DNA of 44,777 nucleotides, taken from positions 1 to 44,777 of the IMG/VR virus record IMGVR_UViG_3300044833_000046; one strand, written 5' to 3'. The translations under genes and the position numbers were made by a program. Origin of the DNA: a virus. The notes under the pieces were generated by a model. The model saw only the letters and a program-made list of their open reading frames with translations. It was not told the DNA's origin and ran no database searches. Positions 1-44,777 of this stretch are shown here, one piece after another (the stretch's first letter is position 1; every line of letters starts with the position of its first letter).

Positions 1-127
1 TCAGCGCGTGTTTCGAGTTCGTACGGCGTGGGTGGCGGTGACCACGCGTTATCCATCCAATGGCAATCGCGTTCGGTGAGCGGGAAGAACACCGGCACGT
101 TCGGGTCGACCAAGTCGATTGGGTTGC
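1..127. repeat. Exact 127-bp copy of the contig end (circular assembly overlap)
   Basis: Bases 1-127 are identical to 44651-44777. A minus-strand frame that leaves the left edge continues in phase at 44650, which shows that the two ends are one locus in a circular or circularly permuted molecule. An overlap of exactly 127 bases is the usual signature of a de Bruijn assembler with k=127 closing a circle, so I read it as an assembly overlap and not a packaged terminal repeat. The unique genome length is about 44,650 bp. Confidence 0.93.
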
Positions 128-377
128 GGCAGTCAACCGGCAGCACGTACACGTAGGCGAAGCCCGGCGGTGGTGTGTCGGTGAGCAGTGCGAGGTTGGC
201 GCGGCGGGTGGCGAATCCCCATTCGTGCGCTTCGAGCGTCAGGTCGCGAGCGATCGGGTAGAAGCGCTGGCAGTGCTCGGCCTGCGCGCTGCCTTCCGGC
301 GGGTTGATGCTCGACACGGTGGCGCGGTCGCCAAGGTGCGCAAGGGCCAGATTTGCAATGTCGACTTCGCTCGCCAC
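1..377 (-). CDS. Head-tail adaptor, T7 gp11-like (N-terminal part; continues at 44650)
   Basis: This is the first 125-odd codons of a 221-residue protein that wraps round the contig join to a stop at 44362. It starts at GTG 377, preceded by a good Shine-Dalgarno (TAGGAGA) about 10 bases upstream. The N-terminus reads VASEVDIANLALAHLGD, the hallmark of the phage head-tail adaptor or tail tubular A family that docks under the portal and closes the filled capsid. Neighbours agree: capsid genes lie upstream and the large tail protein follows with a TAATG overlap at 44362. A strong bidirectional terminator hairpin (396-423) lies just upstream, so this may head its own transcript or depend on read-through. 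Family assignment rests on the N-terminal motif, length and position. Confidence 0.85.
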   Translation of the reverse strand, partial: MASEVDIANLALAHLGDRATVSSINPPEGSAQAEHCQRFYPIARDLTLEAHEWGFATRRANLALLTDTPPPGFAYVYVLPVDCRNPIDLVDPNVPVFFPLTERDCHWMDNAWSPPPTPYELETRA

Positions 378-395
378 GGTCCAATCTCCTAAAAC

Positions 396-423
396 AAAAC
401 GGGAACCAACCGGCTCCCGTTTT
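396..423 (-). terminator. Bidirectional intrinsic terminator between capsid and tail genes
   Basis: AAAACGGGA (396-404) pairs with TCCCGTTTT (415-423), with two more GC pairs inside one mismatch and an AACC loop. The T tracts at both ends make it a plausible Rho-independent terminator on either strand. On the coding strand it separates the small gene ending at 446 from the head-tail adaptor starting at 377. Confidence 0.75.
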
Positions 424-445
424 CACTCACCTACACGCGAGCCGC

Positions 446-673
446 TTACGACAAATCAGCGGTGTCGAATTCGGGGTTCGGTGGCTGCGCGCCAGCGGGG
501 TTGTTGCCCGTGGTTTGCGGCTGGTTGCCGGCGACTCGCTTCGTGCGCTTGCCGTCGAGCTTTTCCATCCACGAGTCGTGAAAGGCTTCGGCGTTCTCGA
601 CTTCGAATTCGTCGCCCGATTCGCGGAAGTGGCCGTAATAGCCCTGCGCGATGGCAATGACTTTGATGCCCAT
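446..673 (-). CDS. Small conserved-position head-region protein, unknown function
   Basis: This encodes 75 residues starting at ATG 673, with a GAGG Shine-Dalgarno 8 bases upstream; a TTG six bases earlier is a less likely start. The first third is hydrophobic and ordered (MGIKVIAIAQGYYGHFRESG), followed by an acidic segment (DEFEVENAEAF) and a Pro/Asn/Gly-rich, probably disordered tail. The order cement protein, small protein, head-tail adaptor is typical of Bbp-like phages, and the opening resembles small phage proteins of unknown function found between capsid and adaptor genes. A role in capsid or head completion is inferred from position only. It lies between two terminator-like hairpins (692-713 and 396-423), so its transcript may be short. 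Confidence 0.7.
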   Translation of the reverse strand: MGIKVIAIAQGYYGHFRESGDEFEVENAEAFHDSWMEKLDGKRTKRVAGNQPQTTGNNPAGAQPPNPEFDTADLS

Positions 674-691
674 GATCAAACCTCAAAGAGA

Positions 692-713
692 AAGCCGGGC
701 CGTAGCCCGGCTT
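692..713 (-). terminator. Hairpin after the cement gene, probable (partial) terminator
   Basis: AAGCCGGGC (692-700) pairs perfectly with GCCCGGCTT (705-713) around a four-base loop. On the minus strand it is followed by TCTCTTTG, an imperfect U tract. It lies five bases past the cement gene stop and just upstream of the Shine-Dalgarno of the next gene. Partial termination here would give the high capsid and cement to low downstream expression step common in phage late operons. Confidence 0.6.
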
Positions 714-717
714 CGCA

Positions 718-1173
718 TTACGCTGCGGTGAAGCCCTTGGCGTAATCGACCGTGCCGTTGAGCGTTTGCAGATCTTCGACGAGGCCGGCGGTAACAACGC
801 CTGCGGTCATCGTGCCGACTACCGTGTAGATCAGACCGACGTAGCGGCGATATTTGCCGTACGGCAGATCAAGGCCGACGAGTCGCGCCTTCGCGGTGAG
901 CGCGGCAAGCGCGATCGCGGGGGTCGTGAAGTGAACGACCTGGTTCGTTACGAGGTCGGCCGAATCCGCCGACACGAGCGCGACGGCCATCGACGTTCCG
1001 CCGGCAAATGCGGCCGGGCCGATCTGCGCGAACAGGCTGATATCTTGCCCATCGCCAATACCCGACTTCGTGTTCGGACCGCCCGAGGGCAGCGTGTCAA
1101 TGACGTTCGACGAATTCGCAGTGACCGTGATGGCCTGCGCATCCGAGAACAGGGATTGCTGGTCCATAATCAT
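718..1173 (-). CDS. Capsid cement protein, Bbp16-like
   Basis: This encodes 151 residues from ATG 1173, with an AGGAGAAG Shine-Dalgarno. The opening (MIMDQQSLFSDAQAITVTAN) and the Gly/Ala/Val/Thr-rich beta-type sequence match the Bbp16 capsid cement family of Bordetella phage BPP-1, where the protein decorates the outside of the head and staples capsomers together. It follows the major capsid gene directly, as in BPP-1-like genomes, separated by a short hairpin. No catalytic motif is expected or seen. The family call is from recognition of the N-terminus plus synteny, and no alignment could be run. Confidence 0.82.
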   Translation of the reverse strand: MIMDQQSLFSDAQAITVTANSSNVIDTLPSGGPNTKSGIGDGQDISLFAQIGPAAFAGGTSMAVALVSADSADLVTNQVVHFTTPAIALAALTAKARLVGLDLPYGKYRRYVGLIYTVVGTMTAGVVTAGLVEDLQTLNGTVDYAKGFTAA

Positions 1174-1202
1174 GATGTACTTCTCCTGTTTCGTTTAAGA
1201 GC

Positions 1203-1220
1203 AAGCCACATCAGTGGCCT
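1203..1220 (-). terminator. Weak hairpin between major capsid and cement genes
   Basis: AAGCCAC (1203-1209) pairs with GTGGCCT (1214-1220), including one G-U pair on the transcribed strand, and is followed by TGCTCTT. The stem is short and the U tract interrupted, so this is at best a partial terminator or an mRNA-stabilising hairpin after the major capsid gene. Confidence 0.35.
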
Positions 1221-1238
1221 GCGCCTTTGCGCTGCGAG

Positions 1239-2258
1239 TTAGACGACGCGAGCTTCGGTGCTCAGAAGCGAGTCGACGATGCGGATCGGGATGCCCAAGA
1301 AGTCGGTCGTGATCTGACCTTGTGCGACCGTGATGCCGAGCGCGTTTTGCGATTTGTTCATCGCTTGCCGGCGCAGCATCTTGCCAACCAGGCGGTTCAC
1401 GTAGAACACCGGACGGCCCATACCTTGACGCGGCATACGCGCGGTCAGTTCGATCAACAAATCAGGCAAGCTGACCGGCGACGTACCGTTGACGCCAGGG
1501 AACGTCGGCGTGGTGGACGTGCGCAGATCGGTGACGTTGATGTTCGCGGCGCGGGCCGTGTAGCGCCAGTCTTTCAGCGCCATGCCGCAATCCCATTCCC
1601 AACGGTCAGCGACCGCACGGAAGCGGTTGTTGTTCGCGTCGAATGCGTCGATCTCGCCCAAGTCTTGATGCGAGATACCTGCCTTCGAACCCTTCGGGAA
1701 AATGCCGTGCAGCGTCTGATCGCCCCACGTGGTCAGCCAGATTGAGCAGTTGTTCGAGCCCGTGCCGCCGCAGTCGATGATATTGTCGCCGTTGGCAGCG
1801 CCCGAGATCGTGCCGTAACGCGGCGCGAGTCCGGTGAAGCGTTCCGGGTTCACGGAGATGTCGCCGTAGAACAGCGTTTGCGCCATCGTTTCGTTCATCG
1901 CTTCGAGGAAAGCGTTAGCTTCCGACAGGCGATACGCTGCGCTGTTGCCGTTCAGGTTTGCGGCCTTCACGTCGATTTCGTTGCGGGCTTCGAGCATGCC
2001 GCACGCTTCGTCGACCTGGGCACGCGTCGACTTGCTGGCCGGCACGCCGCCGTACATGCGGCGCCAAATGGCAGTCGGCAAGCCGGTACGGACCGTGGTG
2101 CGGTGACCGGTCGGCAAGTTGCCTTCGAGCCACATCGCATCGAGCAGAATTTCGTTGGTCTGGTTCAACAGTTCGACCACATCGGCGGTCGTGCCGTCCG
2201 GGTCGAGCGACTTCGCTACGTCAAGCAGCGTGGGGTTCTTGGTACCGAGTACGGCCAT
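1239..2258 (-). CDS. Major capsid protein, Bbp17-like
   Basis: This encodes 339 residues, the usual length for HK97-fold capsid proteins of BPP-1-like podoviruses. It starts at ATG 2258 with an AGAGGTAA Shine-Dalgarno. The start (MAVLGTKNPTLLDVAKSLDP) and the middle (RTGLPTAIWRRMYGGVPASK, then EARNEIDVKAANLNGN) are characteristic of this capsid family. There is no obvious N-terminal delta domain, which fits with the separate scaffold gene immediately upstream (2272-2964). The order is scaffold, capsid, cement, and the hairpin after the stop suggests boosted expression relative to the genes downstream. Confidence 0.93.
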   Translation of the reverse strand: MAVLGTKNPTLLDVAKSLDPDGTTADVVELLNQTNEILLDAMWLEGNLPTGHRTTVRTGLPTAIWRRMYGGVPASKSTRAQVDEACGMLEARNEIDVKAANLNGNSAAYRLSEANAFLEAMNETMAQTLFYGDISVNPERFTGLAPRYGTISGAANGDNIIDCGGTGSNNCSIWLTTWGDQTLHGIFPKGSKAGISHQDLGEIDAFDANNNRFRAVADRWEWDCGMALKDWRYTARAANINVTDLRTSTTPTFPGVNGTSPVSLPDLLIELTARMPRQGMGRPVFYVNRLVGKMLRRQAMNKSQNALGITVAQGQITTDFLGIPIRIVDSLLSTEARVV

Positions 2259-2271
2259 GGCTGATTACCTC

Positions 2272-2964
2272 TTATTTCTGGTTCGGATAGAGGCGGTTTG
2301 CTACCGGCGTGTCGTCGCGATTCTTCTGCGCCGCCGCACCAGTCACGAGCCGCCTGTCTTCACTGATTGCCTTGCCAGCCCGGTAAAACGCCCGGATGAT
2401 TTCCGGGTGATTGCCCAAGCCGCTATCGTTCAGCAGCGTTTTCAATTCCTTTGAGCCGAAGGTGTCGAGCGCTTGTTTCGCTATCGCCAGGTTTTCACCG
2501 AGCTTGTCGCCGCCGAATTCCTTGTCAGTCTTCGTGGCCGTCGTCCATTGCTCGGCAACCTGCTTGCCGTGTTCGACGAGCTGCGCTTGAAACGCTTGCG
2601 CCTGTTTCACACCCATGTCGGTCAAGGCTTGCGCGTCGGCTTGCGAAAGACCGCGTTCCTTGGCGAATGCCTTCAACGCGTCAAGGGATTCGCCTTCGAG
2701 CTTCACGCCCTCGGGAACCTTCAACTCGTATTCGACGGGCTTGGCTTCCTCGGGCGGCTTGTCGCCTTCCTTCGGTGCTTCACCTTCAACGGGTGCTTTC
2801 GTTTCCGTGGTTTCTGCAACTGCGGCCGGTGTGGTCGTCGTTGCTTCGGCTGCGGGCGTTGTCGCTGCTGCTGCTGTTTGGGTTTCCGGTGCCGCAACGG
2901 GCGTTGCCGTCGTGCTAGCCGTAGTAGCCGGTGCCGCTTGGCTTTCAGTGGTGAGGTCAGCCAT
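2272..2964 (-). CDS. Capsid assembly scaffolding protein
   Basis: This encodes 230 residues. I place the start at ATG 2964 (AAGGAAA Shine-Dalgarno 8 bases upstream), not at the in-frame upstream codons, because the upstream extension overlaps the previous gene and is arginine-rich, unlike the rest. The first 80 residues are Ala/Thr/Pro/Glu low-complexity and probably disordered. A helical region rich in Lys, Glu and Gln follows (about 95-190), and the C-terminus is basic. This layout, with the gene directly before the major capsid gene, is typical of phage scaffolds that direct procapsid assembly and then leave. It overlaps the 3' end of the previous gene by 8 bases. Confidence 0.8.
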   Translation of the reverse strand: MADLTTESQAAPATTASTTATPVAAPETQTAAAATTPAAEATTTTPAAVAETTETKAPVEGEAPKEGDKPPEEAKPVEYELKVPEGVKLEGESLDALKAFAKERGLSQADAQALTDMGVKQAQAFQAQLVEHGKQVAEQWTTATKTDKEFGGDKLGENLAIAKQALDTFGSKELKTLLNDSGLGNHPEIIRAFYRAGKAISEDRRLVTGAAAQKNRDDTPVANRLYPNQK

Positions 2965-3292
2965 TTGGTTTTTCCTTGACGCGTGCTTCGGTAGCCATCT
3001 GCGCGTAGAGCGCCGCACCCTCGGGGATCGAATGGATCTGAGATGCGAGCTTTAGCGCAATGCTGCGTTTGCCTTCGTTGAAAATTGACCAGTTCGTGTT
3101 GCCGTCAAAGGACTGCTGGTACAACCTTGCGTCGCCGAGAAGGCGCCACATGAATCGACGGCCACGCTTGCCACTCATGAGCCAACGAACGTCGTCCAAC
3201 TCGATCGCGGCGTCGAACCGCGATTGCTCCTTAGCAGTACTACGCTGCGCGTCAAGAGCATCTAAATCGGTCGGGTTGAAGTCGTCGTTCAT
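2957..3292 (-). CDS. Bbp19-family phage protein
   Basis: This encodes 111 residues from ATG 3292 (MNDDFNPTDLDALDAQRSTA). An in-frame upstream ATG at 3382 would add 30 residues that overlap the preceding gene and do not resemble the family. The core VRWLMSGKRGRRFMWRLLGD, followed by YQQSFDGN and a helical segment, matches the Bbp19 family found beside scaffold and portal genes in BPP-1-like phages. Its molecular role is unknown. The conserved position between capsid-staple-like and scaffold genes points to head assembly. Neither candidate start has a strong Shine-Dalgarno, so coupling to upstream translation is likely. Confidence 0.75.
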   Translation of the reverse strand: MNDDFNPTDLDALDAQRSTAKEQSRFDAAIELDDVRWLMSGKRGRRFMWRLLGDARLYQQSFDGNTNWSIFNEGKRSIALKLASQIHSIPEGAALYAQMATEARVKEKPNG

Positions 3293-3335
3293 CGTGAGCG
3301 GAATATACGAGCGGTATTCCGGGGTATGCGTACGG

Positions 3336-3662
3336 TCATTTGTAAAGGCGGGTAGCGATGTCCGGCTTGTCGGCGTCGTCATCCGTGGTTGAGAGCGACA
3401 TGTCCGTGATCTGTAGCGACATGGTCGTGTCGTTGCCGCCCTGATTGGCGTATTGGCTGGTGCTGCACACTTCGGCCTTGGCTTCGATGTAGAACACGTC
3501 GCCGATCTTCGGCAGGTTGGCCGGGTCGATGCCGAGTTTCACGAGCTCGTCGTCATCAATGCAGATCGTCAAGCCGTACGGGTATTCCGGGCCGCCCTCT
3601 TCGGCTTCGCCAAGGTACGTTTCGGCCTTGGCTTCGGCCGGGGTGAGTTTCATCGAGATCAT
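3336..3662 (-). CDS. Small capsid-associated protein (capsid-staple-like)
   Basis: This encodes 108 residues from ATG 3662, which overlaps the portal stop as ATGA. The sequence MISMKLTPAEAKAE, then GPEYPYGLTICIDDDELVKL, then 'LPKIGDVFYIEAKAEVCSTS' and a terminal LQITDM motif is a recurrent small phage protein found just after the portal gene and often labelled capsid staple or head protein. The predicted fold is an all-beta barrel-like core followed by an acidic, Asp-rich C-terminal tail. Its function here is inferred from family recognition and position. Confidence 0.65.
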   Translation of the reverse strand: MISMKLTPAEAKAETYLGEAEEGGPEYPYGLTICIDDDELVKLGIDPANLPKIGDVFYIEAKAEVCSTSQYANQGGNDTTMSLQITDMSLSTTDDDADKPDIATRLYK

Positions 3663-5485
3663 TGCTGGCCGCCTGTATATCCGGTGAGTGAGCCGAGCAC
3701 GTCAGACAGCGAATTGCTCGCCCCGCCCTGTGTCGGTGCTTGCGCCATCGTTTTTGCGGTGTCCGCACTCTGTTGCGCGGCTGCGGCTGCGGCTTGCGCT
3801 GCCTGCTGTTTGGCACGGGCGGCGCGTTGCTGGTCGCGCACGTCTTGCCCAACATTGATGCCCGGATCGATGCCGAGCATGTCGCTGTACGTGTCGTACC
3901 AGCCGTCGGCGTCGAAGTTGTCGAGCACGGTTACCGGTTGCTGCGCTTCCAGTTGCAGTTGCGCAATGCCGGTGAGCGCCATCGTGAACTTGTCCACCGC
4001 GTTCGTACCGATCTGCTTTTGCGCCTGGGCGAGGATCGACACGAATTCGATCTGCAACTGCTGACCCTGCAATTCGGGCGGCGCGGGCGGGATCAGGTCC
4101 GCTTCGACCAAGATGTCAAACGCGGCGTCGACCAGCGGCTTAAGCAACTCGTCGTGCAAGCGCTCGATCACGGGCCCGAGCATCAGCATCTTTTCCTCGT
4201 GCAGCTCGGCTACTTCTGTCGCCGTCATGTTCGTGTTGGTGTTGTTCGCCAACATCAGGAACAGGTCTTCGTAGAACGCGCTGCGAATGCGTGCGCGCAC
4301 GTCCTGTATGTCTTCGAGCAGGTATTGCAGGTTCAGATTGACTTCGAACGCAGCGCGAATGCCGCCGCCTGGCGAATTCTGGTCGACGTACGACGAGCCG
4401 CCCGGCAGAGTGTCGATGTCGTGGTTCTTCAGCGAAGTCGGGATTTGCAACGGCGGCTTCGTCATGTAGTCGATGCCCTGCGCCTTGCGAAGCTGCTCGT
4501 GCTGAAGCTGGCGAATGTCGCCAAGCGCGTCCATCGCCGGCCCATTGCCGTAGATGTCACCGCCGTAGGTCGACCAGCGGGGGGCAACCACGCGGAATTT
4601 CTTGAAGCCGGACACTGACAGCAGTGCGTTATCACCGCCGGTCGTGCCCATGTTCGATGTCTGCTGCGAATCCGACGAACCCCCGATTTCGAGATAGGTC
4701 GACGTCCACGCCATGTTGCGGTTGTCCGACATTGTCGGGTCGCGGTCTTCGTTCGGCTCGATGCAGTGGATCACCGTGCGCCACACGTCAAGATTGCCCG
4801 TCTTGTACATGTTCTGCGTGTTGTCGCTCACGTTCTCGAAACCGAATTTCTTCACGAGTTGCGCAACGGTCAACTGGAATTCACGATAGAGCGTGTCGAC
4901 TTCGCCGCGGTCACTGGTCGAGATGCAATACTCGCCGGCGGTCAGCGGGTACATGCGAATCACCTCATTGAAGTCCGACATGATGATGGCCGCGCCCGTG
5001 CCGAATGCGCCAATCTCTTCGTACATCTGGTGCAGCGAGCGATAGACGTTGGACCGGTTGAACACGTCTAGAAGCTTCTTCGTGACGGCCGAGCACCAGA
5101 TCTGCACCGACTGTTTCTTGTTCAGTTCGTCGTACGGCGTCTTGAGCTTGATCCACGGGCGGGCGGGCGATGTCGCCCCGGCCATCAGCCCGGCACCAAG
5201 CACGCGCAGCGATTTCGTGGCCGTGCTGTCGAATATGTTCTGATTGCGTCGATAGCCCTTGTTGCGGTCTTCAACGAAGAAGCGCCCCGCGCGGGGCAGC
5301 AACACGGACGAGATGTCTTTCCATTCCGCGATCCACGACGAACGCTCGCGCTTGAGCGCGTACCAGCGCTGGAGAATCAACTCCTTGCTGGTCTTGACAG
5401 GTTTGGCGTTGCCGCCTGTCTGACTCGGCTTGTCAGCGTTCGGGTCGGTGACGGGCTGTTCGTCCGCGAGCAGGGTTGCGGCCAT
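3659..5485 (-). CDS. Portal protein, T7 gp8-like head-tail connector
   Basis: This encodes 608 residues. After about 30 disordered residues the N-terminal helix ELILQRWYALKRERSSWIAE and the LLPRAGRFF motif are diagnostic of the podoviral head-tail connector family, a dodecameric ring at the unique capsid vertex through which DNA is packaged and ejected. The C-terminal 60 residues are Ala/Gln-rich, coiled-coil-like and then disordered. It lies immediately after a small gene (TAA directly followed by ATG) and its stop overlaps the next start, so the packaging and head genes are translationally coupled. Confidence 0.95.
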   Translation of the reverse strand: MAATLLADEQPVTDPNADKPSQTGGNAKPVKTSKELILQRWYALKRERSSWIAEWKDISSVLLPRAGRFFVEDRNKGYRRNQNIFDSTATKSLRVLGAGLMAGATSPARPWIKLKTPYDELNKKQSVQIWCSAVTKKLLDVFNRSNVYRSLHQMYEEIGAFGTGAAIIMSDFNEVIRMYPLTAGEYCISTSDRGEVDTLYREFQLTVAQLVKKFGFENVSDNTQNMYKTGNLDVWRTVIHCIEPNEDRDPTMSDNRNMAWTSTYLEIGGSSDSQQTSNMGTTGGDNALLSVSGFKKFRVVAPRWSTYGGDIYGNGPAMDALGDIRQLQHEQLRKAQGIDYMTKPPLQIPTSLKNHDIDTLPGGSSYVDQNSPGGGIRAAFEVNLNLQYLLEDIQDVRARIRSAFYEDLFLMLANNTNTNMTATEVAELHEEKMLMLGPVIERLHDELLKPLVDAAFDILVEADLIPPAPPELQGQQLQIEFVSILAQAQKQIGTNAVDKFTMALTGIAQLQLEAQQPVTVLDNFDADGWYDTYSDMLGIDPGINVGQDVRDQQRAARAKQQAAQAAAAAAQQSADTAKTMAQAPTQGGASNSLSDVLGSLTGYTGGQQ

Positions 5486-5776
5486 TTATGATCCGAGCAA
5501 CGTATTACTGCCGAGCGTCGTGCCCTTGCCCAGGTTCAAACTCGATGTGGCGACACCGCTATTGCCGGTGAGCATGGTTGATGCGGGACCGGAATTGATG
5601 CCACCGCCCGGCACGTTCGATGCGGTTTGCGGCGTGGCCGATGGCATTGTGGCGGCTTGTGGCGGCGCGACAGGCGCAGCGACAGCCGGCGCGGTTGCGG
5701 CCGCCGTGTTCGGGTTGCTGGTGAAAAAGTGCATCGGATCGACTAAACCCGAGAGGTTGAAGCCGGACAGGCACAT
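5486..5776 (-). CDS. Small Ala/Pro/Gly-rich virion-region protein, unknown
   Basis: This encodes 96 residues, with Cys at position 2, a short hydrophobic N-terminal third, an Ala/Pro/Thr-rich disordered middle and a conserved-looking C-terminus (GTTLGSNTLLGS). Small proteins with an MC start and a TLLG-type end are common between terminase and portal genes in podoviruses and have no established function. The adjacency to the portal (no intergenic base) suggests a stoichiometric partner in the head. It could be a minor virion or connector-associated protein, but nothing in the sequence proves this. Confidence 0.65.
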   Translation of the reverse strand: MCLSGFNLSGLVDPMHFFTSNPNTAAATAPAVAAPVAPPQAATMPSATPQTASNVPGGGINSGPASTMLTGNSGVATSSLNLGKGTTLGSNTLLGS

Positions 5777-5785
5777 GGTGATTTC

Positions 5786-7357
5786 CTACCCGTAGGGGTT
5801 GTGATCCGTCCGGCTGCGTGCTGGACTCTGGTATGCGTACGGATCGTAGCTATCGGCCACGCCGGTATGCGTACGCTGCAAGCTGGCCGCCTTGGGCGTG
5901 TCGATCAGCGCGAGGATGTAGGCCGAGGCCCAATCGGGTGAGCGGTGGATGCGCGTCTCGATCTGCTCGCGCGATTCGACGTACACCGTCTTGCCCTGGA
6001 CACGCCACAGCGGCGCGCACAGATCCGCGAGCAAGCGTTTGTCGTCCGGCAATGCAATACCGTTATTGGCTGATGGGTCGAGCGCTTCGCGCATGCGCCA
6101 CCACAGCTCGGTGCGCAGGTTGAAGAATCGCAATTTGCCCGAGCGGTCGACGCCACGTGCGGATTCCGACACGTTCACGCCGTACACCTGAACACCCATC
6201 TGGTTCAGGAAGTCGTACGGGCTCGCGCCGACGCCGATCACGTCGATGTGGATTGGTGCGCTGTCGCGCAGCTCGGCGATCGTGTATCCCGCCACCTTCG
6301 GGCCATCGGGCGTCGCGGTGCCGGGATAGGTGACGGCCTTGTCGAACCACATGCCGTGCCGGCGTGCAATCACCGTGTTGTCGCGCCCACCTCGCGCCAC
6401 GTCCACGCCCATCGAATCCATCGGTGGTTTGACGAGCGGTTCTTTCCATCGCGCCATGGCTGCTTCCACCCATTCGGTCGGAATCAGTTGCATGGCGTCG
6501 TCTTCCATGCCCGCTTCGAATGAGCCGTAGAGCATTTGCGACCTCAGGGGTTCGGGCAACGCCTGCAACTGCGACACGTAGTTCGTGCCGACGAGATACG
6601 GGTTGTCGGTGACGCGGGAAGGGATGAACGTGCGCGAGCGCGGCAGCACGATTTCACCGTTGTGCTCGAAGGGCGTCGCGTCTGCGACTTCCATGTCGCG
6701 GGCGATCGCGCCTTCCATGACGGTGGCAAACCAGCGCAGTTCACCCGGCACGGCACGCGTGCCGGGGTATTTGCGGTCAAGCCAGGGGGCAAAGAAGTCG
6801 AGCAACCATCGGCCTTCAGCGGACGACGGCGGGTTGAACGTGAGCAGGGTCTGGCACTTCTGCTTCACATCCGTGGTCCGGTTCCAGGCCATCAGGAAGC
6901 GGATCTGAAACTCGGGTATCTCCGCTGCCTCGTCGTAGATGATCAGGTCGTGCGGCCGGCCGCGGTACTTCTGCTCGTCACCCATGTTCGGCACGGAACC
7001 GAATTCGACCTGCACCTTGGGCAAGCGCCAGATGCTGTCTTTGCTATTCCATCCGTCGCGCCCACCGAGCAGTTCGCCCATTCGGTCGACCATGCCCACG
7101 TGCTCGGTACCGTTCTTACGCACCACGATGCACTTCTGGTGGTTCGTGAGCGCCTTTCCGATGGCCAGGTCCGTCTTGCCCCCGCCAGCGGCGCCACCGA
7201 AGCCTATGACGTCCGCAATGGACTCGTAAGCCATCGTTTGGGGGCCGCGCAGCGGTGTCCATAGCGGGGGCACGAAGTCGGCGAGCAGCGTGTCGACTTC
7301 AGCCCGTTCTTCGACCGTCATGTACGGCCGCAGCGCCTCTAGATCTGCGGCGTTCAC
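5786..7357 (-). CDS. terL: Terminase large subunit
   Basis: This encodes 523 residues of the ATP-driven DNA packaging motor and nuclease. The ATPase domain carries Walker A GGAAGGGKT (about 54-62) and Walker B LIIYDEAAE (D142, E143); the motor coupling segment TFNPP lies near 194. The C-terminal RNase H-like nuclease domain begins near MGVDVARGGRDNTV. It starts at GTG 7357, overlapping the small subunit stop as GTGA. The family is one of the headful or unclassified podoviral terminases, and the packaging mode cannot be read from the sequence alone. No cos site was recognised. Confidence 0.95.
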   Translation of the reverse strand: MNAADLEALRPYMTVEERAEVDTLLADFVPPLWTPLRGPQTMAYESIADVIGFGGAAGGGKTDLAIGKALTNHQKCIVVRKNGTEHVGMVDRMGELLGGRDGWNSKDSIWRLPKVQVEFGSVPNMGDEQKYRGRPHDLIIYDEAAEIPEFQIRFLMAWNRTTDVKQKCQTLLTFNPPSSAEGRWLLDFFAPWLDRKYPGTRAVPGELRWFATVMEGAIARDMEVADATPFEHNGEIVLPRSRTFIPSRVTDNPYLVGTNYVSQLQALPEPLRSQMLYGSFEAGMEDDAMQLIPTEWVEAAMARWKEPLVKPPMDSMGVDVARGGRDNTVIARRHGMWFDKAVTYPGTATPDGPKVAGYTIAELRDSAPIHIDVIGVGASPYDFLNQMGVQVYGVNVSESARGVDRSGKLRFFNLRTELWWRMREALDPSANNGIALPDDKRLLADLCAPLWRVQGKTVYVESREQIETRIHRSPDWASAYILALIDTPKAASLQRTHTGVADSYDPYAYQSPARSRTDHNPYG

Positions 7358-7839
7358 AGCAAATCCGTTCCGTCTTCCTGATCCTGCCGGCGGCGCGCTG
7401 CGGCGGCGTGGATTGCCTGCAACTTGGCGGCGCGGTCTTCGGCGGTGAGGTTGAGCGATTCGTTGCCGGTCGTAACGTCGATGCGTTGACCGTACTTGCG
7501 CGGGAACCAGACAGCCAGCAGCTTGAGGCGGGTTTCAACTCGCAAGCGTGAGCGCGTGATCCATTCGGAATTCGGCTGCTCGCCGCGATCAGTCACCAAC
7601 GTGTCGTTGTGCGTGTCGTCGGCAATCTCGATTATTTCGTCGGCGATTACGTCGGCGCCAACATCTCTGGCACGCGCGAAGCGTGACGAAAATTCTGCAT
7701 CTGCTTCGCGCCAGCGATACACCGAACGGTAAGTCGGCATGTCGGAATCGCGACAAATTGCGCGTAGTGTCTCGCCGTTCGCGATTCGTTCGCAAATCTC
7801 GTCGGCAAGCGCAGCAGTGAAAAGTGAAGGGCGGCCCAT
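7354..7839 (-). CDS. terS: Terminase small subunit, Sf6-like
   Basis: This encodes 161 residues from ATG 7839 (MGRPSLFTAALADEICERIA). An in-frame start at 7899 would add 20 residues but overlap the upstream gene, and members of this family begin at GRPS. Residues 5-60 form the HTH DNA-recognition domain (GETLRAICRDSDMP, then SVYRW), and the central helices (ARDVGADVIADEIIEIADD) are the oligomerisation region. It recognises the packaging site and loads the large subunit, with which it overlaps by four bases. No clear Shine-Dalgarno precedes 7839. Confidence 0.88.
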   Translation of the reverse strand: MGRPSLFTAALADEICERIANGETLRAICRDSDMPTYRSVYRWREADAEFSSRFARARDVGADVIADEIIEIADDTHNDTLVTDRGEQPNSEWITRSRLRVETRLKLLAVWFPRKYGQRIDVTTGNESLNLTAEDRAAKLQAIHAAAARRRQDQEDGTDLL

Positions 7840-7868
7840 GCGCCCGAATCTATCGGCGCGCAGCGGGG

Positions 7869-8111
7869 TTATGCGTACTCTTTGCCCGATACACGCCACC
7901 GAACCGCAGCGGATGCCCGGCGCCGGAATGTGCAGATGTCCTGCACCGTCGACTTGCCCACCTCGAATTTCACGGCGATCTTCCCGTAACTCATTCCCCC
8001 TTCGTGCAACTCCCGAATCAACTCCACATCCCGATCGGTCAGCTTGGCGCGTTGATGGTCTTGCCCGACTCGCAAGCCGCGCTCGTTCACCCCTACCAGT
8101 CGTTTATTCAT
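7869..8111 (-). CDS. Small HTH DNA-binding protein heading the late operon
   Basis: This encodes 80 residues from ATG 8111, with an AGGAG Shine-Dalgarno 8 bases upstream. The segment LTDRDVELIRELHEGGMSYG, then KIAVKFEVGKSTVQDIC, is a homeodomain/resolvase-type helix-turn-helix followed by a basic tail. It is the first gene after the iteron region and sits directly before the terminase genes. Possible roles are a late-gene regulator, a packaging accessory (HNH-less pac-binding factor) or a partner for the iterons; the sequence does not decide. Its size and HTH resemble small HTH proteins often found upstream of Sf6-type terminase genes. Confidence 0.75.
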   Translation of the reverse strand: MNKRLVGVNERGLRVGQDHQRAKLTDRDVELIRELHEGGMSYGKIAVKFEVGKSTVQDICTFRRRASAAVRWRVSGKEYA

Positions 8112-8140
8112 TCGGCACTCCTGAGCGTGCAATTTTTTAC

Positions 8141-8251
8141 TGTTTCCAGTGTTTCCACCGTGCCCACCTGTTTCGGAAAGTTTCCTATTTGCCCTATATA
8201 TTCACGCGATTAATAACTAGGAAGGTGGAAACAGTGGAAACAGTGGAAACT
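8141..8251. repeat. Inverted iterons around an AT-rich segment (candidate origin or late control region)
   Basis: Three tandem 9-mers lie on the plus strand: GTGGAAACA at 8225-8233 and 8234-8242, then GTGGAAACt at 8243-8251. Two inverted copies lie at 8141-8149 (TGTTTCCAG) and 8150-8158 (TGTTTCCAC). Between them, about 8186-8220, is an AT-rich stretch with TATATATTC and ATTAATAA. Iterons flanking an AT-rich segment next to a primase-helicase gene are the layout of a theta-type replication origin. The same region must also contain the promoter of the late operon, so binding sites for a late regulator are the main alternative. I did not find a convincing -35/-10 pair here. Confidence 0.6.
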
Positions 8252-8276
8252 AACTATGCTGGCTATGGGTTTGCAC

Positions 8277-8316
8277 GTTGCCACCTGCAAACTACGAGGT
8301 GGTATCACGTGGCAAC
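8277..8316. repeat. Overlapping inverted repeats at the end of the primase-helicase gene
   Basis: GTTGCCAC (8277-8284) is inverted as GTGGCAAC (8309-8316), and inside it CCACCT (8281-8286) is inverted as AGGTGG (8297-8302), so two alternative hairpins compete. It covers the last codons and stop (8305) of the primase-helicase gene. There is no U tract, so it is not a classical terminator. It may belong to the adjoining iteron region. Confidence 0.5.
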
Positions 8317-10527
8317 ATTTGCCCTTATCCAAACCTTCGGCGTCATCTTCCCGACGCGGCGCGTGACGCGCTCGTACCCAAGAAACTGCAAAATCTTTCC
8401 AATCCGCATTTCTTCACGTTTTGATATCGCTTTTGCTTCAAAACGCAGTGCACCGATCAGAACATCGTGAGCGCGTAAAAATTCACGCATTCCCGGAACA
8501 TCGCTTTCACCACCAAAATCTTCAGGTTCTTCGAGCCACGCACTGACCAACGGCAACCACGGATCGCTGATCTTGTGGTCGGCGTGGACTTCCTTGGCGA
8601 GCGTTTCGGCCTCGCGCCAATCGATCTCGGACAGGTCAAACACCTCACGCGCTTCGGCCCACAACTGAAGGCAATCACGCGCCACGGCTTCGGGATCACA
8701 CCTACCGACGATCACCGGCAACCAGCGCCGCTCGCCTGTCTCGTCGGCTAGAAATTCGTGCTGGTTGGTGGTGCCGAAGAAAATGAAACGCCGCGCGAAT
8801 GTGGTGTTGAACTCTTTGTAAAGCGTTCGCCACTCTTCGTCGGTGCGACTGATGAACGCCTTGATTGAATCGGCATCGCGCGTGTGCAGCCCGCGCAGCT
8901 CACCCAACTCCACGACGAGTCGCCCACGCATGCGCCGCGAGGTTTCCACGTCACGGTCGGCGAGGTTAAGTTCGGTATAGAAGTCGAGCGCTGGCGCGAG
9001 CGCCTTGACAGCGCGTGTCTTGCCCGCACCCTGGGCACCGATGAACACGGGCGCCATCGGTGCCTCGCAGCCCGGCTCGCACACGCGGCCGGCCATCGCT
9101 GTCCACATGTAACGGGACACGGCACGCACGTAGGGGCTGTCGACCACGCCCATATAGGTAGTGAGGAACGATTCGATGCGCGGCACGCGATCCCACTTCA
9201 GCGTGCCGATCCACTCGATAGCCGAGTCGAAACGGTTGTCGTCGGCCACGAGCCAAACCGCGTCGCGCATCATCTCTTTGGAGATCTTTTTGAACTGCTG
9301 CTCGAGCCGGATCTGCAGCCGCGTGTAGTCGGCGTCGGTCAAATTGCGCCAATCGCGTACGTTGTTTTCCGACAACATAATCTCGGCGCGGAACTCGTCA
9401 TAGCGGATATGCACCCCACATTCGTGGCTATCGGCCAGCGCCTTGACCACGTTTTCAACGATCGCTTCGATGTTGCCTTTACCGTCACGGCGGTACACAG
9501 GCCGCGTCCGCGGCGGTGGCGCACCAGGCTCAACCGGCACGACGTCGAAGTCGTCTTCGATGTTCTCTTGCCAGCCGTACGAATCACGGGCGAGGAACAG
9601 AATCGAGCGCGCAGTGATCGGTGCGCGGTTGGCGTCATCTGACTTGCCAGCGAACGGCCATACGCGCTCGTCGAGGAATGCCGGTGCGTATTTGCTCGAC
9701 CGTGCCGAGAACTCATGCGCCAGCGCCAGGCCTTCGACGCCGCCCTGCGTTGCGTGGTGCAGTGCAAATATCACATTGCGCCACGCGTCGTAATCGAGCT
9801 CGTCATCGCCGCTGTTCGGTATGGCGTCGAGCGCTGACTTCAGCGTTTCGAGCTCAACTGAAACTTCAGTCACTTCCCTGGCCATCGGTGCTTCACGCTC
9901 GACAACGGGCCACGACCGCGACACCGGCCAATCCATCTCGGCGGCGTATTCCTTGGGCATGTCTTCGAGTTCGAAACTGTCGAGCGGCACGCTCATGCCG
10001 GCCAGCGGCAGCACGGCCATGTTGCCGAAGCCGTCGACCGGTACGCTATTCTGTTTGGGGAATATCTCGACTTCACCCGCGACGAGACCGGCGGTGCCTT
10101 CCTTCAACCCCGACATTTCGAGCACGGTGCGCAGACCGTAACGCACGCTGTATGCGTCTTGCGGCGTATCCCATAACAGGTACAGGTGCAGGCCAGCCCC
10201 GCCGGTCGACCGGAACGGAATGCACCGCCCGCCGAACTGCAAGCACGCATCCATGATGCGCAGCGCCGCGCCCTGCATCTCGTGCCACGGCGTCTCGCCC
10301 TTGTGGCTATCCAGATCGAGCAGCGCTATCAACGTCGTGCTCGTGCCTGGCTGGATCTGCGCAGCGCCGTAAGCGGCACCTGAGCCGTTGACGTGCTGCT
10401 TTAACCTGGCTTCAGTCAATGGCTGCTTTAGATGCGACATCTTGCCGTCGTGCTTTTTCCAGCAATGCGACGTGACCACGCGCGAGACGATCGGCGCGAG
10501 TGCGGCGACGAGAATGTTTTCAGTCAT
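8305..10527 (-). CDS. Replicative primase-helicase: AEP-type primase fused to a VapE/VirE-like P-loop ATPase
   Basis: This encodes 740 residues. The N-terminal part has the archaeo-eukaryotic primase signatures: LDLDSH (around 70-75, metal-binding acids), RSTGGAGLHLYL (about 105-116) and EIFPKQ (near 155). A linker or PriCT-like region spans about 215-330. The C-terminal half is a virulence-associated-E-type helicase with Walker A GAQGAGKT near residue 500 and a downstream acidic Walker B (RLVVELGEL). Such fusions prime and unwind phage DNA. It is translated from an ATG overlapping the methyltransferase stop (ATGA). It belongs to the leftward early transcript with cro, opposite to the polymerase operon, and ends beside candidate origin iterons. 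Confidence 0.9.
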   Translation of the reverse strand: MTENILVAALAPIVSRVVTSHCWKKHDGKMSHLKQPLTEARLKQHVNGSGAAYGAAQIQPGTSTTLIALLDLDSHKGETPWHEMQGAALRIMDACLQFGGRCIPFRSTGGAGLHLYLLWDTPQDAYSVRYGLRTVLEMSGLKEGTAGLVAGEVEIFPKQNSVPVDGFGNMAVLPLAGMSVPLDSFELEDMPKEYAAEMDWPVSRSWPVVEREAPMAREVTEVSVELETLKSALDAIPNSGDDELDYDAWRNVIFALHHATQGGVEGLALAHEFSARSSKYAPAFLDERVWPFAGKSDDANRAPITARSILFLARDSYGWQENIEDDFDVVPVEPGAPPPRTRPVYRRDGKGNIEAIVENVVKALADSHECGVHIRYDEFRAEIMLSENNVRDWRNLTDADYTRLQIRLEQQFKKISKEMMRDAVWLVADDNRFDSAIEWIGTLKWDRVPRIESFLTTYMGVVDSPYVRAVSRYMWTAMAGRVCEPGCEAPMAPVFIGAQGAGKTRAVKALAPALDFYTELNLADRDVETSRRMRGRLVVELGELRGLHTRDADSIKAFISRTDEEWRTLYKEFNTTFARRFIFFGTTNQHEFLADETGERRWLPVIVGRCDPEAVARDCLQLWAEAREVFDLSEIDWREAETLAKEVHADHKISDPWLPLVSAWLEEPEDFGGESDVPGMREFLRAHDVLIGALRFEAKAISKREEMRIGKILQFLGYERVTRRVGKMTPKVWIRANVAT

Positions 10528-11459
10528 GCTGTCGCCTTTTCTATGCGTTCGTTCTGTAGTACTTCGTATGCTCGATTTAACTCGCAGCCTACATAGCCTC
10601 GCCCGTGTTGAAGCGCGACCGCGGCGGTTGTGCCGCTACCCATAAATGGATCGAGCACGATGTCACCGGGCGCGCTGCCCGCGAGAATGCACGGCTCGAT
10701 CAAGTCAGGGGGGAAAGTGGCGAAGTGCGCCCCCTTGTACGGGCGTGTTGCAACGGACCATACCGACCGTTTATTGCGGTGAGTCGGAACACCATCTTGT
10801 GCGATCTTGTCGGCGTAGCGACCATTGAACCCCGCGTGCCGCCGAGAGTGCCCCCGCTGTTTATCCGTGCCGCCATCTGTGAACTTTTTAATCTCAGTGC
10901 TCACAGCCGGCTCTTTTATCGCGTCGGCGTCGTAGAAGTACCGTTCGTTTTTCGAAAGCATGAAAATGTACTCATGCGACCGTGTGCACCGATCTTTCAC
11001 CGACTCAGGCATCGCGTTAGGCTTGTTCCAAACGATGTCCTGGCGCAAATACCACCCGTCAGCCCGTAGCGCGAAGGCAACCATCCACGGTATGCCGATT
11101 AAGTCTTTCGGCTTAAGGCCCGTATGGGTGCGCGCACGCCCGATCGACGTATTACCGTGAAGCGCTTTGGCATGCTTACCACCTGACGAACCACCCCACT
11201 TACCGTCGTTCGCGTAGCTATCGCCAAGGTTTAGCCACAACGTGCCGTCATCAGCCAGCACTTCACGCACGCCACGGAACACCCCAACAAGCGATGCGAC
11301 ATAATCATCGGGCGTCTGTTCAAGCCCAATCTGACCGGTGACACCATAATCCCGAAGTCCAAAATAAGGGGGCGATGTCACGCACATTCGCGCCTCAACA
11401 CCCGCCATGGAAAAGGCTTCGAGGGATTCGCGGCAGTCGCCAAAAAGGATCGTATTCAT
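10524..11459 (-). CDS. DNA methyltransferase, beta group (N4-cytosine or N6-adenine)
   Basis: This encodes 311 residues, with catalytic motif IV TSPPY (28-32) near the N-terminus and the S-adenosylmethionine motif I FMGSGTT (272-278) near the C-terminus. That order defines beta-group amino-methyltransferases; a Ser before PPY is more frequent in N4-cytosine enzymes but does not settle the base. No restriction endonuclease is adjacent, so it is an orphan enzyme, most likely protecting phage DNA from host restriction or tuning regulation. It lies between cro and the primase-helicase in the leftward early operon, behind a terminator-like hairpin (11509-11529), and its stop overlaps the primase start. 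Confidence 0.92.
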   Translation of the reverse strand: MNTILFGDCRESLEAFSMAGVEARMCVTSPPYFGLRDYGVTGQIGLEQTPDDYVASLVGVFRGVREVLADDGTLWLNLGDSYANDGKWGGSSGGKHAKALHGNTSIGRARTHTGLKPKDLIGIPWMVAFALRADGWYLRQDIVWNKPNAMPESVKDRCTRSHEYIFMLSKNERYFYDADAIKEPAVSTEIKKFTDGGTDKQRGHSRRHAGFNGRYADKIAQDGVPTHRNKRSVWSVATRPYKGAHFATFPPDLIEPCILAGSAPGDIVLDPFMGSGTTAAVALQHGRGYVGCELNRAYEVLQNERIEKATA

Positions 11460-11508
11460 GCCACTTGAACCCCAAATCTGTTGTTTTCTTCAGACGAATA
11501 AAAACCCG

Positions 11509-11529
11509 CACCGCAGCATATGTGCGGTG
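11509..11529 (-). terminator. Hairpin after cro (tR1-like terminator or attenuator)
   Basis: CACCGCA (11509-11515) pairs with TGCGGTG (11523-11529) across a 7-base loop. On the minus strand the stem is followed by CGGGTTTTTATT, a T run set four bases from the stem. It lies between cro and the methyltransferase gene. By position it recalls the terminator after cro in lambda, although no antitermination factor is recognised. Confidence 0.55.
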
Positions 11530-11579
11530 GCGCGCTTTTCTTTTCGGTTAGTGCGTGTTAGATTGCGGGCGTGTCTGGT

Positions 11580-11810
11580 TTATCCGGACTTTTGTACGGG
11601 TAACCCGTCGTTGGGATTTGGATATAGGGTCGGGGCGAGCTGGTGCGGAGTGAACTTCCACTTCGTGAGCGCTGCGACTGGAAGGACCCAAACCCCAGGG
11701 ATATGCCCGGAATAGATCCAATCGTAGGTGGTGCTGCGTCGCAGACCGAATGTCGCCGCCACGGCAGGAGCACCACCCGCAGCACGAATAGCTTCTTTAA
11801 TTAGCGACAC
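11580..11810 (-). CDS. Cro-like regulator, YdaS/Cro HTH family
   Basis: This encodes 76 residues from GTG 11810, preceded by AAGGAA. The sequence AIRAAGGAPAVAATFGLRRS, then TTYDWIYSG, is a compact HTH of the YdaS/Cro type. The C-terminal motif KFTPHQLAPTLYP matches the usual end of this family (T-x-H-x-L-x-P-x-x-Y-P). It is divergent from the cI gene, with 83 bases between the starts, and its predicted promoter core (-35 at 11868-11873, -10 at 11845-11850) is embedded in the shared palindrome. The expected role is to shut off cI transcription and commit to lytic growth. It is the first gene of the leftward early operon. Confidence 0.82.
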   Translation of the reverse strand: MSLIKEAIRAAGGAPAVAATFGLRRSTTYDWIYSGHIPGVWVLPVAALTKWKFTPHQLAPTLYPNPNDGLPVQKSG

Positions 11811-11828
11811 AGGTCATTCCTTCATATG

Positions 11829-11866
11829 TACGGATTCAACGGACACTGTAGTCCGTAAAATCCGTA
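11829..11866. promoter_or_regulatory. Nested 38-bp operator palindrome between cro and cI
   Basis: Outer arms TACGGATT (11829-11836) and AATCCGTA (11859-11866), and inner arms ACGGAC (11839-11844) and GTCCGT (11851-11856), share one dyad centre at 11847.5. Only the two-base gaps and the central six bases break the symmetry. The half-site TACGGA recurs at other sites in the immunity region. I read this as a double operator for CI and Cro covering both divergent promoters. Confidence 0.8.
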
Positions 11867-11873
11867 CCGTCAA
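11845..11873 (-). promoter_or_regulatory. Leftward early promoter (cro)
   Basis: On the minus strand TTGACG (rc of 11868-11873) is followed after 17 bases by TACAGT (rc of 11845-11850), a good sigma-70 pair. The -10 hexamer is exactly the asymmetric centre of the operator palindrome and the spacer holds its right arms, so bound repressor would block RNA polymerase. Initiation would fall about 28 bases upstream of the cro start codon. Confidence 0.7.
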
Positions 11874-11893
11874 TAACCAAACTGGTGATTATT

Positions 11894-12595
11894 GTGAGCT
11901 TGGGAGAAAAGATACGGGCACTGCGCGAAGCCGCCGGCATGTCACAAGACGAACTCGGAACCATCGTGGGCCGGGGGAAGCAAGCTGTGTCTGATTGGGA
12001 GCTGAATAAGAGCGGCCCTAATCGCAAGTTGTGGCCCATCCTTGCCGCCGCGCTCCGCACCGATATCGACTCCTTATTAAGCGAAAGTGGTACGGCGACA
12101 ACACGTAAGAAGAAGCCGCTGTTTGGTAAATCAAACGTAAAAAATACGCCTAGACTAGCGCCTGACGTTCCGATGACAGAGAGCGCCGGGGGATTGCTCC
12201 CCCTTATATCCTGGGAGCAGGTTGCGTCGTGGGGCGAAAAATTGGGAACAATAACCGAGGTGAAGGAGTGGTTGCCGTGTGATGCAGCGCACTCCGCATT
12301 AGCGTTCTGGCTCGAAGTGGCGGGCATCAGCATGTACGTACCGGGCGGGGAAGTCTCGTTTCGCGAGGGTGACAAGATCGCAGTGGACCCCGAACGAAAA
12401 CCGGCACACATGGATTTCGTAGTGGTGTCGGTAGATGGTGATTTGTATTTGCGGCAACTGGTGATCGACGGCGGAAAGAAGTTCCTGAAGGCGATCGCAC
12501 CAGGCTGGCCGAACGCCCTGTCGGCGCTGCGCGACAAGGATCGGATCGTCGGCAAGGTAATCAAGTGGCAACCGAAAGGCAAAGTCTTCGCCTAG
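11894..12595 (+). CDS. CI-like repressor: HTH plus S24/LexA-type domain with atypical cleavage residues
   Basis: This encodes 233 residues. I place the start at GTG 11894 (GGTGA Shine-Dalgarno 5 bases upstream), giving the usual SLGEKIRALREAAGMSQDEL opening; an in-frame GTG at 11885 lacks a ribosome site. Residues 1-60 are an XRE-type HTH (MSQDELGTIVGRGKQAVSDW), followed by a basic linker. From about residue 103 an S24 peptidase-like dimerisation domain runs to the end (PLISW, GISM, EGDKIAVDP). The nucleophile Ser of GISM (S146) is present. The expected Ala-Gly cleavage pair appears as Val-Ala (QVASW, 109-113), and the expected catalytic Lys aligns with Arg (LYLRQL, R187). It should maintain lysogeny, but RecA-stimulated self-cleavage may be impaired. 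A terminator follows. Confidence 0.88.
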   Translation: MSLGEKIRALREAAGMSQDELGTIVGRGKQAVSDWELNKSGPNRKLWPILAAALRTDIDSLLSESGTATTRKKKPLFGKSNVKNTPRLAPDVPMTESAGGLLPLISWEQVASWGEKLGTITEVKEWLPCDAAHSALAFWLEVAGISMYVPGGEVSFREGDKIAVDPERKPAHMDFVVVSVDGDLYLRQLVIDGGKKFLKAIAPGWPNALSALRDKDRIVGKVIKWQPKGKVFA

Positions 12596-12616
12596 AAATA
12601 CCCCTCTTCCAAAACG

Positions 12617-12641
12617 TACCCGCGCCATGCGGGTATTTTTT
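12617..12641 (+). terminator. Intrinsic terminator after cI
   Basis: TACCCGC (12617-12623) pairs perfectly with GCGGGTA (12629-12635) around GCCAT and is followed by six T residues. It lies 21 bases after the cI stop and isolates cI transcription from the replication promoter that starts just downstream. Confidence 0.88.
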
Positions 12642-12652
12642 CGTCTATTAGG

Positions 12653-12705
12653 TACGGATTTTCCGTATTTATCGCTTGACAGCCGGTCCGGATTAACCGT
12701 ACATT
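12653..12705 (+). promoter_or_regulatory. Rightward early promoter with two CI/Cro-type operators
   Basis: A -35 TTGACA (12676-12681) and a -10-like TACATT (12700-12705) are separated by 18 bases. A perfect dyad TACGGATTTTCCGTA lies just upstream (12653-12667). A 12-of-15 match, TCCGGATTAACCGTA, fills the spacer and touches the -10 (12687-12701). It would drive the replication operon beginning at 12757, some 50 bases downstream, and be silenced by the repressor. Confidence 0.75.
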
Positions 12706-12756
12706 GAAGTCTGATGTACGTAATTCCCTTACCCCATGTGACCCGGAGCCGATGAC

Positions 12757-13308
12757 ATGAGTCTCGAAGCCGTCTTAGAAGCAAATACCCTCGCCATGCG
12801 CGAGCTCACCGCCGCATTGATCGCCGCCGGCGCAATTGCCACCGCCCAAGCACCGGGCGTCGACAAGGTTGTGAAGGCGCAGAAGGGAGCCGACGCAAAA
12901 AAGTCGCAAGGCGGTTCCAGCACCCCGAAGGATGCGGTTGCCATCTCTGCGAAAGACGCGGCCGAGCTGAACCCGAAATCTGGCGAACCGTCGACACCGG
13001 CCCCGGCAACCGAATCCGCCGATGCGGTTGAACTCAAGCCGTGGCACGAAAAGACGGCCGCGCTGTTCGCCAAACTGAACGGCAAAGCGCCCGAACTCGC
13101 CCACGTGCAGGAAGCCGTACTCGGCATCAACACGCACTGCGGCCGTGAACAGGCAACCGCCCTGCTCTCACGCTTCGGCGCACAAGCCATCAGCCCGAAG
13201 CCCGATAAGAAAGGACTCGACGCTGCGCAGTACCCGGAAGTGTTCGCCCTGGCGCTGGAAGTGCTCGCCGGCCGTATCGATGCCACCGAATCGATGGTGT
13301 CGGAATGA
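12757..13308 (+). CDS. First gene of the replication operon, unknown function
   Basis: This encodes 183 residues. An amphipathic N-terminal helix (MSLEAVLEANTLAMRELTAA) is followed by an Ala/Lys/Ser/Pro-rich disordered linker (about 35-90) and a C-terminal folded segment of about 80 residues (WHEKTAALFAKLNGKAPEL, then the LLSRFGAQAI region). I do not recognise a named family. Proteins with this short helix, linker and small C-terminal domain often precede DUF2800 genes in phage replication cassettes, where a recombination or SSB-accessory role is plausible. Its stop overlaps the next start as ATGA. The annotated start is the only ATG near the promoter, and an upstream CGGAG gives a moderate ribosome site. 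Confidence 0.75.
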   Translation: MSLEAVLEANTLAMRELTAALIAAGAIATAQAPGVDKVVKAQKGADAKKSQGGSSTPKDAVAISAKDAAELNPKSGEPSTPAPATESADAVELKPWHEKTAALFAKLNGKAPELAHVQEAVLGINTHCGREQATALLSRFGAQAISPKPDKKGLDAAQYPEVFALALEVLAGRIDATESMVSE

Positions 13309-14672
13309 CTGCCGTCATCGAAGAACGCGCCCACGCGCTGCTGAGTCCATCGTCCGCTTACACCTGGGTGATGTGCAAAGCGTCCACGGCCGCGCAGATC
13401 GGCCAGCCCGACGACAGCAGCGAGTTCGCTGACGACGGCACGGCATCGCACGAGCTCGCGCGCTGGTGTCTGGACAACGACACCGACGCGTCGGCCTATA
13501 TGGGCCGGATCATCAACGTTAACGGCCGCGAGTACGAGGTCGACGACGAGCGCGCCGAGTACGTGCAGACGTACTGTGACAGTATCCGCGAGCGCATCGC
13601 CGCTTACGAATTGACCGGCGCCACGGTCACGATGTACGTCGAGCAACGGCTGTCGATCGAACACATCACCGGGGAGAAAAACGCGAAGGGTACAAGCGAT
13701 TGCGTACTGATCGCCGTGTGGCCTGACGGCCGCGCCGAAATCTGCGTGATCGATTTGAAGTATGGGCGCGGCGTCGAAGTCGTTGCGGAGAACAATTTTC
13801 AGGGGATGCTCTACGCGCACGCCGCGTTTAACGAGCACTGCGATTTTGTGTCGTTCACGAACGTGCGCATTGTGATCCATCAGGTTCGCTTGTCGGCAAC
13901 GCCGAGCGAGTGGGAGATCACCCCGCAAGCGCTCGAAGATTGGGTCAACGAAACCGCGCGCCCCGCAGCCGAAACCGCAATGCTGTACGTCGAAGGCGCG
14001 GCCACGTTCCCGGCATCGCTCACCGATTACAACCCTGGCGAAAAGCAGTGCAAGTTCTGCAAAGCCAAGGCTGTATGCCCGGCGCTGGCTGCGCATGTCG
14101 AAGCGACGATCGGTATGGACTTCTCGACACTCGAAGACGAGATGTCGCTCGAATGTACGGCTGTCGATCTGCTCGACAACGATCGGCTCGGCGTCATTTA
14201 CGAATCGCTCGACCTGATCGACTCGTGGGCCAAGGCAGTGCGGGGCCGTATCGAGTACGAGCTGTTGGCCGGCAACGCCGTGCCCGGCACGAAGCTGGTT
14301 CAAGGCCGCAAGGGGCATCGCAAGTGGTTGAGCACCGACGAAGCCGAAGCACTGCTCAAGTCGATGCGGCTGAAAGCTGACCAAATGTATAACTTCAAAG
14401 TGATCTCGCCGACGCAAGCCGACAAGCTGCTGTCGAAGGAATCGCCGCGTCGTTGGAAAAAGGTCGAAGCCCTGATCACGCAGCCGAACGGCTCGCCGTC
14501 TGTTGCGCCTGAATCGGACAAGCGTCCGGCGCTGGTGATTGCACCAATCGTCGACGACTTTGAAGTGATCGGGCTTACCCCGACTGAGACGGCGATCGTC
14601 GAAGACTTGATGGTTGGCGCGGCCGAAGCGCTGGAAATGGTCGAGCTTGCCAACGGACAGGACCTGTTATGA
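13305..14672 (+). CDS. DUF2800 family PD-(D/E)XK nuclease (Cas4/RecB-like)
   Basis: This encodes 455 residues. The opening LLSPSSAYTWVMCKAS and the 'FADDGTASHELARWCL' helix carry the conserved His of RecB/Cas4-like nucleases. The catalytic core is GTSDCVLI (Asp near 132) and CVIDLKYGRG (Asp-x-Lys near 148-150). Four cysteines resembling the Cas4 iron-sulfur cluster include CKFCKAKAVC around residues 247-256. It probably processes DNA ends during replication or recombination. The DUF2800, DUF2815 (Enc34 SSB), family A polymerase, VRR-NUC and SNF2 helicase set recurs in many temperate phages, and all members are present here. Confidence 0.9.
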   Translation: MTAVIEERAHALLSPSSAYTWVMCKASTAAQIGQPDDSSEFADDGTASHELARWCLDNDTDASAYMGRIINVNGREYEVDDERAEYVQTYCDSIRERIAAYELTGATVTMYVEQRLSIEHITGEKNAKGTSDCVLIAVWPDGRAEICVIDLKYGRGVEVVAENNFQGMLYAHAAFNEHCDFVSFTNVRIVIHQVRLSATPSEWEITPQALEDWVNETARPAAETAMLYVEGAATFPASLTDYNPGEKQCKFCKAKAVCPALAAHVEATIGMDFSTLEDEMSLECTAVDLLDNDRLGVIYESLDLIDSWAKAVRGRIEYELLAGNAVPGTKLVQGRKGHRKWLSTDEAEALLKSMRLKADQMYNFKVISPTQADKLLSKESPRRWKKVEALITQPNGSPSVAPESDKRPALVIAPIVDDFEVIGLTPTETAIVEDLMVGAAEALEMVELANGQDLL

Positions 14673-14902
14673 AACTCCAACAGTTATTCCGTGCGGCTGC
14701 TCGTGGGTGGGACGGGCGCGGGCACGTTCAGTCGAAAGGCATGCCGTTACGTGCCGCGTGTCGATGGAATCGGGTTGAGGAATGCGCTTTGTCTGTGGCG
14801 CTTCGCCGCGGCGATGCTATTTCCTTGATCGCCAAAACACACCAACGCACTTCGAACGCTATCTCGATGCGCATTGAGCGGTTAGCACGAGGGCCGAAGT
14901 AA
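14669..14902 (+). CDS. Small SANT/Myb-like HTH protein, unknown
   Basis: This encodes 77 residues starting at ATG 14669, overlapping the upstream stop (ATGA). The second half resembles a Myb/SANT-type helical DNA-binding module: the Trp-Asn-Arg-Val-Glu-Glu start, a RRGDAISLIAKTHQRTSNAI stretch and an arginine-rich last helix. The first 30 residues are basic. No enzymatic motif is present. It could be a DNA-binding accessory of replication or a small regulator. The assignment is by helix pattern only. Confidence 0.6.
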   Translation: MKLQQLFRAAARGWDGRGHVQSKGMPLRAACRWNRVEECALSVALRRGDAISLIAKTHQRTSNAISMRIERLARGPK

Positions 14903-15138
14903 TGGACCCCGACTACCTACCCCGCCTTATCGAGTTGATGCGCGCGAACAACTTCACCGAAGCGGAAATCGTTGACGTGACATCGCGCTTGGTCGGCCCG
15001 CACCCGGCTGATTTGGTGATCCAGCGCGAAGTGATTGCCACGGCGGTGTTCACCGCGTTGATCGCTAACAAGGGATCGGCGCATCCTGCCGACGCAATCG
15101 AAGCCGCCGACGCCCTGATCGCGGAGCTGTCGAAATGA
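14902..15138 (+). CDS. Hypothetical helical protein
   Basis: This encodes 78 residues, largely helical and acidic (MDPDYLPRLIELMRANNFTE and an Ala/Ile-rich C-terminal half), with no recognised family. Its start overlaps the preceding stop by one base (TAATG) and its own stop overlaps the next start (ATGA), so it is embedded in a translationally coupled string between the nuclease and the ssDNA-binding protein. That coupling is the best evidence that it is real. Confidence 0.6.
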   Translation: MDPDYLPRLIELMRANNFTEAEIVDVTSRLVGPHPADLVIQREVIATAVFTALIANKGSAHPADAIEAADALIAELSK

Positions 15139-15341
15139 CTTTCCCATCCAATGCAAGACCGAATCACGTAAGCGCGTGCCTGCCGCCCGACGCGCGCGAG
15201 ATCCTGACACGGGCGGCAACAGAGGCACGAAGCATCGACAACCAGGTCGCCCGCGAAGCCCACATCGAAGCCGCTATCGCCCGCGTCCAAATGAAGTACC
15301 CCAACTTTTTTAGAGGGTTTAGCAATGTCCACCAAAGTTAA
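15135..15341 (+). CDS. Hypothetical small protein
   Basis: This encodes 68 residues, starting in ATGA overlap with the preceding gene and ending inside the first codons of the ssDNA-binding protein gene (17-base overlap). The middle is a charged helix (ILTRAATEARSIDNQVAREA). The last ten residues are encoded within the ribosome-binding and start region of the following gene, so translation through it may influence SSB expression. No family is recognised. Confidence 0.55.
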   Translation: MTFPSNARPNHVSACLPPDAREILTRAATEARSIDNQVAREAHIEAAIARVQMKYPNFFRGFSNVHQS

Positions 15342-15951
15342 ATTGAAAAACGTTCGGATCGCCTTTATCGATTCGCTCATCGGTGCGGCTAAAGACTACC
15401 AAGACAATGGGCGTTTCCGCCACAGTGCGACGTTCCTTGTCGCGCCGGGCAGCGAGAACGACAAGGCGATCGAAGCGGCGTTTAAGACCGAAGCCGCAGC
15501 GATGTGGCCGAAGAAAGCGCAAGCGATGATCGACGAGTTCAAGCCGCAAGGTAACAAGTGCTGCTACCAGAAGGGCGACACGAAAGAGTACGACGGGTTC
15601 GAAGGGATGATGGTGCTCGCCGGCCACCGTCAAGTAAAAGACGGACGTCCGATGTTGTTCGATAACGTCGGCTACGTGGACCCTGAAGACGGCAAAACGA
15701 AACCCAAGAAGCTGATGGGCTCCGACGGCAAGTTCTATCCGGGCAAGGAAGGCCGCATTTACGCCGGCAGCTACGTGAACGCCACCGTTGAGATCTACGC
15801 ACAAGGCGCCCCCAATCCCGGCCTGCGTTGTGGCCTGATCGCGGTCCAGTACCACGGCGAAGGCGATTCGTTCGGCGGCGCATCGAAGCCCAAGGATGAA
15901 GACTTCGAAGTCATCGACGCCCCGGAAATGGCCGAAGACGACATCAGCTAA
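15325..15951 (+). CDS. Single-stranded DNA-binding protein, DUF2815/Enc34-like
   Basis: This encodes 208 residues. It starts with KVKLKNVRIAF and continues with GRFRHSATFLVAPGS, KPQGNKCCYQKGD, MMVLAGHRQV and RIYAGSYVNATVEIY. This is the OB-fold pattern of the DUF2815/Enc34 ssDNA-binding family, related in fold to T7 gp2.5. The C-terminus is acidic (APEMAEDDIS), as expected for SSBs that recruit partners through the tail. It sits in the DUF2800-polymerase cassette and probably coats ssDNA for the phage polymerase. A UUCG-capped hairpin follows the stop. Confidence 0.9.
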   Translation: MSTKVKLKNVRIAFIDSLIGAAKDYQDNGRFRHSATFLVAPGSENDKAIEAAFKTEAAAMWPKKAQAMIDEFKPQGNKCCYQKGDTKEYDGFEGMMVLAGHRQVKDGRPMLFDNVGYVDPEDGKTKPKKLMGSDGKFYPGKEGRIYAGSYVNATVEIYAQGAPNPGLRCGLIAVQYHGEGDSFGGASKPKDEDFEVIDAPEMAEDDIS

Positions 15952-15958
15952 GCATCAC

Positions 15959-15977
15959 GGCGCCTTCGGGCGCTTGT
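15959..15977 (+). terminator. UUCG hairpin after the SSB gene, weak terminator candidate
   Basis: GCGCC (15960-15964) pairs with GGCGC (15969-15973) around a TTCG tetraloop, with one extra G-U pair, followed by TTGT. The tetraloop makes the hairpin stable but there is no real U tract, so it may protect or attenuate the SSB message more than end it. Confidence 0.4.
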
Positions 15978-16007
15978 AACGAACCCCGAAACTCTTAAGG
16001 TAAAAAC

Positions 16008-16823
16008 ATGGCCCGCATCAGATCCAAAATTTCAGGCGACGTCTTCGAAGCGCTCGCCGTCGACTTCGCCAATGAAGCCGACTTCGAAGTGGTCGACCCG
16101 AGCACGCCGATTACCATCCCAAACGCTGGCGCCACGTCTGCCCAAGCAGCTACGGCCGACACGTCTGGTACGACCGTTGGTACCGTCGATACGCCCTCAG
16201 CGACGAGCACGGACCCGGCGGTTGACGTCCCAAACGTTGCGTCGTCGACCTCATCTTCGGCGGAATCTGTTGCCACCGAGCTTGGATCGACGAGCACGGA
16301 CAGCCCCGCATCGAGTACATCGACCCCGCCAGTATTCGACACCCCCTCAGACCTGACTATCGCTGCGCCGGTTGTGGATACGTCTACCGAAGCTACCCCG
16401 ACTACGCCGAGCACCACTGCGGCTGACCTGGGAAACGTCGTTGCCGTCACCGCCCCTTCGGCGTCTGCTACGCCTGCGAGTGCCGACAGTTCCGTGGTGG
16501 CTGACCCAAACGCCGGCGCGGTGCCGGATACGACCCTGTCTGGTTCGACGAGTGCGGCGGCTGACCCGGGAAACGTAGTTGCCGGCACGGACTTGGACCC
16601 CGCTGCTGGCTCTGCATCAACGCCATCCGCTACGACCTCGCCCGCCTCTTCGGCGAGCGCTAGCCTGACCACACCGGCCAAGCACATCGTCGCAACGCAA
16701 CTCGAGGCCGACATCCTGTTCGCGGTCGCGCAGCTCGTGACGCCGACCGACAGCATCAAGCACGCGGCCGATGCGTTCTTCGCGATGGTCAATTCGCAGA
16801 TCGACGTCGAAGCGGCAAGCTAA
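16008..16823 (+). CDS. Ser/Thr/Ala/Pro-rich protein with a long disordered middle, unknown
   Basis: This encodes 271 residues. About 35 ordered N-terminal residues (MARIRSKISGDVFEALAVDF) and about 55 C-terminal residues (HIVATQLEADILFAVAQLVT onward) flank roughly 180 residues of Ser/Thr/Ala/Pro/Asp low complexity. Within it, blocks such as ADLGNVVAVTAPSA and ADPGNVVAGTDLDPA are imperfect duplications that are also visible in the DNA (near 16420 and 16559). No family is recognised. Two small domains joined by a long flexible tether could bridge replication proteins, for example the SSB encoded just upstream. An AAGG ribosome site precedes ATG 16008. Confidence 0.65.
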   Translation: MARIRSKISGDVFEALAVDFANEADFEVVDPSTPITIPNAGATSAQAATADTSGTTVGTVDTPSATSTDPAVDVPNVASSTSSSAESVATELGSTSTDSPASSTSTPPVFDTPSDLTIAAPVVDTSTEATPTTPSTTAADLGNVVAVTAPSASATPASADSSVVADPNAGAVPDTTLSGSTSAAADPGNVVAGTDLDPAAGSASTPSATTSPASSASASLTTPAKHIVATQLEADILFAVAQLVTPTDSIKHAADAFFAMVNSQIDVEAAS

Positions 16824-17076
16824 AGAAGGGTTCGGAACCGGTCACGCGGCGGTCGGCGCCGCAGAACATACCCGGATCGGTTCCACCGAATACAGCGGGA
16901 CGGCCACTCCAAGTTGTGACCCGGCGCACAGCACTAAGTCTTTACTTGCTACCCGTCAGTGCCCGCGCGAACGTTTTTCACGCTGGCGGCGTGCATAAAT
17001 CGGGGCCGTTAGACATTGACCGAAAAGTTTAGACACGCCGGATTTACCCAACTCAGTAGTACTAAGGGGTCACATC
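16824..17076 (+). other. Non-coding gap with a long-range inverted repeat
   Basis: There is no convincing gene in these 253 bases. GGAACCG (16834-16840) is inverted as CGGTTCC (16878-16884), enclosing several GC-rich inverted segments. A TTGACC (near 17018) without a clear -10 could be a remnant promoter. The stretch ends in an AAGGGG ribosome site for the small membrane protein at 17077. Confidence 0.4.
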
Positions 17077-17226
17077 ATGATTGTCTTCGAAATTATGCTC
17101 GCAGTTCTCGTTGGGAATATCTCCGGCATTGCGGGCGGTTTCATGGCGCGTAATGCTATCGGCGTCGTGGCGTTCGCGGTGATGGGCTTCGTGATCGCTG
17201 GCTTGATTGAGATGGTGGTTGCGTGA
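17077..17226 (+). CDS. Small two-TM membrane protein
   Basis: This encodes 49 residues, preceded by an AAGGGG Shine-Dalgarno. It is almost wholly hydrophobic, with two glycine-rich transmembrane segments separated by MARN (GNISGIAGGF region, then GVVAFAVMGFVIAGL). The stop overlaps the next start as GTGA. Its function is unknown. Small phage membrane proteins in early operons are sometimes host-takeover or exclusion factors, but nothing here is specific. Confidence 0.65.
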   Translation: MIVFEIMLAVLVGNISGIAGGFMARNAIGVVAFAVMGFVIAGLIEMVVA

Positions 17227-17861
17227 CTCGCTTCAACGTCCGGTGCAGCAAGGAAACGTGCAAGCTGCGCTACGTCTTCGACCGTCACCCGGACGACTAC
17301 AAAATCCCGCGCAAGTGTAATAAGTGCGGCGGGACAAAATTTCGCGTTATCAAAAACATGGCGAAGGATCGCGGAGCTTATGAGCACTGCTTATGCACGG
17401 GATACGCATGGTGTGGAGTTGGACCCCGCAGTGGCATGCCTAGCGGTCAACCACCGCACAGACGCGGTTCGCCAGGGTGTTTCTTCGATCGCGACGGCAC
17501 GCAGCGCGAGCACGATGAGTTCGACCGGTCAGCTTACTCTTGCCCTCACGACGGGATACCACGTTGGCCCGCTGTTTATTGTTCAGAAGCGACGCGCCCC
17601 TGTTATTCACGGTGGCACCTCGGGTGGGAAGCGACGGCGCGCTCGCGAGCGCAGGAACACGCCGAAGTGGGCAGACCTGGCGGCGATCCGTGCGATGTAC
17701 CGGGAAGCAGCCCGACTGACGAAGACGACGGGCGAGATGCATGTGGTCGACCACATCGTGCCGCTGGACGGGAAGCTAGTCTGCGGCCTGCACTGGCACG
17801 TGAACATGGAAGTGATGCACTGGCTACCGAACGCGAAGAAGGGTTGGGGCACTTGGCCTGA
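17223..17861 (+). CDS. Zinc-ribbon phage protein with an out-of-frame C-terminal overlap
   Basis: The frame is 212 residues from GTG 17223. Residues 1-45 carry two Cys pairs (C8/C13 and C32/C35, the latter CNKCGG) and a HPDDYKIPRKC core. Residues 55-102 carry CLCTGYAW, PPHRRGSPGC and DGTQREHDEFD, the pattern of small zinc-binding phage proteins that lie just upstream of HNH endonuclease genes. In that family the protein usually ends soon after the last motif. Here the frame stays open for about 110 more residues through the HNH gene, and that stretch looks like out-of-frame translation (Arg/Pro/Gly/Ser-rich). Either the normal stop was lost or the protein really carries this tail. A DNA- or RNA-binding accessory role is inferred. 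Confidence 0.65.
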   Translation: MTRFNVRCSKETCKLRYVFDRHPDDYKIPRKCNKCGGTKFRVIKNMAKDRGAYEHCLCTGYAWCGVGPRSGMPSGQPPHRRGSPGCFFDRDGTQREHDEFDRSAYSCPHDGIPRWPAVYCSEATRPCYSRWHLGWEATARSRAQEHAEVGRPGGDPCDVPGSSPTDEDDGRDACGRPHRAAGREASLRPALAREHGSDALATEREEGLGHLA

Positions 17862-17892
17862 CATGCCGTTCGAACAATTGGAGTTGCTGTGA
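17515..17892 (+). CDS. HNH endonuclease
   Basis: This encodes 125 residues from ATG 17515. An in-frame ATG at 17380 with a GGAG site would give 170 residues, but the added part is out-of-frame coding for the zinc-ribbon gene and does not resemble the family. The HNH core is clear: MHVVDHIVPLDGKLVCGLHW, then HVNMEV, with the Asp-His pair of the first strand, the Asn in the middle and a terminal N-x-K-K-G (NAKKGW). It begins with a basic region (KRRRARERRNTPKWADLAAI). Such free-standing HNH enzymes in phage replication operons may be homing nucleases or packaging or recombination aids. It overlaps the zinc-ribbon frame by 347 bases and couples to the next gene through GTGA. Confidence 0.82.
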   Translation: MSSTGQLTLALTTGYHVGPLFIVQKRRAPVIHGGTSGGKRRRARERRNTPKWADLAAIRAMYREAARLTKTTGEMHVVDHIVPLDGKLVCGLHWHVNMEVMHWLPNAKKGWGTWPDMPFEQLELL

Positions 17893-18110
17893 TCCACTAC
17901 TTTCCCGTCCAAGAGGCTGACGGCTCGTGGTCTGTTGCCTACGTCCGCCCGACGCGCTTCGAAACGCTCATCGTATTGCAGTGTCGGCAAGAACAAACGG
18001 CGCGTGAGCAAGCCGCGCAAATGAATCTCGACGCCGTGAACCAAGTCACAAAGCCCTACACCCCTGGTGAGTTCGTTGCTATTCGCGGGTTCTACGGTAA
18101 CGACGAATGA
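17889..18110 (+). CDS. Hypothetical small protein before the DNA polymerase
   Basis: This encodes 73 residues from GTG 17889 (GTGA overlap with the HNH stop), ending in ATGA overlap with the polymerase gene. It is mostly beta-like in the first half (MIHYFPVQEADGSWSVAYVR) and then helical (QEQTAREQAAQMNLDAVNQV). No family is recognised. Tight coupling on both sides supports expression with the polymerase. Confidence 0.6.
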   Translation: MIHYFPVQEADGSWSVAYVRPTRFETLIVLQCRQEQTAREQAAQMNLDAVNQVTKPYTPGEFVAIRGFYGNDE

Positions 18111-20269
18111 AACTCTGGCTTGATTCAGAAACCTTCAGCCCTACCCCGCTTAAGTCGGGTACTCATATATACGCCGAGCCCGTCGAGATCATGCTCGTCA
18201 CGTACGCCGTTGACGACGGTGAAGTGCAGGCGTGGGATCGTACGGCGGGCGAGCCGATGCCGGGCGATCTCGACATGGCGATCGACGAGGCCGACGAGTA
18301 TTGGTGGCAAAACGGAAACATGTTCGACTACACCGTCATGCGCCACGACATGCCCGAACTGCTCGCGCGCATGCCGACTGTGAAGTGGCGCGATACGATG
18401 CTGCAAGCGTACGAACACAGCTTGCCGGGCGCTTTGGATCTGCTTTGCCAGATCTTCAACGTGCCGCAGGACCAGGCCAAAGACAAACGCGGCATGGCGC
18501 TGATCCGCCTATTCTGCATGCCCCGCCCGGTCAACATGGAACTGCGCCGCGCCACGCGGCTGACACATCCTGTCGAGTGGGCTGAGTTCGTCGACTACGC
18601 GAAGTCAGACATTCGCGCGATGCGAGCCGTCCACGCGAAAATCCCCAAATGGAATTACCCCAATAACAAATCCGAACTTGCGCTATCGCATCTCGACATA
18701 GGTATCAATCAACGCGGCATGCAGATGGACGTCGAGTTGGCCGAAGCCGCCGTGCGGGCGATTGCCATCACACAGAAGGAACTCGCCGCGCGCACGGTGG
18801 AGCTCACCGATGGCGAAGTGCAGAAGGCCACGCAGCGCGACAAGATGCTCAAGCACTTGCTCGCCGAGTACGGCGTCGACTTGCCGGACATGAAGAAGTC
18901 GACGCTCGAGCGCCGCATTCTCGACCCCGATCTGCCGGACGCTTTGCGCGAACTGCTCGCGATCCGGCTCGAAGCCACGATGACCAGCACGTCGAAATAC
19001 AAAACGCTGCTGCGTGGCGTGTCCTCAGACGGCCGGCTGCGCGGGCTGATGCAGTTCTGCGGCGCCAACCGCACGGGCCGCGTGGCGCACCGCCTGTATC
19101 AGCCGGGCAACATGCCACGACCGAACGTGCCGCTGATCCTGAAAGAGTTGGGGCTTAAGAAGCTCGGTGACGGCGACATGCAGCGATACGTCGACATGGG
19201 TGTCGCGGCGCTCAAAACTGATTGCGCCGACCTGATTTTCAGTAATGTCATGGGCCTGACGTCCAACGTGATCCGCGGCTCGATCGTCGCACCGCCGGGT
19301 AAAAAGCTGGTGGTGTCCGACTTGTCGAACATCGAAGGCCGGGTCGCGGCCTGGTTGTCGGGCGAAGACTGGAAGCTGCAAGCGTTCCGCGATTACGACA
19401 CGATCATCGGCCACAAGCCGGACGGCGAGCCGATCCGCAAAGGGCTTGACCTGTACGTCCTGGCGTATGCGCGCTCGTTCGGCGTCGATCCGGCAACCGT
19501 CGACAAGGTGATGCGACAGCTCGGCAAGGTGCAGGAACTCGCGCTTGCATATGAAGGCGGCGTCGGCGCGTTCGTCACGTTCACGCTGACCTACAAGATG
19601 GAACTCGATCTCATTCGTGCGGCCGTGTTCGCGGCGCTCGATACGATCGACCCCGAGATCGTGCGCGAGGCCCGTAACGCGTGGGAGTGGTTCCTTAAAA
19701 AGAAACGCACGCTCGGGCTTGAGCAAGACGTCTTTATCGCGTGCGACATTCTGAAACGCACGTGGCGCCGCGCGCACCCGGCCACGTCAAGCTACTGGCC
19801 CGAACTGAAAGCCGCAGCCGTGCGCGCGATCTGCTCGCCGGGCACGACGGTTCATTGCCGGCGCATCATTTTGCGGCGCGATGGCAACTGGCTGCGAGTG
19901 CAAATGCCAAGCGGCCGGCAGCTTTGCTATATCGCGCCGAAGGTGAGCGACGACGGCGAACTGTCGTACATGGGCGTGAATCCTTACTCACGCAAATGGC
20001 AACGCGTTAAGACCTACGGCGGCAAGTTGTTTGAGAACTTGTGCCAGGCAGTTGCCCGCGACGTGCTGTTCGAATCCATGCCGCGCGCTGAAGCCGCCGG
20101 CTACGAGATCGTGCTGTCGGTGCACGACGAGCTCGTGACCGAAACCCCGGATCGAGAAGAGTTCAGCGAGCGCCAACTGTCGGAAATCATCGCGACGATT
20201 CCGCCTTGGGCAACGGGCTTGCCGCTGTCGGCTGCGGGCTTTGAAGGCGACCGGTACAAAAAAGAATAA
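18107..20269 (+). CDS. Family A DNA polymerase (phage type) with 3'-5' exonuclease domain
   Basis: This encodes 720 residues. The N-terminal exonuclease domain begins at once with LWLDSETFS (D6 and E8, the DxE metal site), with further acids in 'WWQNGNMFDY' and YAKSDIRAM. The polymerase domain carries motif A VVSDLSNIEGRVAAWL near 403-418, a motif B-like KVQELALAYEGGVGAF (470s) and motif C LSVHDELVTE near 670-680. Length and motif wording match the phage polymerases that travel with DUF2800 and DUF2815 genes. It should copy phage DNA with the primase-helicase encoded on the opposite strand. Operator-like sites lie directly downstream (20280-20319). Confidence 0.95.
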   Translation: MKLWLDSETFSPTPLKSGTHIYAEPVEIMLVTYAVDDGEVQAWDRTAGEPMPGDLDMAIDEADEYWWQNGNMFDYTVMRHDMPELLARMPTVKWRDTMLQAYEHSLPGALDLLCQIFNVPQDQAKDKRGMALIRLFCMPRPVNMELRRATRLTHPVEWAEFVDYAKSDIRAMRAVHAKIPKWNYPNNKSELALSHLDIGINQRGMQMDVELAEAAVRAIAITQKELAARTVELTDGEVQKATQRDKMLKHLLAEYGVDLPDMKKSTLERRILDPDLPDALRELLAIRLEATMTSTSKYKTLLRGVSSDGRLRGLMQFCGANRTGRVAHRLYQPGNMPRPNVPLILKELGLKKLGDGDMQRYVDMGVAALKTDCADLIFSNVMGLTSNVIRGSIVAPPGKKLVVSDLSNIEGRVAAWLSGEDWKLQAFRDYDTIIGHKPDGEPIRKGLDLYVLAYARSFGVDPATVDKVMRQLGKVQELALAYEGGVGAFVTFTLTYKMELDLIRAAVFAALDTIDPEIVREARNAWEWFLKKKRTLGLEQDVFIACDILKRTWRRAHPATSSYWPELKAAAVRAICSPGTTVHCRRIILRRDGNWLRVQMPSGRQLCYIAPKVSDDGELSYMGVNPYSRKWQRVKTYGGKLFENLCQAVARDVLFESMPRAEAAGYEIVLSVHDELVTETPDREEFSERQLSEIIATIPPWATGLPLSAAGFEGDRYKKE

Positions 20270-20276
20270 AAAGTGC

Positions 20277-20319
20277 TTGTACGGAAAAACCGGACGGAGT
20301 AATGTACGGATATTCCTTA
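20277..20319 (+). promoter_or_regulatory. Operator-like sites and possible internal promoter after the polymerase gene
   Basis: TACGGATATTCCTTA (20305-20319) matches the perfect operator dyad upstream of the replication operon in 13 of 15 positions. A weaker copy, TACGGAAAAACCGGA, lies at 20280-20294. A poor -35 (TTGTAC, 20277-20282) and -10 (TAATGT, 20300-20305) would fit between and within them. This suggests a third CI/Cro-controlled start point, feeding the small genes, VRR-NUC, integrase and rtcB. Confidence 0.5.
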
Positions 20320-20336
20320 CTAAACCCGAGACAAAA

Positions 20337-20441
20337 ATGATCCTCACCTACGTAGCCCGCTGGACGATGCACGACGTCTGCCGGCTTACCCACAGCATGC
20401 GCGCCACGATTTGGGTGCGCTTACTTCGAGTTCAGTCATGA
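20337..20441 (+). CDS. Very small basic protein (34 residues)
   Basis: It runs from ATG 20337 to a TGA that overlaps the next start as ATGA, giving a short, Arg-rich, partly hydrophobic peptide (MILTYVARWTMHDVCRLTHS, then a hydrophobic Arg-rich end). It is the first reading frame after the putative internal promoter. The stop-start overlap is the main argument for translation, perhaps as a leader that couples the following gene. No homologue is recognised. Confidence 0.4.
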   Translation: MILTYVARWTMHDVCRLTHSMRATIWVRLLRVQS

Positions 20442-20773
20442 ACAAGCACATAGAAAAAGCGCAGCGGAAATTGGTGTGCGCGCAAGAGGCACTAGCGCAA
20501 ACGGTACGTGAGATTGTTTTAGCGTGCGCACACCAACACGTAGCGGAGTGCACCGATATGGATGGATCGGAATGGCGCGTATGCCTCGATTGCGGCTTAA
20601 CGGATGAGGGATGGGGCTGCGGATACCAAGTACTCACGCCTGCGCGGGAGCACATCGGTCGCATTTCGCGCGACAAGTTGCTGAACATCCGAACTGCATC
20701 GTTGTGGCAGCGGAACTATGGGCGTCCGCTTCACGCTCAGATTGAAGATTTTCTTGGGATAAAAGGAAAATAA
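20438..20773 (+). CDS. Small zinc-binding-type phage protein, unknown
   Basis: This encodes 111 residues from ATG 20438. A helical N-terminus (HIEKAQRKLVCAQEALAQTV) precedes a likely zinc site built from C-x-H-x-H (CAHQH), then RVCLDCGLTDEGWGCGYQVL, a pattern (RVC-x2-CGL-x-E-x-GWG-x-GY) seen in several small phage proteins of unknown function. An in-frame TTG or GTG upstream is not needed because ATG overlaps the previous stop. A nucleic-acid-related role is a guess from the zinc-ribbon look. Confidence 0.65.
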   Translation: MNKHIEKAQRKLVCAQEALAQTVREIVLACAHQHVAECTDMDGSEWRVCLDCGLTDEGWGCGYQVLTPAREHIGRISRDKLLNIRTASLWQRNYGRPLHAQIEDFLGIKGK

Positions 20774-20776
20774 ATC

Positions 20777-20953
20777 ATGAAAACCACTCTCAACCGTTGG
20801 CTGCTGACCCGCCGCCTTCGCGCCATCAAGCGCGATATCGATTACCTGTATCAGGTGCGGCGCGAAACCGTGCGGCGTGAGTCGGCGCTGAAGTACAAAG
20901 CCGACAAGATCAGTTGCGCGCTGATGGCTTTGGAGTTCAGTCGCCATGGTTGA
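20777..20953 (+). CDS. Small basic helical protein (58 residues)
   Basis: It starts at ATG 20777, three bases after the previous stop, with AAGGAAAATAAATC as ribosome site. It is highly basic and helical (RRLRAIKRDIDYLYQVRRET). No family is recognised. It overlaps the next small frame by eight bases. It could bind nucleic acid. Confidence 0.5.
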   Translation: MKTTLNRWLLTRRLRAIKRDIDYLYQVRRETVRRESALKYKADKISCALMALEFSRHG

Positions 20954-21050
20954 CGCCCTCATTTACGCGGTGGGCGTCCTTTCGGTGTTCGTGGTTTGCC
21001 TGCTCGCCGACATAGAACGTCTCAAGCGCGAGTTGAATCGTCGTGCTTGA
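20946..21050 (+). CDS. Single-TM micro-protein (34 residues)
   Basis: It begins at ATG 20946 inside the end of the previous gene and ends at 21050 inside the first codons of the VRR-NUC gene. It has one N-terminal transmembrane helix (ALIYAVGVLSVFVVCLLADI) and a short basic tail. Overlaps on both sides support it as part of the coupled string. No function can be assigned. Confidence 0.45.
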   Translation: MVDALIYAVGVLSVFVVCLLADIERLKRELNRRA

Positions 21051-21321
21051 ACGCACCGTCGAAGAACACTTCGTATCGCGCGCCAAGCACTACGGCGGCG
21101 AGCAACGCAAGATCCGTTACATCGGCCGCAAGGACGCGACGGATCGGGTGCTCGTGCTGTGCGGTCAAGTGTTCTTCGTCGAACTGAAACGCCCAAAGGG
21201 CAAACCCCGAGCCAGTCAGGTTCGCGAACACGAACGCCTGCGCGCTGTCGGTGCGGACGTTCGTGTGCTCGACACCATTGAAGCGGTCGACGCGTTTTTC
21301 CAAGAGGTTGCATTGCTATGA
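21043..21321 (+). CDS. VRR-NUC domain nuclease
   Basis: This encodes 92 residues, a stand-alone VRR-NUC (PD-(D/E)XK superfamily) typical of phages. It starts at GTG 21043 (LERTVEEHFVSRAKHYGGEQ). Active-site residues appear as Glu in the first helix, Asp in GRKDATDRV, and VELKRPKGKPRASQVREHER, containing the E-x-K and the conserved Gln. Such enzymes act on branched or structured DNA in replication and recombination. It sits in the usual cassette with the polymerase upstream and the SNF2 helicase downstream, although here integrase, rtcB and attP are interposed. Confidence 0.9.
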   Translation: MLERTVEEHFVSRAKHYGGEQRKIRYIGRKDATDRVLVLCGQVFFVELKRPKGKPRASQVREHERLRAVGADVRVLDTIEAVDAFFQEVALL

Positions 21322-21551
21322 ACAGACACCATGAATCTATCGGCGCCCGCATCCGCCGGTTGCGCAAGGAAATGGAACTGACGCAGGTTGAGTTTTCCGG
21401 GATTATCGGCTGTCGGAAAAACAACATTGGGTTGATCGAAACCAACCGTTCAATCCCCGGACTCATGCTGGCTATCGAAATCGCAAAGGCGTGCGAGGTC
21501 TCGATCGATTACTTGTGTTGCCTATCTGACGACCCGGAGATACGCGCATGA
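21318..21551 (+). CDS. XRE-family HTH regulator
   Basis: This encodes 77 residues with a complete XRE/Cro-type HTH: GARIRRLRKEMELTQVEFSG, IIGCRKNNIGLIETNRSIPG, then a final helix ending SIDYLCCLSD. It overlaps the VRR-NUC stop (ATGA). It differs from CI and from the divergent Cro, so it is a third regulator, placed to be made early or with integrase. Control of int-rtcB or antagonism of CI are reasonable hypotheses; the sequence alone does not choose. Confidence 0.85.
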   Translation: MNRHHESIGARIRRLRKEMELTQVEFSGIIGCRKNNIGLIETNRSIPGLMLAIEIAKACEVSIDYLCCLSDDPEIRA

Positions 21552-21679
21552 ACCGCTACGACCCGATCACGATGGAAGACGTCTCGGACGCCGACACGTT
21601 GCTGTACATTATCCGCCTGGGCCTGGGCATGCTCACGCTGTGCGTTATCGGTCTCGGAATCCTGTTGGGGTTCTTATGA
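21548..21679 (+). CDS. Small single-TM protein (43 residues)
   Basis: It starts at ATG 21548 in overlap with the HTH gene and ends at 21679 in ATGA overlap with the next gene. A polar N-terminus (MNRYDPITMEDVSDADTLLY) precedes one C-terminal transmembrane helix (GLGMLTLCVIGLGILLGFL). No family is recognised. The coupling at both ends is the evidence for it. Confidence 0.55.
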   Translation: MNRYDPITMEDVSDADTLLYIIRLGLGMLTLCVIGLGILLGFL

Positions 21680-21903
21680 ACGACCGCCTGATGTCGCCGG
21701 TCGACCTGATCGATACCACCGGCAAGACTCGCTACACCGCGCAAGCCGAATGGTTTAAACGCACGTTCGGCTGCGAGCCGGCGCGCGGCGCTGGCGGTAG
21801 ACTGATTGTGACTTGGGCCACGTTCGAAGCATTGAGCGCGAAGAAAAACGGGCTTTCCGTTGGCGTCGAAGATGCCGGGAAAGTCGAACTGTGTTTCGAT
21901 TGA
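21676..21903 (+). CDS. DUF4224-like small protein
   Basis: This encodes 75 residues from ATG 21676. The layout MSPVDLIDTTGKTRYTAQAE, WFKRTFGCEP, then GRLIVTWATFEAL, is that of the DUF4224 family, small proteins (LTG-x-Q-x2-L-x5-G-x9-GR-x2-V pattern) found in many phages, often next to integrase genes. Some small proteins in that position act as excisionase or recombination directionality factors. The integrase lies two genes downstream, so a directionality role is a fair hypothesis. Confidence 0.7.
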   Translation: MNDRLMSPVDLIDTTGKTRYTAQAEWFKRTFGCEPARGAGGRLIVTWATFEALSAKKNGLSVGVEDAGKVELCFD

Positions 21904-21907
21904 GATC

Positions 21908-22144
21908 ATGGAACCATTCGTCGTAAGAAATTACACAGGCGAAGACCGCCCGACCATAAAAGGCAACGGCTTCGACGGTTTAGAAATCGGCGAAGATCGG
22001 GAAGAAGCCGAGCGCTTCGTGGCGCTTGTGAATCGCGCCATAGCTGCGCTTCGGGAGTTGGACGACGCTGTTCGCTGTAACCAGTCTGATCGCGTGCTCG
22101 ACGCGCTGTTCGCCGCTGAAGAACTGCTCGGCATCGCCCCATGA
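21908..22144 (+). CDS. Hypothetical acidic protein before integrase
   Basis: This encodes 78 residues from ATG 21908 (GAG ribosome element 4-6 bases upstream). Longer in-frame starts overlap the preceding gene and are rejected. A short beta-like opening (MEPFVVRNYTGEDRPTIKGN) leads to an acidic helical half (DREEAERFVALVNRAIAALR). The stop overlaps the integrase start (ATGA). No family is recognised. Position makes it another excisionase candidate. Confidence 0.6.
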   Translation: MEPFVVRNYTGEDRPTIKGNGFDGLEIGEDREEAERFVALVNRAIAALRELDDAVRCNQSDRVLDALFAAEELLGIAP

Positions 22145-23229
22145 CCACCCGCAAAAAAGCCAAATACCCTCGCGTCTATCCGTCAGACGGCTCGTGGTAT
22201 TGGTCCGAGCCGGTCAGCGGCAAGTGGATTCGTCTGTGCAAACTCACCGACAGCGAAGACCTGCTCGTCAAGCGCTTGGCCGAAGAGATGGAAAAGCGCA
22301 AGCGGCCCGAGGGTTCGGGCGACATGCGGCCGTTGATCGACACGTACGTGAAAGAGCACAAGGCCAACCAGAAAGACCCGGCGTGGCCGAAGTACGGCGA
22401 GTACGCCGGCATTGGCTTTCGCAACTCCGACGTGCGCGCGGTCAAGCCGACGCATATCTCGAATTGGCTGAAGGTGAAGTACGCCGGCAAGCTGTCGATG
22501 CAGCGGATCATGCGCTCGTTTCTTTCAGGCTTCTTTCAGTGGTGCGTCGAGAAGGGCAAGCGCGACACGAACCCCTGCAAGGAAGTGAAGCTGAAAAAGC
22601 CCAAGCCGAGCAAGACGTACATCACCGACGAGCACTTCGCGGCGATCCGCACGGCCATGCTGACGGCAACGTACACCAAGAAAGACGGCAAGGTGATTAC
22701 GCAGAAGGTGCCGACCGGCCCGATGATGCAGTGCTTTATCGACCTGTGCTATCTGACGCTGCAACGCTCGACCGAGATCCGCCTTTTAAAATGGTCGGAC
22801 GTCGATCGTGCGGCCGGCGTGATCCACTTCCTGCCGACCAAGACCGAAGATTCAAGCGGCATTGCCGTCGACATCACGATCACGCCCGAGATCGTCGCGG
22901 TGCTGGAACGCATTGCCACGATCGACGGTTACACACGAATCGGTGCGGCGCCAGTCATCCACGCGATCGACGGCAGCGAGTACGCACCTGGCGCTTTCCG
23001 CGCGGCGTTCGACAGGGCCGCTGAACGGGCTGAACTGAGCGAGTTGGGATACACGGTCAAGATGGTGCGCGCGAAGGCGCTGACGGACGCGGAGCGCGCC
23101 GGGTACGACATCAAGGCGTTGCAGGCTGCGGCTGCGCATTCGAGCCAAAGCACAACCGAGATTTATTTCAAACAGCGCGAAGTGCCGGTGGCTGATGTCC
23201 GGCTGCGCATACCCAGGAGTGCGGCATGA
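22141..23229 (+). CDS. int: Tyrosine recombinase (integrase)
   Basis: This encodes 362 residues. An N-terminal arm-binding domain (RVYPSDGSWYWSEPVSGKWI) and a SAM-like core-binding domain lead into the catalytic domain. The first catalytic Arg lies in LQRSTEIRLLKWSDVD (near 209), the second Arg in VKMVRAKALTDAE (near 309), the His in AAAHSSQSTTEIY, and the nucleophile Tyr in EIYFKQR (near 341). The usual HxxR box reads KMVR, so its His is Lys here; this occurs in some recombinases but is worth noting. It should recombine attP (24481-24531) with a host tRNA-Pro gene. Its stop overlaps the rtcB start (ATGA), and rtcB separates it from attP. Confidence 0.93.
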   Translation: MTTRKKAKYPRVYPSDGSWYWSEPVSGKWIRLCKLTDSEDLLVKRLAEEMEKRKRPEGSGDMRPLIDTYVKEHKANQKDPAWPKYGEYAGIGFRNSDVRAVKPTHISNWLKVKYAGKLSMQRIMRSFLSGFFQWCVEKGKRDTNPCKEVKLKKPKPSKTYITDEHFAAIRTAMLTATYTKKDGKVITQKVPTGPMMQCFIDLCYLTLQRSTEIRLLKWSDVDRAAGVIHFLPTKTEDSSGIAVDITITPEIVAVLERIATIDGYTRIGAAPVIHAIDGSEYAPGAFRAAFDRAAERAELSELGYTVKMVRAKALTDAERAGYDIKALQAAAAHSSQSTTEIYFKQREVPVADVRLRIPRSAA

Positions 23230-24410
23230 AGTCCGTAATAAACACTGAAGGTTCACGGCCGATCAAAATTTGGACCGACGAGATTGAAGACGCAGCGCTC
23301 ACGCAGCTCAAGAATCTGGCGCGGCTCCCGTTCATAGCGGGCAACGGCGTGGCCTGCATGCCGGACGTGCACGCGGGCATCGGCTCTACTGTCGGCACGG
23401 TGATCGCTACCGACCGGGCTATTATCCCGGCTGCGGTTGGCGTCGATATTGGCTGCGGCATGAACGCTGTCCGGTTGTCGTTGAAGGCGTCCGACTTACC
23501 GGATAGTCTATTGGCGATCCGCCATCAGATCGAACGCGACGTGCCGCTCGGAACCGGCGGCGCTCACAACGAAGACCGCGTACCGGAAGTTGATTCGGGT
23601 ATGTGGTTGTCGCTTGCAGCGCTCACGGCGAAGCATCCGGGTATTGCAAAGAACCGCGCGCAGAAACAACTCGGTTCGCTCGGCTCAGGTAATCATTTTA
23701 TCGAGTTGTGCATCGACGAATCGCAAGACGTCTGGATTATGTTGCATTCGGGTTCGCGCGGCGTCGGTAACCTGATCGGCCGCTACTTCATTGAGAAGGC
23801 GAAGCGTCGGATGGAACAATATTTCATCAGCCTGCCGGATGGCGATCTCGCTTACTTTCCCGAAGATACCGACGACTTCAACGATTATGTTGAAGCGGTG
23901 AATTGGGCTCAGGACTACGCGCTTGAGAACCGCCGCGTGATGATGTCGACCGTTATTGCGGCATTGCGCCGGCATATATTAGTGGGGTTTACGATCACGC
24001 AGGAAGCGATTAACTGTCATCACAATTATGTCGAGCGCGAAAACCACTTCGGTAAAAACTTGTGGGTAACCCGCAAGGGTGCGATTCGTGCTCGCGAAGG
24101 CGATCTCGGAATCATTCCCGGATCGATGGGGCAGCGCAGCTACATCGTGAAGGGCAAAGGCAATGCGGAATCGTATTGCTCGTGCTCCCACGGCGCGGGC
24201 CGCAAGATGAGCCGCACGCAGGCGCGCAAGGTTTTCAACCTCGCGGACCTAGCCGAACAGACTCAAGGCGTCGAGTGCCGCAAAGACGACGCGGTGCTCG
24301 ACGAGATCCCCGGCGCCTACAAATCGATCGATTCCGTCATGGCGAATCAAACCGATCTGGTCGACGTCGTGCACATCTTGAAGCAGGTTCTCTGCGTCAA
24401 GGGCGGCTAA
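23226..24410 (+). CDS. rtcB: RNA ligase RtcB (3'-phosphate/5'-hydroxyl ligase)
   Basis: This encodes 394 residues, full length for the short bacterial form. It seals RNA ends left by endonucleases, using GTP and Mn(II), joining a 3' (cyclic) phosphate to a 5'-OH. All active-site motifs are present: MPDVHAGIGSTVG, VGVDIGCGM (D74, C77), LGSGNHFIE (N156, H157), MLHSGSRGVG (H174), CHHNYV (H266), SHGAGR (H322, the guanylylated histidine by family knowledge) and the C-terminal HILKQVLCVKGG. It starts in ATGA overlap with integrase and ends four bases before the first integrase arm-type site. No archease or RtcA/RtcR gene is near. Repair of tRNAs cut by host anticodon nucleases is a likely use; that is inference. 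Confidence 0.96.
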   Translation: MKSVINTEGSRPIKIWTDEIEDAALTQLKNLARLPFIAGNGVACMPDVHAGIGSTVGTVIATDRAIIPAAVGVDIGCGMNAVRLSLKASDLPDSLLAIRHQIERDVPLGTGGAHNEDRVPEVDSGMWLSLAALTAKHPGIAKNRAQKQLGSLGSGNHFIELCIDESQDVWIMLHSGSRGVGNLIGRYFIEKAKRRMEQYFISLPDGDLAYFPEDTDDFNDYVEAVNWAQDYALENRRVMMSTVIAALRRHILVGFTITQEAINCHHNYVERENHFGKNLWVTRKGAIRAREGDLGIIPGSMGQRSYIVKGKGNAESYCSCSHGAGRKMSRTQARKVFNLADLAEQTQGVECRKDDAVLDEIPGAYKSIDSVMANQTDLVDVVHILKQVLCVKGG

Positions 24411-24413
24411 TTT

Positions 24414-24445
24414 ATTAGGGAAACGTTAGGGAACCGATTAGGGAA
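24414..24445 (+). repeat. Left-arm integrase-site candidates (three phased repeats)
   Basis: TTAGGGAA occurs three times, starting at 24415, 24426 and 24438, that is at 11- and 12-base spacing, close to one helical turn. Related copies lie right of the core at 24649-24656 (within TTTATTAGGGAA, identical over 12 bases to 24411-24422) and inverted at 24581-24588 (TCCCTAAT). Phased direct repeats on both sides of an attP core are the classic form of arm-type integrase sites. Confidence 0.7.
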
Positions 24446-24480
24446 CACAAAACGCGCTACCCGCAAAGCCTTATAAATAG

Positions 24481-24531
24481 TGGTCGGAGCGAAAGGATTC
24501 GAACCTTCGACCCTCTGATCCCAAATCAGAT
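24481..24531 (-). other. attP: attP core: 3' half of tRNA-Pro(UGG)
   Basis: Read on the minus strand these bases form the anticodon stem-loop with TTTGGGA in the loop (anticodon TGG), a variable loop GGGTC, a T arm with TTCGAAT, the 3' acceptor strand CGCTCCG and ACCA. The sequence beyond the anticodon stem does not continue as a D arm or 5' acceptor strand, so this is not a tRNA gene. It is the tRNA 3'-end identity block that lets a phage integrate into a tRNA gene and restore it. Integration should rebuild tRNA-Pro with rtcB and int immediately downstream of it, in antisense orientation. Confidence 0.9.
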
Positions 24532-24546
24532 AGGTCAATGCGTGGC

Positions 24547-24569
24547 AAAGCCTTACCGGGTAAGGCTTT
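24547..24569. repeat. Perfect hairpin beside the attP core
   Basis: AAAGCCTTACC (24547-24557) and GGTAAGGCTTT (24559-24569) are perfect inverted arms around one G. GCAAAGCCTTA also occurs at 24463-24473 on the other side of the core and at 24545-24555 here, so the motif AAAGCCTTA flanks the core. No T tract follows. Binding of an excision or bending factor or a transcription block at attP are both possible. Confidence 0.7.
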
Positions 24570-24580
24570 AGCGTGAGTGC

Positions 24581-24656
24581 TCCCTAATCATTTGCTCAAG
24601 AAACAGGCACGACCGCATAAGGGTTTGCGGGCAATGCCATAGCATTTATTAGGGAA
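24581..24656. repeat. Right-arm integrase-site candidates
   Basis: An inverted site TCCCTAATCA (24581-24590) and a direct site TTTATTAGGGAA (24645-24656) repeat the left-arm motif. The direct site also overlaps the ribosome-binding region of the GTG start at 24663, so integrase bound here could interfere with expression of the downstream gene. Confidence 0.6.
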
Positions 24657-24662
24657 GAAATC

Positions 24663-25148
24663 GTGAAAACCATTGCCAGAATTCTCGCCATTCCTGCCGT
24701 TACCTGCTGGTTAATCCGCCGCTCCATGTGCACGCCCTACCTGCACATCGTCAAAGATGGCGTCACCTACATGGAGCGGTACTGGTTAGTAAACCCGTAC
24801 GACAGCGTGACACGCAAGACAAAGCACACGTGGTTCCCGCTGAGTCTGCGAATCCACCACATCATGCAACCCGACCAAGATCGCGATCTTCACGACCACC
24901 CGTGGAACGCCCGTACCTTCATCCTGCGTGGTTGGTATATCGAGGAACGGGAAAACGGACATTGGGCTGTGCGCACCAGAGGCGAAACCGCCCGGCTCGA
25001 CTTCGGCGAATACCACCGCATTACCGAAGTCTCAGACGGTGGCGTGTGGACGTTGTTCGTTACGAGCAAGTTTCAGGGTGTGTGGGGTTTCAAAGTGGAC
25101 GGCGTGAAGGTGCCGTTTTGGGAATATCTGGCGAAAAAAGCCGAATGA
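24663..25148 (+). CDS. Cupin-like small protein
   Basis: This encodes 161 residues from GTG 24663 (AGGGAAG upstream). After a hydrophobic N-terminus (ILAIPAVTCWLI) comes TPYLHIVKDGVTYMERYWLV and then a cupin-type metal box, DRDLHDHPW, followed by TFILRGWYIEER and a second strand containing 'YHRITEV'. The His-x-His spacing and double-stranded beta-helix pattern fit a phage cupin of unknown substrate. It is the first gene on the right side of attP and overlaps the SNF2 gene start (ATGA). The role is unknown; nucleotide-sugar or small-molecule binding are possibilities. Confidence 0.7.
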   Translation: MKTIARILAIPAVTCWLIRRSMCTPYLHIVKDGVTYMERYWLVNPYDSVTRKTKHTWFPLSLRIHHIMQPDQDRDLHDHPWNARTFILRGWYIEERENGHWAVRTRGETARLDFGEYHRITEVSDGGVWTLFVTSKFQGVWGFKVDGVKVPFWEYLAKKAE

Positions 25149-26590
25149 CCCGCCGGATATATAACCCGAGCGAAGGGCAACTGCGGATCGGCGAACACCT
25201 AGCCGAGCACGAGCGGTGCGCGGTCTTTGCGTCAATGGGGCTTGGAAAAACCAGCTCGACGCTTTCGCATCTCGAAGCGCTCTACTCGCTCGGCATCGAG
25301 ACTGAACCGACGCTCGTAATCGCCCCGCTGCGCGTCGCACAATCCACCTGGCCGGACGAGTGCCGGAAGTGGGATCACCTGTCGGGAATGGACGTCGTGC
25401 CAATCATCGGCAACGCGGCGCAACGGGCGATGGCTCTGCGCACGGACGCGCCGATCATGACGATCAATTACGAAAACCTACCCTGGCTGGTGGACTGGTT
25501 CAAGCATAACCCCCGCCCGTGGCCGTTCGGCTCGGTGGTGGCCGACGAGTCGACGAAGCTAAAGTCGACGCGGATCTCGACGCAGGTGAGTAAGAAGGGA
25601 AACGAGTTCCTGAAAAAGACCGGCGGCAGTGTGCGCGGCCGGGCGCTTGCCGAGGTTGCGCACAAGAAGGTGCGGCGCTGGATCAACCTGACCGGCACGC
25701 CAGCCCCCAACGGGCTAAAAGATCTTTGGGGCCAGACGTGGTTTTTGGACGGTGGAACCCGGCTCGGGCGCAACTTCACGTCGTTTCAAAACCGGTGGTT
25801 CCAAGCCGTGCCCGGCGGTGGCGCGGGCTACACCCAGATCAAACCGCTCGACCATGCGCAAGACGAGATCCAAGCCAAGCTGCGCGACATCTGCCTGTCG
25901 TTGAACGCCGCCGACTATTTCGACATTAAAGAGCCGATCGTGCGGCGGATATACGTCGACTTGCCGGCGCCCGCTCGGCGGCTGTATCAGGACATGGAAA
26001 AGCGCATGTATATGGAAATCGGCGAGCACGAGATCGAAGCCGTGAACGCCGCCAGCCGCACGATTAAATGTTTACAACTTGCTAACGGAGCCGCATATGT
26101 TGATGATTCAGGAAATTGGAAAGAGGTTCACGATGCCAAATTACAGGCGCTTGAAGATATTGTTGAAGAGGCATCCGGCATGCCTGTACTCGTGGCTTAC
26201 CACTTCAAGTCTGATTTGGCTCGTCTCACTCGTGCTTTTCCTAGGGGGCGCGTCTTGGACGCAAACCCTCAAACTATTCGGGATTGGAACGCTGGGCGTA
26301 TCCCTGTTCTGTTTGCTCACCCTGCTAGCGCTGGGCACGGACTGAACCTTCAGGACGGCGGCAATATCGTGGCGTTCTTCGGCCACTGGTGGAATCTCGA
26401 AGAGTTTCAGCAGATCATCGAGCGGATTGGCCCGACCCGGCAATTGCAGGCCGGCTATAAACGGCCGGTCTTTATTTACCACATCATCGCCCGCGACACA
26501 GTCGACGAAGACGTGATGCTCCGCCGCGAGACAAAGCGCGAAGTGCAGGACATCTTGCTCGAAGCCATGAAGCGTAAGCGAGTGGTATAA
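25145..26590 (+). CDS. SNF2-type superfamily 2 helicase/translocase
   Basis: This encodes 481 residues from ATG 25145 (overlapping the upstream stop). Upstream in-frame codons belong to out-of-frame reading of the cupin gene and are rejected. Motif I is SMGLGKTSS, motif II VADESTKLKS, motif III NLTGTPAPNGLKDLWG, and motifs V and VI are ASAGHGLNLQ and QIIERIGPTRQ. This short phage SNF2 helicase normally closes the DUF2800, polymerase, VRR-NUC cassette and probably remodels replication or recombination intermediates. Between about 26066 and 26350 the codons switch from C/G-ending to T/A-ending and then back, so part of the gene has a different history or carries a second constraint (see the nested frame). 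Confidence 0.93.
   Translation: MTRRIYNPSEGQLRIGEHLAEHERCAVFASMGLGKTSSTLSHLEALYSLGIETEPTLVIAPLRVAQSTWPDECRKWDHLSGMDVVPIIGNAAQRAMALRTDAPIMTINYENLPWLVDWFKHNPRPWPFGSVVADESTKLKSTRISTQVSKKGNEFLKKTGGSVRGRALAEVAHKKVRRWINLTGTPAPNGLKDLWGQTWFLDGGTRLGRNFTSFQNRWFQAVPGGGAGYTQIKPLDHAQDEIQAKLRDICLSLNAADYFDIKEPIVRRIYVDLPAPARRLYQDMEKRMYMEIGEHEIEAVNAASRTIKCLQLANGAAYVDDSGNWKEVHDAKLQALEDIVEEASGMPVLVAYHFKSDLARLTRAFPRGRVLDANPQTIRDWNAGRIPVLFAHPASAGHGLNLQDGGNIVAFFGHWWNLEEFQQIIERIGPTRQLQAGYKRPVFIYHIIARDTVDEDVMLRRETKREVQDILLEAMKRKRVV
26097..26345 (+). CDS. Possible nested two-TM membrane protein inside the SNF2 gene
   Basis: This is an 82-residue frame in the +1 phase, ATG 26097 with GGAG six bases upstream. The sequence is basic at the start (KRFTMPNYRRLKILLKRHPA) and then has two hydrophobic segments (SLIWLVSLVLFLGGASW and GTLGVSLFCLLTLLALG). 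It coincides with the codon-usage island of the host gene. Caution: T-ending codons of the helicase become second-position T in this phase, which makes any such frame hydrophobic, so hydrophobicity is not independent evidence. The ribosome site and uninterrupted length argue for it; a recombined patch argues against. Confidence 0.3.
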   Translation: MLMIQEIGKRFTMPNYRRLKILLKRHPACLYSWLTTSSLIWLVSLVLFLGGASWTQTLKLFGIGTLGVSLFCLLTLLALGTD

Positions 26591-26617
26591 ACTCCCGCTT
26601 AAAACTTAAGGTACGCC

Positions 26618-26698
26618 ATGAAATATTTAGCCGCCGCTTTGCTCGTCGCCCTAATCTGCTGGCAACTAGCCCGTCATTTATTCGTGATGGGCGCCTGA
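26618..26698 (+). CDS. Single-TM micro-protein (26 residues)
   Basis: It runs from ATG 26618, preceded by TTAAGGTACGCC, to TGA 26698, and consists of one hydrophobic helix (YLAAALLVALICWQLARHLF). It ends two bases before the GTG of the polytopic membrane protein. A clear ribosome site and tight spacing suggest it is translated, perhaps as a small partner or leader of that protein. Confidence 0.5.
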   Translation: MKYLAAALLVALICWQLARHLFVMGA

Positions 26699-26700
26699 CA

Positions 26701-27822
26701 GTGAAAATATTATCGGCCGCTGAAAAGTTCATCTTCGAAACACCGGCATGGAAGTTCGTCACTATCGTGCTCGCGATGACCCTGATGAAGTCTGGCATAT
26801 GGGAAATCCCCAACCTGGGTGCGCTCCAAGTGCTGGCGATGGACCCGTTTAAAAATCCCTTCCAAATTCCCGAGCAGCAGTATTTATTCTGGAACTGGCT
26901 CGGATCGTTCATCGCACACGAGGTTCACGCTACATCGCCCCGACGTTTCTTTCTGCTGCACCTGGCGTTCTCGATGGCCTTCACGGCGCTGTTTGTGAAG
27001 ACAGTGTTTTCCCGATTCGACGGCCGGACCGCCAGGGTAGCGCTCTTGATTTTCGTCGCGCTTCCAGTATCGGCAACGGCCTACTATTGGGTATCTTACG
27101 ACTCGCTCACGCTCATGCTGATGATGGCCGCGCTGGCGATGCCGCGTTCACGGTTCGTCGTCGCGCTGGTTGGCGTCGGACTCGGAATGCAGCACTTCGA
27201 GCAATCTATGGTGGGCGCTGCGGCGATCTTCGGCGCGATGGTGCTGGGCCATATGTTCGACGGCGAGCGACCCTATTCGTGGCACTGGTTGCTCGGCCTC
27301 GTCGTTGGGATTGTGGCGGGGAAATTAGTGCTGATGGGAATCATCAGGCACTGGAATATCCAGATCGACGGCGGACGGGTGTTTTGGCTGAAGCAATACT
27401 TGCCGATGACTCTGAACCAGTTTTCCTACCATCCCTTTGTCACGATCTTTTCAGCGTTCGGGGTGGCGTGGCTGGCGGTCTTCAAGCAGTTTGACGATGG
27501 CCGAAAGGCGGTCCCGATACTCGCGGTTCTAGGAGGCCTAATGTTCCTGCTGCCGATCTCGGGAGATCAGACACGCGTCTTTGCAGTGTCGAGCTTCATG
27601 GTGATCGGGGTCTACTGGCTGTTCAACCCCGCCTTCATCAGATCGATCGACAATAAGACTGCTTCCGTATTGTTTCTCGCGTGGCTCGTCGTGCCGTGGG
27701 CTTGGGTATGGGGAGCAGTGCCCCGCGCTTCAGCGCTTCCCATGAACATAGCCGTGCTGCTTCACGCAGTGTTCGGCTGGCCGGCTCTTCCAGCCGACAC
27801 GCTGACGTGGCCGTTCTACTAG
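26701..27822 (+). CDS. Polytopic membrane protein, candidate lysogenic-conversion factor
   Basis: This encodes 373 residues from GTG 26701, with about nine or ten hydrophobic segments distributed over the whole length and short polar loops. Loops contain FNPA, ISGDQTR and HWNIQIDGGRVFWLKQY. I do not recognise the family. The size and topology resemble phage-borne O-antigen modifying or GT-C-type membrane enzymes and Wzy-like proteins, which alter the lysogen surface and block superinfection. It is the last rightward gene and would lie near one prophage end after integration. Its stop codon and the opposite-strand stop of the next gene share the palindrome CTAG at 27819-27822. Confidence 0.7.
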   Translation: MKILSAAEKFIFETPAWKFVTIVLAMTLMKSGIWEIPNLGALQVLAMDPFKNPFQIPEQQYLFWNWLGSFIAHEVHATSPRRFFLLHLAFSMAFTALFVKTVFSRFDGRTARVALLIFVALPVSATAYYWVSYDSLTLMLMMAALAMPRSRFVVALVGVGLGMQHFEQSMVGAAAIFGAMVLGHMFDGERPYSWHWLLGLVVGIVAGKLVLMGIIRHWNIQIDGGRVFWLKQYLPMTLNQFSYHPFVTIFSAFGVAWLAVFKQFDDGRKAVPILAVLGGLMFLLPISGDQTRVFAVSSFMVIGVYWLFNPAFIRSIDNKTASVLFLAWLVVPWAWVWGAVPRASALPMNIAVLLHAVFGWPALPADTLTWPFY

Positions 27823-28757
27823 TGAACGCGGAGCGCCGAGATAAAGCCATTCGCGGTACACGTACTCACAGAGAAGCTGGCGTTAACAATTGCGAACACG
27901 GTTGTGGTTGACCCCAACGGCACGCGCACCCACGGCGATGCAGGGGTTTGAGAGAAGCCGGCCGCTGCGCCGGTAGCCGCTGCCGTGAAGCTGCCTAACG
28001 CGCCCTGCGTTGCAGATGTCGTGCTTACGCCGACAACGACGTTTGAGATAACTGTCGTGCCAGCAGGAACGACCTGAGCGATTGCTTGCACGAACCAAAT
28101 TCCCGGCCCCAAGCTGATGCTCGCGACATTCGCTGCCGTGGCATTTGTCAGCGAAACCCCGGAAAGGTTTGTCGGCGTCGGGCTTTCGCCTACGCTCCCT
28201 GCTGAAGCATTGGTTGCCGCTGTGACGCCAACAATGTTCGGCTGGTTGATCGTAGGTTGCGCGGTCACAAAGGCGGTGGTAGCCAACTGTGTCGTGCTGG
28301 CGCCGGCTGTTGCCGTAGGCGCGGTGGGCGTGCCGGTCAAAGCAGGCGACGCAAGGGGCGCGTACGTCGATGTTGCGCTTGCCGTCGTCAGGTATCCAGG
28401 CACAACCGGCGAGCCTGTGAATGACGGAGACGCCAACGGCGCATAGGTAGACGTAGCCAAGTTGATCGTAAGATATCCTTGGTTCACCACATATGCCGTA
28501 GTTGCGAGCTGCGTCGTCGTCGTGTTGAGCGCGGCGGTTGGCGCAGTCGGGATGCCCGTAAATGCAGGGGAGGCGAGCGTTGCATACCCAAGCGCGCCGA
28601 TCGTCGACCACGTGGCGGGGGTCGTCGGCCCGGTTGACGTAACGACCTGGCCGCTCGTCGAGCCAACCGGGTTCATCATCCCGAGCGGGTACAGCGAAGC
28701 GGCGCTCGCGGATACAGTCAGCAGCGCGGCGATTACGCCGGCAAGAATTCGTTTCAT
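27819..28757 (-). CDS. Exported protein with signal peptide and tail-fibre-type repeats
   Basis: This encodes 312 residues from ATG 28757, overlapping the holin stop as ATGA. The first 19 residues (MKRILAGVIAALLTVSASA) are a textbook Sec signal peptide with an AxA cleavage site and no lipobox. The mature part contains repeats YAPLASPALTGTPTAPTA and TTQLATTAFV, present in two or three imperfect copies, which are typical of phage tail-fibre shafts. A C-terminal beta domain follows (ISLGPGIWFVQAIAQVVPAG onward). Virion fibre proteins do not normally carry signal peptides. It lies where spanin genes are expected. A secreted or periplasmic role at lysis is possible, but its function is unknown. 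Confidence 0.75.
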   Translation of the reverse strand: MKRILAGVIAALLTVSASAASLYPLGMMNPVGSTSGQVVTSTGPTTPATWSTIGALGYATLASPAFTGIPTAPTAALNTTTTQLATTAYVVNQGYLTINLATSTYAPLASPSFTGSPVVPGYLTTASATSTYAPLASPALTGTPTAPTATAGASTTQLATTAFVTAQPTINQPNIVGVTAATNASAGSVGESPTPTNLSGVSLTNATAANVASISLGPGIWFVQAIAQVVPAGTTVISNVVVGVSTTSATQGALGSFTAAATGAAAGFSQTPASPWVRVPLGSTTTVFAIVNASFSVSTCTANGFISALRVH

Positions 28758-29182
28758 TTGGATACCCCTTGACCTTTTTCGTAGCTGCGCGCGATCACGT
28801 AGCCGGCATAGCCCGTACCGAACGTGCCCCACAGCGCATTGGGAATGGCGTTAAGCCACGCCTGCATTCCCTGTGCGATAGCAACCGCCGTCTGCGGGCT
28901 GAACGCCGCCAGCACGCCCATCGGGATAGCGCACAAAATCATCACGTACATCACGTACATGAAGCTCGGTCGGGCGCGGCTCGTCCACGGGTCTTTGCTG
29001 TTAGCCTCGGCCAGGATCGCCGACATTTGCTGCGTCATCATCGCGAGCGCGGCATCCGTCTGCGCTTTCATGAGCAGCGCTTCGGCAGTGGCTTTGGCTG
29101 TCGGGTCCGGCCAAATCTTGTTCATGCCATCGTCGAGCAGTTTGCTTACGCCCGCGATTGCGTCGTCTATTCCGAATGCCAT
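28754..29182 (-). CDS. Holin, GTA-type three-TM family
   Basis: This encodes 142 residues. A helical cytoplasmic N-terminus with 'IWPDPTAKATAEALLMKAQ' precedes NSKDPWTSRARPSFMYVMYV, which starts the transmembrane part; further hydrophobic helices end near the C-terminus (SYEKGQGVSK). The DPW-x-SR-x-RP signature is that of the three-TM holin family found in phages and gene transfer agents. It should form the timed membrane holes that release the lysozyme encoded two bases upstream. Start ATG 29182 follows the lysozyme stop almost directly. Confidence 0.85.
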   Translation of the reverse strand: MAFGIDDAIAGVSKLLDDGMNKIWPDPTAKATAEALLMKAQTDAALAMMTQQMSAILAEANSKDPWTSRARPSFMYVMYVMILCAIPMGVLAAFSPQTAVAIAQGMQAWLNAIPNALWGTFGTGYAGYVIARSYEKGQGVSK

Positions 29183-29183
29183 G

Positions 29184-29636
29184 TCAGGCCCCTGTAGTCA
29201 TCATGTTGGCGAGCCGCACGGCGCGCTGTCCTACTTGCGAAGCCCACGCCGAATTGAGCATGCCCGCAGCCGCGTCGGCGTAGCGCCCTTGCCGCATGGC
29301 CGCCAGCGTGTTCTTGAAGCCGAGCAACTTTGTCAGCCCCAGGTTGAAACACATGTTGCAGATCACGCGCTGGCGCACGTCGTTGAGCGTCGCCCACCAC
29401 GGCAGCGCGGCGTTGAGACCGGCGTACACGGCTGCTAGATCTGACTCAAGCAGCGAGTCGACCTGTTCGTCGTTGAGTGGGTACGCCCAGCCGTCCGGCA
29501 AGGGCAACGGTCGGGTGATTAGATGCCCGACGCCTACCGTGAGATACCCGCGCGAATCGTTGTACGGCGAGTAGCGCACGCCTTCGTCACGCCGCAGTTC
29601 AAGCACCAGTTGGCATTCGTTTTCTTCGCTGATCAT
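29184..29636 (-). CDS. Endolysin, T4-type lysozyme (GH24)
   Basis: This encodes 150 residues from ATG 29636, overlapping the upstream stop as ATGA; the longer in-frame start at 29699 adds residues from the overlapping gene and is rejected. The GH24 triad is intact: Glu in RRDEGVRYSPYND, Asp eight residues on, and Thr in GYLTVGVGH five residues further (E-x8-D-x5-T). There is no signal or SAR anchor, so it depends on the holin. Conserved CNMCFNLG and 'NSAWASQVGQRA' motifs complete the fold. Confidence 0.93.
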   Translation of the reverse strand: MISEENECQLVLELRRDEGVRYSPYNDSRGYLTVGVGHLITRPLPLPDGWAYPLNDEQVDSLLESDLAAVYAGLNAALPWWATLNDVRQRVICNMCFNLGLTKLLGFKNTLAAMRQGRYADAAAGMLNSAWASQVGQRAVRLANMMTTGA

Positions 29637-29965
29637 TGCATCACCTTCGTTTTGATATAGCTGCCTAACGCCAAAGCCAGCACGCCGATTAGCGCCCAAA
29701 TGCCTTTGCTCGCCAGCTCAACATGCAGCTTCTGATAGAACTCGGCGCGCGCCCTGATCTTCTCGGTGATCGCGTCGTGGTACCGGCGGTGCCCGGTCGG
29801 GTCTTCTTCTGGAAACGCGTGGTAAAGGCCATCCACTCGGGCGATAAGTTCGTTTAGGAGCCGTTCCCCGACCAGCGCCTGCGTAATGTTTTCGCCGTGG
29901 CGCTGGTCTAAGTCGGCCTTAATGGCGAGGATTGCGGCAGCAATAGTGGACGGCTTATCTTCCAT
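29633..29965 (-). CDS. Lysis-cassette membrane protein with one C-terminal TM helix
   Basis: This encodes 110 residues. A charged helical N-terminal 80 residues include EEDPTGHRRYHDAITEKIRA and EFYQKLHVELASKG, followed by one transmembrane helix (IWALIGVLALALGSYIKTK). Proteins with the DPxGHRRYHD motif recur beside phage endolysins and have no settled role. The topology would put the helical domain in the cytoplasm, which is unlike an Rz spanin. It may be an accessory holin or antiholin. Its stop overlaps the lysozyme start. Confidence 0.7.
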   Translation of the reverse strand: MEDKPSTIAAAILAIKADLDQRHGENITQALVGERLLNELIARVDGLYHAFPEEDPTGHRRYHDAITEKIRARAEFYQKLHVELASKGIWALIGVLALALGSYIKTKVMQ

Positions 29966-29973
29966 GGCCGGCC

Positions 29974-32427
29974 TTAATAAACGAACTGGTAAGTGAACCC
30001 GATCGCCGCAAGCACAAGCGAGGCGTTGGTGGTCGCAGTGCGGAACTGGAACACCACAGTCGTGGTAGATGTAGACACCACTTGCAGAGTGATACCGACG
30101 GTCCCGTTAATCACTGTGCCCACCGCACCCAACGGCGCCACGCCCAGGTTGTGAACGATCGTCACTTGGCCGTTACCGTCTGTGGACCCGTTGAACACGT
30201 TGTCGTCTATCAACTTGCCCTTGAATACACCTGCGCCGCCGACTGGGGTAGTTGTTCCCGTCGGCGCAACTGTGTACGGCGGGTATGCGAAACGAAGCGT
30301 GTTGGTTGCCGATGCGCCGAATGCCGGGAAACCGATGTTAGAAAGATTCCACTGATCGACCTTGCTATTCGCCCCCATCCAGACCACGTTGCCGCTGCCG
30401 TCAACACGCACGCCCTCGGTGCCGTAGAACCCGGCACGGAAGTTATCGAAGCGCACTTCGCAGTTGGACGAACCCGCAACGAGATAGACCCCGCGACCGG
30501 AGGCGGCGCTGTAGCCCTGTGTCCGAAAGTTCGTGAACATGCCGTCGAAGCCGTGTACAGAAGCATCCACGAGCAACCCATTCATGCCAGCGTCGAAGTC
30601 GGTGTTGTTGCACTTAAGCCCGGTCGTGTTGCCGAACGCGTTGCTCGTGATATAGAGCGCGACGTTGTAGAAGATCGTGAAGAGGTTCGACAACATCGGC
30701 GTATCGTTGCGCGCGAAGATGAACGCACGGGCATTAGCCAGAGTCCAGTTCCACACCCCTTGCGCCTGCGACCACCACGCCCAAAACCGAATCTGGTCGT
30801 ACTTGCACACATCGGCCGCGTAGTCCGTCTGGATGCCGTAGGTCAAGGGCTGACCGCGCACCATGTAATAGCTCGCGCGGCTACCGCCCGTGGTGTAGCT
30901 AAACTTCGTGGGGTTCAAACAAAACACGTCGTCCATGTGCAGATCGACGGTATCGTTGTAGAAGTCCCAATCGTTGTTATTCGGCGTGAAGGCTGCCACA
31001 CCGTTCGGCGTGGGCTGATCGCGGTACGTGCCGATGCCCTTGTAGAACGTGGTGCTTTTATTGTTGTTGGCGGCATTGACCGAACTGAAGCCCTTGCCCG
31101 CGTGATTGATGTGGAACCACGGACCCGCGCCGATCGTCACGTTGGACACGACGACGTTGGACACGTCCGTGTACGGCATGACGCCATCGCCTTCCATGCG
31201 AAGGTTGCCAACAATGTTAATCGTGCTCGTGAGGCGGAACGCCTTGGGCGCGGCAGGCACTCGCAGCTTTACCCCGTTGGCGATACACCAGGTGATTGCG
31301 GCATTGACGGGCGCTGTGTCGTCCGCGATGTCGTCGCCCTTCGCGCCAGCGTGAAACAGGTCGACCACGCCACGCGGCAACATACGCCAGCAGCCGGTGC
31401 CCGTTAGGCTTGTGATTGTGGTGAATCCGTTCGCGTTACTTTGAGCGTACGCCGGGTCATAGTAGTACTCAGCGCCGCCAGGCCCACCAGGGTAATACCC
31501 GTTGGTGTTCGCGCGTTGGTACGTCGCGACGTTAAGGTTCTGCATAGCTGCGACAGAAGCGACTATGCGCGGGAGAATCGCGCCCCACAACAATTGGCTA
31601 TCACCAACGCTTCCGGCCGCCATCTTCGCCGCAGTAACCGAACCGTCCGGCGGGATTTGCGTCGAAAGCGTGGTGCCGCCAAATAGCCAAATCGCGTCGA
31701 CACCAAGCGGGATCACCGCGTCGAACGTCACTATGAGCCCGTTCAACGAATAACTGTTTGGGTTTTGCGCGATGCCCGCCATCACCAGCGTGCCGAGATT
31801 CGCTTTCGTGCCGTACAGCTTCCCGAGCGTGATCGAGTTCGAAGTACCTGCAGTGAAGTCGACACCATTTACTTTGACTTCGGGGGTGAGCGCGCCAGCG
31901 CCAACCGACACCGTGAGCGGCATCAGCGACAGATTGCCGAGTGCATCGAAACCAAAAATCGAGTTCGCGCGCTGTGCGGCCGGGGGCAACTGCGGGGGGT
32001 TCGATTCTGTGATCGGCAATACGATCGCGCGGGACACGATCTCTTGAAGCTGCTGCGAAAGGATGACTTCCCGATCTAACGCGTCTTCAACCACGGCGGG
32101 ATAAAAACCGCCGTTATTCGTGAGCGCGGTAGGTTGCAGGTACGCCAGTGAGCCGATAGTCGTAAGCTGCTGCGTCGACGATAGAAGCGCGGTGCCGGTC
32201 AGCGGGTAAAGGATCGTGCCGCCGGGGTTCGCGTTCTGGTCAGCGTTGAGCGTGACCGAATAATCGGAGTCCAAAACGAGAATGGTTTGCGCGCCAGCGG
32301 CGTTCGAATCGGTGCGCACGACTAAGACGTTTGTCTTGTCGAATACCTTGAATGCAAACGGGAACGTCGTAACGACACTGTTGCCCGTGAAAGGCCCGGC
32401 TCGGCGTAACGTGCTGGAAATAGTCAA
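29974..32427 (-). CDS. Tailspike with T7-fibre-like N-terminus and pectate-lyase-type beta-helix
   Basis: This encodes 817 residues. Residues 1-120 resemble the T7 tail-fibre attachment domain (FTGNSVVTTFPFAFKVFDKT, 'LNADQNANPGGTILYPL'). Near residue 355 the sequence DLFHAGAKGDDIADDTAPVN opens a pectate-lyase-3-type right-handed beta-helix, the fold of capsule- or LPS-degrading tailspikes. The C-terminus is a small beta domain. I prefer TTG 32427, eight bases after AGGAG; the GTG at 32436 directly abuts that ribosome site and is too close. It should set host range. No template/variable repeat of a diversity-generating system is visible. Confidence 0.88.
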   Translation of the reverse strand: MTISSTLRRAGPFTGNSVVTTFPFAFKVFDKTNVLVVRTDSNAAGAQTILVLDSDYSVTLNADQNANPGGTILYPLTGTALLSSTQQLTTIGSLAYLQPTALTNNGGFYPAVVEDALDREVILSQQLQEIVSRAIVLPITESNPPQLPPAAQRANSIFGFDALGNLSLMPLTVSVGAGALTPEVKVNGVDFTAGTSNSITLGKLYGTKANLGTLVMAGIAQNPNSYSLNGLIVTFDAVIPLGVDAIWLFGGTTLSTQIPPDGSVTAAKMAAGSVGDSQLLWGAILPRIVASVAAMQNLNVATYQRANTNGYYPGGPGGAEYYYDPAYAQSNANGFTTITSLTGTGCWRMLPRGVVDLFHAGAKGDDIADDTAPVNAAITWCIANGVKLRVPAAPKAFRLTSTINIVGNLRMEGDGVMPYTDVSNVVVSNVTIGAGPWFHINHAGKGFSSVNAANNNKSTTFYKGIGTYRDQPTPNGVAAFTPNNNDWDFYNDTVDLHMDDVFCLNPTKFSYTTGGSRASYYMVRGQPLTYGIQTDYAADVCKYDQIRFWAWWSQAQGVWNWTLANARAFIFARNDTPMLSNLFTIFYNVALYITSNAFGNTTGLKCNNTDFDAGMNGLLVDASVHGFDGMFTNFRTQGYSAASGRGVYLVAGSSNCEVRFDNFRAGFYGTEGVRVDGSGNVVWMGANSKVDQWNLSNIGFPAFGASATNTLRFAYPPYTVAPTGTTTPVGGAGVFKGKLIDDNVFNGSTDGNGQVTIVHNLGVAPLGAVGTVINGTVGITLQVVSTSTTTVVFQFRTATTNASLVLAAIGFTYQFVY

Positions 32428-32429
32428 AG

Positions 32430-32452
32430 CGGGCACTCCTATCGAATGCCCG
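32430..32452 (-). promoter_or_regulatory. Hairpin enclosing the tailspike ribosome site
   Basis: CGGGCA (32430-32435) and TGCCCG (32447-32452) form a six-pair stem whose 11-base loop contains the AGGAG ribosome site (32436-32440 on the minus strand), with the TTG start just after the stem. Such a structure can limit initiation and may set tailspike copy number. It could also be a partial terminator, but there is no U tract. Confidence 0.45.
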
Positions 32453-32489
32453 TGATTTTCAGCCCCCGTTTACTCGGTATGCGTACGCG

Positions 32490-35400
32490 TCAGTGCTTCT
32501 TCGGTCCGCGTCCGAGCGCAACGCCCTGCGCGTATTCGAGCGCGTTGGCTGGTCGCTGCTTGCCTGCCGCAACGTCGGCCATGTACTGTGCCGATCCGCC
32601 CGCCTGCCCCAGGCCGGGGATGTGAAGGCCCATGCCCACCGCGTTCGCGATGTTCTTGATCGGTGCATTGACGGGCTTGCCCTCGGCCAAGTGCACAACG
32701 TCTTTGCCCGCGCTGATAAGCGTGTTCATGAACGACTCGACGCCGACTTGCCCCGCGTGGCTATAGCCTTCCACCATTGCGGCCGCGTCGCGCACGAACG
32801 GGACCATGCCGGCGACTTCAGTGCCGATCGCTTTGGCGATCCAGTGCGCCCATCCTTCGTCTGGGCCGGGCGGCCCCTCGGTAAGATACCCGGCCCAAAT
32901 CGCGGGCATGATCAGTACCATGAAGGCGCGCGCAAGCGTCTGCGGGTTGCTTATACCGGCCGTCTTCAGCTTGTCCACCATGTCGGTGCCCTGACCGTAG
33001 GTGTTGTTCATGAAGCCGTACAGCGTCGTGAACATCTTGACGCCTTCGTGCGATGTGTTGATCACCATCGATCGCGCGGACGTGATGTTGCTGCCATGCG
33101 CCTCGCGCACGACTTTGCTTGCGTAGGCAACGGCCTGTTCTTCGGTCATTGGCTCGCCCGTGCCGCCCATGTTCTTCGGGATACCTTCAACGATGGCCCG
33201 GTCGTACGCGGCCCATGCGGTCGGCACGGCAGTCATCATGTCCGACCACGCGACGGCGGCATGGCCGAAGCGCTCACCTTTCGCCATCTTGCCTTCGGGC
33301 TCGAACAGGTTCGCCGACATCGCGCGAAAATCCCGATCCTGTTGCAGCAGCCGGGCGCGGATCTCGGGGAACTTTTCTTGCGCACCTTTGATCTCGGCCT
33401 TGAAGTTAGTTCCCATCGCGGCCGCCCGCGACAGCAGGAACTTTTCGCCGCCACCCGTGAAGTAGCCGCCGGTCTTGATTGCCGCCGATCCGCCGTGCTT
33501 AAGCACCGTCGAGATACGGAACGCGATGCCGTTGATCACCATGCCCGTGCGCGTGTATTGGAAGATCTTGCCGAGTGCGCCGACTTCACGGTCAACGTTG
33601 CCCGCGTTGGCGATCTTGCCAAGCCAGTCTTGCAGCGAGCGATAGGCTTCCGGGCCGTAGGTCTTGCGGAACTGCTTCGTGAAATCGCTGTCTGTGATGA
33701 TCTTGTGGACGTCGATTAACGCCTCGCGGTATGCGAGATCGTGTATCGATTCGGTCATCGTCTGCGGGATCGTGTGAAAGTCGAGATCCACGACGTCGGT
33801 GTAGCCTTGGTTTCGTGCGTTCAGCGAACCGTTTGTCGTGGTGTCCGCACGGTAGTACGCTTTGCCGAATAGACCTTCACCCGGATCGATAGCCCGTGCA
33901 GCGGCTTCTTTCTCCCCACGGCGCGAACGCAGCGGGTCGTATTTGACGGCGGCGTACCAGCCCGGCAACTCGAGCGACTTCACCTGACCGTCGTCGCCCT
34001 TCGTCTCGATGGTGAACGGGCGCGGCTCGACCTTCTCAGGCATCGTGTTGCCGAGTCGCTTGTTCATATCGGCCATGTCCGGCCAGTGCTTTTCATACTG
34101 CTTGCCAACCGCGGCGACCGCTTTCCAATCCTTCTCGGTCATGTTGTTACGCAGTAACGACCACACGTCTTGCGGGTTCCACTTCCAACCCTGCGTCATT
34201 TTGTCGAAGTTGGACTCGTTGCCGACGTGCAGCGCGATACCGATCATGCGCCCGCGCGTTAGGCGCAACGGTACTTGGTTGCCTTCGCTGCTGCGGTTCA
34301 CGTCCATCAACGTCTTGTTATCGACCATATCGTGCATGCTGTCTTGCCACGCACGTCCGAGATGGTCGGCCATCGCCTTGAAGTCGTCCGACATGCCTTT
34401 GAGCATATCCACTTCGCGATAGTTGGCGGCGAACACCGGTTCGTAAATCGCCTCGCCGAAGGGCCCAAGCAGCTCGTGCATGTCGTACTGGTTGCGCTTG
34501 TATTCCTGCGGCTTCAATTGCGCCTTGACCGAGCGCAGATTCGACGACAGGTGATCGAGCGCGATCTTAAACGGATTGTTGCTGCGGTCTGCGGGCTTGT
34601 CGAATATCTCGGCATCGCTGAACTGGTCGCCGCGCGCCTGCATCTTCGGGATCAGCTTTTCGTTCACGTAGGTCTTGATGTCCTGGCGCTCGCCGGCAAT
34701 CATCGCGGTCTTGCGGTCGCGGCCGATCTTTTCCAGCGACTTGACCGCATCCGTCAACCCGCGAAACTGTTCCATCGTCATGTCGCGATAGGGCGTGCGG
34801 AAAGACTGATTCAGGATATCGGCCGAGACGTTCGGCGCCATGCCGATGGCGACTTGCGAGTCGATCCACTTTTCGAGGTTGATCTGTTTGCGCGTCGGGG
34901 TATCGACCGGGTTCTTACGCAAGTCGAAACGCGACAGCATGTCGTCGATCTGGTCTCGCACATCAACGTCCATCTTGCCGCGCACGGTGTCCTTGCTGAA
35001 CTTCTTCAGGTAGTCGACGGCCTTCAGCACTTCGGCTGCGGCGTTACGCGCGGTCTTTTCCAGTTGGTTATTCAGCAACTGGTTGCGCTTTTGCTGTGCG
35101 GCTTCGGTGAGATCGCCCTTGAGCCGTGCGGCATCCGCTGCTTTGCCGGCGCGGGCTTCGGCTGCGCCGTACTTCGACGCGTTGATATCGCGCACGCGGG
35201 CCTTAGCGATCGTCGTTTCGGCTACTGCCTTCGCCGCTTTCTCTAGAACGCGAACACCGCCTGTGGCCTTCGTCAGCGCCTTGAACTCGGTCGCGATAAA
35301 GCGCGTGCGTACTTCGTTGTGGATGGCCTGATTCGCCGCGGCGTTCATCGCCTGCGGTGACGTGATATCGCCGTAGGTTTCGAGCATGCGCTGATCGGTC

Positions 35401-38400
35401 ATTGCTTCCACGACAGCCTTGCGCGGCTCGGCGTTGGCAATCGCCGACGTCATTTCCTTGGCGTCGGTGAAGCCGAAGCGCTCGGCGACCAGATCGCCCG
35501 GCAACGGCTCGGCCTTGTTTTTCTCGCTGATCAGGAATTCTTGCGCCGCGTACACCGGTTCCTTGGCGACTTCGGTCTTAACGTCATCCCGTATCGCCGC
35601 GCGCTTGGCGGCAACATCGGCTTGCACTTCCTTACTGGCGCGATCCTTGGCGATCTCGGTGAAGCGCATGTCGCGGAGCGTGCGCGCGGTGAGCTCGTCG
35701 GATGCTTCGAGCGTTGCTTCGTTGCCGAGCGCGTGGTACGCCTGGAACTCGTCCGGCGACATGTTCGCTTCTTCGGCCGTGTGGAACATCGGCGTGTATG
35801 CGCGCTCGGCTTCGGCGGTGCGAATCGCATCGTTGGTCGCGAGCAGGCGATCGAACACGCCGCGCACTTCGGGCGACAACTGCACGTGCAGGTTTTGCAG
35901 CGACTTATAGACGTTGACCATCCACGCGCGAACGCGTTGGAACACGCCTTGCAATTCCGGCGTCGGTGCTTTGCCTTCGAATAAGTACGCCTCGAAGCCG
36001 CGCGCAAACTGCTCGTGCATCGGGCGCTTTTCTTCGAGCGACATACCGCGCCAGGCTTCCGGCGTCGTGCCCATCCACTGCGTCACGGTGTCGAAGTCTT
36101 TCGCCACGCCCTGATCGATGCCGCTATCCTTGCCCGCGAGTTCGTCGGCGGGTACAAATGAGCGCTGGCCGTTGTGCTCGACTTCGGCATACTGCCGTCC
36201 GTCCGGTCCAAGCTCGGGGGCGTTACCGTGAAACGTGACCGGGATATCGGTGTCGGCATTCTTCCACGTTGCTGTGTCGCCCGCTTTCAACGGCGCGGGT
36301 TCGACGCCCTTCGCCATGTGGTTGAGCATTTCCAAATGGAAATGCCCGAGTTCATGCACGAACGTCGATAGATCAGCGTCTTTGTTCAGCGTGATCGTGC
36401 TCGGGCCGCTGGTGATATCGTCATTGAACGACAGCTTGCCGCGGGCACCTTGGTCGACTTCGTTCGCGGCCTTGCGCGTGTATTCGGTCGAACCGTCCGG
36501 CAACGTGGCCTTATCGAAGCGGTTTTCGAAATTCGCTTTCTGTGTGCGCGACAACGGTAAGTCGCTACCCTTGTCAACCGTGACGCGTTCAATTGCGCCG
36601 TTCGCCATTGCATCGGCTTTGTACTCGTTTCCGCCGATAACGCCCGTGCCGGGCTTCTCGTGCGTCTTGGCGCTAACCGCTCCACCGTCAAACTCAATGT
36701 GGACGCCCTTGCCGCCCTGCCCAATAGCGAGTGCCGGATCATCGGTCACAAACAGATTGGACGTACGCACGCCGTGCGCATGATTAGTCATGTCGTCCGC
36801 GATGATCGACGCGGCGGATTGCGGGCTTGTCTCGTGGTAAAAAACTTTGTCCGGGTGCGGCGTGGTGCGAATGCTGGCCGGTCCAACCGAGACGTCGCTC
36901 GGCAACTGATCCAACGCATTCGCGCCCGGCGCGTCGTCGGCCGTGATCTTCAGCGGGTATTTCTCATACATCGATTCAGGCGACAAGCCCGCGCGTGCGC
37001 CGGCTGCGACGTAACTGTCGCGCGCGAGCGCTGCATACACCTTGTTCACGTCAGGTCGAAAGCGGTTCGCTTCGGTGAGCTGGCCGAGGATATTGTCGTG
37101 CACCGCCTGCGCAGATTGCGCGACCGCGTCGTCGTTCTGCTTATCCGCGACCACACCTTCGGCAGCTTTGCCGAATGACTCGACGTGCGATTGATAGAAC
37201 TCCTGCGCCTGCAATTGCGTCATGCCTTCCGGGTCGGTCTTCAGGTGCGGCATCAACGCATCTTGCAGCGGGCCGCCCGCAATGTGCGTTGCAAAGTCTT
37301 CAACGGGAATCGACACGTCGCCGCCGGTTGCCATAGCTTCGGGCAACTGCTGCGCGACACGTGGCATAGTCGCTTCCACGTCGCCTATCTTCACGCCCGA
37401 TTGATTGAGCGCGTTCGCAAGCGTCGTGCCGTCGACGTACACGTTTTGCACCGGGCCATCGGCGTTCGCTTGCGCCACGAAGTCTTTGAACGCCTGCGGA
37501 TCGCGCGGCCGCAGCTTCGAGTTCGAAGCCGACGTTGCCAGATCCGTAAGCGTTGCCGCGTCAGCGGTCGCCGTCTCGGCCTTGGCGGCGTCCTGTAGCC
37601 AACCGCCGGCTGCACGCCCCGCGCCGTGCAGCGAGAACATCGTGTTCAAGCCGTAGTCCATGACCTTCTGTGCCGGCGTGCGGTCATCCCACGGCGTCGT
37701 ACCCTGTATCGCATCCATGAACGCATTCGTGCCAACCGCACGCGCGAGGGTCTGCACGATCGTGTTGTCGGGCAGCACGCGCCCTGCTGCGCCGAACACA
37801 GCACCCATCTCTGTGCCGTGCACGCCAGCCATGCCGAGCGTGGTAAGCGCCGCTTCCGGGCTGTTCTGGTTCAGTGCATCGCCGGTTGCGGTGAGCGCGC
37901 TTGCGAGTCCAAGTGTGGACGCCTGCGCGCCAACGTCCTTCGCGGTGGCCTTAAGGAATGACTCGCCCGCGACGTGCTCGAATAACTTTGCGCCGCCCTT
38001 CTCGACCGCGCCAGCGGCGAGCTTCAGCGGCGCCCCGATCATGAAGCCGAATAGGTTCCCCAATCCGCTTGCGATCTGTCCCGGCACGGTTTGCGCCGAG
38101 CCGGCGGTGTCCGGAACCATGCCGGCGAGGGATGAATTCTCGAAATTCTGTGCAAACTGAACGGGGATTTCGGACATGCCGCCAACCGCGTCGCGCACCT
38201 GGCCGCCACTCATGCCGTTCTGCTTGGCGTAGTTCTGTATGAACGCCTGTGCACTGCCCGCGCCCTGGGCGTTACCTGTCGGCGTGCTCGCGTCCAGCCC
38301 GAGCAGGTTGCGCCCCCAATTCGAGATGCGCTCGCGCAGCGGTAATGCGGAATTGTCCGGCTGGGCATACCCGGTCGTGCCGGGCGCGAGCGGCACGGTG

Positions 38401-38906
38401 TTACCCGCCGGGCCGAGGTTGCCCGTGGCCTGCTCGATCGCCTGCATGCCCGGCACGTCGTCGTGCGCAATCTTCGCGTTGTTCAGATTCTGGTAGAACG
38501 CAGCCGTGGCCGGAAACCGCTTCGCCAAGTTCTGAAAATCGATGTTCTGCACTGCCGCGCGCTGCTTAAGCTCATCCGGGAACGCGCGGGCGCTGTCGAC
38601 AGGCACGCCCGTTTGCCGCGCGAGTTGCGCCATCTCGGCTTCGTAGTCGGGATTCGCGCCGGCGGATAGCGCAATGTTGCCTTGCGCCGTGGCCGCGGTG
38701 CTCGCGAGGTACGCCGAAACCGCGCTCGACGTGTCAGGCGTGGGCGCGCGGGCTACCGGCGCGGAGGCAAGCTGGGTGCCGGTACCATGTGGGGCCAGAT
38801 CAGCCTGAGCACGGTGCGCTTCGGCGATGGGCGACACCGCCAGCGGCGGAATGCTCGGCGCTTGTGCGTCGCTGGTTGCCACGCCTGGAACAACGATGTC
38901 AGCCAT
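32490..38906 (-). CDS. Giant internal virion/ejection protein (gp16-like large polyvalent protein)
   Basis: This encodes 2138 residues, starting at ATG 38906, which overlaps the previous stop (TAATG). Near residues 685-800 a segment beginning VFYHETSPQSAASII, with SNLFVTDDPALAIGQ and HIEFDGGAV, resembles an ADP-ribosyltransferase-like fold. Residues 840-990 hold a zincin metallopeptidase: FVHELGHFHLEML (HELGH at 851-855) and a later FARGFEAYLFEG giving the third ligand near 970. Long Ala/Lys/Glu helical regions follow (1000-1500). The C-terminal 450 residues include a hydrophobic stretch (VLIMPAIWAGYLTEG) and the GWAHWIAKAIG motif common at the ends of phage polyvalent proteins. It is expected to be packaged in the head core and injected with DNA. 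Confidence 0.88.
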   Translation of the reverse strand: MADIVVPGVATSDAQAPSIPPLAVSPIAEAHRAQADLAPHGTGTQLASAPVARAPTPDTSSAVSAYLASTAATAQGNIALSAGANPDYEAEMAQLARQTGVPVDSARAFPDELKQRAAVQNIDFQNLAKRFPATAAFYQNLNNAKIAHDDVPGMQAIEQATGNLGPAGNTVPLAPGTTGYAQPDNSALPLRERISNWGRNLLGLDASTPTGNAQGAGSAQAFIQNYAKQNGMSGGQVRDAVGGMSEIPVQFAQNFENSSLAGMVPDTAGSAQTVPGQIASGLGNLFGFMIGAPLKLAAGAVEKGGAKLFEHVAGESFLKATAKDVGAQASTLGLASALTATGDALNQNSPEAALTTLGMAGVHGTEMGAVFGAAGRVLPDNTIVQTLARAVGTNAFMDAIQGTTPWDDRTPAQKVMDYGLNTMFSLHGAGRAAGGWLQDAAKAETATADAATLTDLATSASNSKLRPRDPQAFKDFVAQANADGPVQNVYVDGTTLANALNQSGVKIGDVEATMPRVAQQLPEAMATGGDVSIPVEDFATHIAGGPLQDALMPHLKTDPEGMTQLQAQEFYQSHVESFGKAAEGVVADKQNDDAVAQSAQAVHDNILGQLTEANRFRPDVNKVYAALARDSYVAAGARAGLSPESMYEKYPLKITADDAPGANALDQLPSDVSVGPASIRTTPHPDKVFYHETSPQSAASIIADDMTNHAHGVRTSNLFVTDDPALAIGQGGKGVHIEFDGGAVSAKTHEKPGTGVIGGNEYKADAMANGAIERVTVDKGSDLPLSRTQKANFENRFDKATLPDGSTEYTRKAANEVDQGARGKLSFNDDITSGPSTITLNKDADLSTFVHELGHFHLEMLNHMAKGVEPAPLKAGDTATWKNADTDIPVTFHGNAPELGPDGRQYAEVEHNGQRSFVPADELAGKDSGIDQGVAKDFDTVTQWMGTTPEAWRGMSLEEKRPMHEQFARGFEAYLFEGKAPTPELQGVFQRVRAWMVNVYKSLQNLHVQLSPEVRGVFDRLLATNDAIRTAEAERAYTPMFHTAEEANMSPDEFQAYHALGNEATLEASDELTARTLRDMRFTEIAKDRASKEVQADVAAKRAAIRDDVKTEVAKEPVYAAQEFLISEKNKAEPLPGDLVAERFGFTDAKEMTSAIANAEPRKAVVEAMTDQRMLETYGDITSPQAMNAAANQAIHNEVRTRFIATEFKALTKATGGVRVLEKAAKAVAETTIAKARVRDINASKYGAAEARAGKAADAARLKGDLTEAAQQKRNQLLNNQLEKTARNAAAEVLKAVDYLKKFSKDTVRGKMDVDVRDQIDDMLSRFDLRKNPVDTPTRKQINLEKWIDSQVAIGMAPNVSADILNQSFRTPYRDMTMEQFRGLTDAVKSLEKIGRDRKTAMIAGERQDIKTYVNEKLIPKMQARGDQFSDAEIFDKPADRSNNPFKIALDHLSSNLRSVKAQLKPQEYKRNQYDMHELLGPFGEAIYEPVFAANYREVDMLKGMSDDFKAMADHLGRAWQDSMHDMVDNKTLMDVNRSSEGNQVPLRLTRGRMIGIALHVGNESNFDKMTQGWKWNPQDVWSLLRNNMTEKDWKAVAAVGKQYEKHWPDMADMNKRLGNTMPEKVEPRPFTIETKGDDGQVKSLELPGWYAAVKYDPLRSRRGEKEAAARAIDPGEGLFGKAYYRADTTTNGSLNARNQGYTDVVDLDFHTIPQTMTESIHDLAYREALIDVHKIITDSDFTKQFRKTYGPEAYRSLQDWLGKIANAGNVDREVGALGKIFQYTRTGMVINGIAFRISTVLKHGGSAAIKTGGYFTGGGEKFLLSRAAAMGTNFKAEIKGAQEKFPEIRARLLQQDRDFRAMSANLFEPEGKMAKGERFGHAAVAWSDMMTAVPTAWAAYDRAIVEGIPKNMGGTGEPMTEEQAVAYASKVVREAHGSNITSARSMVINTSHEGVKMFTTLYGFMNNTYGQGTDMVDKLKTAGISNPQTLARAFMVLIMPAIWAGYLTEGPPGPDEGWAHWIAKAIGTEVAGMVPFVRDAAAMVEGYSHAGQVGVESFMNTLISAGKDVVHLAEGKPVNAPIKNIANAVGMGLHIPGLGQAGGSAQYMADVAAGKQRPANALEYAQGVALGRGPKKH

Positions 38907-41092
38907 TAGTGCGTACCTTGGGAAGCGGTTTTCATGTGCCAGTAAGCGCCGAGTAATTGGCCCTGTGTCGGGTTCGGAATGCCGTGCGACTTGAAGTCAG
39001 CCGTCAGCTTGTCGTGCACATCGTTGGGGATTTGGTTGTCCGTCATCGACATCATGTTGAGGGTCGTATCCGGCTGTTTCGTCGTGAACAAACCGTAGTC
39101 CTTCACGTTATTGAACGTGACCGATTTCGCGAATAGCCCGTCGATGTGCGACTCGATATCCGCTTCGGTGAACTTCTTACCCGCTTCTTTCTGCGCGCCT
39201 AGCAAGCTTTCCGTGACGAACTGGCGAATGGCGCCGACGTGGGCAACGGCTTCGGGGTCCGCGCCGTAGCCGCTGAATTTCGGGTACGGGTTGAGGCCGA
39301 TCGTCTGCAAGCGCTGCGTCAGCGTTTCGTTCATCGCGCGAAGGTTGACGCTACCCGGCGAGTTCGTGCCGGTGTTGTTGACCTGGTCGGCGCGGATCTG
39401 CGTCAGGTGCTTGAAGTCGTCGATTGAGAAATTCGGGGCTTGTGCTTGCCACTCGTTGTTCGACATCTGGCCGAGCATCTTCGGCGACGTGATCAACGTC
39501 TGATAGAGCGCGGTGTTCGTGGTGTTGGACCCTTCGGCAATGTTCTTCGCGTACTTCAGCACTTCCGGCACGTCGTCGGGGTTAAGCTTCGCCATGTCGA
39601 CCGGCGACACGGAATTGACGTTGCCCCGGTTCTGCTCGAGCGTGCGCAACACCTGCGCCTTGTTCGCGTCGTTCGTCTGCTTGATTGCCGCCGTCTGCTC
39701 GTCGTACTGCTGCCCGGCGAGCGTCACCGCGATCTGCATGCGCTCGGGCCGGGCTTGCAACGCCGGGTCAGAGCGCACAGCGTTGATCACGTCCAGTTTC
39801 GATGCGCGTTGCAGGTTGCTGTTGGAATTCGAATTCAGCGCTTGCATGTTCTGTGCGACGTACTTTTGCCCCTCGGGCGTCAAGTTCGCAGCCCATGCGT
39901 TCGGCGTGCCGGCGGCTTTTGCTTTTGCCATCGCGTCGTCGAGTGCGCCGGGGCCGTCGTGGTAAGCCGCCCACGCCTTCGCCGGATCACCGCCGTACTG
40001 ACCGAGCAACGCCTGAAGGTAATCGCGCCCGACGCGGTTTCGCTCGGCGGGGGTGTCATCTTGCGCCGGCCGCACGCCGTAGCCGGGGTCTTTGTTCGTC
40101 GACCCGACGACTTGCATTTTGTACATCGCGCCGGTCGGGGAAGTCACAACCGAGCCATCTGGGTTGAAGTCTTTGCCGCCCGATTCAGACTGCGCGGTGA
40201 TGTTCACCATACGGTCAAACGGGCTGTTGCCGACTGCCGGGCCAACCTTGTTCAGCACCTTGCCCACGGCCTGATTCGCGATCATGTGGTCGGCCACGCC
40301 GTTCATCTGGCCGTTGATCCGCATGATGTCGTCGGCAGACATGTCCGGTGCGAACTTCTGCATCAGGTTGTCGGCGTACGTGACGTTGCCCTTTTGCAGC
40401 GAGGCCGTCACCGCGCCCGCGATCGCCGCGCTGCTCGCCTGGCGCTGCCCGTTCTCGATGTCGACAGCCGCAAGCCCGTTCAGTTTGCCGTTCGCGTACA
40501 CCGCAGCCTTGATCGCCTGCACGTTGGTGGCGAGCCGGTCGGGGTCGTTGTAGTACAGCACGGCGTCGTTTTGCGCGACCTTGACCGTGCCGTCGTTCAC
40601 TGAACCCTGATACGCCTTGAACTGCTGGCCTTCCCACTGCGTCGCCTGCCCGTGGAACTGCGTGGTGATGTCCTGTGCCTGCATGTTGAACATGCGTTGC
40701 TGCACGGGGTTGCTCAGCGACGACGACAGCGTTTGCGTGGTGTCGTTCAGCTTTTGCGCGTACTCGTCGGCCAGCGGCATACCGCTGTCGCGTTGCAGCG
40801 CAGCAAGCCCCGTCTGGTGCATGAAGCCGCTGTTGGGGTCGTACGTGAGGGTTTGTTGCTGCGTCTTGAGCTGGTTGACGGCATCGTTGACGCGGACCTG
40901 ATTAGCGATGTTCTGCTGATCGGTCATCATCTGCGAGGCTTCACCGCCCACGGACTGCAACGCCTGCCCGGTCGCCATGTCCTGCGCGGCGCCCTGACTG
41001 AGCAGCGCACCACTCGATATGGAGTTCTGTTGCGGAGACGGGAGCGCGGACGGGTCGACCCGCTGCGCGCCGTAAAGCGGTACTGTCGGCAC
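38906..41092 (-). CDS. Internal virion protein with lytic transglycosylase domain (gp15-like)
   Basis: This encodes 728 residues. The N-terminal 250 residues are Gln/Ala-rich helices. A lysozyme-like transglycosylase domain follows at about 290-410: NITAQSESGGKDF places the catalytic Glu at 303, followed by GAMYKMQV, RNRVGRDYLQALLGQYGGDP and AWAAYHDG. The remainder is helical. In T7-like virions the ejection proteins form a channel across the envelope, and a transglycosylase opens peptidoglycan during infection. In T7 that activity sits in gp16, but here it lies in the gp15-position protein. It overlaps the giant protein start. Confidence 0.88.
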   Translation of the reverse strand: MPTVPLYGAQRVDPSALPSPQQNSISSGALLSQGAAQDMATGQALQSVGGEASQMMTDQQNIANQVRVNDAVNQLKTQQQTLTYDPNSGFMHQTGLAALQRDSGMPLADEYAQKLNDTTQTLSSSLSNPVQQRMFNMQAQDITTQFHGQATQWEGQQFKAYQGSVNDGTVKVAQNDAVLYYNDPDRLATNVQAIKAAVYANGKLNGLAAVDIENGQRQASSAAIAGAVTASLQKGNVTYADNLMQKFAPDMSADDIMRINGQMNGVADHMIANQAVGKVLNKVGPAVGNSPFDRMVNITAQSESGGKDFNPDGSVVTSPTGAMYKMQVVGSTNKDPGYGVRPAQDDTPAERNRVGRDYLQALLGQYGGDPAKAWAAYHDGPGALDDAMAKAKAAGTPNAWAANLTPEGQKYVAQNMQALNSNSNSNLQRASKLDVINAVRSDPALQARPERMQIAVTLAGQQYDEQTAAIKQTNDANKAQVLRTLEQNRGNVNSVSPVDMAKLNPDDVPEVLKYAKNIAEGSNTTNTALYQTLITSPKMLGQMSNNEWQAQAPNFSIDDFKHLTQIRADQVNNTGTNSPGSVNLRAMNETLTQRLQTIGLNPYPKFSGYGADPEAVAHVGAIRQFVTESLLGAQKEAGKKFTEADIESHIDGLFAKSVTFNNVKDYGLFTTKQPDTTLNMMSMTDNQIPNDVHDKLTADFKSHGIPNPTQGQLLGAYWHMKTASQGTH

Positions 41093-41101
41093 GATGCCCC
41101 C

Positions 41102-41626
41102 TTAGTTAAACGAACCGGCGGTGTATGCGCTGTACGCGCTGCCTGCGGTCTTGCCCGCGCCAGTCAGCAACGTGGATTGCGATACCTGCGCCGGATTGAT
41201 CTGATTCGCGCCATAACCGAGCATGGCCGCGTTATTGAGATCGGTTTGCTGCGTGTTCGCGTAGCCCCACGCCGAGCGGGCTGCGTTCGCGTTGATCGTG
41301 TTGACGTCGACCGCGCCCTGGTACTGCGTCGACGCGGTGATGTTCGCCGCGGACCCTTGCGTGATATCGACGCCGTTTGCGGCCATCGCGGCGCGTTGCG
41401 TGCTGACGGTTTGTGCGGTTGTGAGTTGCGAGTTCTGTGCTTTCTGCGCACCCTGCGCGAGCGCGTCGGACGCATCCCAACCGGCGATCGTCGCGTTGTT
41501 CACGTCGACTTGCGCCTGTTGCTGCTCGGATACCTTCTGTGCGGCAGCGGTTTGCCCGGCTGCGTTCGAAGACTGAACCGCGCCGACCGCAGATATCGCA
41601 AGTGGAATGGCGGCCATCCAACACAT
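41102..41626 (-). CDS. Internal virion protein B, T7 gp14-like
   Basis: This encodes 174 residues. An N-terminal hydrophobic segment (MAAIPLAISAVGAVQSSNAA) precedes long Gln/Ala/Asn-rich helices and a Gly/Ser/Thr tail. That is the make-up of T7 gp14-type ejection proteins, which insert in the outer membrane at the start of infection. The order gp13-like, gp14-like, gp15-like, gp16-like genes is kept here. The assignment rests on composition, length and order. Confidence 0.8.
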   Translation of the reverse strand: MCWMAAIPLAISAVGAVQSSNAAGQTAAAQKVSEQQQAQVDVNNATIAGWDASDALAQGAQKAQNSQLTTAQTVSTQRAAMAANGVDITQGSAANITASTQYQGAVDVNTINANAARSAWGYANTQQTDLNNAAMLGYGANQINPAQVSQSTLLTGAGKTAGSAYSAYTAGSFN

Positions 41627-41628
41627 AA

Positions 41629-42093
41629 TTACGCCCTCAGTTCGAAACGGTAAAACGGCAGGCCGTACAGCCCGTAAGGCTGCGGCGCGATGTCGAACGA
41701 GAAACCGAGCGCACGAAGCCAGCGAATGCTTTTTACATTACGCACGTCCGTGTAGTTGATCAGCGTCGGGAACATGTCGAGCATGCGGCGAATGTAGCGG
41801 CGCCCTTCGCGGGTAAGCGTACTGGCGGCTGTTTCAAGCGCGGGAGTGCCGAGCATCCACGGCGAGCCGATGCCGCCGAGCATCGATTGCGGGTGCACGC
41901 CGAAAAGCCCCGCCGGCTCGCCGTCAACCTCGATCGTCCAGGCGGACACCGAACAGTTGATGACAGTCGCGAGCGCGTCGTGCATTGAAAGCGTCGTGCA
42001 CGCTTCGACTTCCATCCGATCCGCTTCACGCAAGTGAGGCGCAACGGCTTCGAGATCGCCCGGGCGCATCTCGCGGACAATGAGCCTAGCCAC
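41629..42093 (-). CDS. T7 gp13-like protein with GNAT-type fold
   Basis: This encodes 154 residues. The start LIVREMRPGDLEAVAPHLRE, middle IEVDGEPAGLFGVHPQ and end NVKSIRWLRALGFSF follow the GNAT acetyltransferase fold, as in T7 gp13 and related internal-virion-protein genes. In T7 gp13 is needed for correct virion protein content and is not known to acetylate anything. It overlaps the end of the large tail protein gene by eight bases and is followed by the gp14-like gene. Confidence 0.82.
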   Translation of the reverse strand: MARLIVREMRPGDLEAVAPHLREADRMEVEACTTLSMHDALATVINCSVSAWTIEVDGEPAGLFGVHPQSMLGGIGSPWMLGTPALETAASTLTREGRRYIRRMLDMFPTLINYTDVRNVKSIRWLRALGFSFDIAPQPYGLYGLPFYRFELRA

Positions 42094-44362
42094 CGATTGC
42101 CGCCTCGATCACGATGGACGCAACCGTAACGGGCAGCGGGTCGACCTGGCGCACGAATATCTGTGCGTCGTCGGTCCACCCGTTGCGCGGTTCGATCTCG
42201 ATCACGCCCGTGATCATCTTGGGTGGGGAGCCGTACGGCTCAGTCGTGCGCTGTTTGTATTGCACGAGATCGTCGACGGTCGGGCCGATGTACACGCCCG
42301 ACGTGTCCTTGACGCGCAGCCACGCGCGGTTGACATTCTTCACGCGCCCTTGCCCGAATGCCGGCATCTCGGCAGAGAACGGCAGCGTTTCGAGATCCGC
42401 CGTGATTTGAAGCCCGACAGTGACGACGCTCGCGGCTTGCTGCAAGGTGATTGCGCCACCGGTAACGACGGCTTGCGGCATCACCGCGCCATCGGCCAGG
42501 ATGCTTACCGTCTTGCCTTCGAGATGGTAGAGGCCCGTCAGTGATGTCGTGACCGCGCCGCGATAGGTGGCGCCCGCGTCCACGAAGAACGCATCGGCCA
42601 GCACCGCCATTTTGCGCGTGTGCATGCGTTCGATATAGCGCACGCTGCGCCCGTTGACCGTGCGGCGGATCACCGCGTATAGCGCGTCTTCCGTGCCTTC
42701 GACCACTACCGCGATTGACTCGAATACGCCGTCGGTGTCGTGGTGGTGCCACGCGGTTACCTGCTGGCGCGGCGAGTAGGTCAGCCCGAGCAAGGTGCCG
42801 TTGGAGCTCACGCACCAGATAATCGGGTACGGCGAGCGCATATACGCCATGTCCAGCACGGTTTGATAGTCGAACAGGTGCGGCGCCATCAGCGAGATAT
42901 CTTGCGAGATGTACCCACTGTTCTGCCATTGGTACGTCATTTCACGCACGTGGCCGCCGCGGTTCGCCGCGTAGATCAGCGAGTAGTCGACTACCTGCGG
43001 CGTGGCGGGCGCGGCACCCACGTAGGTCTGTGGCTTGGCCGAGACGGTGGACGGAGTGAGCACGCCGTTCGTGCCATCGGCCAGCAACCACTCGGCGCTG
43101 TCGGTGAGCAGGATAATCGACGCCATCGGCACGATATGCTGAATCCGGTTCGATTCACGTGCGGCGATGCGGAACGTGATCGCGTCGTCGTCGCGCGACG
43201 GGATAGATGCAGTCAGGTTGTTTTCGGTCGCTGTGCGCGTCATCCACATATTCTGCGGTTGCGTGAGCGTGCTCGCGAACACGCGGCGTTGTTGTGCGTA
43301 ACTCACCGCGCCGGGGTAGTTGCCCGCGCTTTGCAGCGCGGTGGTCGCCATCGGCGGCGTGCGGGTCGTGTCGGACGTGATGTTCTTATCGACGAAGGTC
43401 AGCCCGTCAGTCTGGCCGATATAGCCGTACAGCCCGTTGCTTTGCTTGTAGACGTTGTAACGCACGGCGCCCGATCGAGCGGCGAACGTGATCGTGTTCA
43501 ACGCCGTGGGTAGCGTCAGGTCGTTCGTGCATCCGGCCGCTGCCGATTGCGTGGACTCTTCGAGCGTGGTGGTTGCCAGCGCAGTCACGACGTAGGAGAA
43601 GGCGATATTGTTCGGCGTGCCCGTGCCGGCGGTGGCTACCGCGGCGATACCTGTGGGCGGCGCGAGCACCGGATTGAACACGACGTTCGCGAATTGCCAG
43701 CTCGTCGCCCCCAGGCGGCGCAACTCAGCCGGCGGGTAGTTCGTGTGCACGAGCGAGAGCACATCGGCCGACTGCACGTAACGGATACCGAACAGGTCAG
43801 CCGCGGCGTACGGTGTGGCGATCGTGTAGATACGTGAAGCCGTGCCGCCAATGACATACACCGGCATGCCTGCTGTGCTGATCGCAACCCCCGCCATGTC
43901 GGTCAGGGTGAACGTGTCGGTGGTGGCGCCAGCGACGATCGCTGTGCGCCCGTTGAGCGCGGACGGACCGACGATGCCCGCGAGCACTACCCAATCCCCA
44001 TTGGCAAACCCGTGCGCGGCAGACGTGATGGTGCCGGCGGATACGCCCGTGATGACCTTGGCACCTTCGAGCAGCGTCGCGCCCTGCGTGTGAAAGCGTA
44101 CGTAGAAGTTGCCGAACTCAAGCACCATCGTTTGCGATGAACTGAACGTGAACGGAATCACGCGGCAGGCTTGCGTGCTGTCTTTCGTTTCCCGCACGAA
44201 CTCGAAGCCCGAGCGGCTTTGCGCCGGGCCGTGCGGCAGGGTCACGAAGTTGCGGCAAAGCGCGAGCCCCGTCTGAAACGTCGACAGGTCGATGCGGCCG
44301 AACAGTTCGGGCGTGATCTCGCCAGCGGCAAACGATCGGCTCAGTGCGCGGAGATTTGCCAT
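42086..44362 (-). CDS. Large tail (nozzle/hub-region) protein with FCCH-type domain
   Basis: This encodes 758 residues starting at ATG 44362 (TAATG overlap with the adaptor). The opening LRALSRSFAAGEITPELFGR and 'FQTGLALCRNFVTLPHGPAQ' are characteristic of the tail protein that follows the head-tail adaptor in Bbp-like and related podoviruses. Residues about 110-165 (ITSAAHGFANGDWVVLAGIV, then DTFTLTDMAG) match a ubiquitin-activating-E1 FCCH-like insert often annotated in this family. The rest is beta-rich and aromatic. By order it corresponds to the T7 gp12 nozzle. Confidence 0.88.
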   Translation of the reverse strand: MANLRALSRSFAAGEITPELFGRIDLSTFQTGLALCRNFVTLPHGPAQSRSGFEFVRETKDSTQACRVIPFTFSSSQTMVLEFGNFYVRFHTQGATLLEGAKVITGVSAGTITSAAHGFANGDWVVLAGIVGPSALNGRTAIVAGATTDTFTLTDMAGVAISTAGMPVYVIGGTASRIYTIATPYAAADLFGIRYVQSADVLSLVHTNYPPAELRRLGATSWQFANVVFNPVLAPPTGIAAVATAGTGTPNNIAFSYVVTALATTTLEESTQSAAAGCTNDLTLPTALNTITFAARSGAVRYNVYKQSNGLYGYIGQTDGLTFVDKNITSDTTRTPPMATTALQSAGNYPGAVSYAQQRRVFASTLTQPQNMWMTRTATENNLTASIPSRDDDAITFRIAARESNRIQHIVPMASIILLTDSAEWLLADGTNGVLTPSTVSAKPQTYVGAAPATPQVVDYSLIYAANRGGHVREMTYQWQNSGYISQDISLMAPHLFDYQTVLDMAYMRSPYPIIWCVSSNGTLLGLTYSPRQQVTAWHHHDTDGVFESIAVVVEGTEDALYAVIRRTVNGRSVRYIERMHTRKMAVLADAFFVDAGATYRGAVTTSLTGLYHLEGKTVSILADGAVMPQAVVTGGAITLQQAASVVTVGLQITADLETLPFSAEMPAFGQGRVKNVNRAWLRVKDTSGVYIGPTVDDLVQYKQRTTEPYGSPPKMITGVIEIEPRNGWTDDAQIFVRQVDPLPVTVASIVIEAAIGG

Positions 44363-44777
44363 TAGCGGTTAGATATCCACGATGCGGGTTTCTGCCCTTG
44401 CATGGTCGTGCGCCGACGGTTGTTCGCGTCGTTCACCATCGCCTTGGACAAGCTGCCCATGTACGCCTTCTGGCAGTTGGTCGCCATCGCCGCGCCTGCG
44501 TCGCCCTTGATCACGGGGCCTGCCAAGTACGCGGCCAGCAGCCACGACACCGCGTCGACGAACTGCGCACTGAACTTCGTGGTGTCGGTGGTGTTGGCGA
44601 TGTAACGCAGCATCGCGTTTTGGAGGTTGGTGTAAATTACGCCCGTACCATCAGCGCGTGTTTCGAGTTCGTACGGCGTGGGTGGCGGTGACCACGCGTT
44701 ATCCATCCAATGGCAATCGCGTTCGGTGAGCGGGAAGAACACCGGCACGTTCGGGTCGACCAAGTCGATTGGGTTGC
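44362..44777 (-). CDS. Head-tail adaptor, T7 gp11-like (C-terminal part; joins 377..1)
   Basis: This is the rest of the adaptor gene that starts at GTG 377. The frame enters from the contig join (44650/1) and ends at TAA 44362; bases 44651-44777 duplicate 1-127. The segment here has YELETRADGTGVIYTNLQNA, FVDAVSWLLAAYLAGPVI and a C-terminal NRRRTTMQGQKPASWISNR. The total, 666 bases and 221 residues, fits gp11-like adaptors. The stop overlaps the next start by one base (TAATG), coupling it to the large tail protein. Confidence 0.85.
   Translation of the reverse strand, partial: NPIDLVDPNVPVFFPLTERDCHWMDNAWSPPPTPYELETRADGTGVIYTNLQNAMLRYIANTTDTTKFSAQFVDAVSWLLAAYLAGPVIKGDAGAAMATNCQKAYMGSLSKAMVNDANNRRRTTMQGQKPASWISNR

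Follow-up and report, generated by a model that had tools for sequence, protein, structure and literature searches.

An attachment site inside a phage early gene row may restrict full production of an SNF2-type helicase to the free circular genome

In the Burkholderia-type temperate phage genome analyzed here, a stretch of 44,777 nucleotides hereafter called the window, the attachment site (attP) is built into the early gene row, directly upstream of the unit that encodes an SNF2-type DNA helicase. We propose that full production of the helicase requires the free circle, i.e., that its expression depends on circularisation as in Tn916, and assign this reading a probability of roughly 0.6. That the helicase could be switched off in lysogens had been the main idea of an initial annotation of this DNA; the idea is plausible and is now better founded.

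The virus record was considered circular because of a 127-bp exact repeat at its ends. Burkholderia phage BcepC6B and Bordetella phage BPP-1 have replication genes similar to those of this 44.8-kb genome. A plus-strand early row begins at about 12.7 kb and runs in the order exonuclease, SSB, polymerase, endonuclease, DUF4224 gene, int, rtcB, attP, cupin-like ORF, SNF2 helicase and membrane protein, with int, rtcB, the cupin-like ORF and the helicase gene, identified in Pfam and PHROGs searches, all on the plus strand. The remaining ORFs among the early genes from 13305 to 20269 (plus strand) had no assigned function. The genes considered are:

8305-10527, minus strand, VapE/primase protein (AEP, PriCT_2 and VapE domains)
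13305-14672, plus strand, DUF2800 exonuclease (Pfam/PHROGs)
15325-15951, plus strand, Enc34-type SSB (Pfam/PHROGs)
18107-20269, plus strand, family A DNA polymerase (Pfam/PHROGs)
21043-21321, plus strand, endonuclease (PHROG 93)
21640-21903, plus strand, excisionase-like gene preceding int (DUF4224; PHROG 1266)
22141-23229, plus strand, tyrosine integrase (PF00589, 4.6e-15; PHROG 1, 1.1e-40)
23226-24410, plus strand, rtcB, RtcB RNA ligase (PF01139, 4.4e-127)
24663-25148, plus strand, cupin-like ORF in the helicase-side slot (PHROG 4786, 2e-38, annotated cysteine dioxygenase)
25145-26590, plus strand, SNF2-type DNA helicase (PF00176, PHROG 62)
26701-27822, plus strand, predicted membrane protein without a family match (Pfam/PHROGs)

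Four nucleotides are shared by int and rtcB (23226-23229), and four by the cupin-like ORF and the helicase gene (25145-25148). The rtcB gene, which thus overlaps int and sits beside the tRNA attachment site, had its nearest phage DNA match (23226-24410, 75.9%) in Bordetella phage vB_BbrM_PHB04. The VapE/primase gene lies apart from the plus-strand early row, and a DNA methylase gene adjoins it at 10524-11459.

The interval 24411-24662 is the gap between the rtcB stop codon (24410) and the start of the cupin-like ORF (24663). Judged by its sequence, 24408-24658 is a complete tyrosine-recombinase attP, composed as follows:

24408-24658, whole attP; arm spacing constant in relatives
24410-24445, plus strand, putative int-side arm sites, TTAGGGA at 24415, 24426 and 24438
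24481-24531, minus strand, core, the 3' half of tRNA-Pro(UGG) from the anticodon stem to CCA; 100% match to host tRNA-Pro
24547-24569, perfect 11-bp inverted repeat AAAGCCTTACC/GGTAAGGCTTT
24577-24656, helicase-side arm, with blocks conserved in an alignment of 15 loci

The initial annotation had located an attP with a tRNA-Pro(UGG) 3' half at 24481-24531 within the same-strand row, and these coordinates proved to be exact. All 52 bases of 24480-24531 (the core plus one flanking base) were matched in the genome of Paraburkholderia panacisoli (E 6.5e-20 in 10.9 Mb), where ARAGORN identified the copy of the core as an intact tRNA-Pro(tgg); no intact tRNA was found by ARAGORN in the window. An integrase of the phage_integrase family is encoded near the site (PF00589, E 4.6e-15). 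Further, the five copies of TTAGGGA present in the 44.8-kb genome, both strands counted, are all located within 24408-24662, and putative arm-type sites flank the core, three of them towards int and two, including an inverted one (TCCCTAA, 24581-24587), towards the helicase gene. A chance likeness of the core to a tRNA was ruled out, given that the match is 52/52, that arm sites are present and that real prophages exist.

Most relatives carry int-side arm sites of the TTAGACA type, and the first site was always found 70 nt from the core and the last one 114-117 nt from it. The helicase-side arm also contains the conserved blocks AGAAACAGGCA and GGTTTGCGG. Both recur with a related Int in phages that have other genes downstream and no such helicase (G052, partly G017) and are therefore part of the recombination site rather than of a helicase promoter. 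The closest integrase in a named genome, at locus L005 of P. panacisoli, was discarded as proof of the site, since int is followed there by similar arm sites with no adjoining tRNA half. More distant integrases of the family (43-46% identity; L016, L017 and L018) have tRNA-Pro 3' halves just after int, with anticodon GGG, not UGG.

The attP is closely fitted into the surrounding coding sequence. In the window, the rtcB stop codon abuts the first arm site and the last arm site, TTAGGGAA at 24649-24656, doubles as the ribosome-binding region of the cupin-like ORF, as judged by start codon distances. Across the loci, the left arm starts in or right after the stop codon of the preceding ORF in most cases, and the last arm site, TTATTAGACAGGA or TTATTAGGGAA, supplies the ribosome-binding region, with the start codon 5-13 nt further on (an earlier GTG start is possible in four loci). 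The first ORF after attP is the helicase gene itself in L110, and in L146 the helicase gene likewise follows attP directly; in the loci other than L110 the slot is occupied by a small, variable ORF, and in nearly all of them an ORF of the slot ends at the helicase start or at most 4 nt from it. The right arm, of about 125 bp, is the sole non-coding DNA before the helicase unit, and attP thus makes up practically all non-coding DNA between int, or its passenger, and that unit. A whole attP can therefore be accommodated inside an operon with almost no spare sequence, its outer arm sites abutting or overlapping a stop codon and a ribosome site.

Integrated relatives provided a direct view of how the row is split. 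In the prophages of G041, G356 (of which G399 is a near copy) and G362, the int-side att is an intact tRNA-Pro(UGG) and the other att its 3' half only, 44-45 kb away, with int inside the first site and the helicase gene just inside the second. The attL/attR pair in tRNA-Pro(UGG) that the initial annotation had suggested looking for is thus present in prophages, and helicase-side junctions are also seen in L113 and L120. Integration parts the helicase gene set from the upstream row, whose early promoter is itself a prediction. The neighbors expected at the two ends were recovered in part: int adjoins the rebuilt tRNA gene in the three prophages, but rtcB, which had been placed there with it, was not detected in the integrated relatives; the helicase gene lies at the opposite end, accompanied in G041 by a cupin-like ORF (one is also present in L122), but the membrane gene (26701-27822) was not detected in these relatives either. 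Hence rtcB looks like a passenger of the int-side slot, and the membrane gene like a local one.

Other arrangements were seen at related sites. In the region G356:C4:27225-112149, three successive tRNA-Pro(UGG) cores are spaced by about 44.5 and 40.3 kb. A single tRNA gene there seems to have received two prophages in tandem, and an unrelated integrase gene lies by the end of the second. While G041:C7 holds the integrated phage, G041:C12:923456-923507 is an intact tRNA-Pro whose downstream flank is that of the helicase-side junction, and occupied and empty sites may thus be mixed in the culture or the assembly. The contig G054:C44 (L083 and L089; 39627 bases) carries a complete attP across its ends and the host genome keeps an intact tRNA-Pro; it looks like another phage in free circular form, one that has a related integrase, and its first ORF past the right arm (375 aa) resembles, by eye, a membrane acyltransferase.

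Promoters were searched for with the sigma70 consensus, a scan that misses weak or activated promoters. On the plus strand of 12600-28000, two sigma70-like sites were found, a weaker one inside rtcB and the following:

12676-12705, plus strand, TTGACA-18-TACATT, candidate early promoter, the better of the two matches

This total was below the shuffle mean of 5.0, fewer than expected, so the site at 12676 is regarded as a candidate only. Similar 10/12 sites are located upstream of the exonuclease gene in G362 and G356, at other distances; none of this type was found at that position in G041. Between attP and the helicase gene of the window, the same consensus scan recognised no phage promoter, which agrees with the initial annotation in that the prophage helicase would lack one upstream. 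Nor was any promoter common to the 15 non-redundant right arms detected in this way; one subgroup (L115, L123, L132 and L134) has a 9/12 promoter-like site there. A conserved helicase promoter in the right arm was consequently set aside, the conserved blocks being shared with phages that have other downstream genes.

Terminators were similarly scarce in the direction of the row. No plus-strand terminator-like structure was present from int to the helicase gene in 11 loci, and 12640-26440 of the window contained none on the plus strand vs. 4.4 +/- 1.8 in shuffled sequences, as compared with 14 vs. 12.3 expected on the other strand. This is modest evidence, and it points to possible read-through across attP. 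The hairpin at 24547-24569 was rejected as a terminator between int and the helicase gene, as it has no T run and is not conserved in relatives.

The same hairpin bears on another explanation, in which the switch acts on int and the position of the helicase gene is secondary. In phage lambda, through sib, the 3' end of the int mRNA differs between circle and prophage; here too the 3' end of int (or rtcB) abuts attP, so that the downstream sequence changes upon integration and the stability of the message could change with it. However, a conserved processing hairpin past the core was not found, the one at 24547-24569 not being conserved, and we consider this explanation decidedly improbable.

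Transcription from the host was assessed at the junctions. The helicase-side genes are read inward from the host junction, and the initial annotation had envisaged the membrane protein under host transcription; on this basis, the helicase and membrane genes of a lysogen would be read from the adjacent host DNA. Against this, 11/11 host flanks retain the hairpin of the native tRNA terminator immediately beyond the helicase-side junction or the empty site (dG -15 to -34). Its T run towards the helicase gene varies, being clear or at the scan threshold in some flanks only, and in L082 and L072 the hairpins have T-rich tails in both directions. The membrane gene, moreover, was not detected in the integrated relatives, and this part of the earlier proposal was not supported: host-driven expression of the two genes appears very remote. 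After int, G356/G399 and L128 show a hairpin with a T run in the tRNA direction only (by eye), as expected if it stopped the tRNA transcript and let the early transcript pass.

The split layout is conserved. Besides the window, 12 viral contigs have int, the tRNA-Pro core and the SNF2 helicase gene on the same strand and in the same order; L144, which has no integrase in the part searched, was left out of this count, as was L013/G400, a different arrangement in which the tRNA-Pro half is oriented opposite to int. Two further loci (L147:9317-10004 and L146:495-764) carry different integrases and, between int and the helicase gene, a tRNA-Ser(CGA) 3' half, so that this one slot is used by three integrase/target modules. 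In the helicase tree, the split layout falls within one 21-row group (support 93/91) and needs 3 label changes vs. 10.2 in shuffles. Since BcepC6B, G188 and G140, with int after the helicase gene, belong to the same group, the layout is not obligatory. It may characterize the group and have persisted when the integrase module was exchanged, or it may have been reached more than once. The initial annotation had therefore understated the case, the layout extending across a group and three integrase/target modules, with rtcB a passenger as well.

Selection for the placement of attP would be one explanation; the layout could also result from modules being exchanged several times at a single slot, with no regulatory meaning. 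In that event, int-attP cassettes would simply be swapped between the endonuclease and helicase genes, and a weak or activated promoter, located in the right arm or the slot ORF, would drive the helicase gene in prophage and circle alike. The three different modules in the slot, the int-after-helicase relatives in the same group, the varying passenger ORFs on both sides of attP and the 9/12 site of one subgroup are all in favor. On the other hand, the 15 right arms share no conserved promoter, L110 and L146 leave almost no room for one by having the helicase gene directly after attP, and the tight overlap of slot ORF and helicase gene resembles a single transcription unit. We thus regard exchange without regulatory meaning as unlikely, albeit deserving of some weight.

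If production of the helicase does depend on the circle, events would proceed as follows. Int would recombine attP with the 3' end of the host tRNA-Pro(UGG). In the resulting prophage, int stays with the early row and points at the rebuilt tRNA gene, while the helicase gene and the coupled small ORF lie at the other end; no promoter is recognisable there, the terminator hairpin of the host tRNA stands in front of them, and helicase expression in lysogens would be low. Upon induction, xis and int could be expressed from the early promoter while the genome is still integrated, but the helicase could not. Once the halves are rejoined, by excision or, following infection, by circularisation, one long early transcript could run through attP into the helicase gene. 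As that transcript would reach the gene only after rejoining, full helicase output would come only from the free circle.

A further step is more tentative, namely that the position of attP serves as an excision checkpoint, with Xis and Int provided by the prophage and the helicase only after excision, the placement being kept by selection despite exchanged integrases and tRNA targets and the host tRNA terminator acting as an insulator that is left behind. We regard this as possible, yet somewhat doubtful. If it were true, full replication or recombination would be licensed by leaving the chromosome, excision would precede full replication, and the phage would presumably benefit. "Licensing of replication" is perhaps too strong a term, because a VapE/primase protein is also encoded; what is licensed could equally be a recombination helicase or an accessory one. 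The VapE/primase protein (8305-10527) may be the main replication helicase of the phage, and its presence ruled out SNF2 as the sole one. How an induced phage times excision relative to replication is an open question of practical weight, as replication ahead of excision has consequences for the chromosome and for how host DNA is packaged. The layout could tie a helicase gene to excision by geometry alone, with no extra regulator, and could be recognised in other genomes as tRNA halves inside same-strand gene rows. Our literature search, in which subscription journals were mostly not covered, retrieved no published phage whose attP splits an early operon, a weak sign of novelty.

Comparison with characterized systems places the proposal among known state-dependent switches. 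The closest is Tn916, for which circularisation-dependent transcription is described, with measured transcripts, in PMC11658703 and in Celli and Trieu-Cuot 1998 as cited in PMC9956884. Both there and, as a candidate, here, integration parts DNA-processing genes from their promoter, excision joins them, and a terminator bars host transcription. Tn916, however, is a conjugative element whose terminator T1 lies inside the element and needs the antiterminator canT (PMC11658703), whereas here a phage helicase gene would be affected, and the terminator of the host tRNA, as candidate insulator, would be left in the chromosome upon excision. In ICEKp1, integrated at tRNA-Asn, promoters switch with state: the integrated element transcribes int from the tRNA promoter, the excised one from a promoter at its 3' end (PMC13023037). 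The two cases share a tyrosine integrase at a tRNA gene and, in the window as a proposal, a change of promoter for an att-adjacent gene when the element ends are joined; here, in contrast, int faces the tRNA, and it is the helicase gene that is connected differently. In mycobacteriophage BPs, also temperate and known for integration-dependent immunity, it is likewise the placement of attP that ties the function of a gene to integration. There, however, the site is within the repressor gene, whose product becomes shorter upon integration (PMC4557955), whereas the attP of the window is intergenic and could affect transcription only. Finally, BPP-1 (Rauchvirus) and BcepC6B (Ryyoungvirus) have homologous exonuclease, SSB, polymerase, endonuclease and helicase genes, and differ in that int is downstream of the helicase gene, int and attP being upstream of it in the window. 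In BPP-1, the early row ends with int, and the late genes lie beyond the 27-bp tRNA-His attachment site. Because of this position of int, integration of BPP-1 and BcepC6B leaves the helicase gene with its early row.
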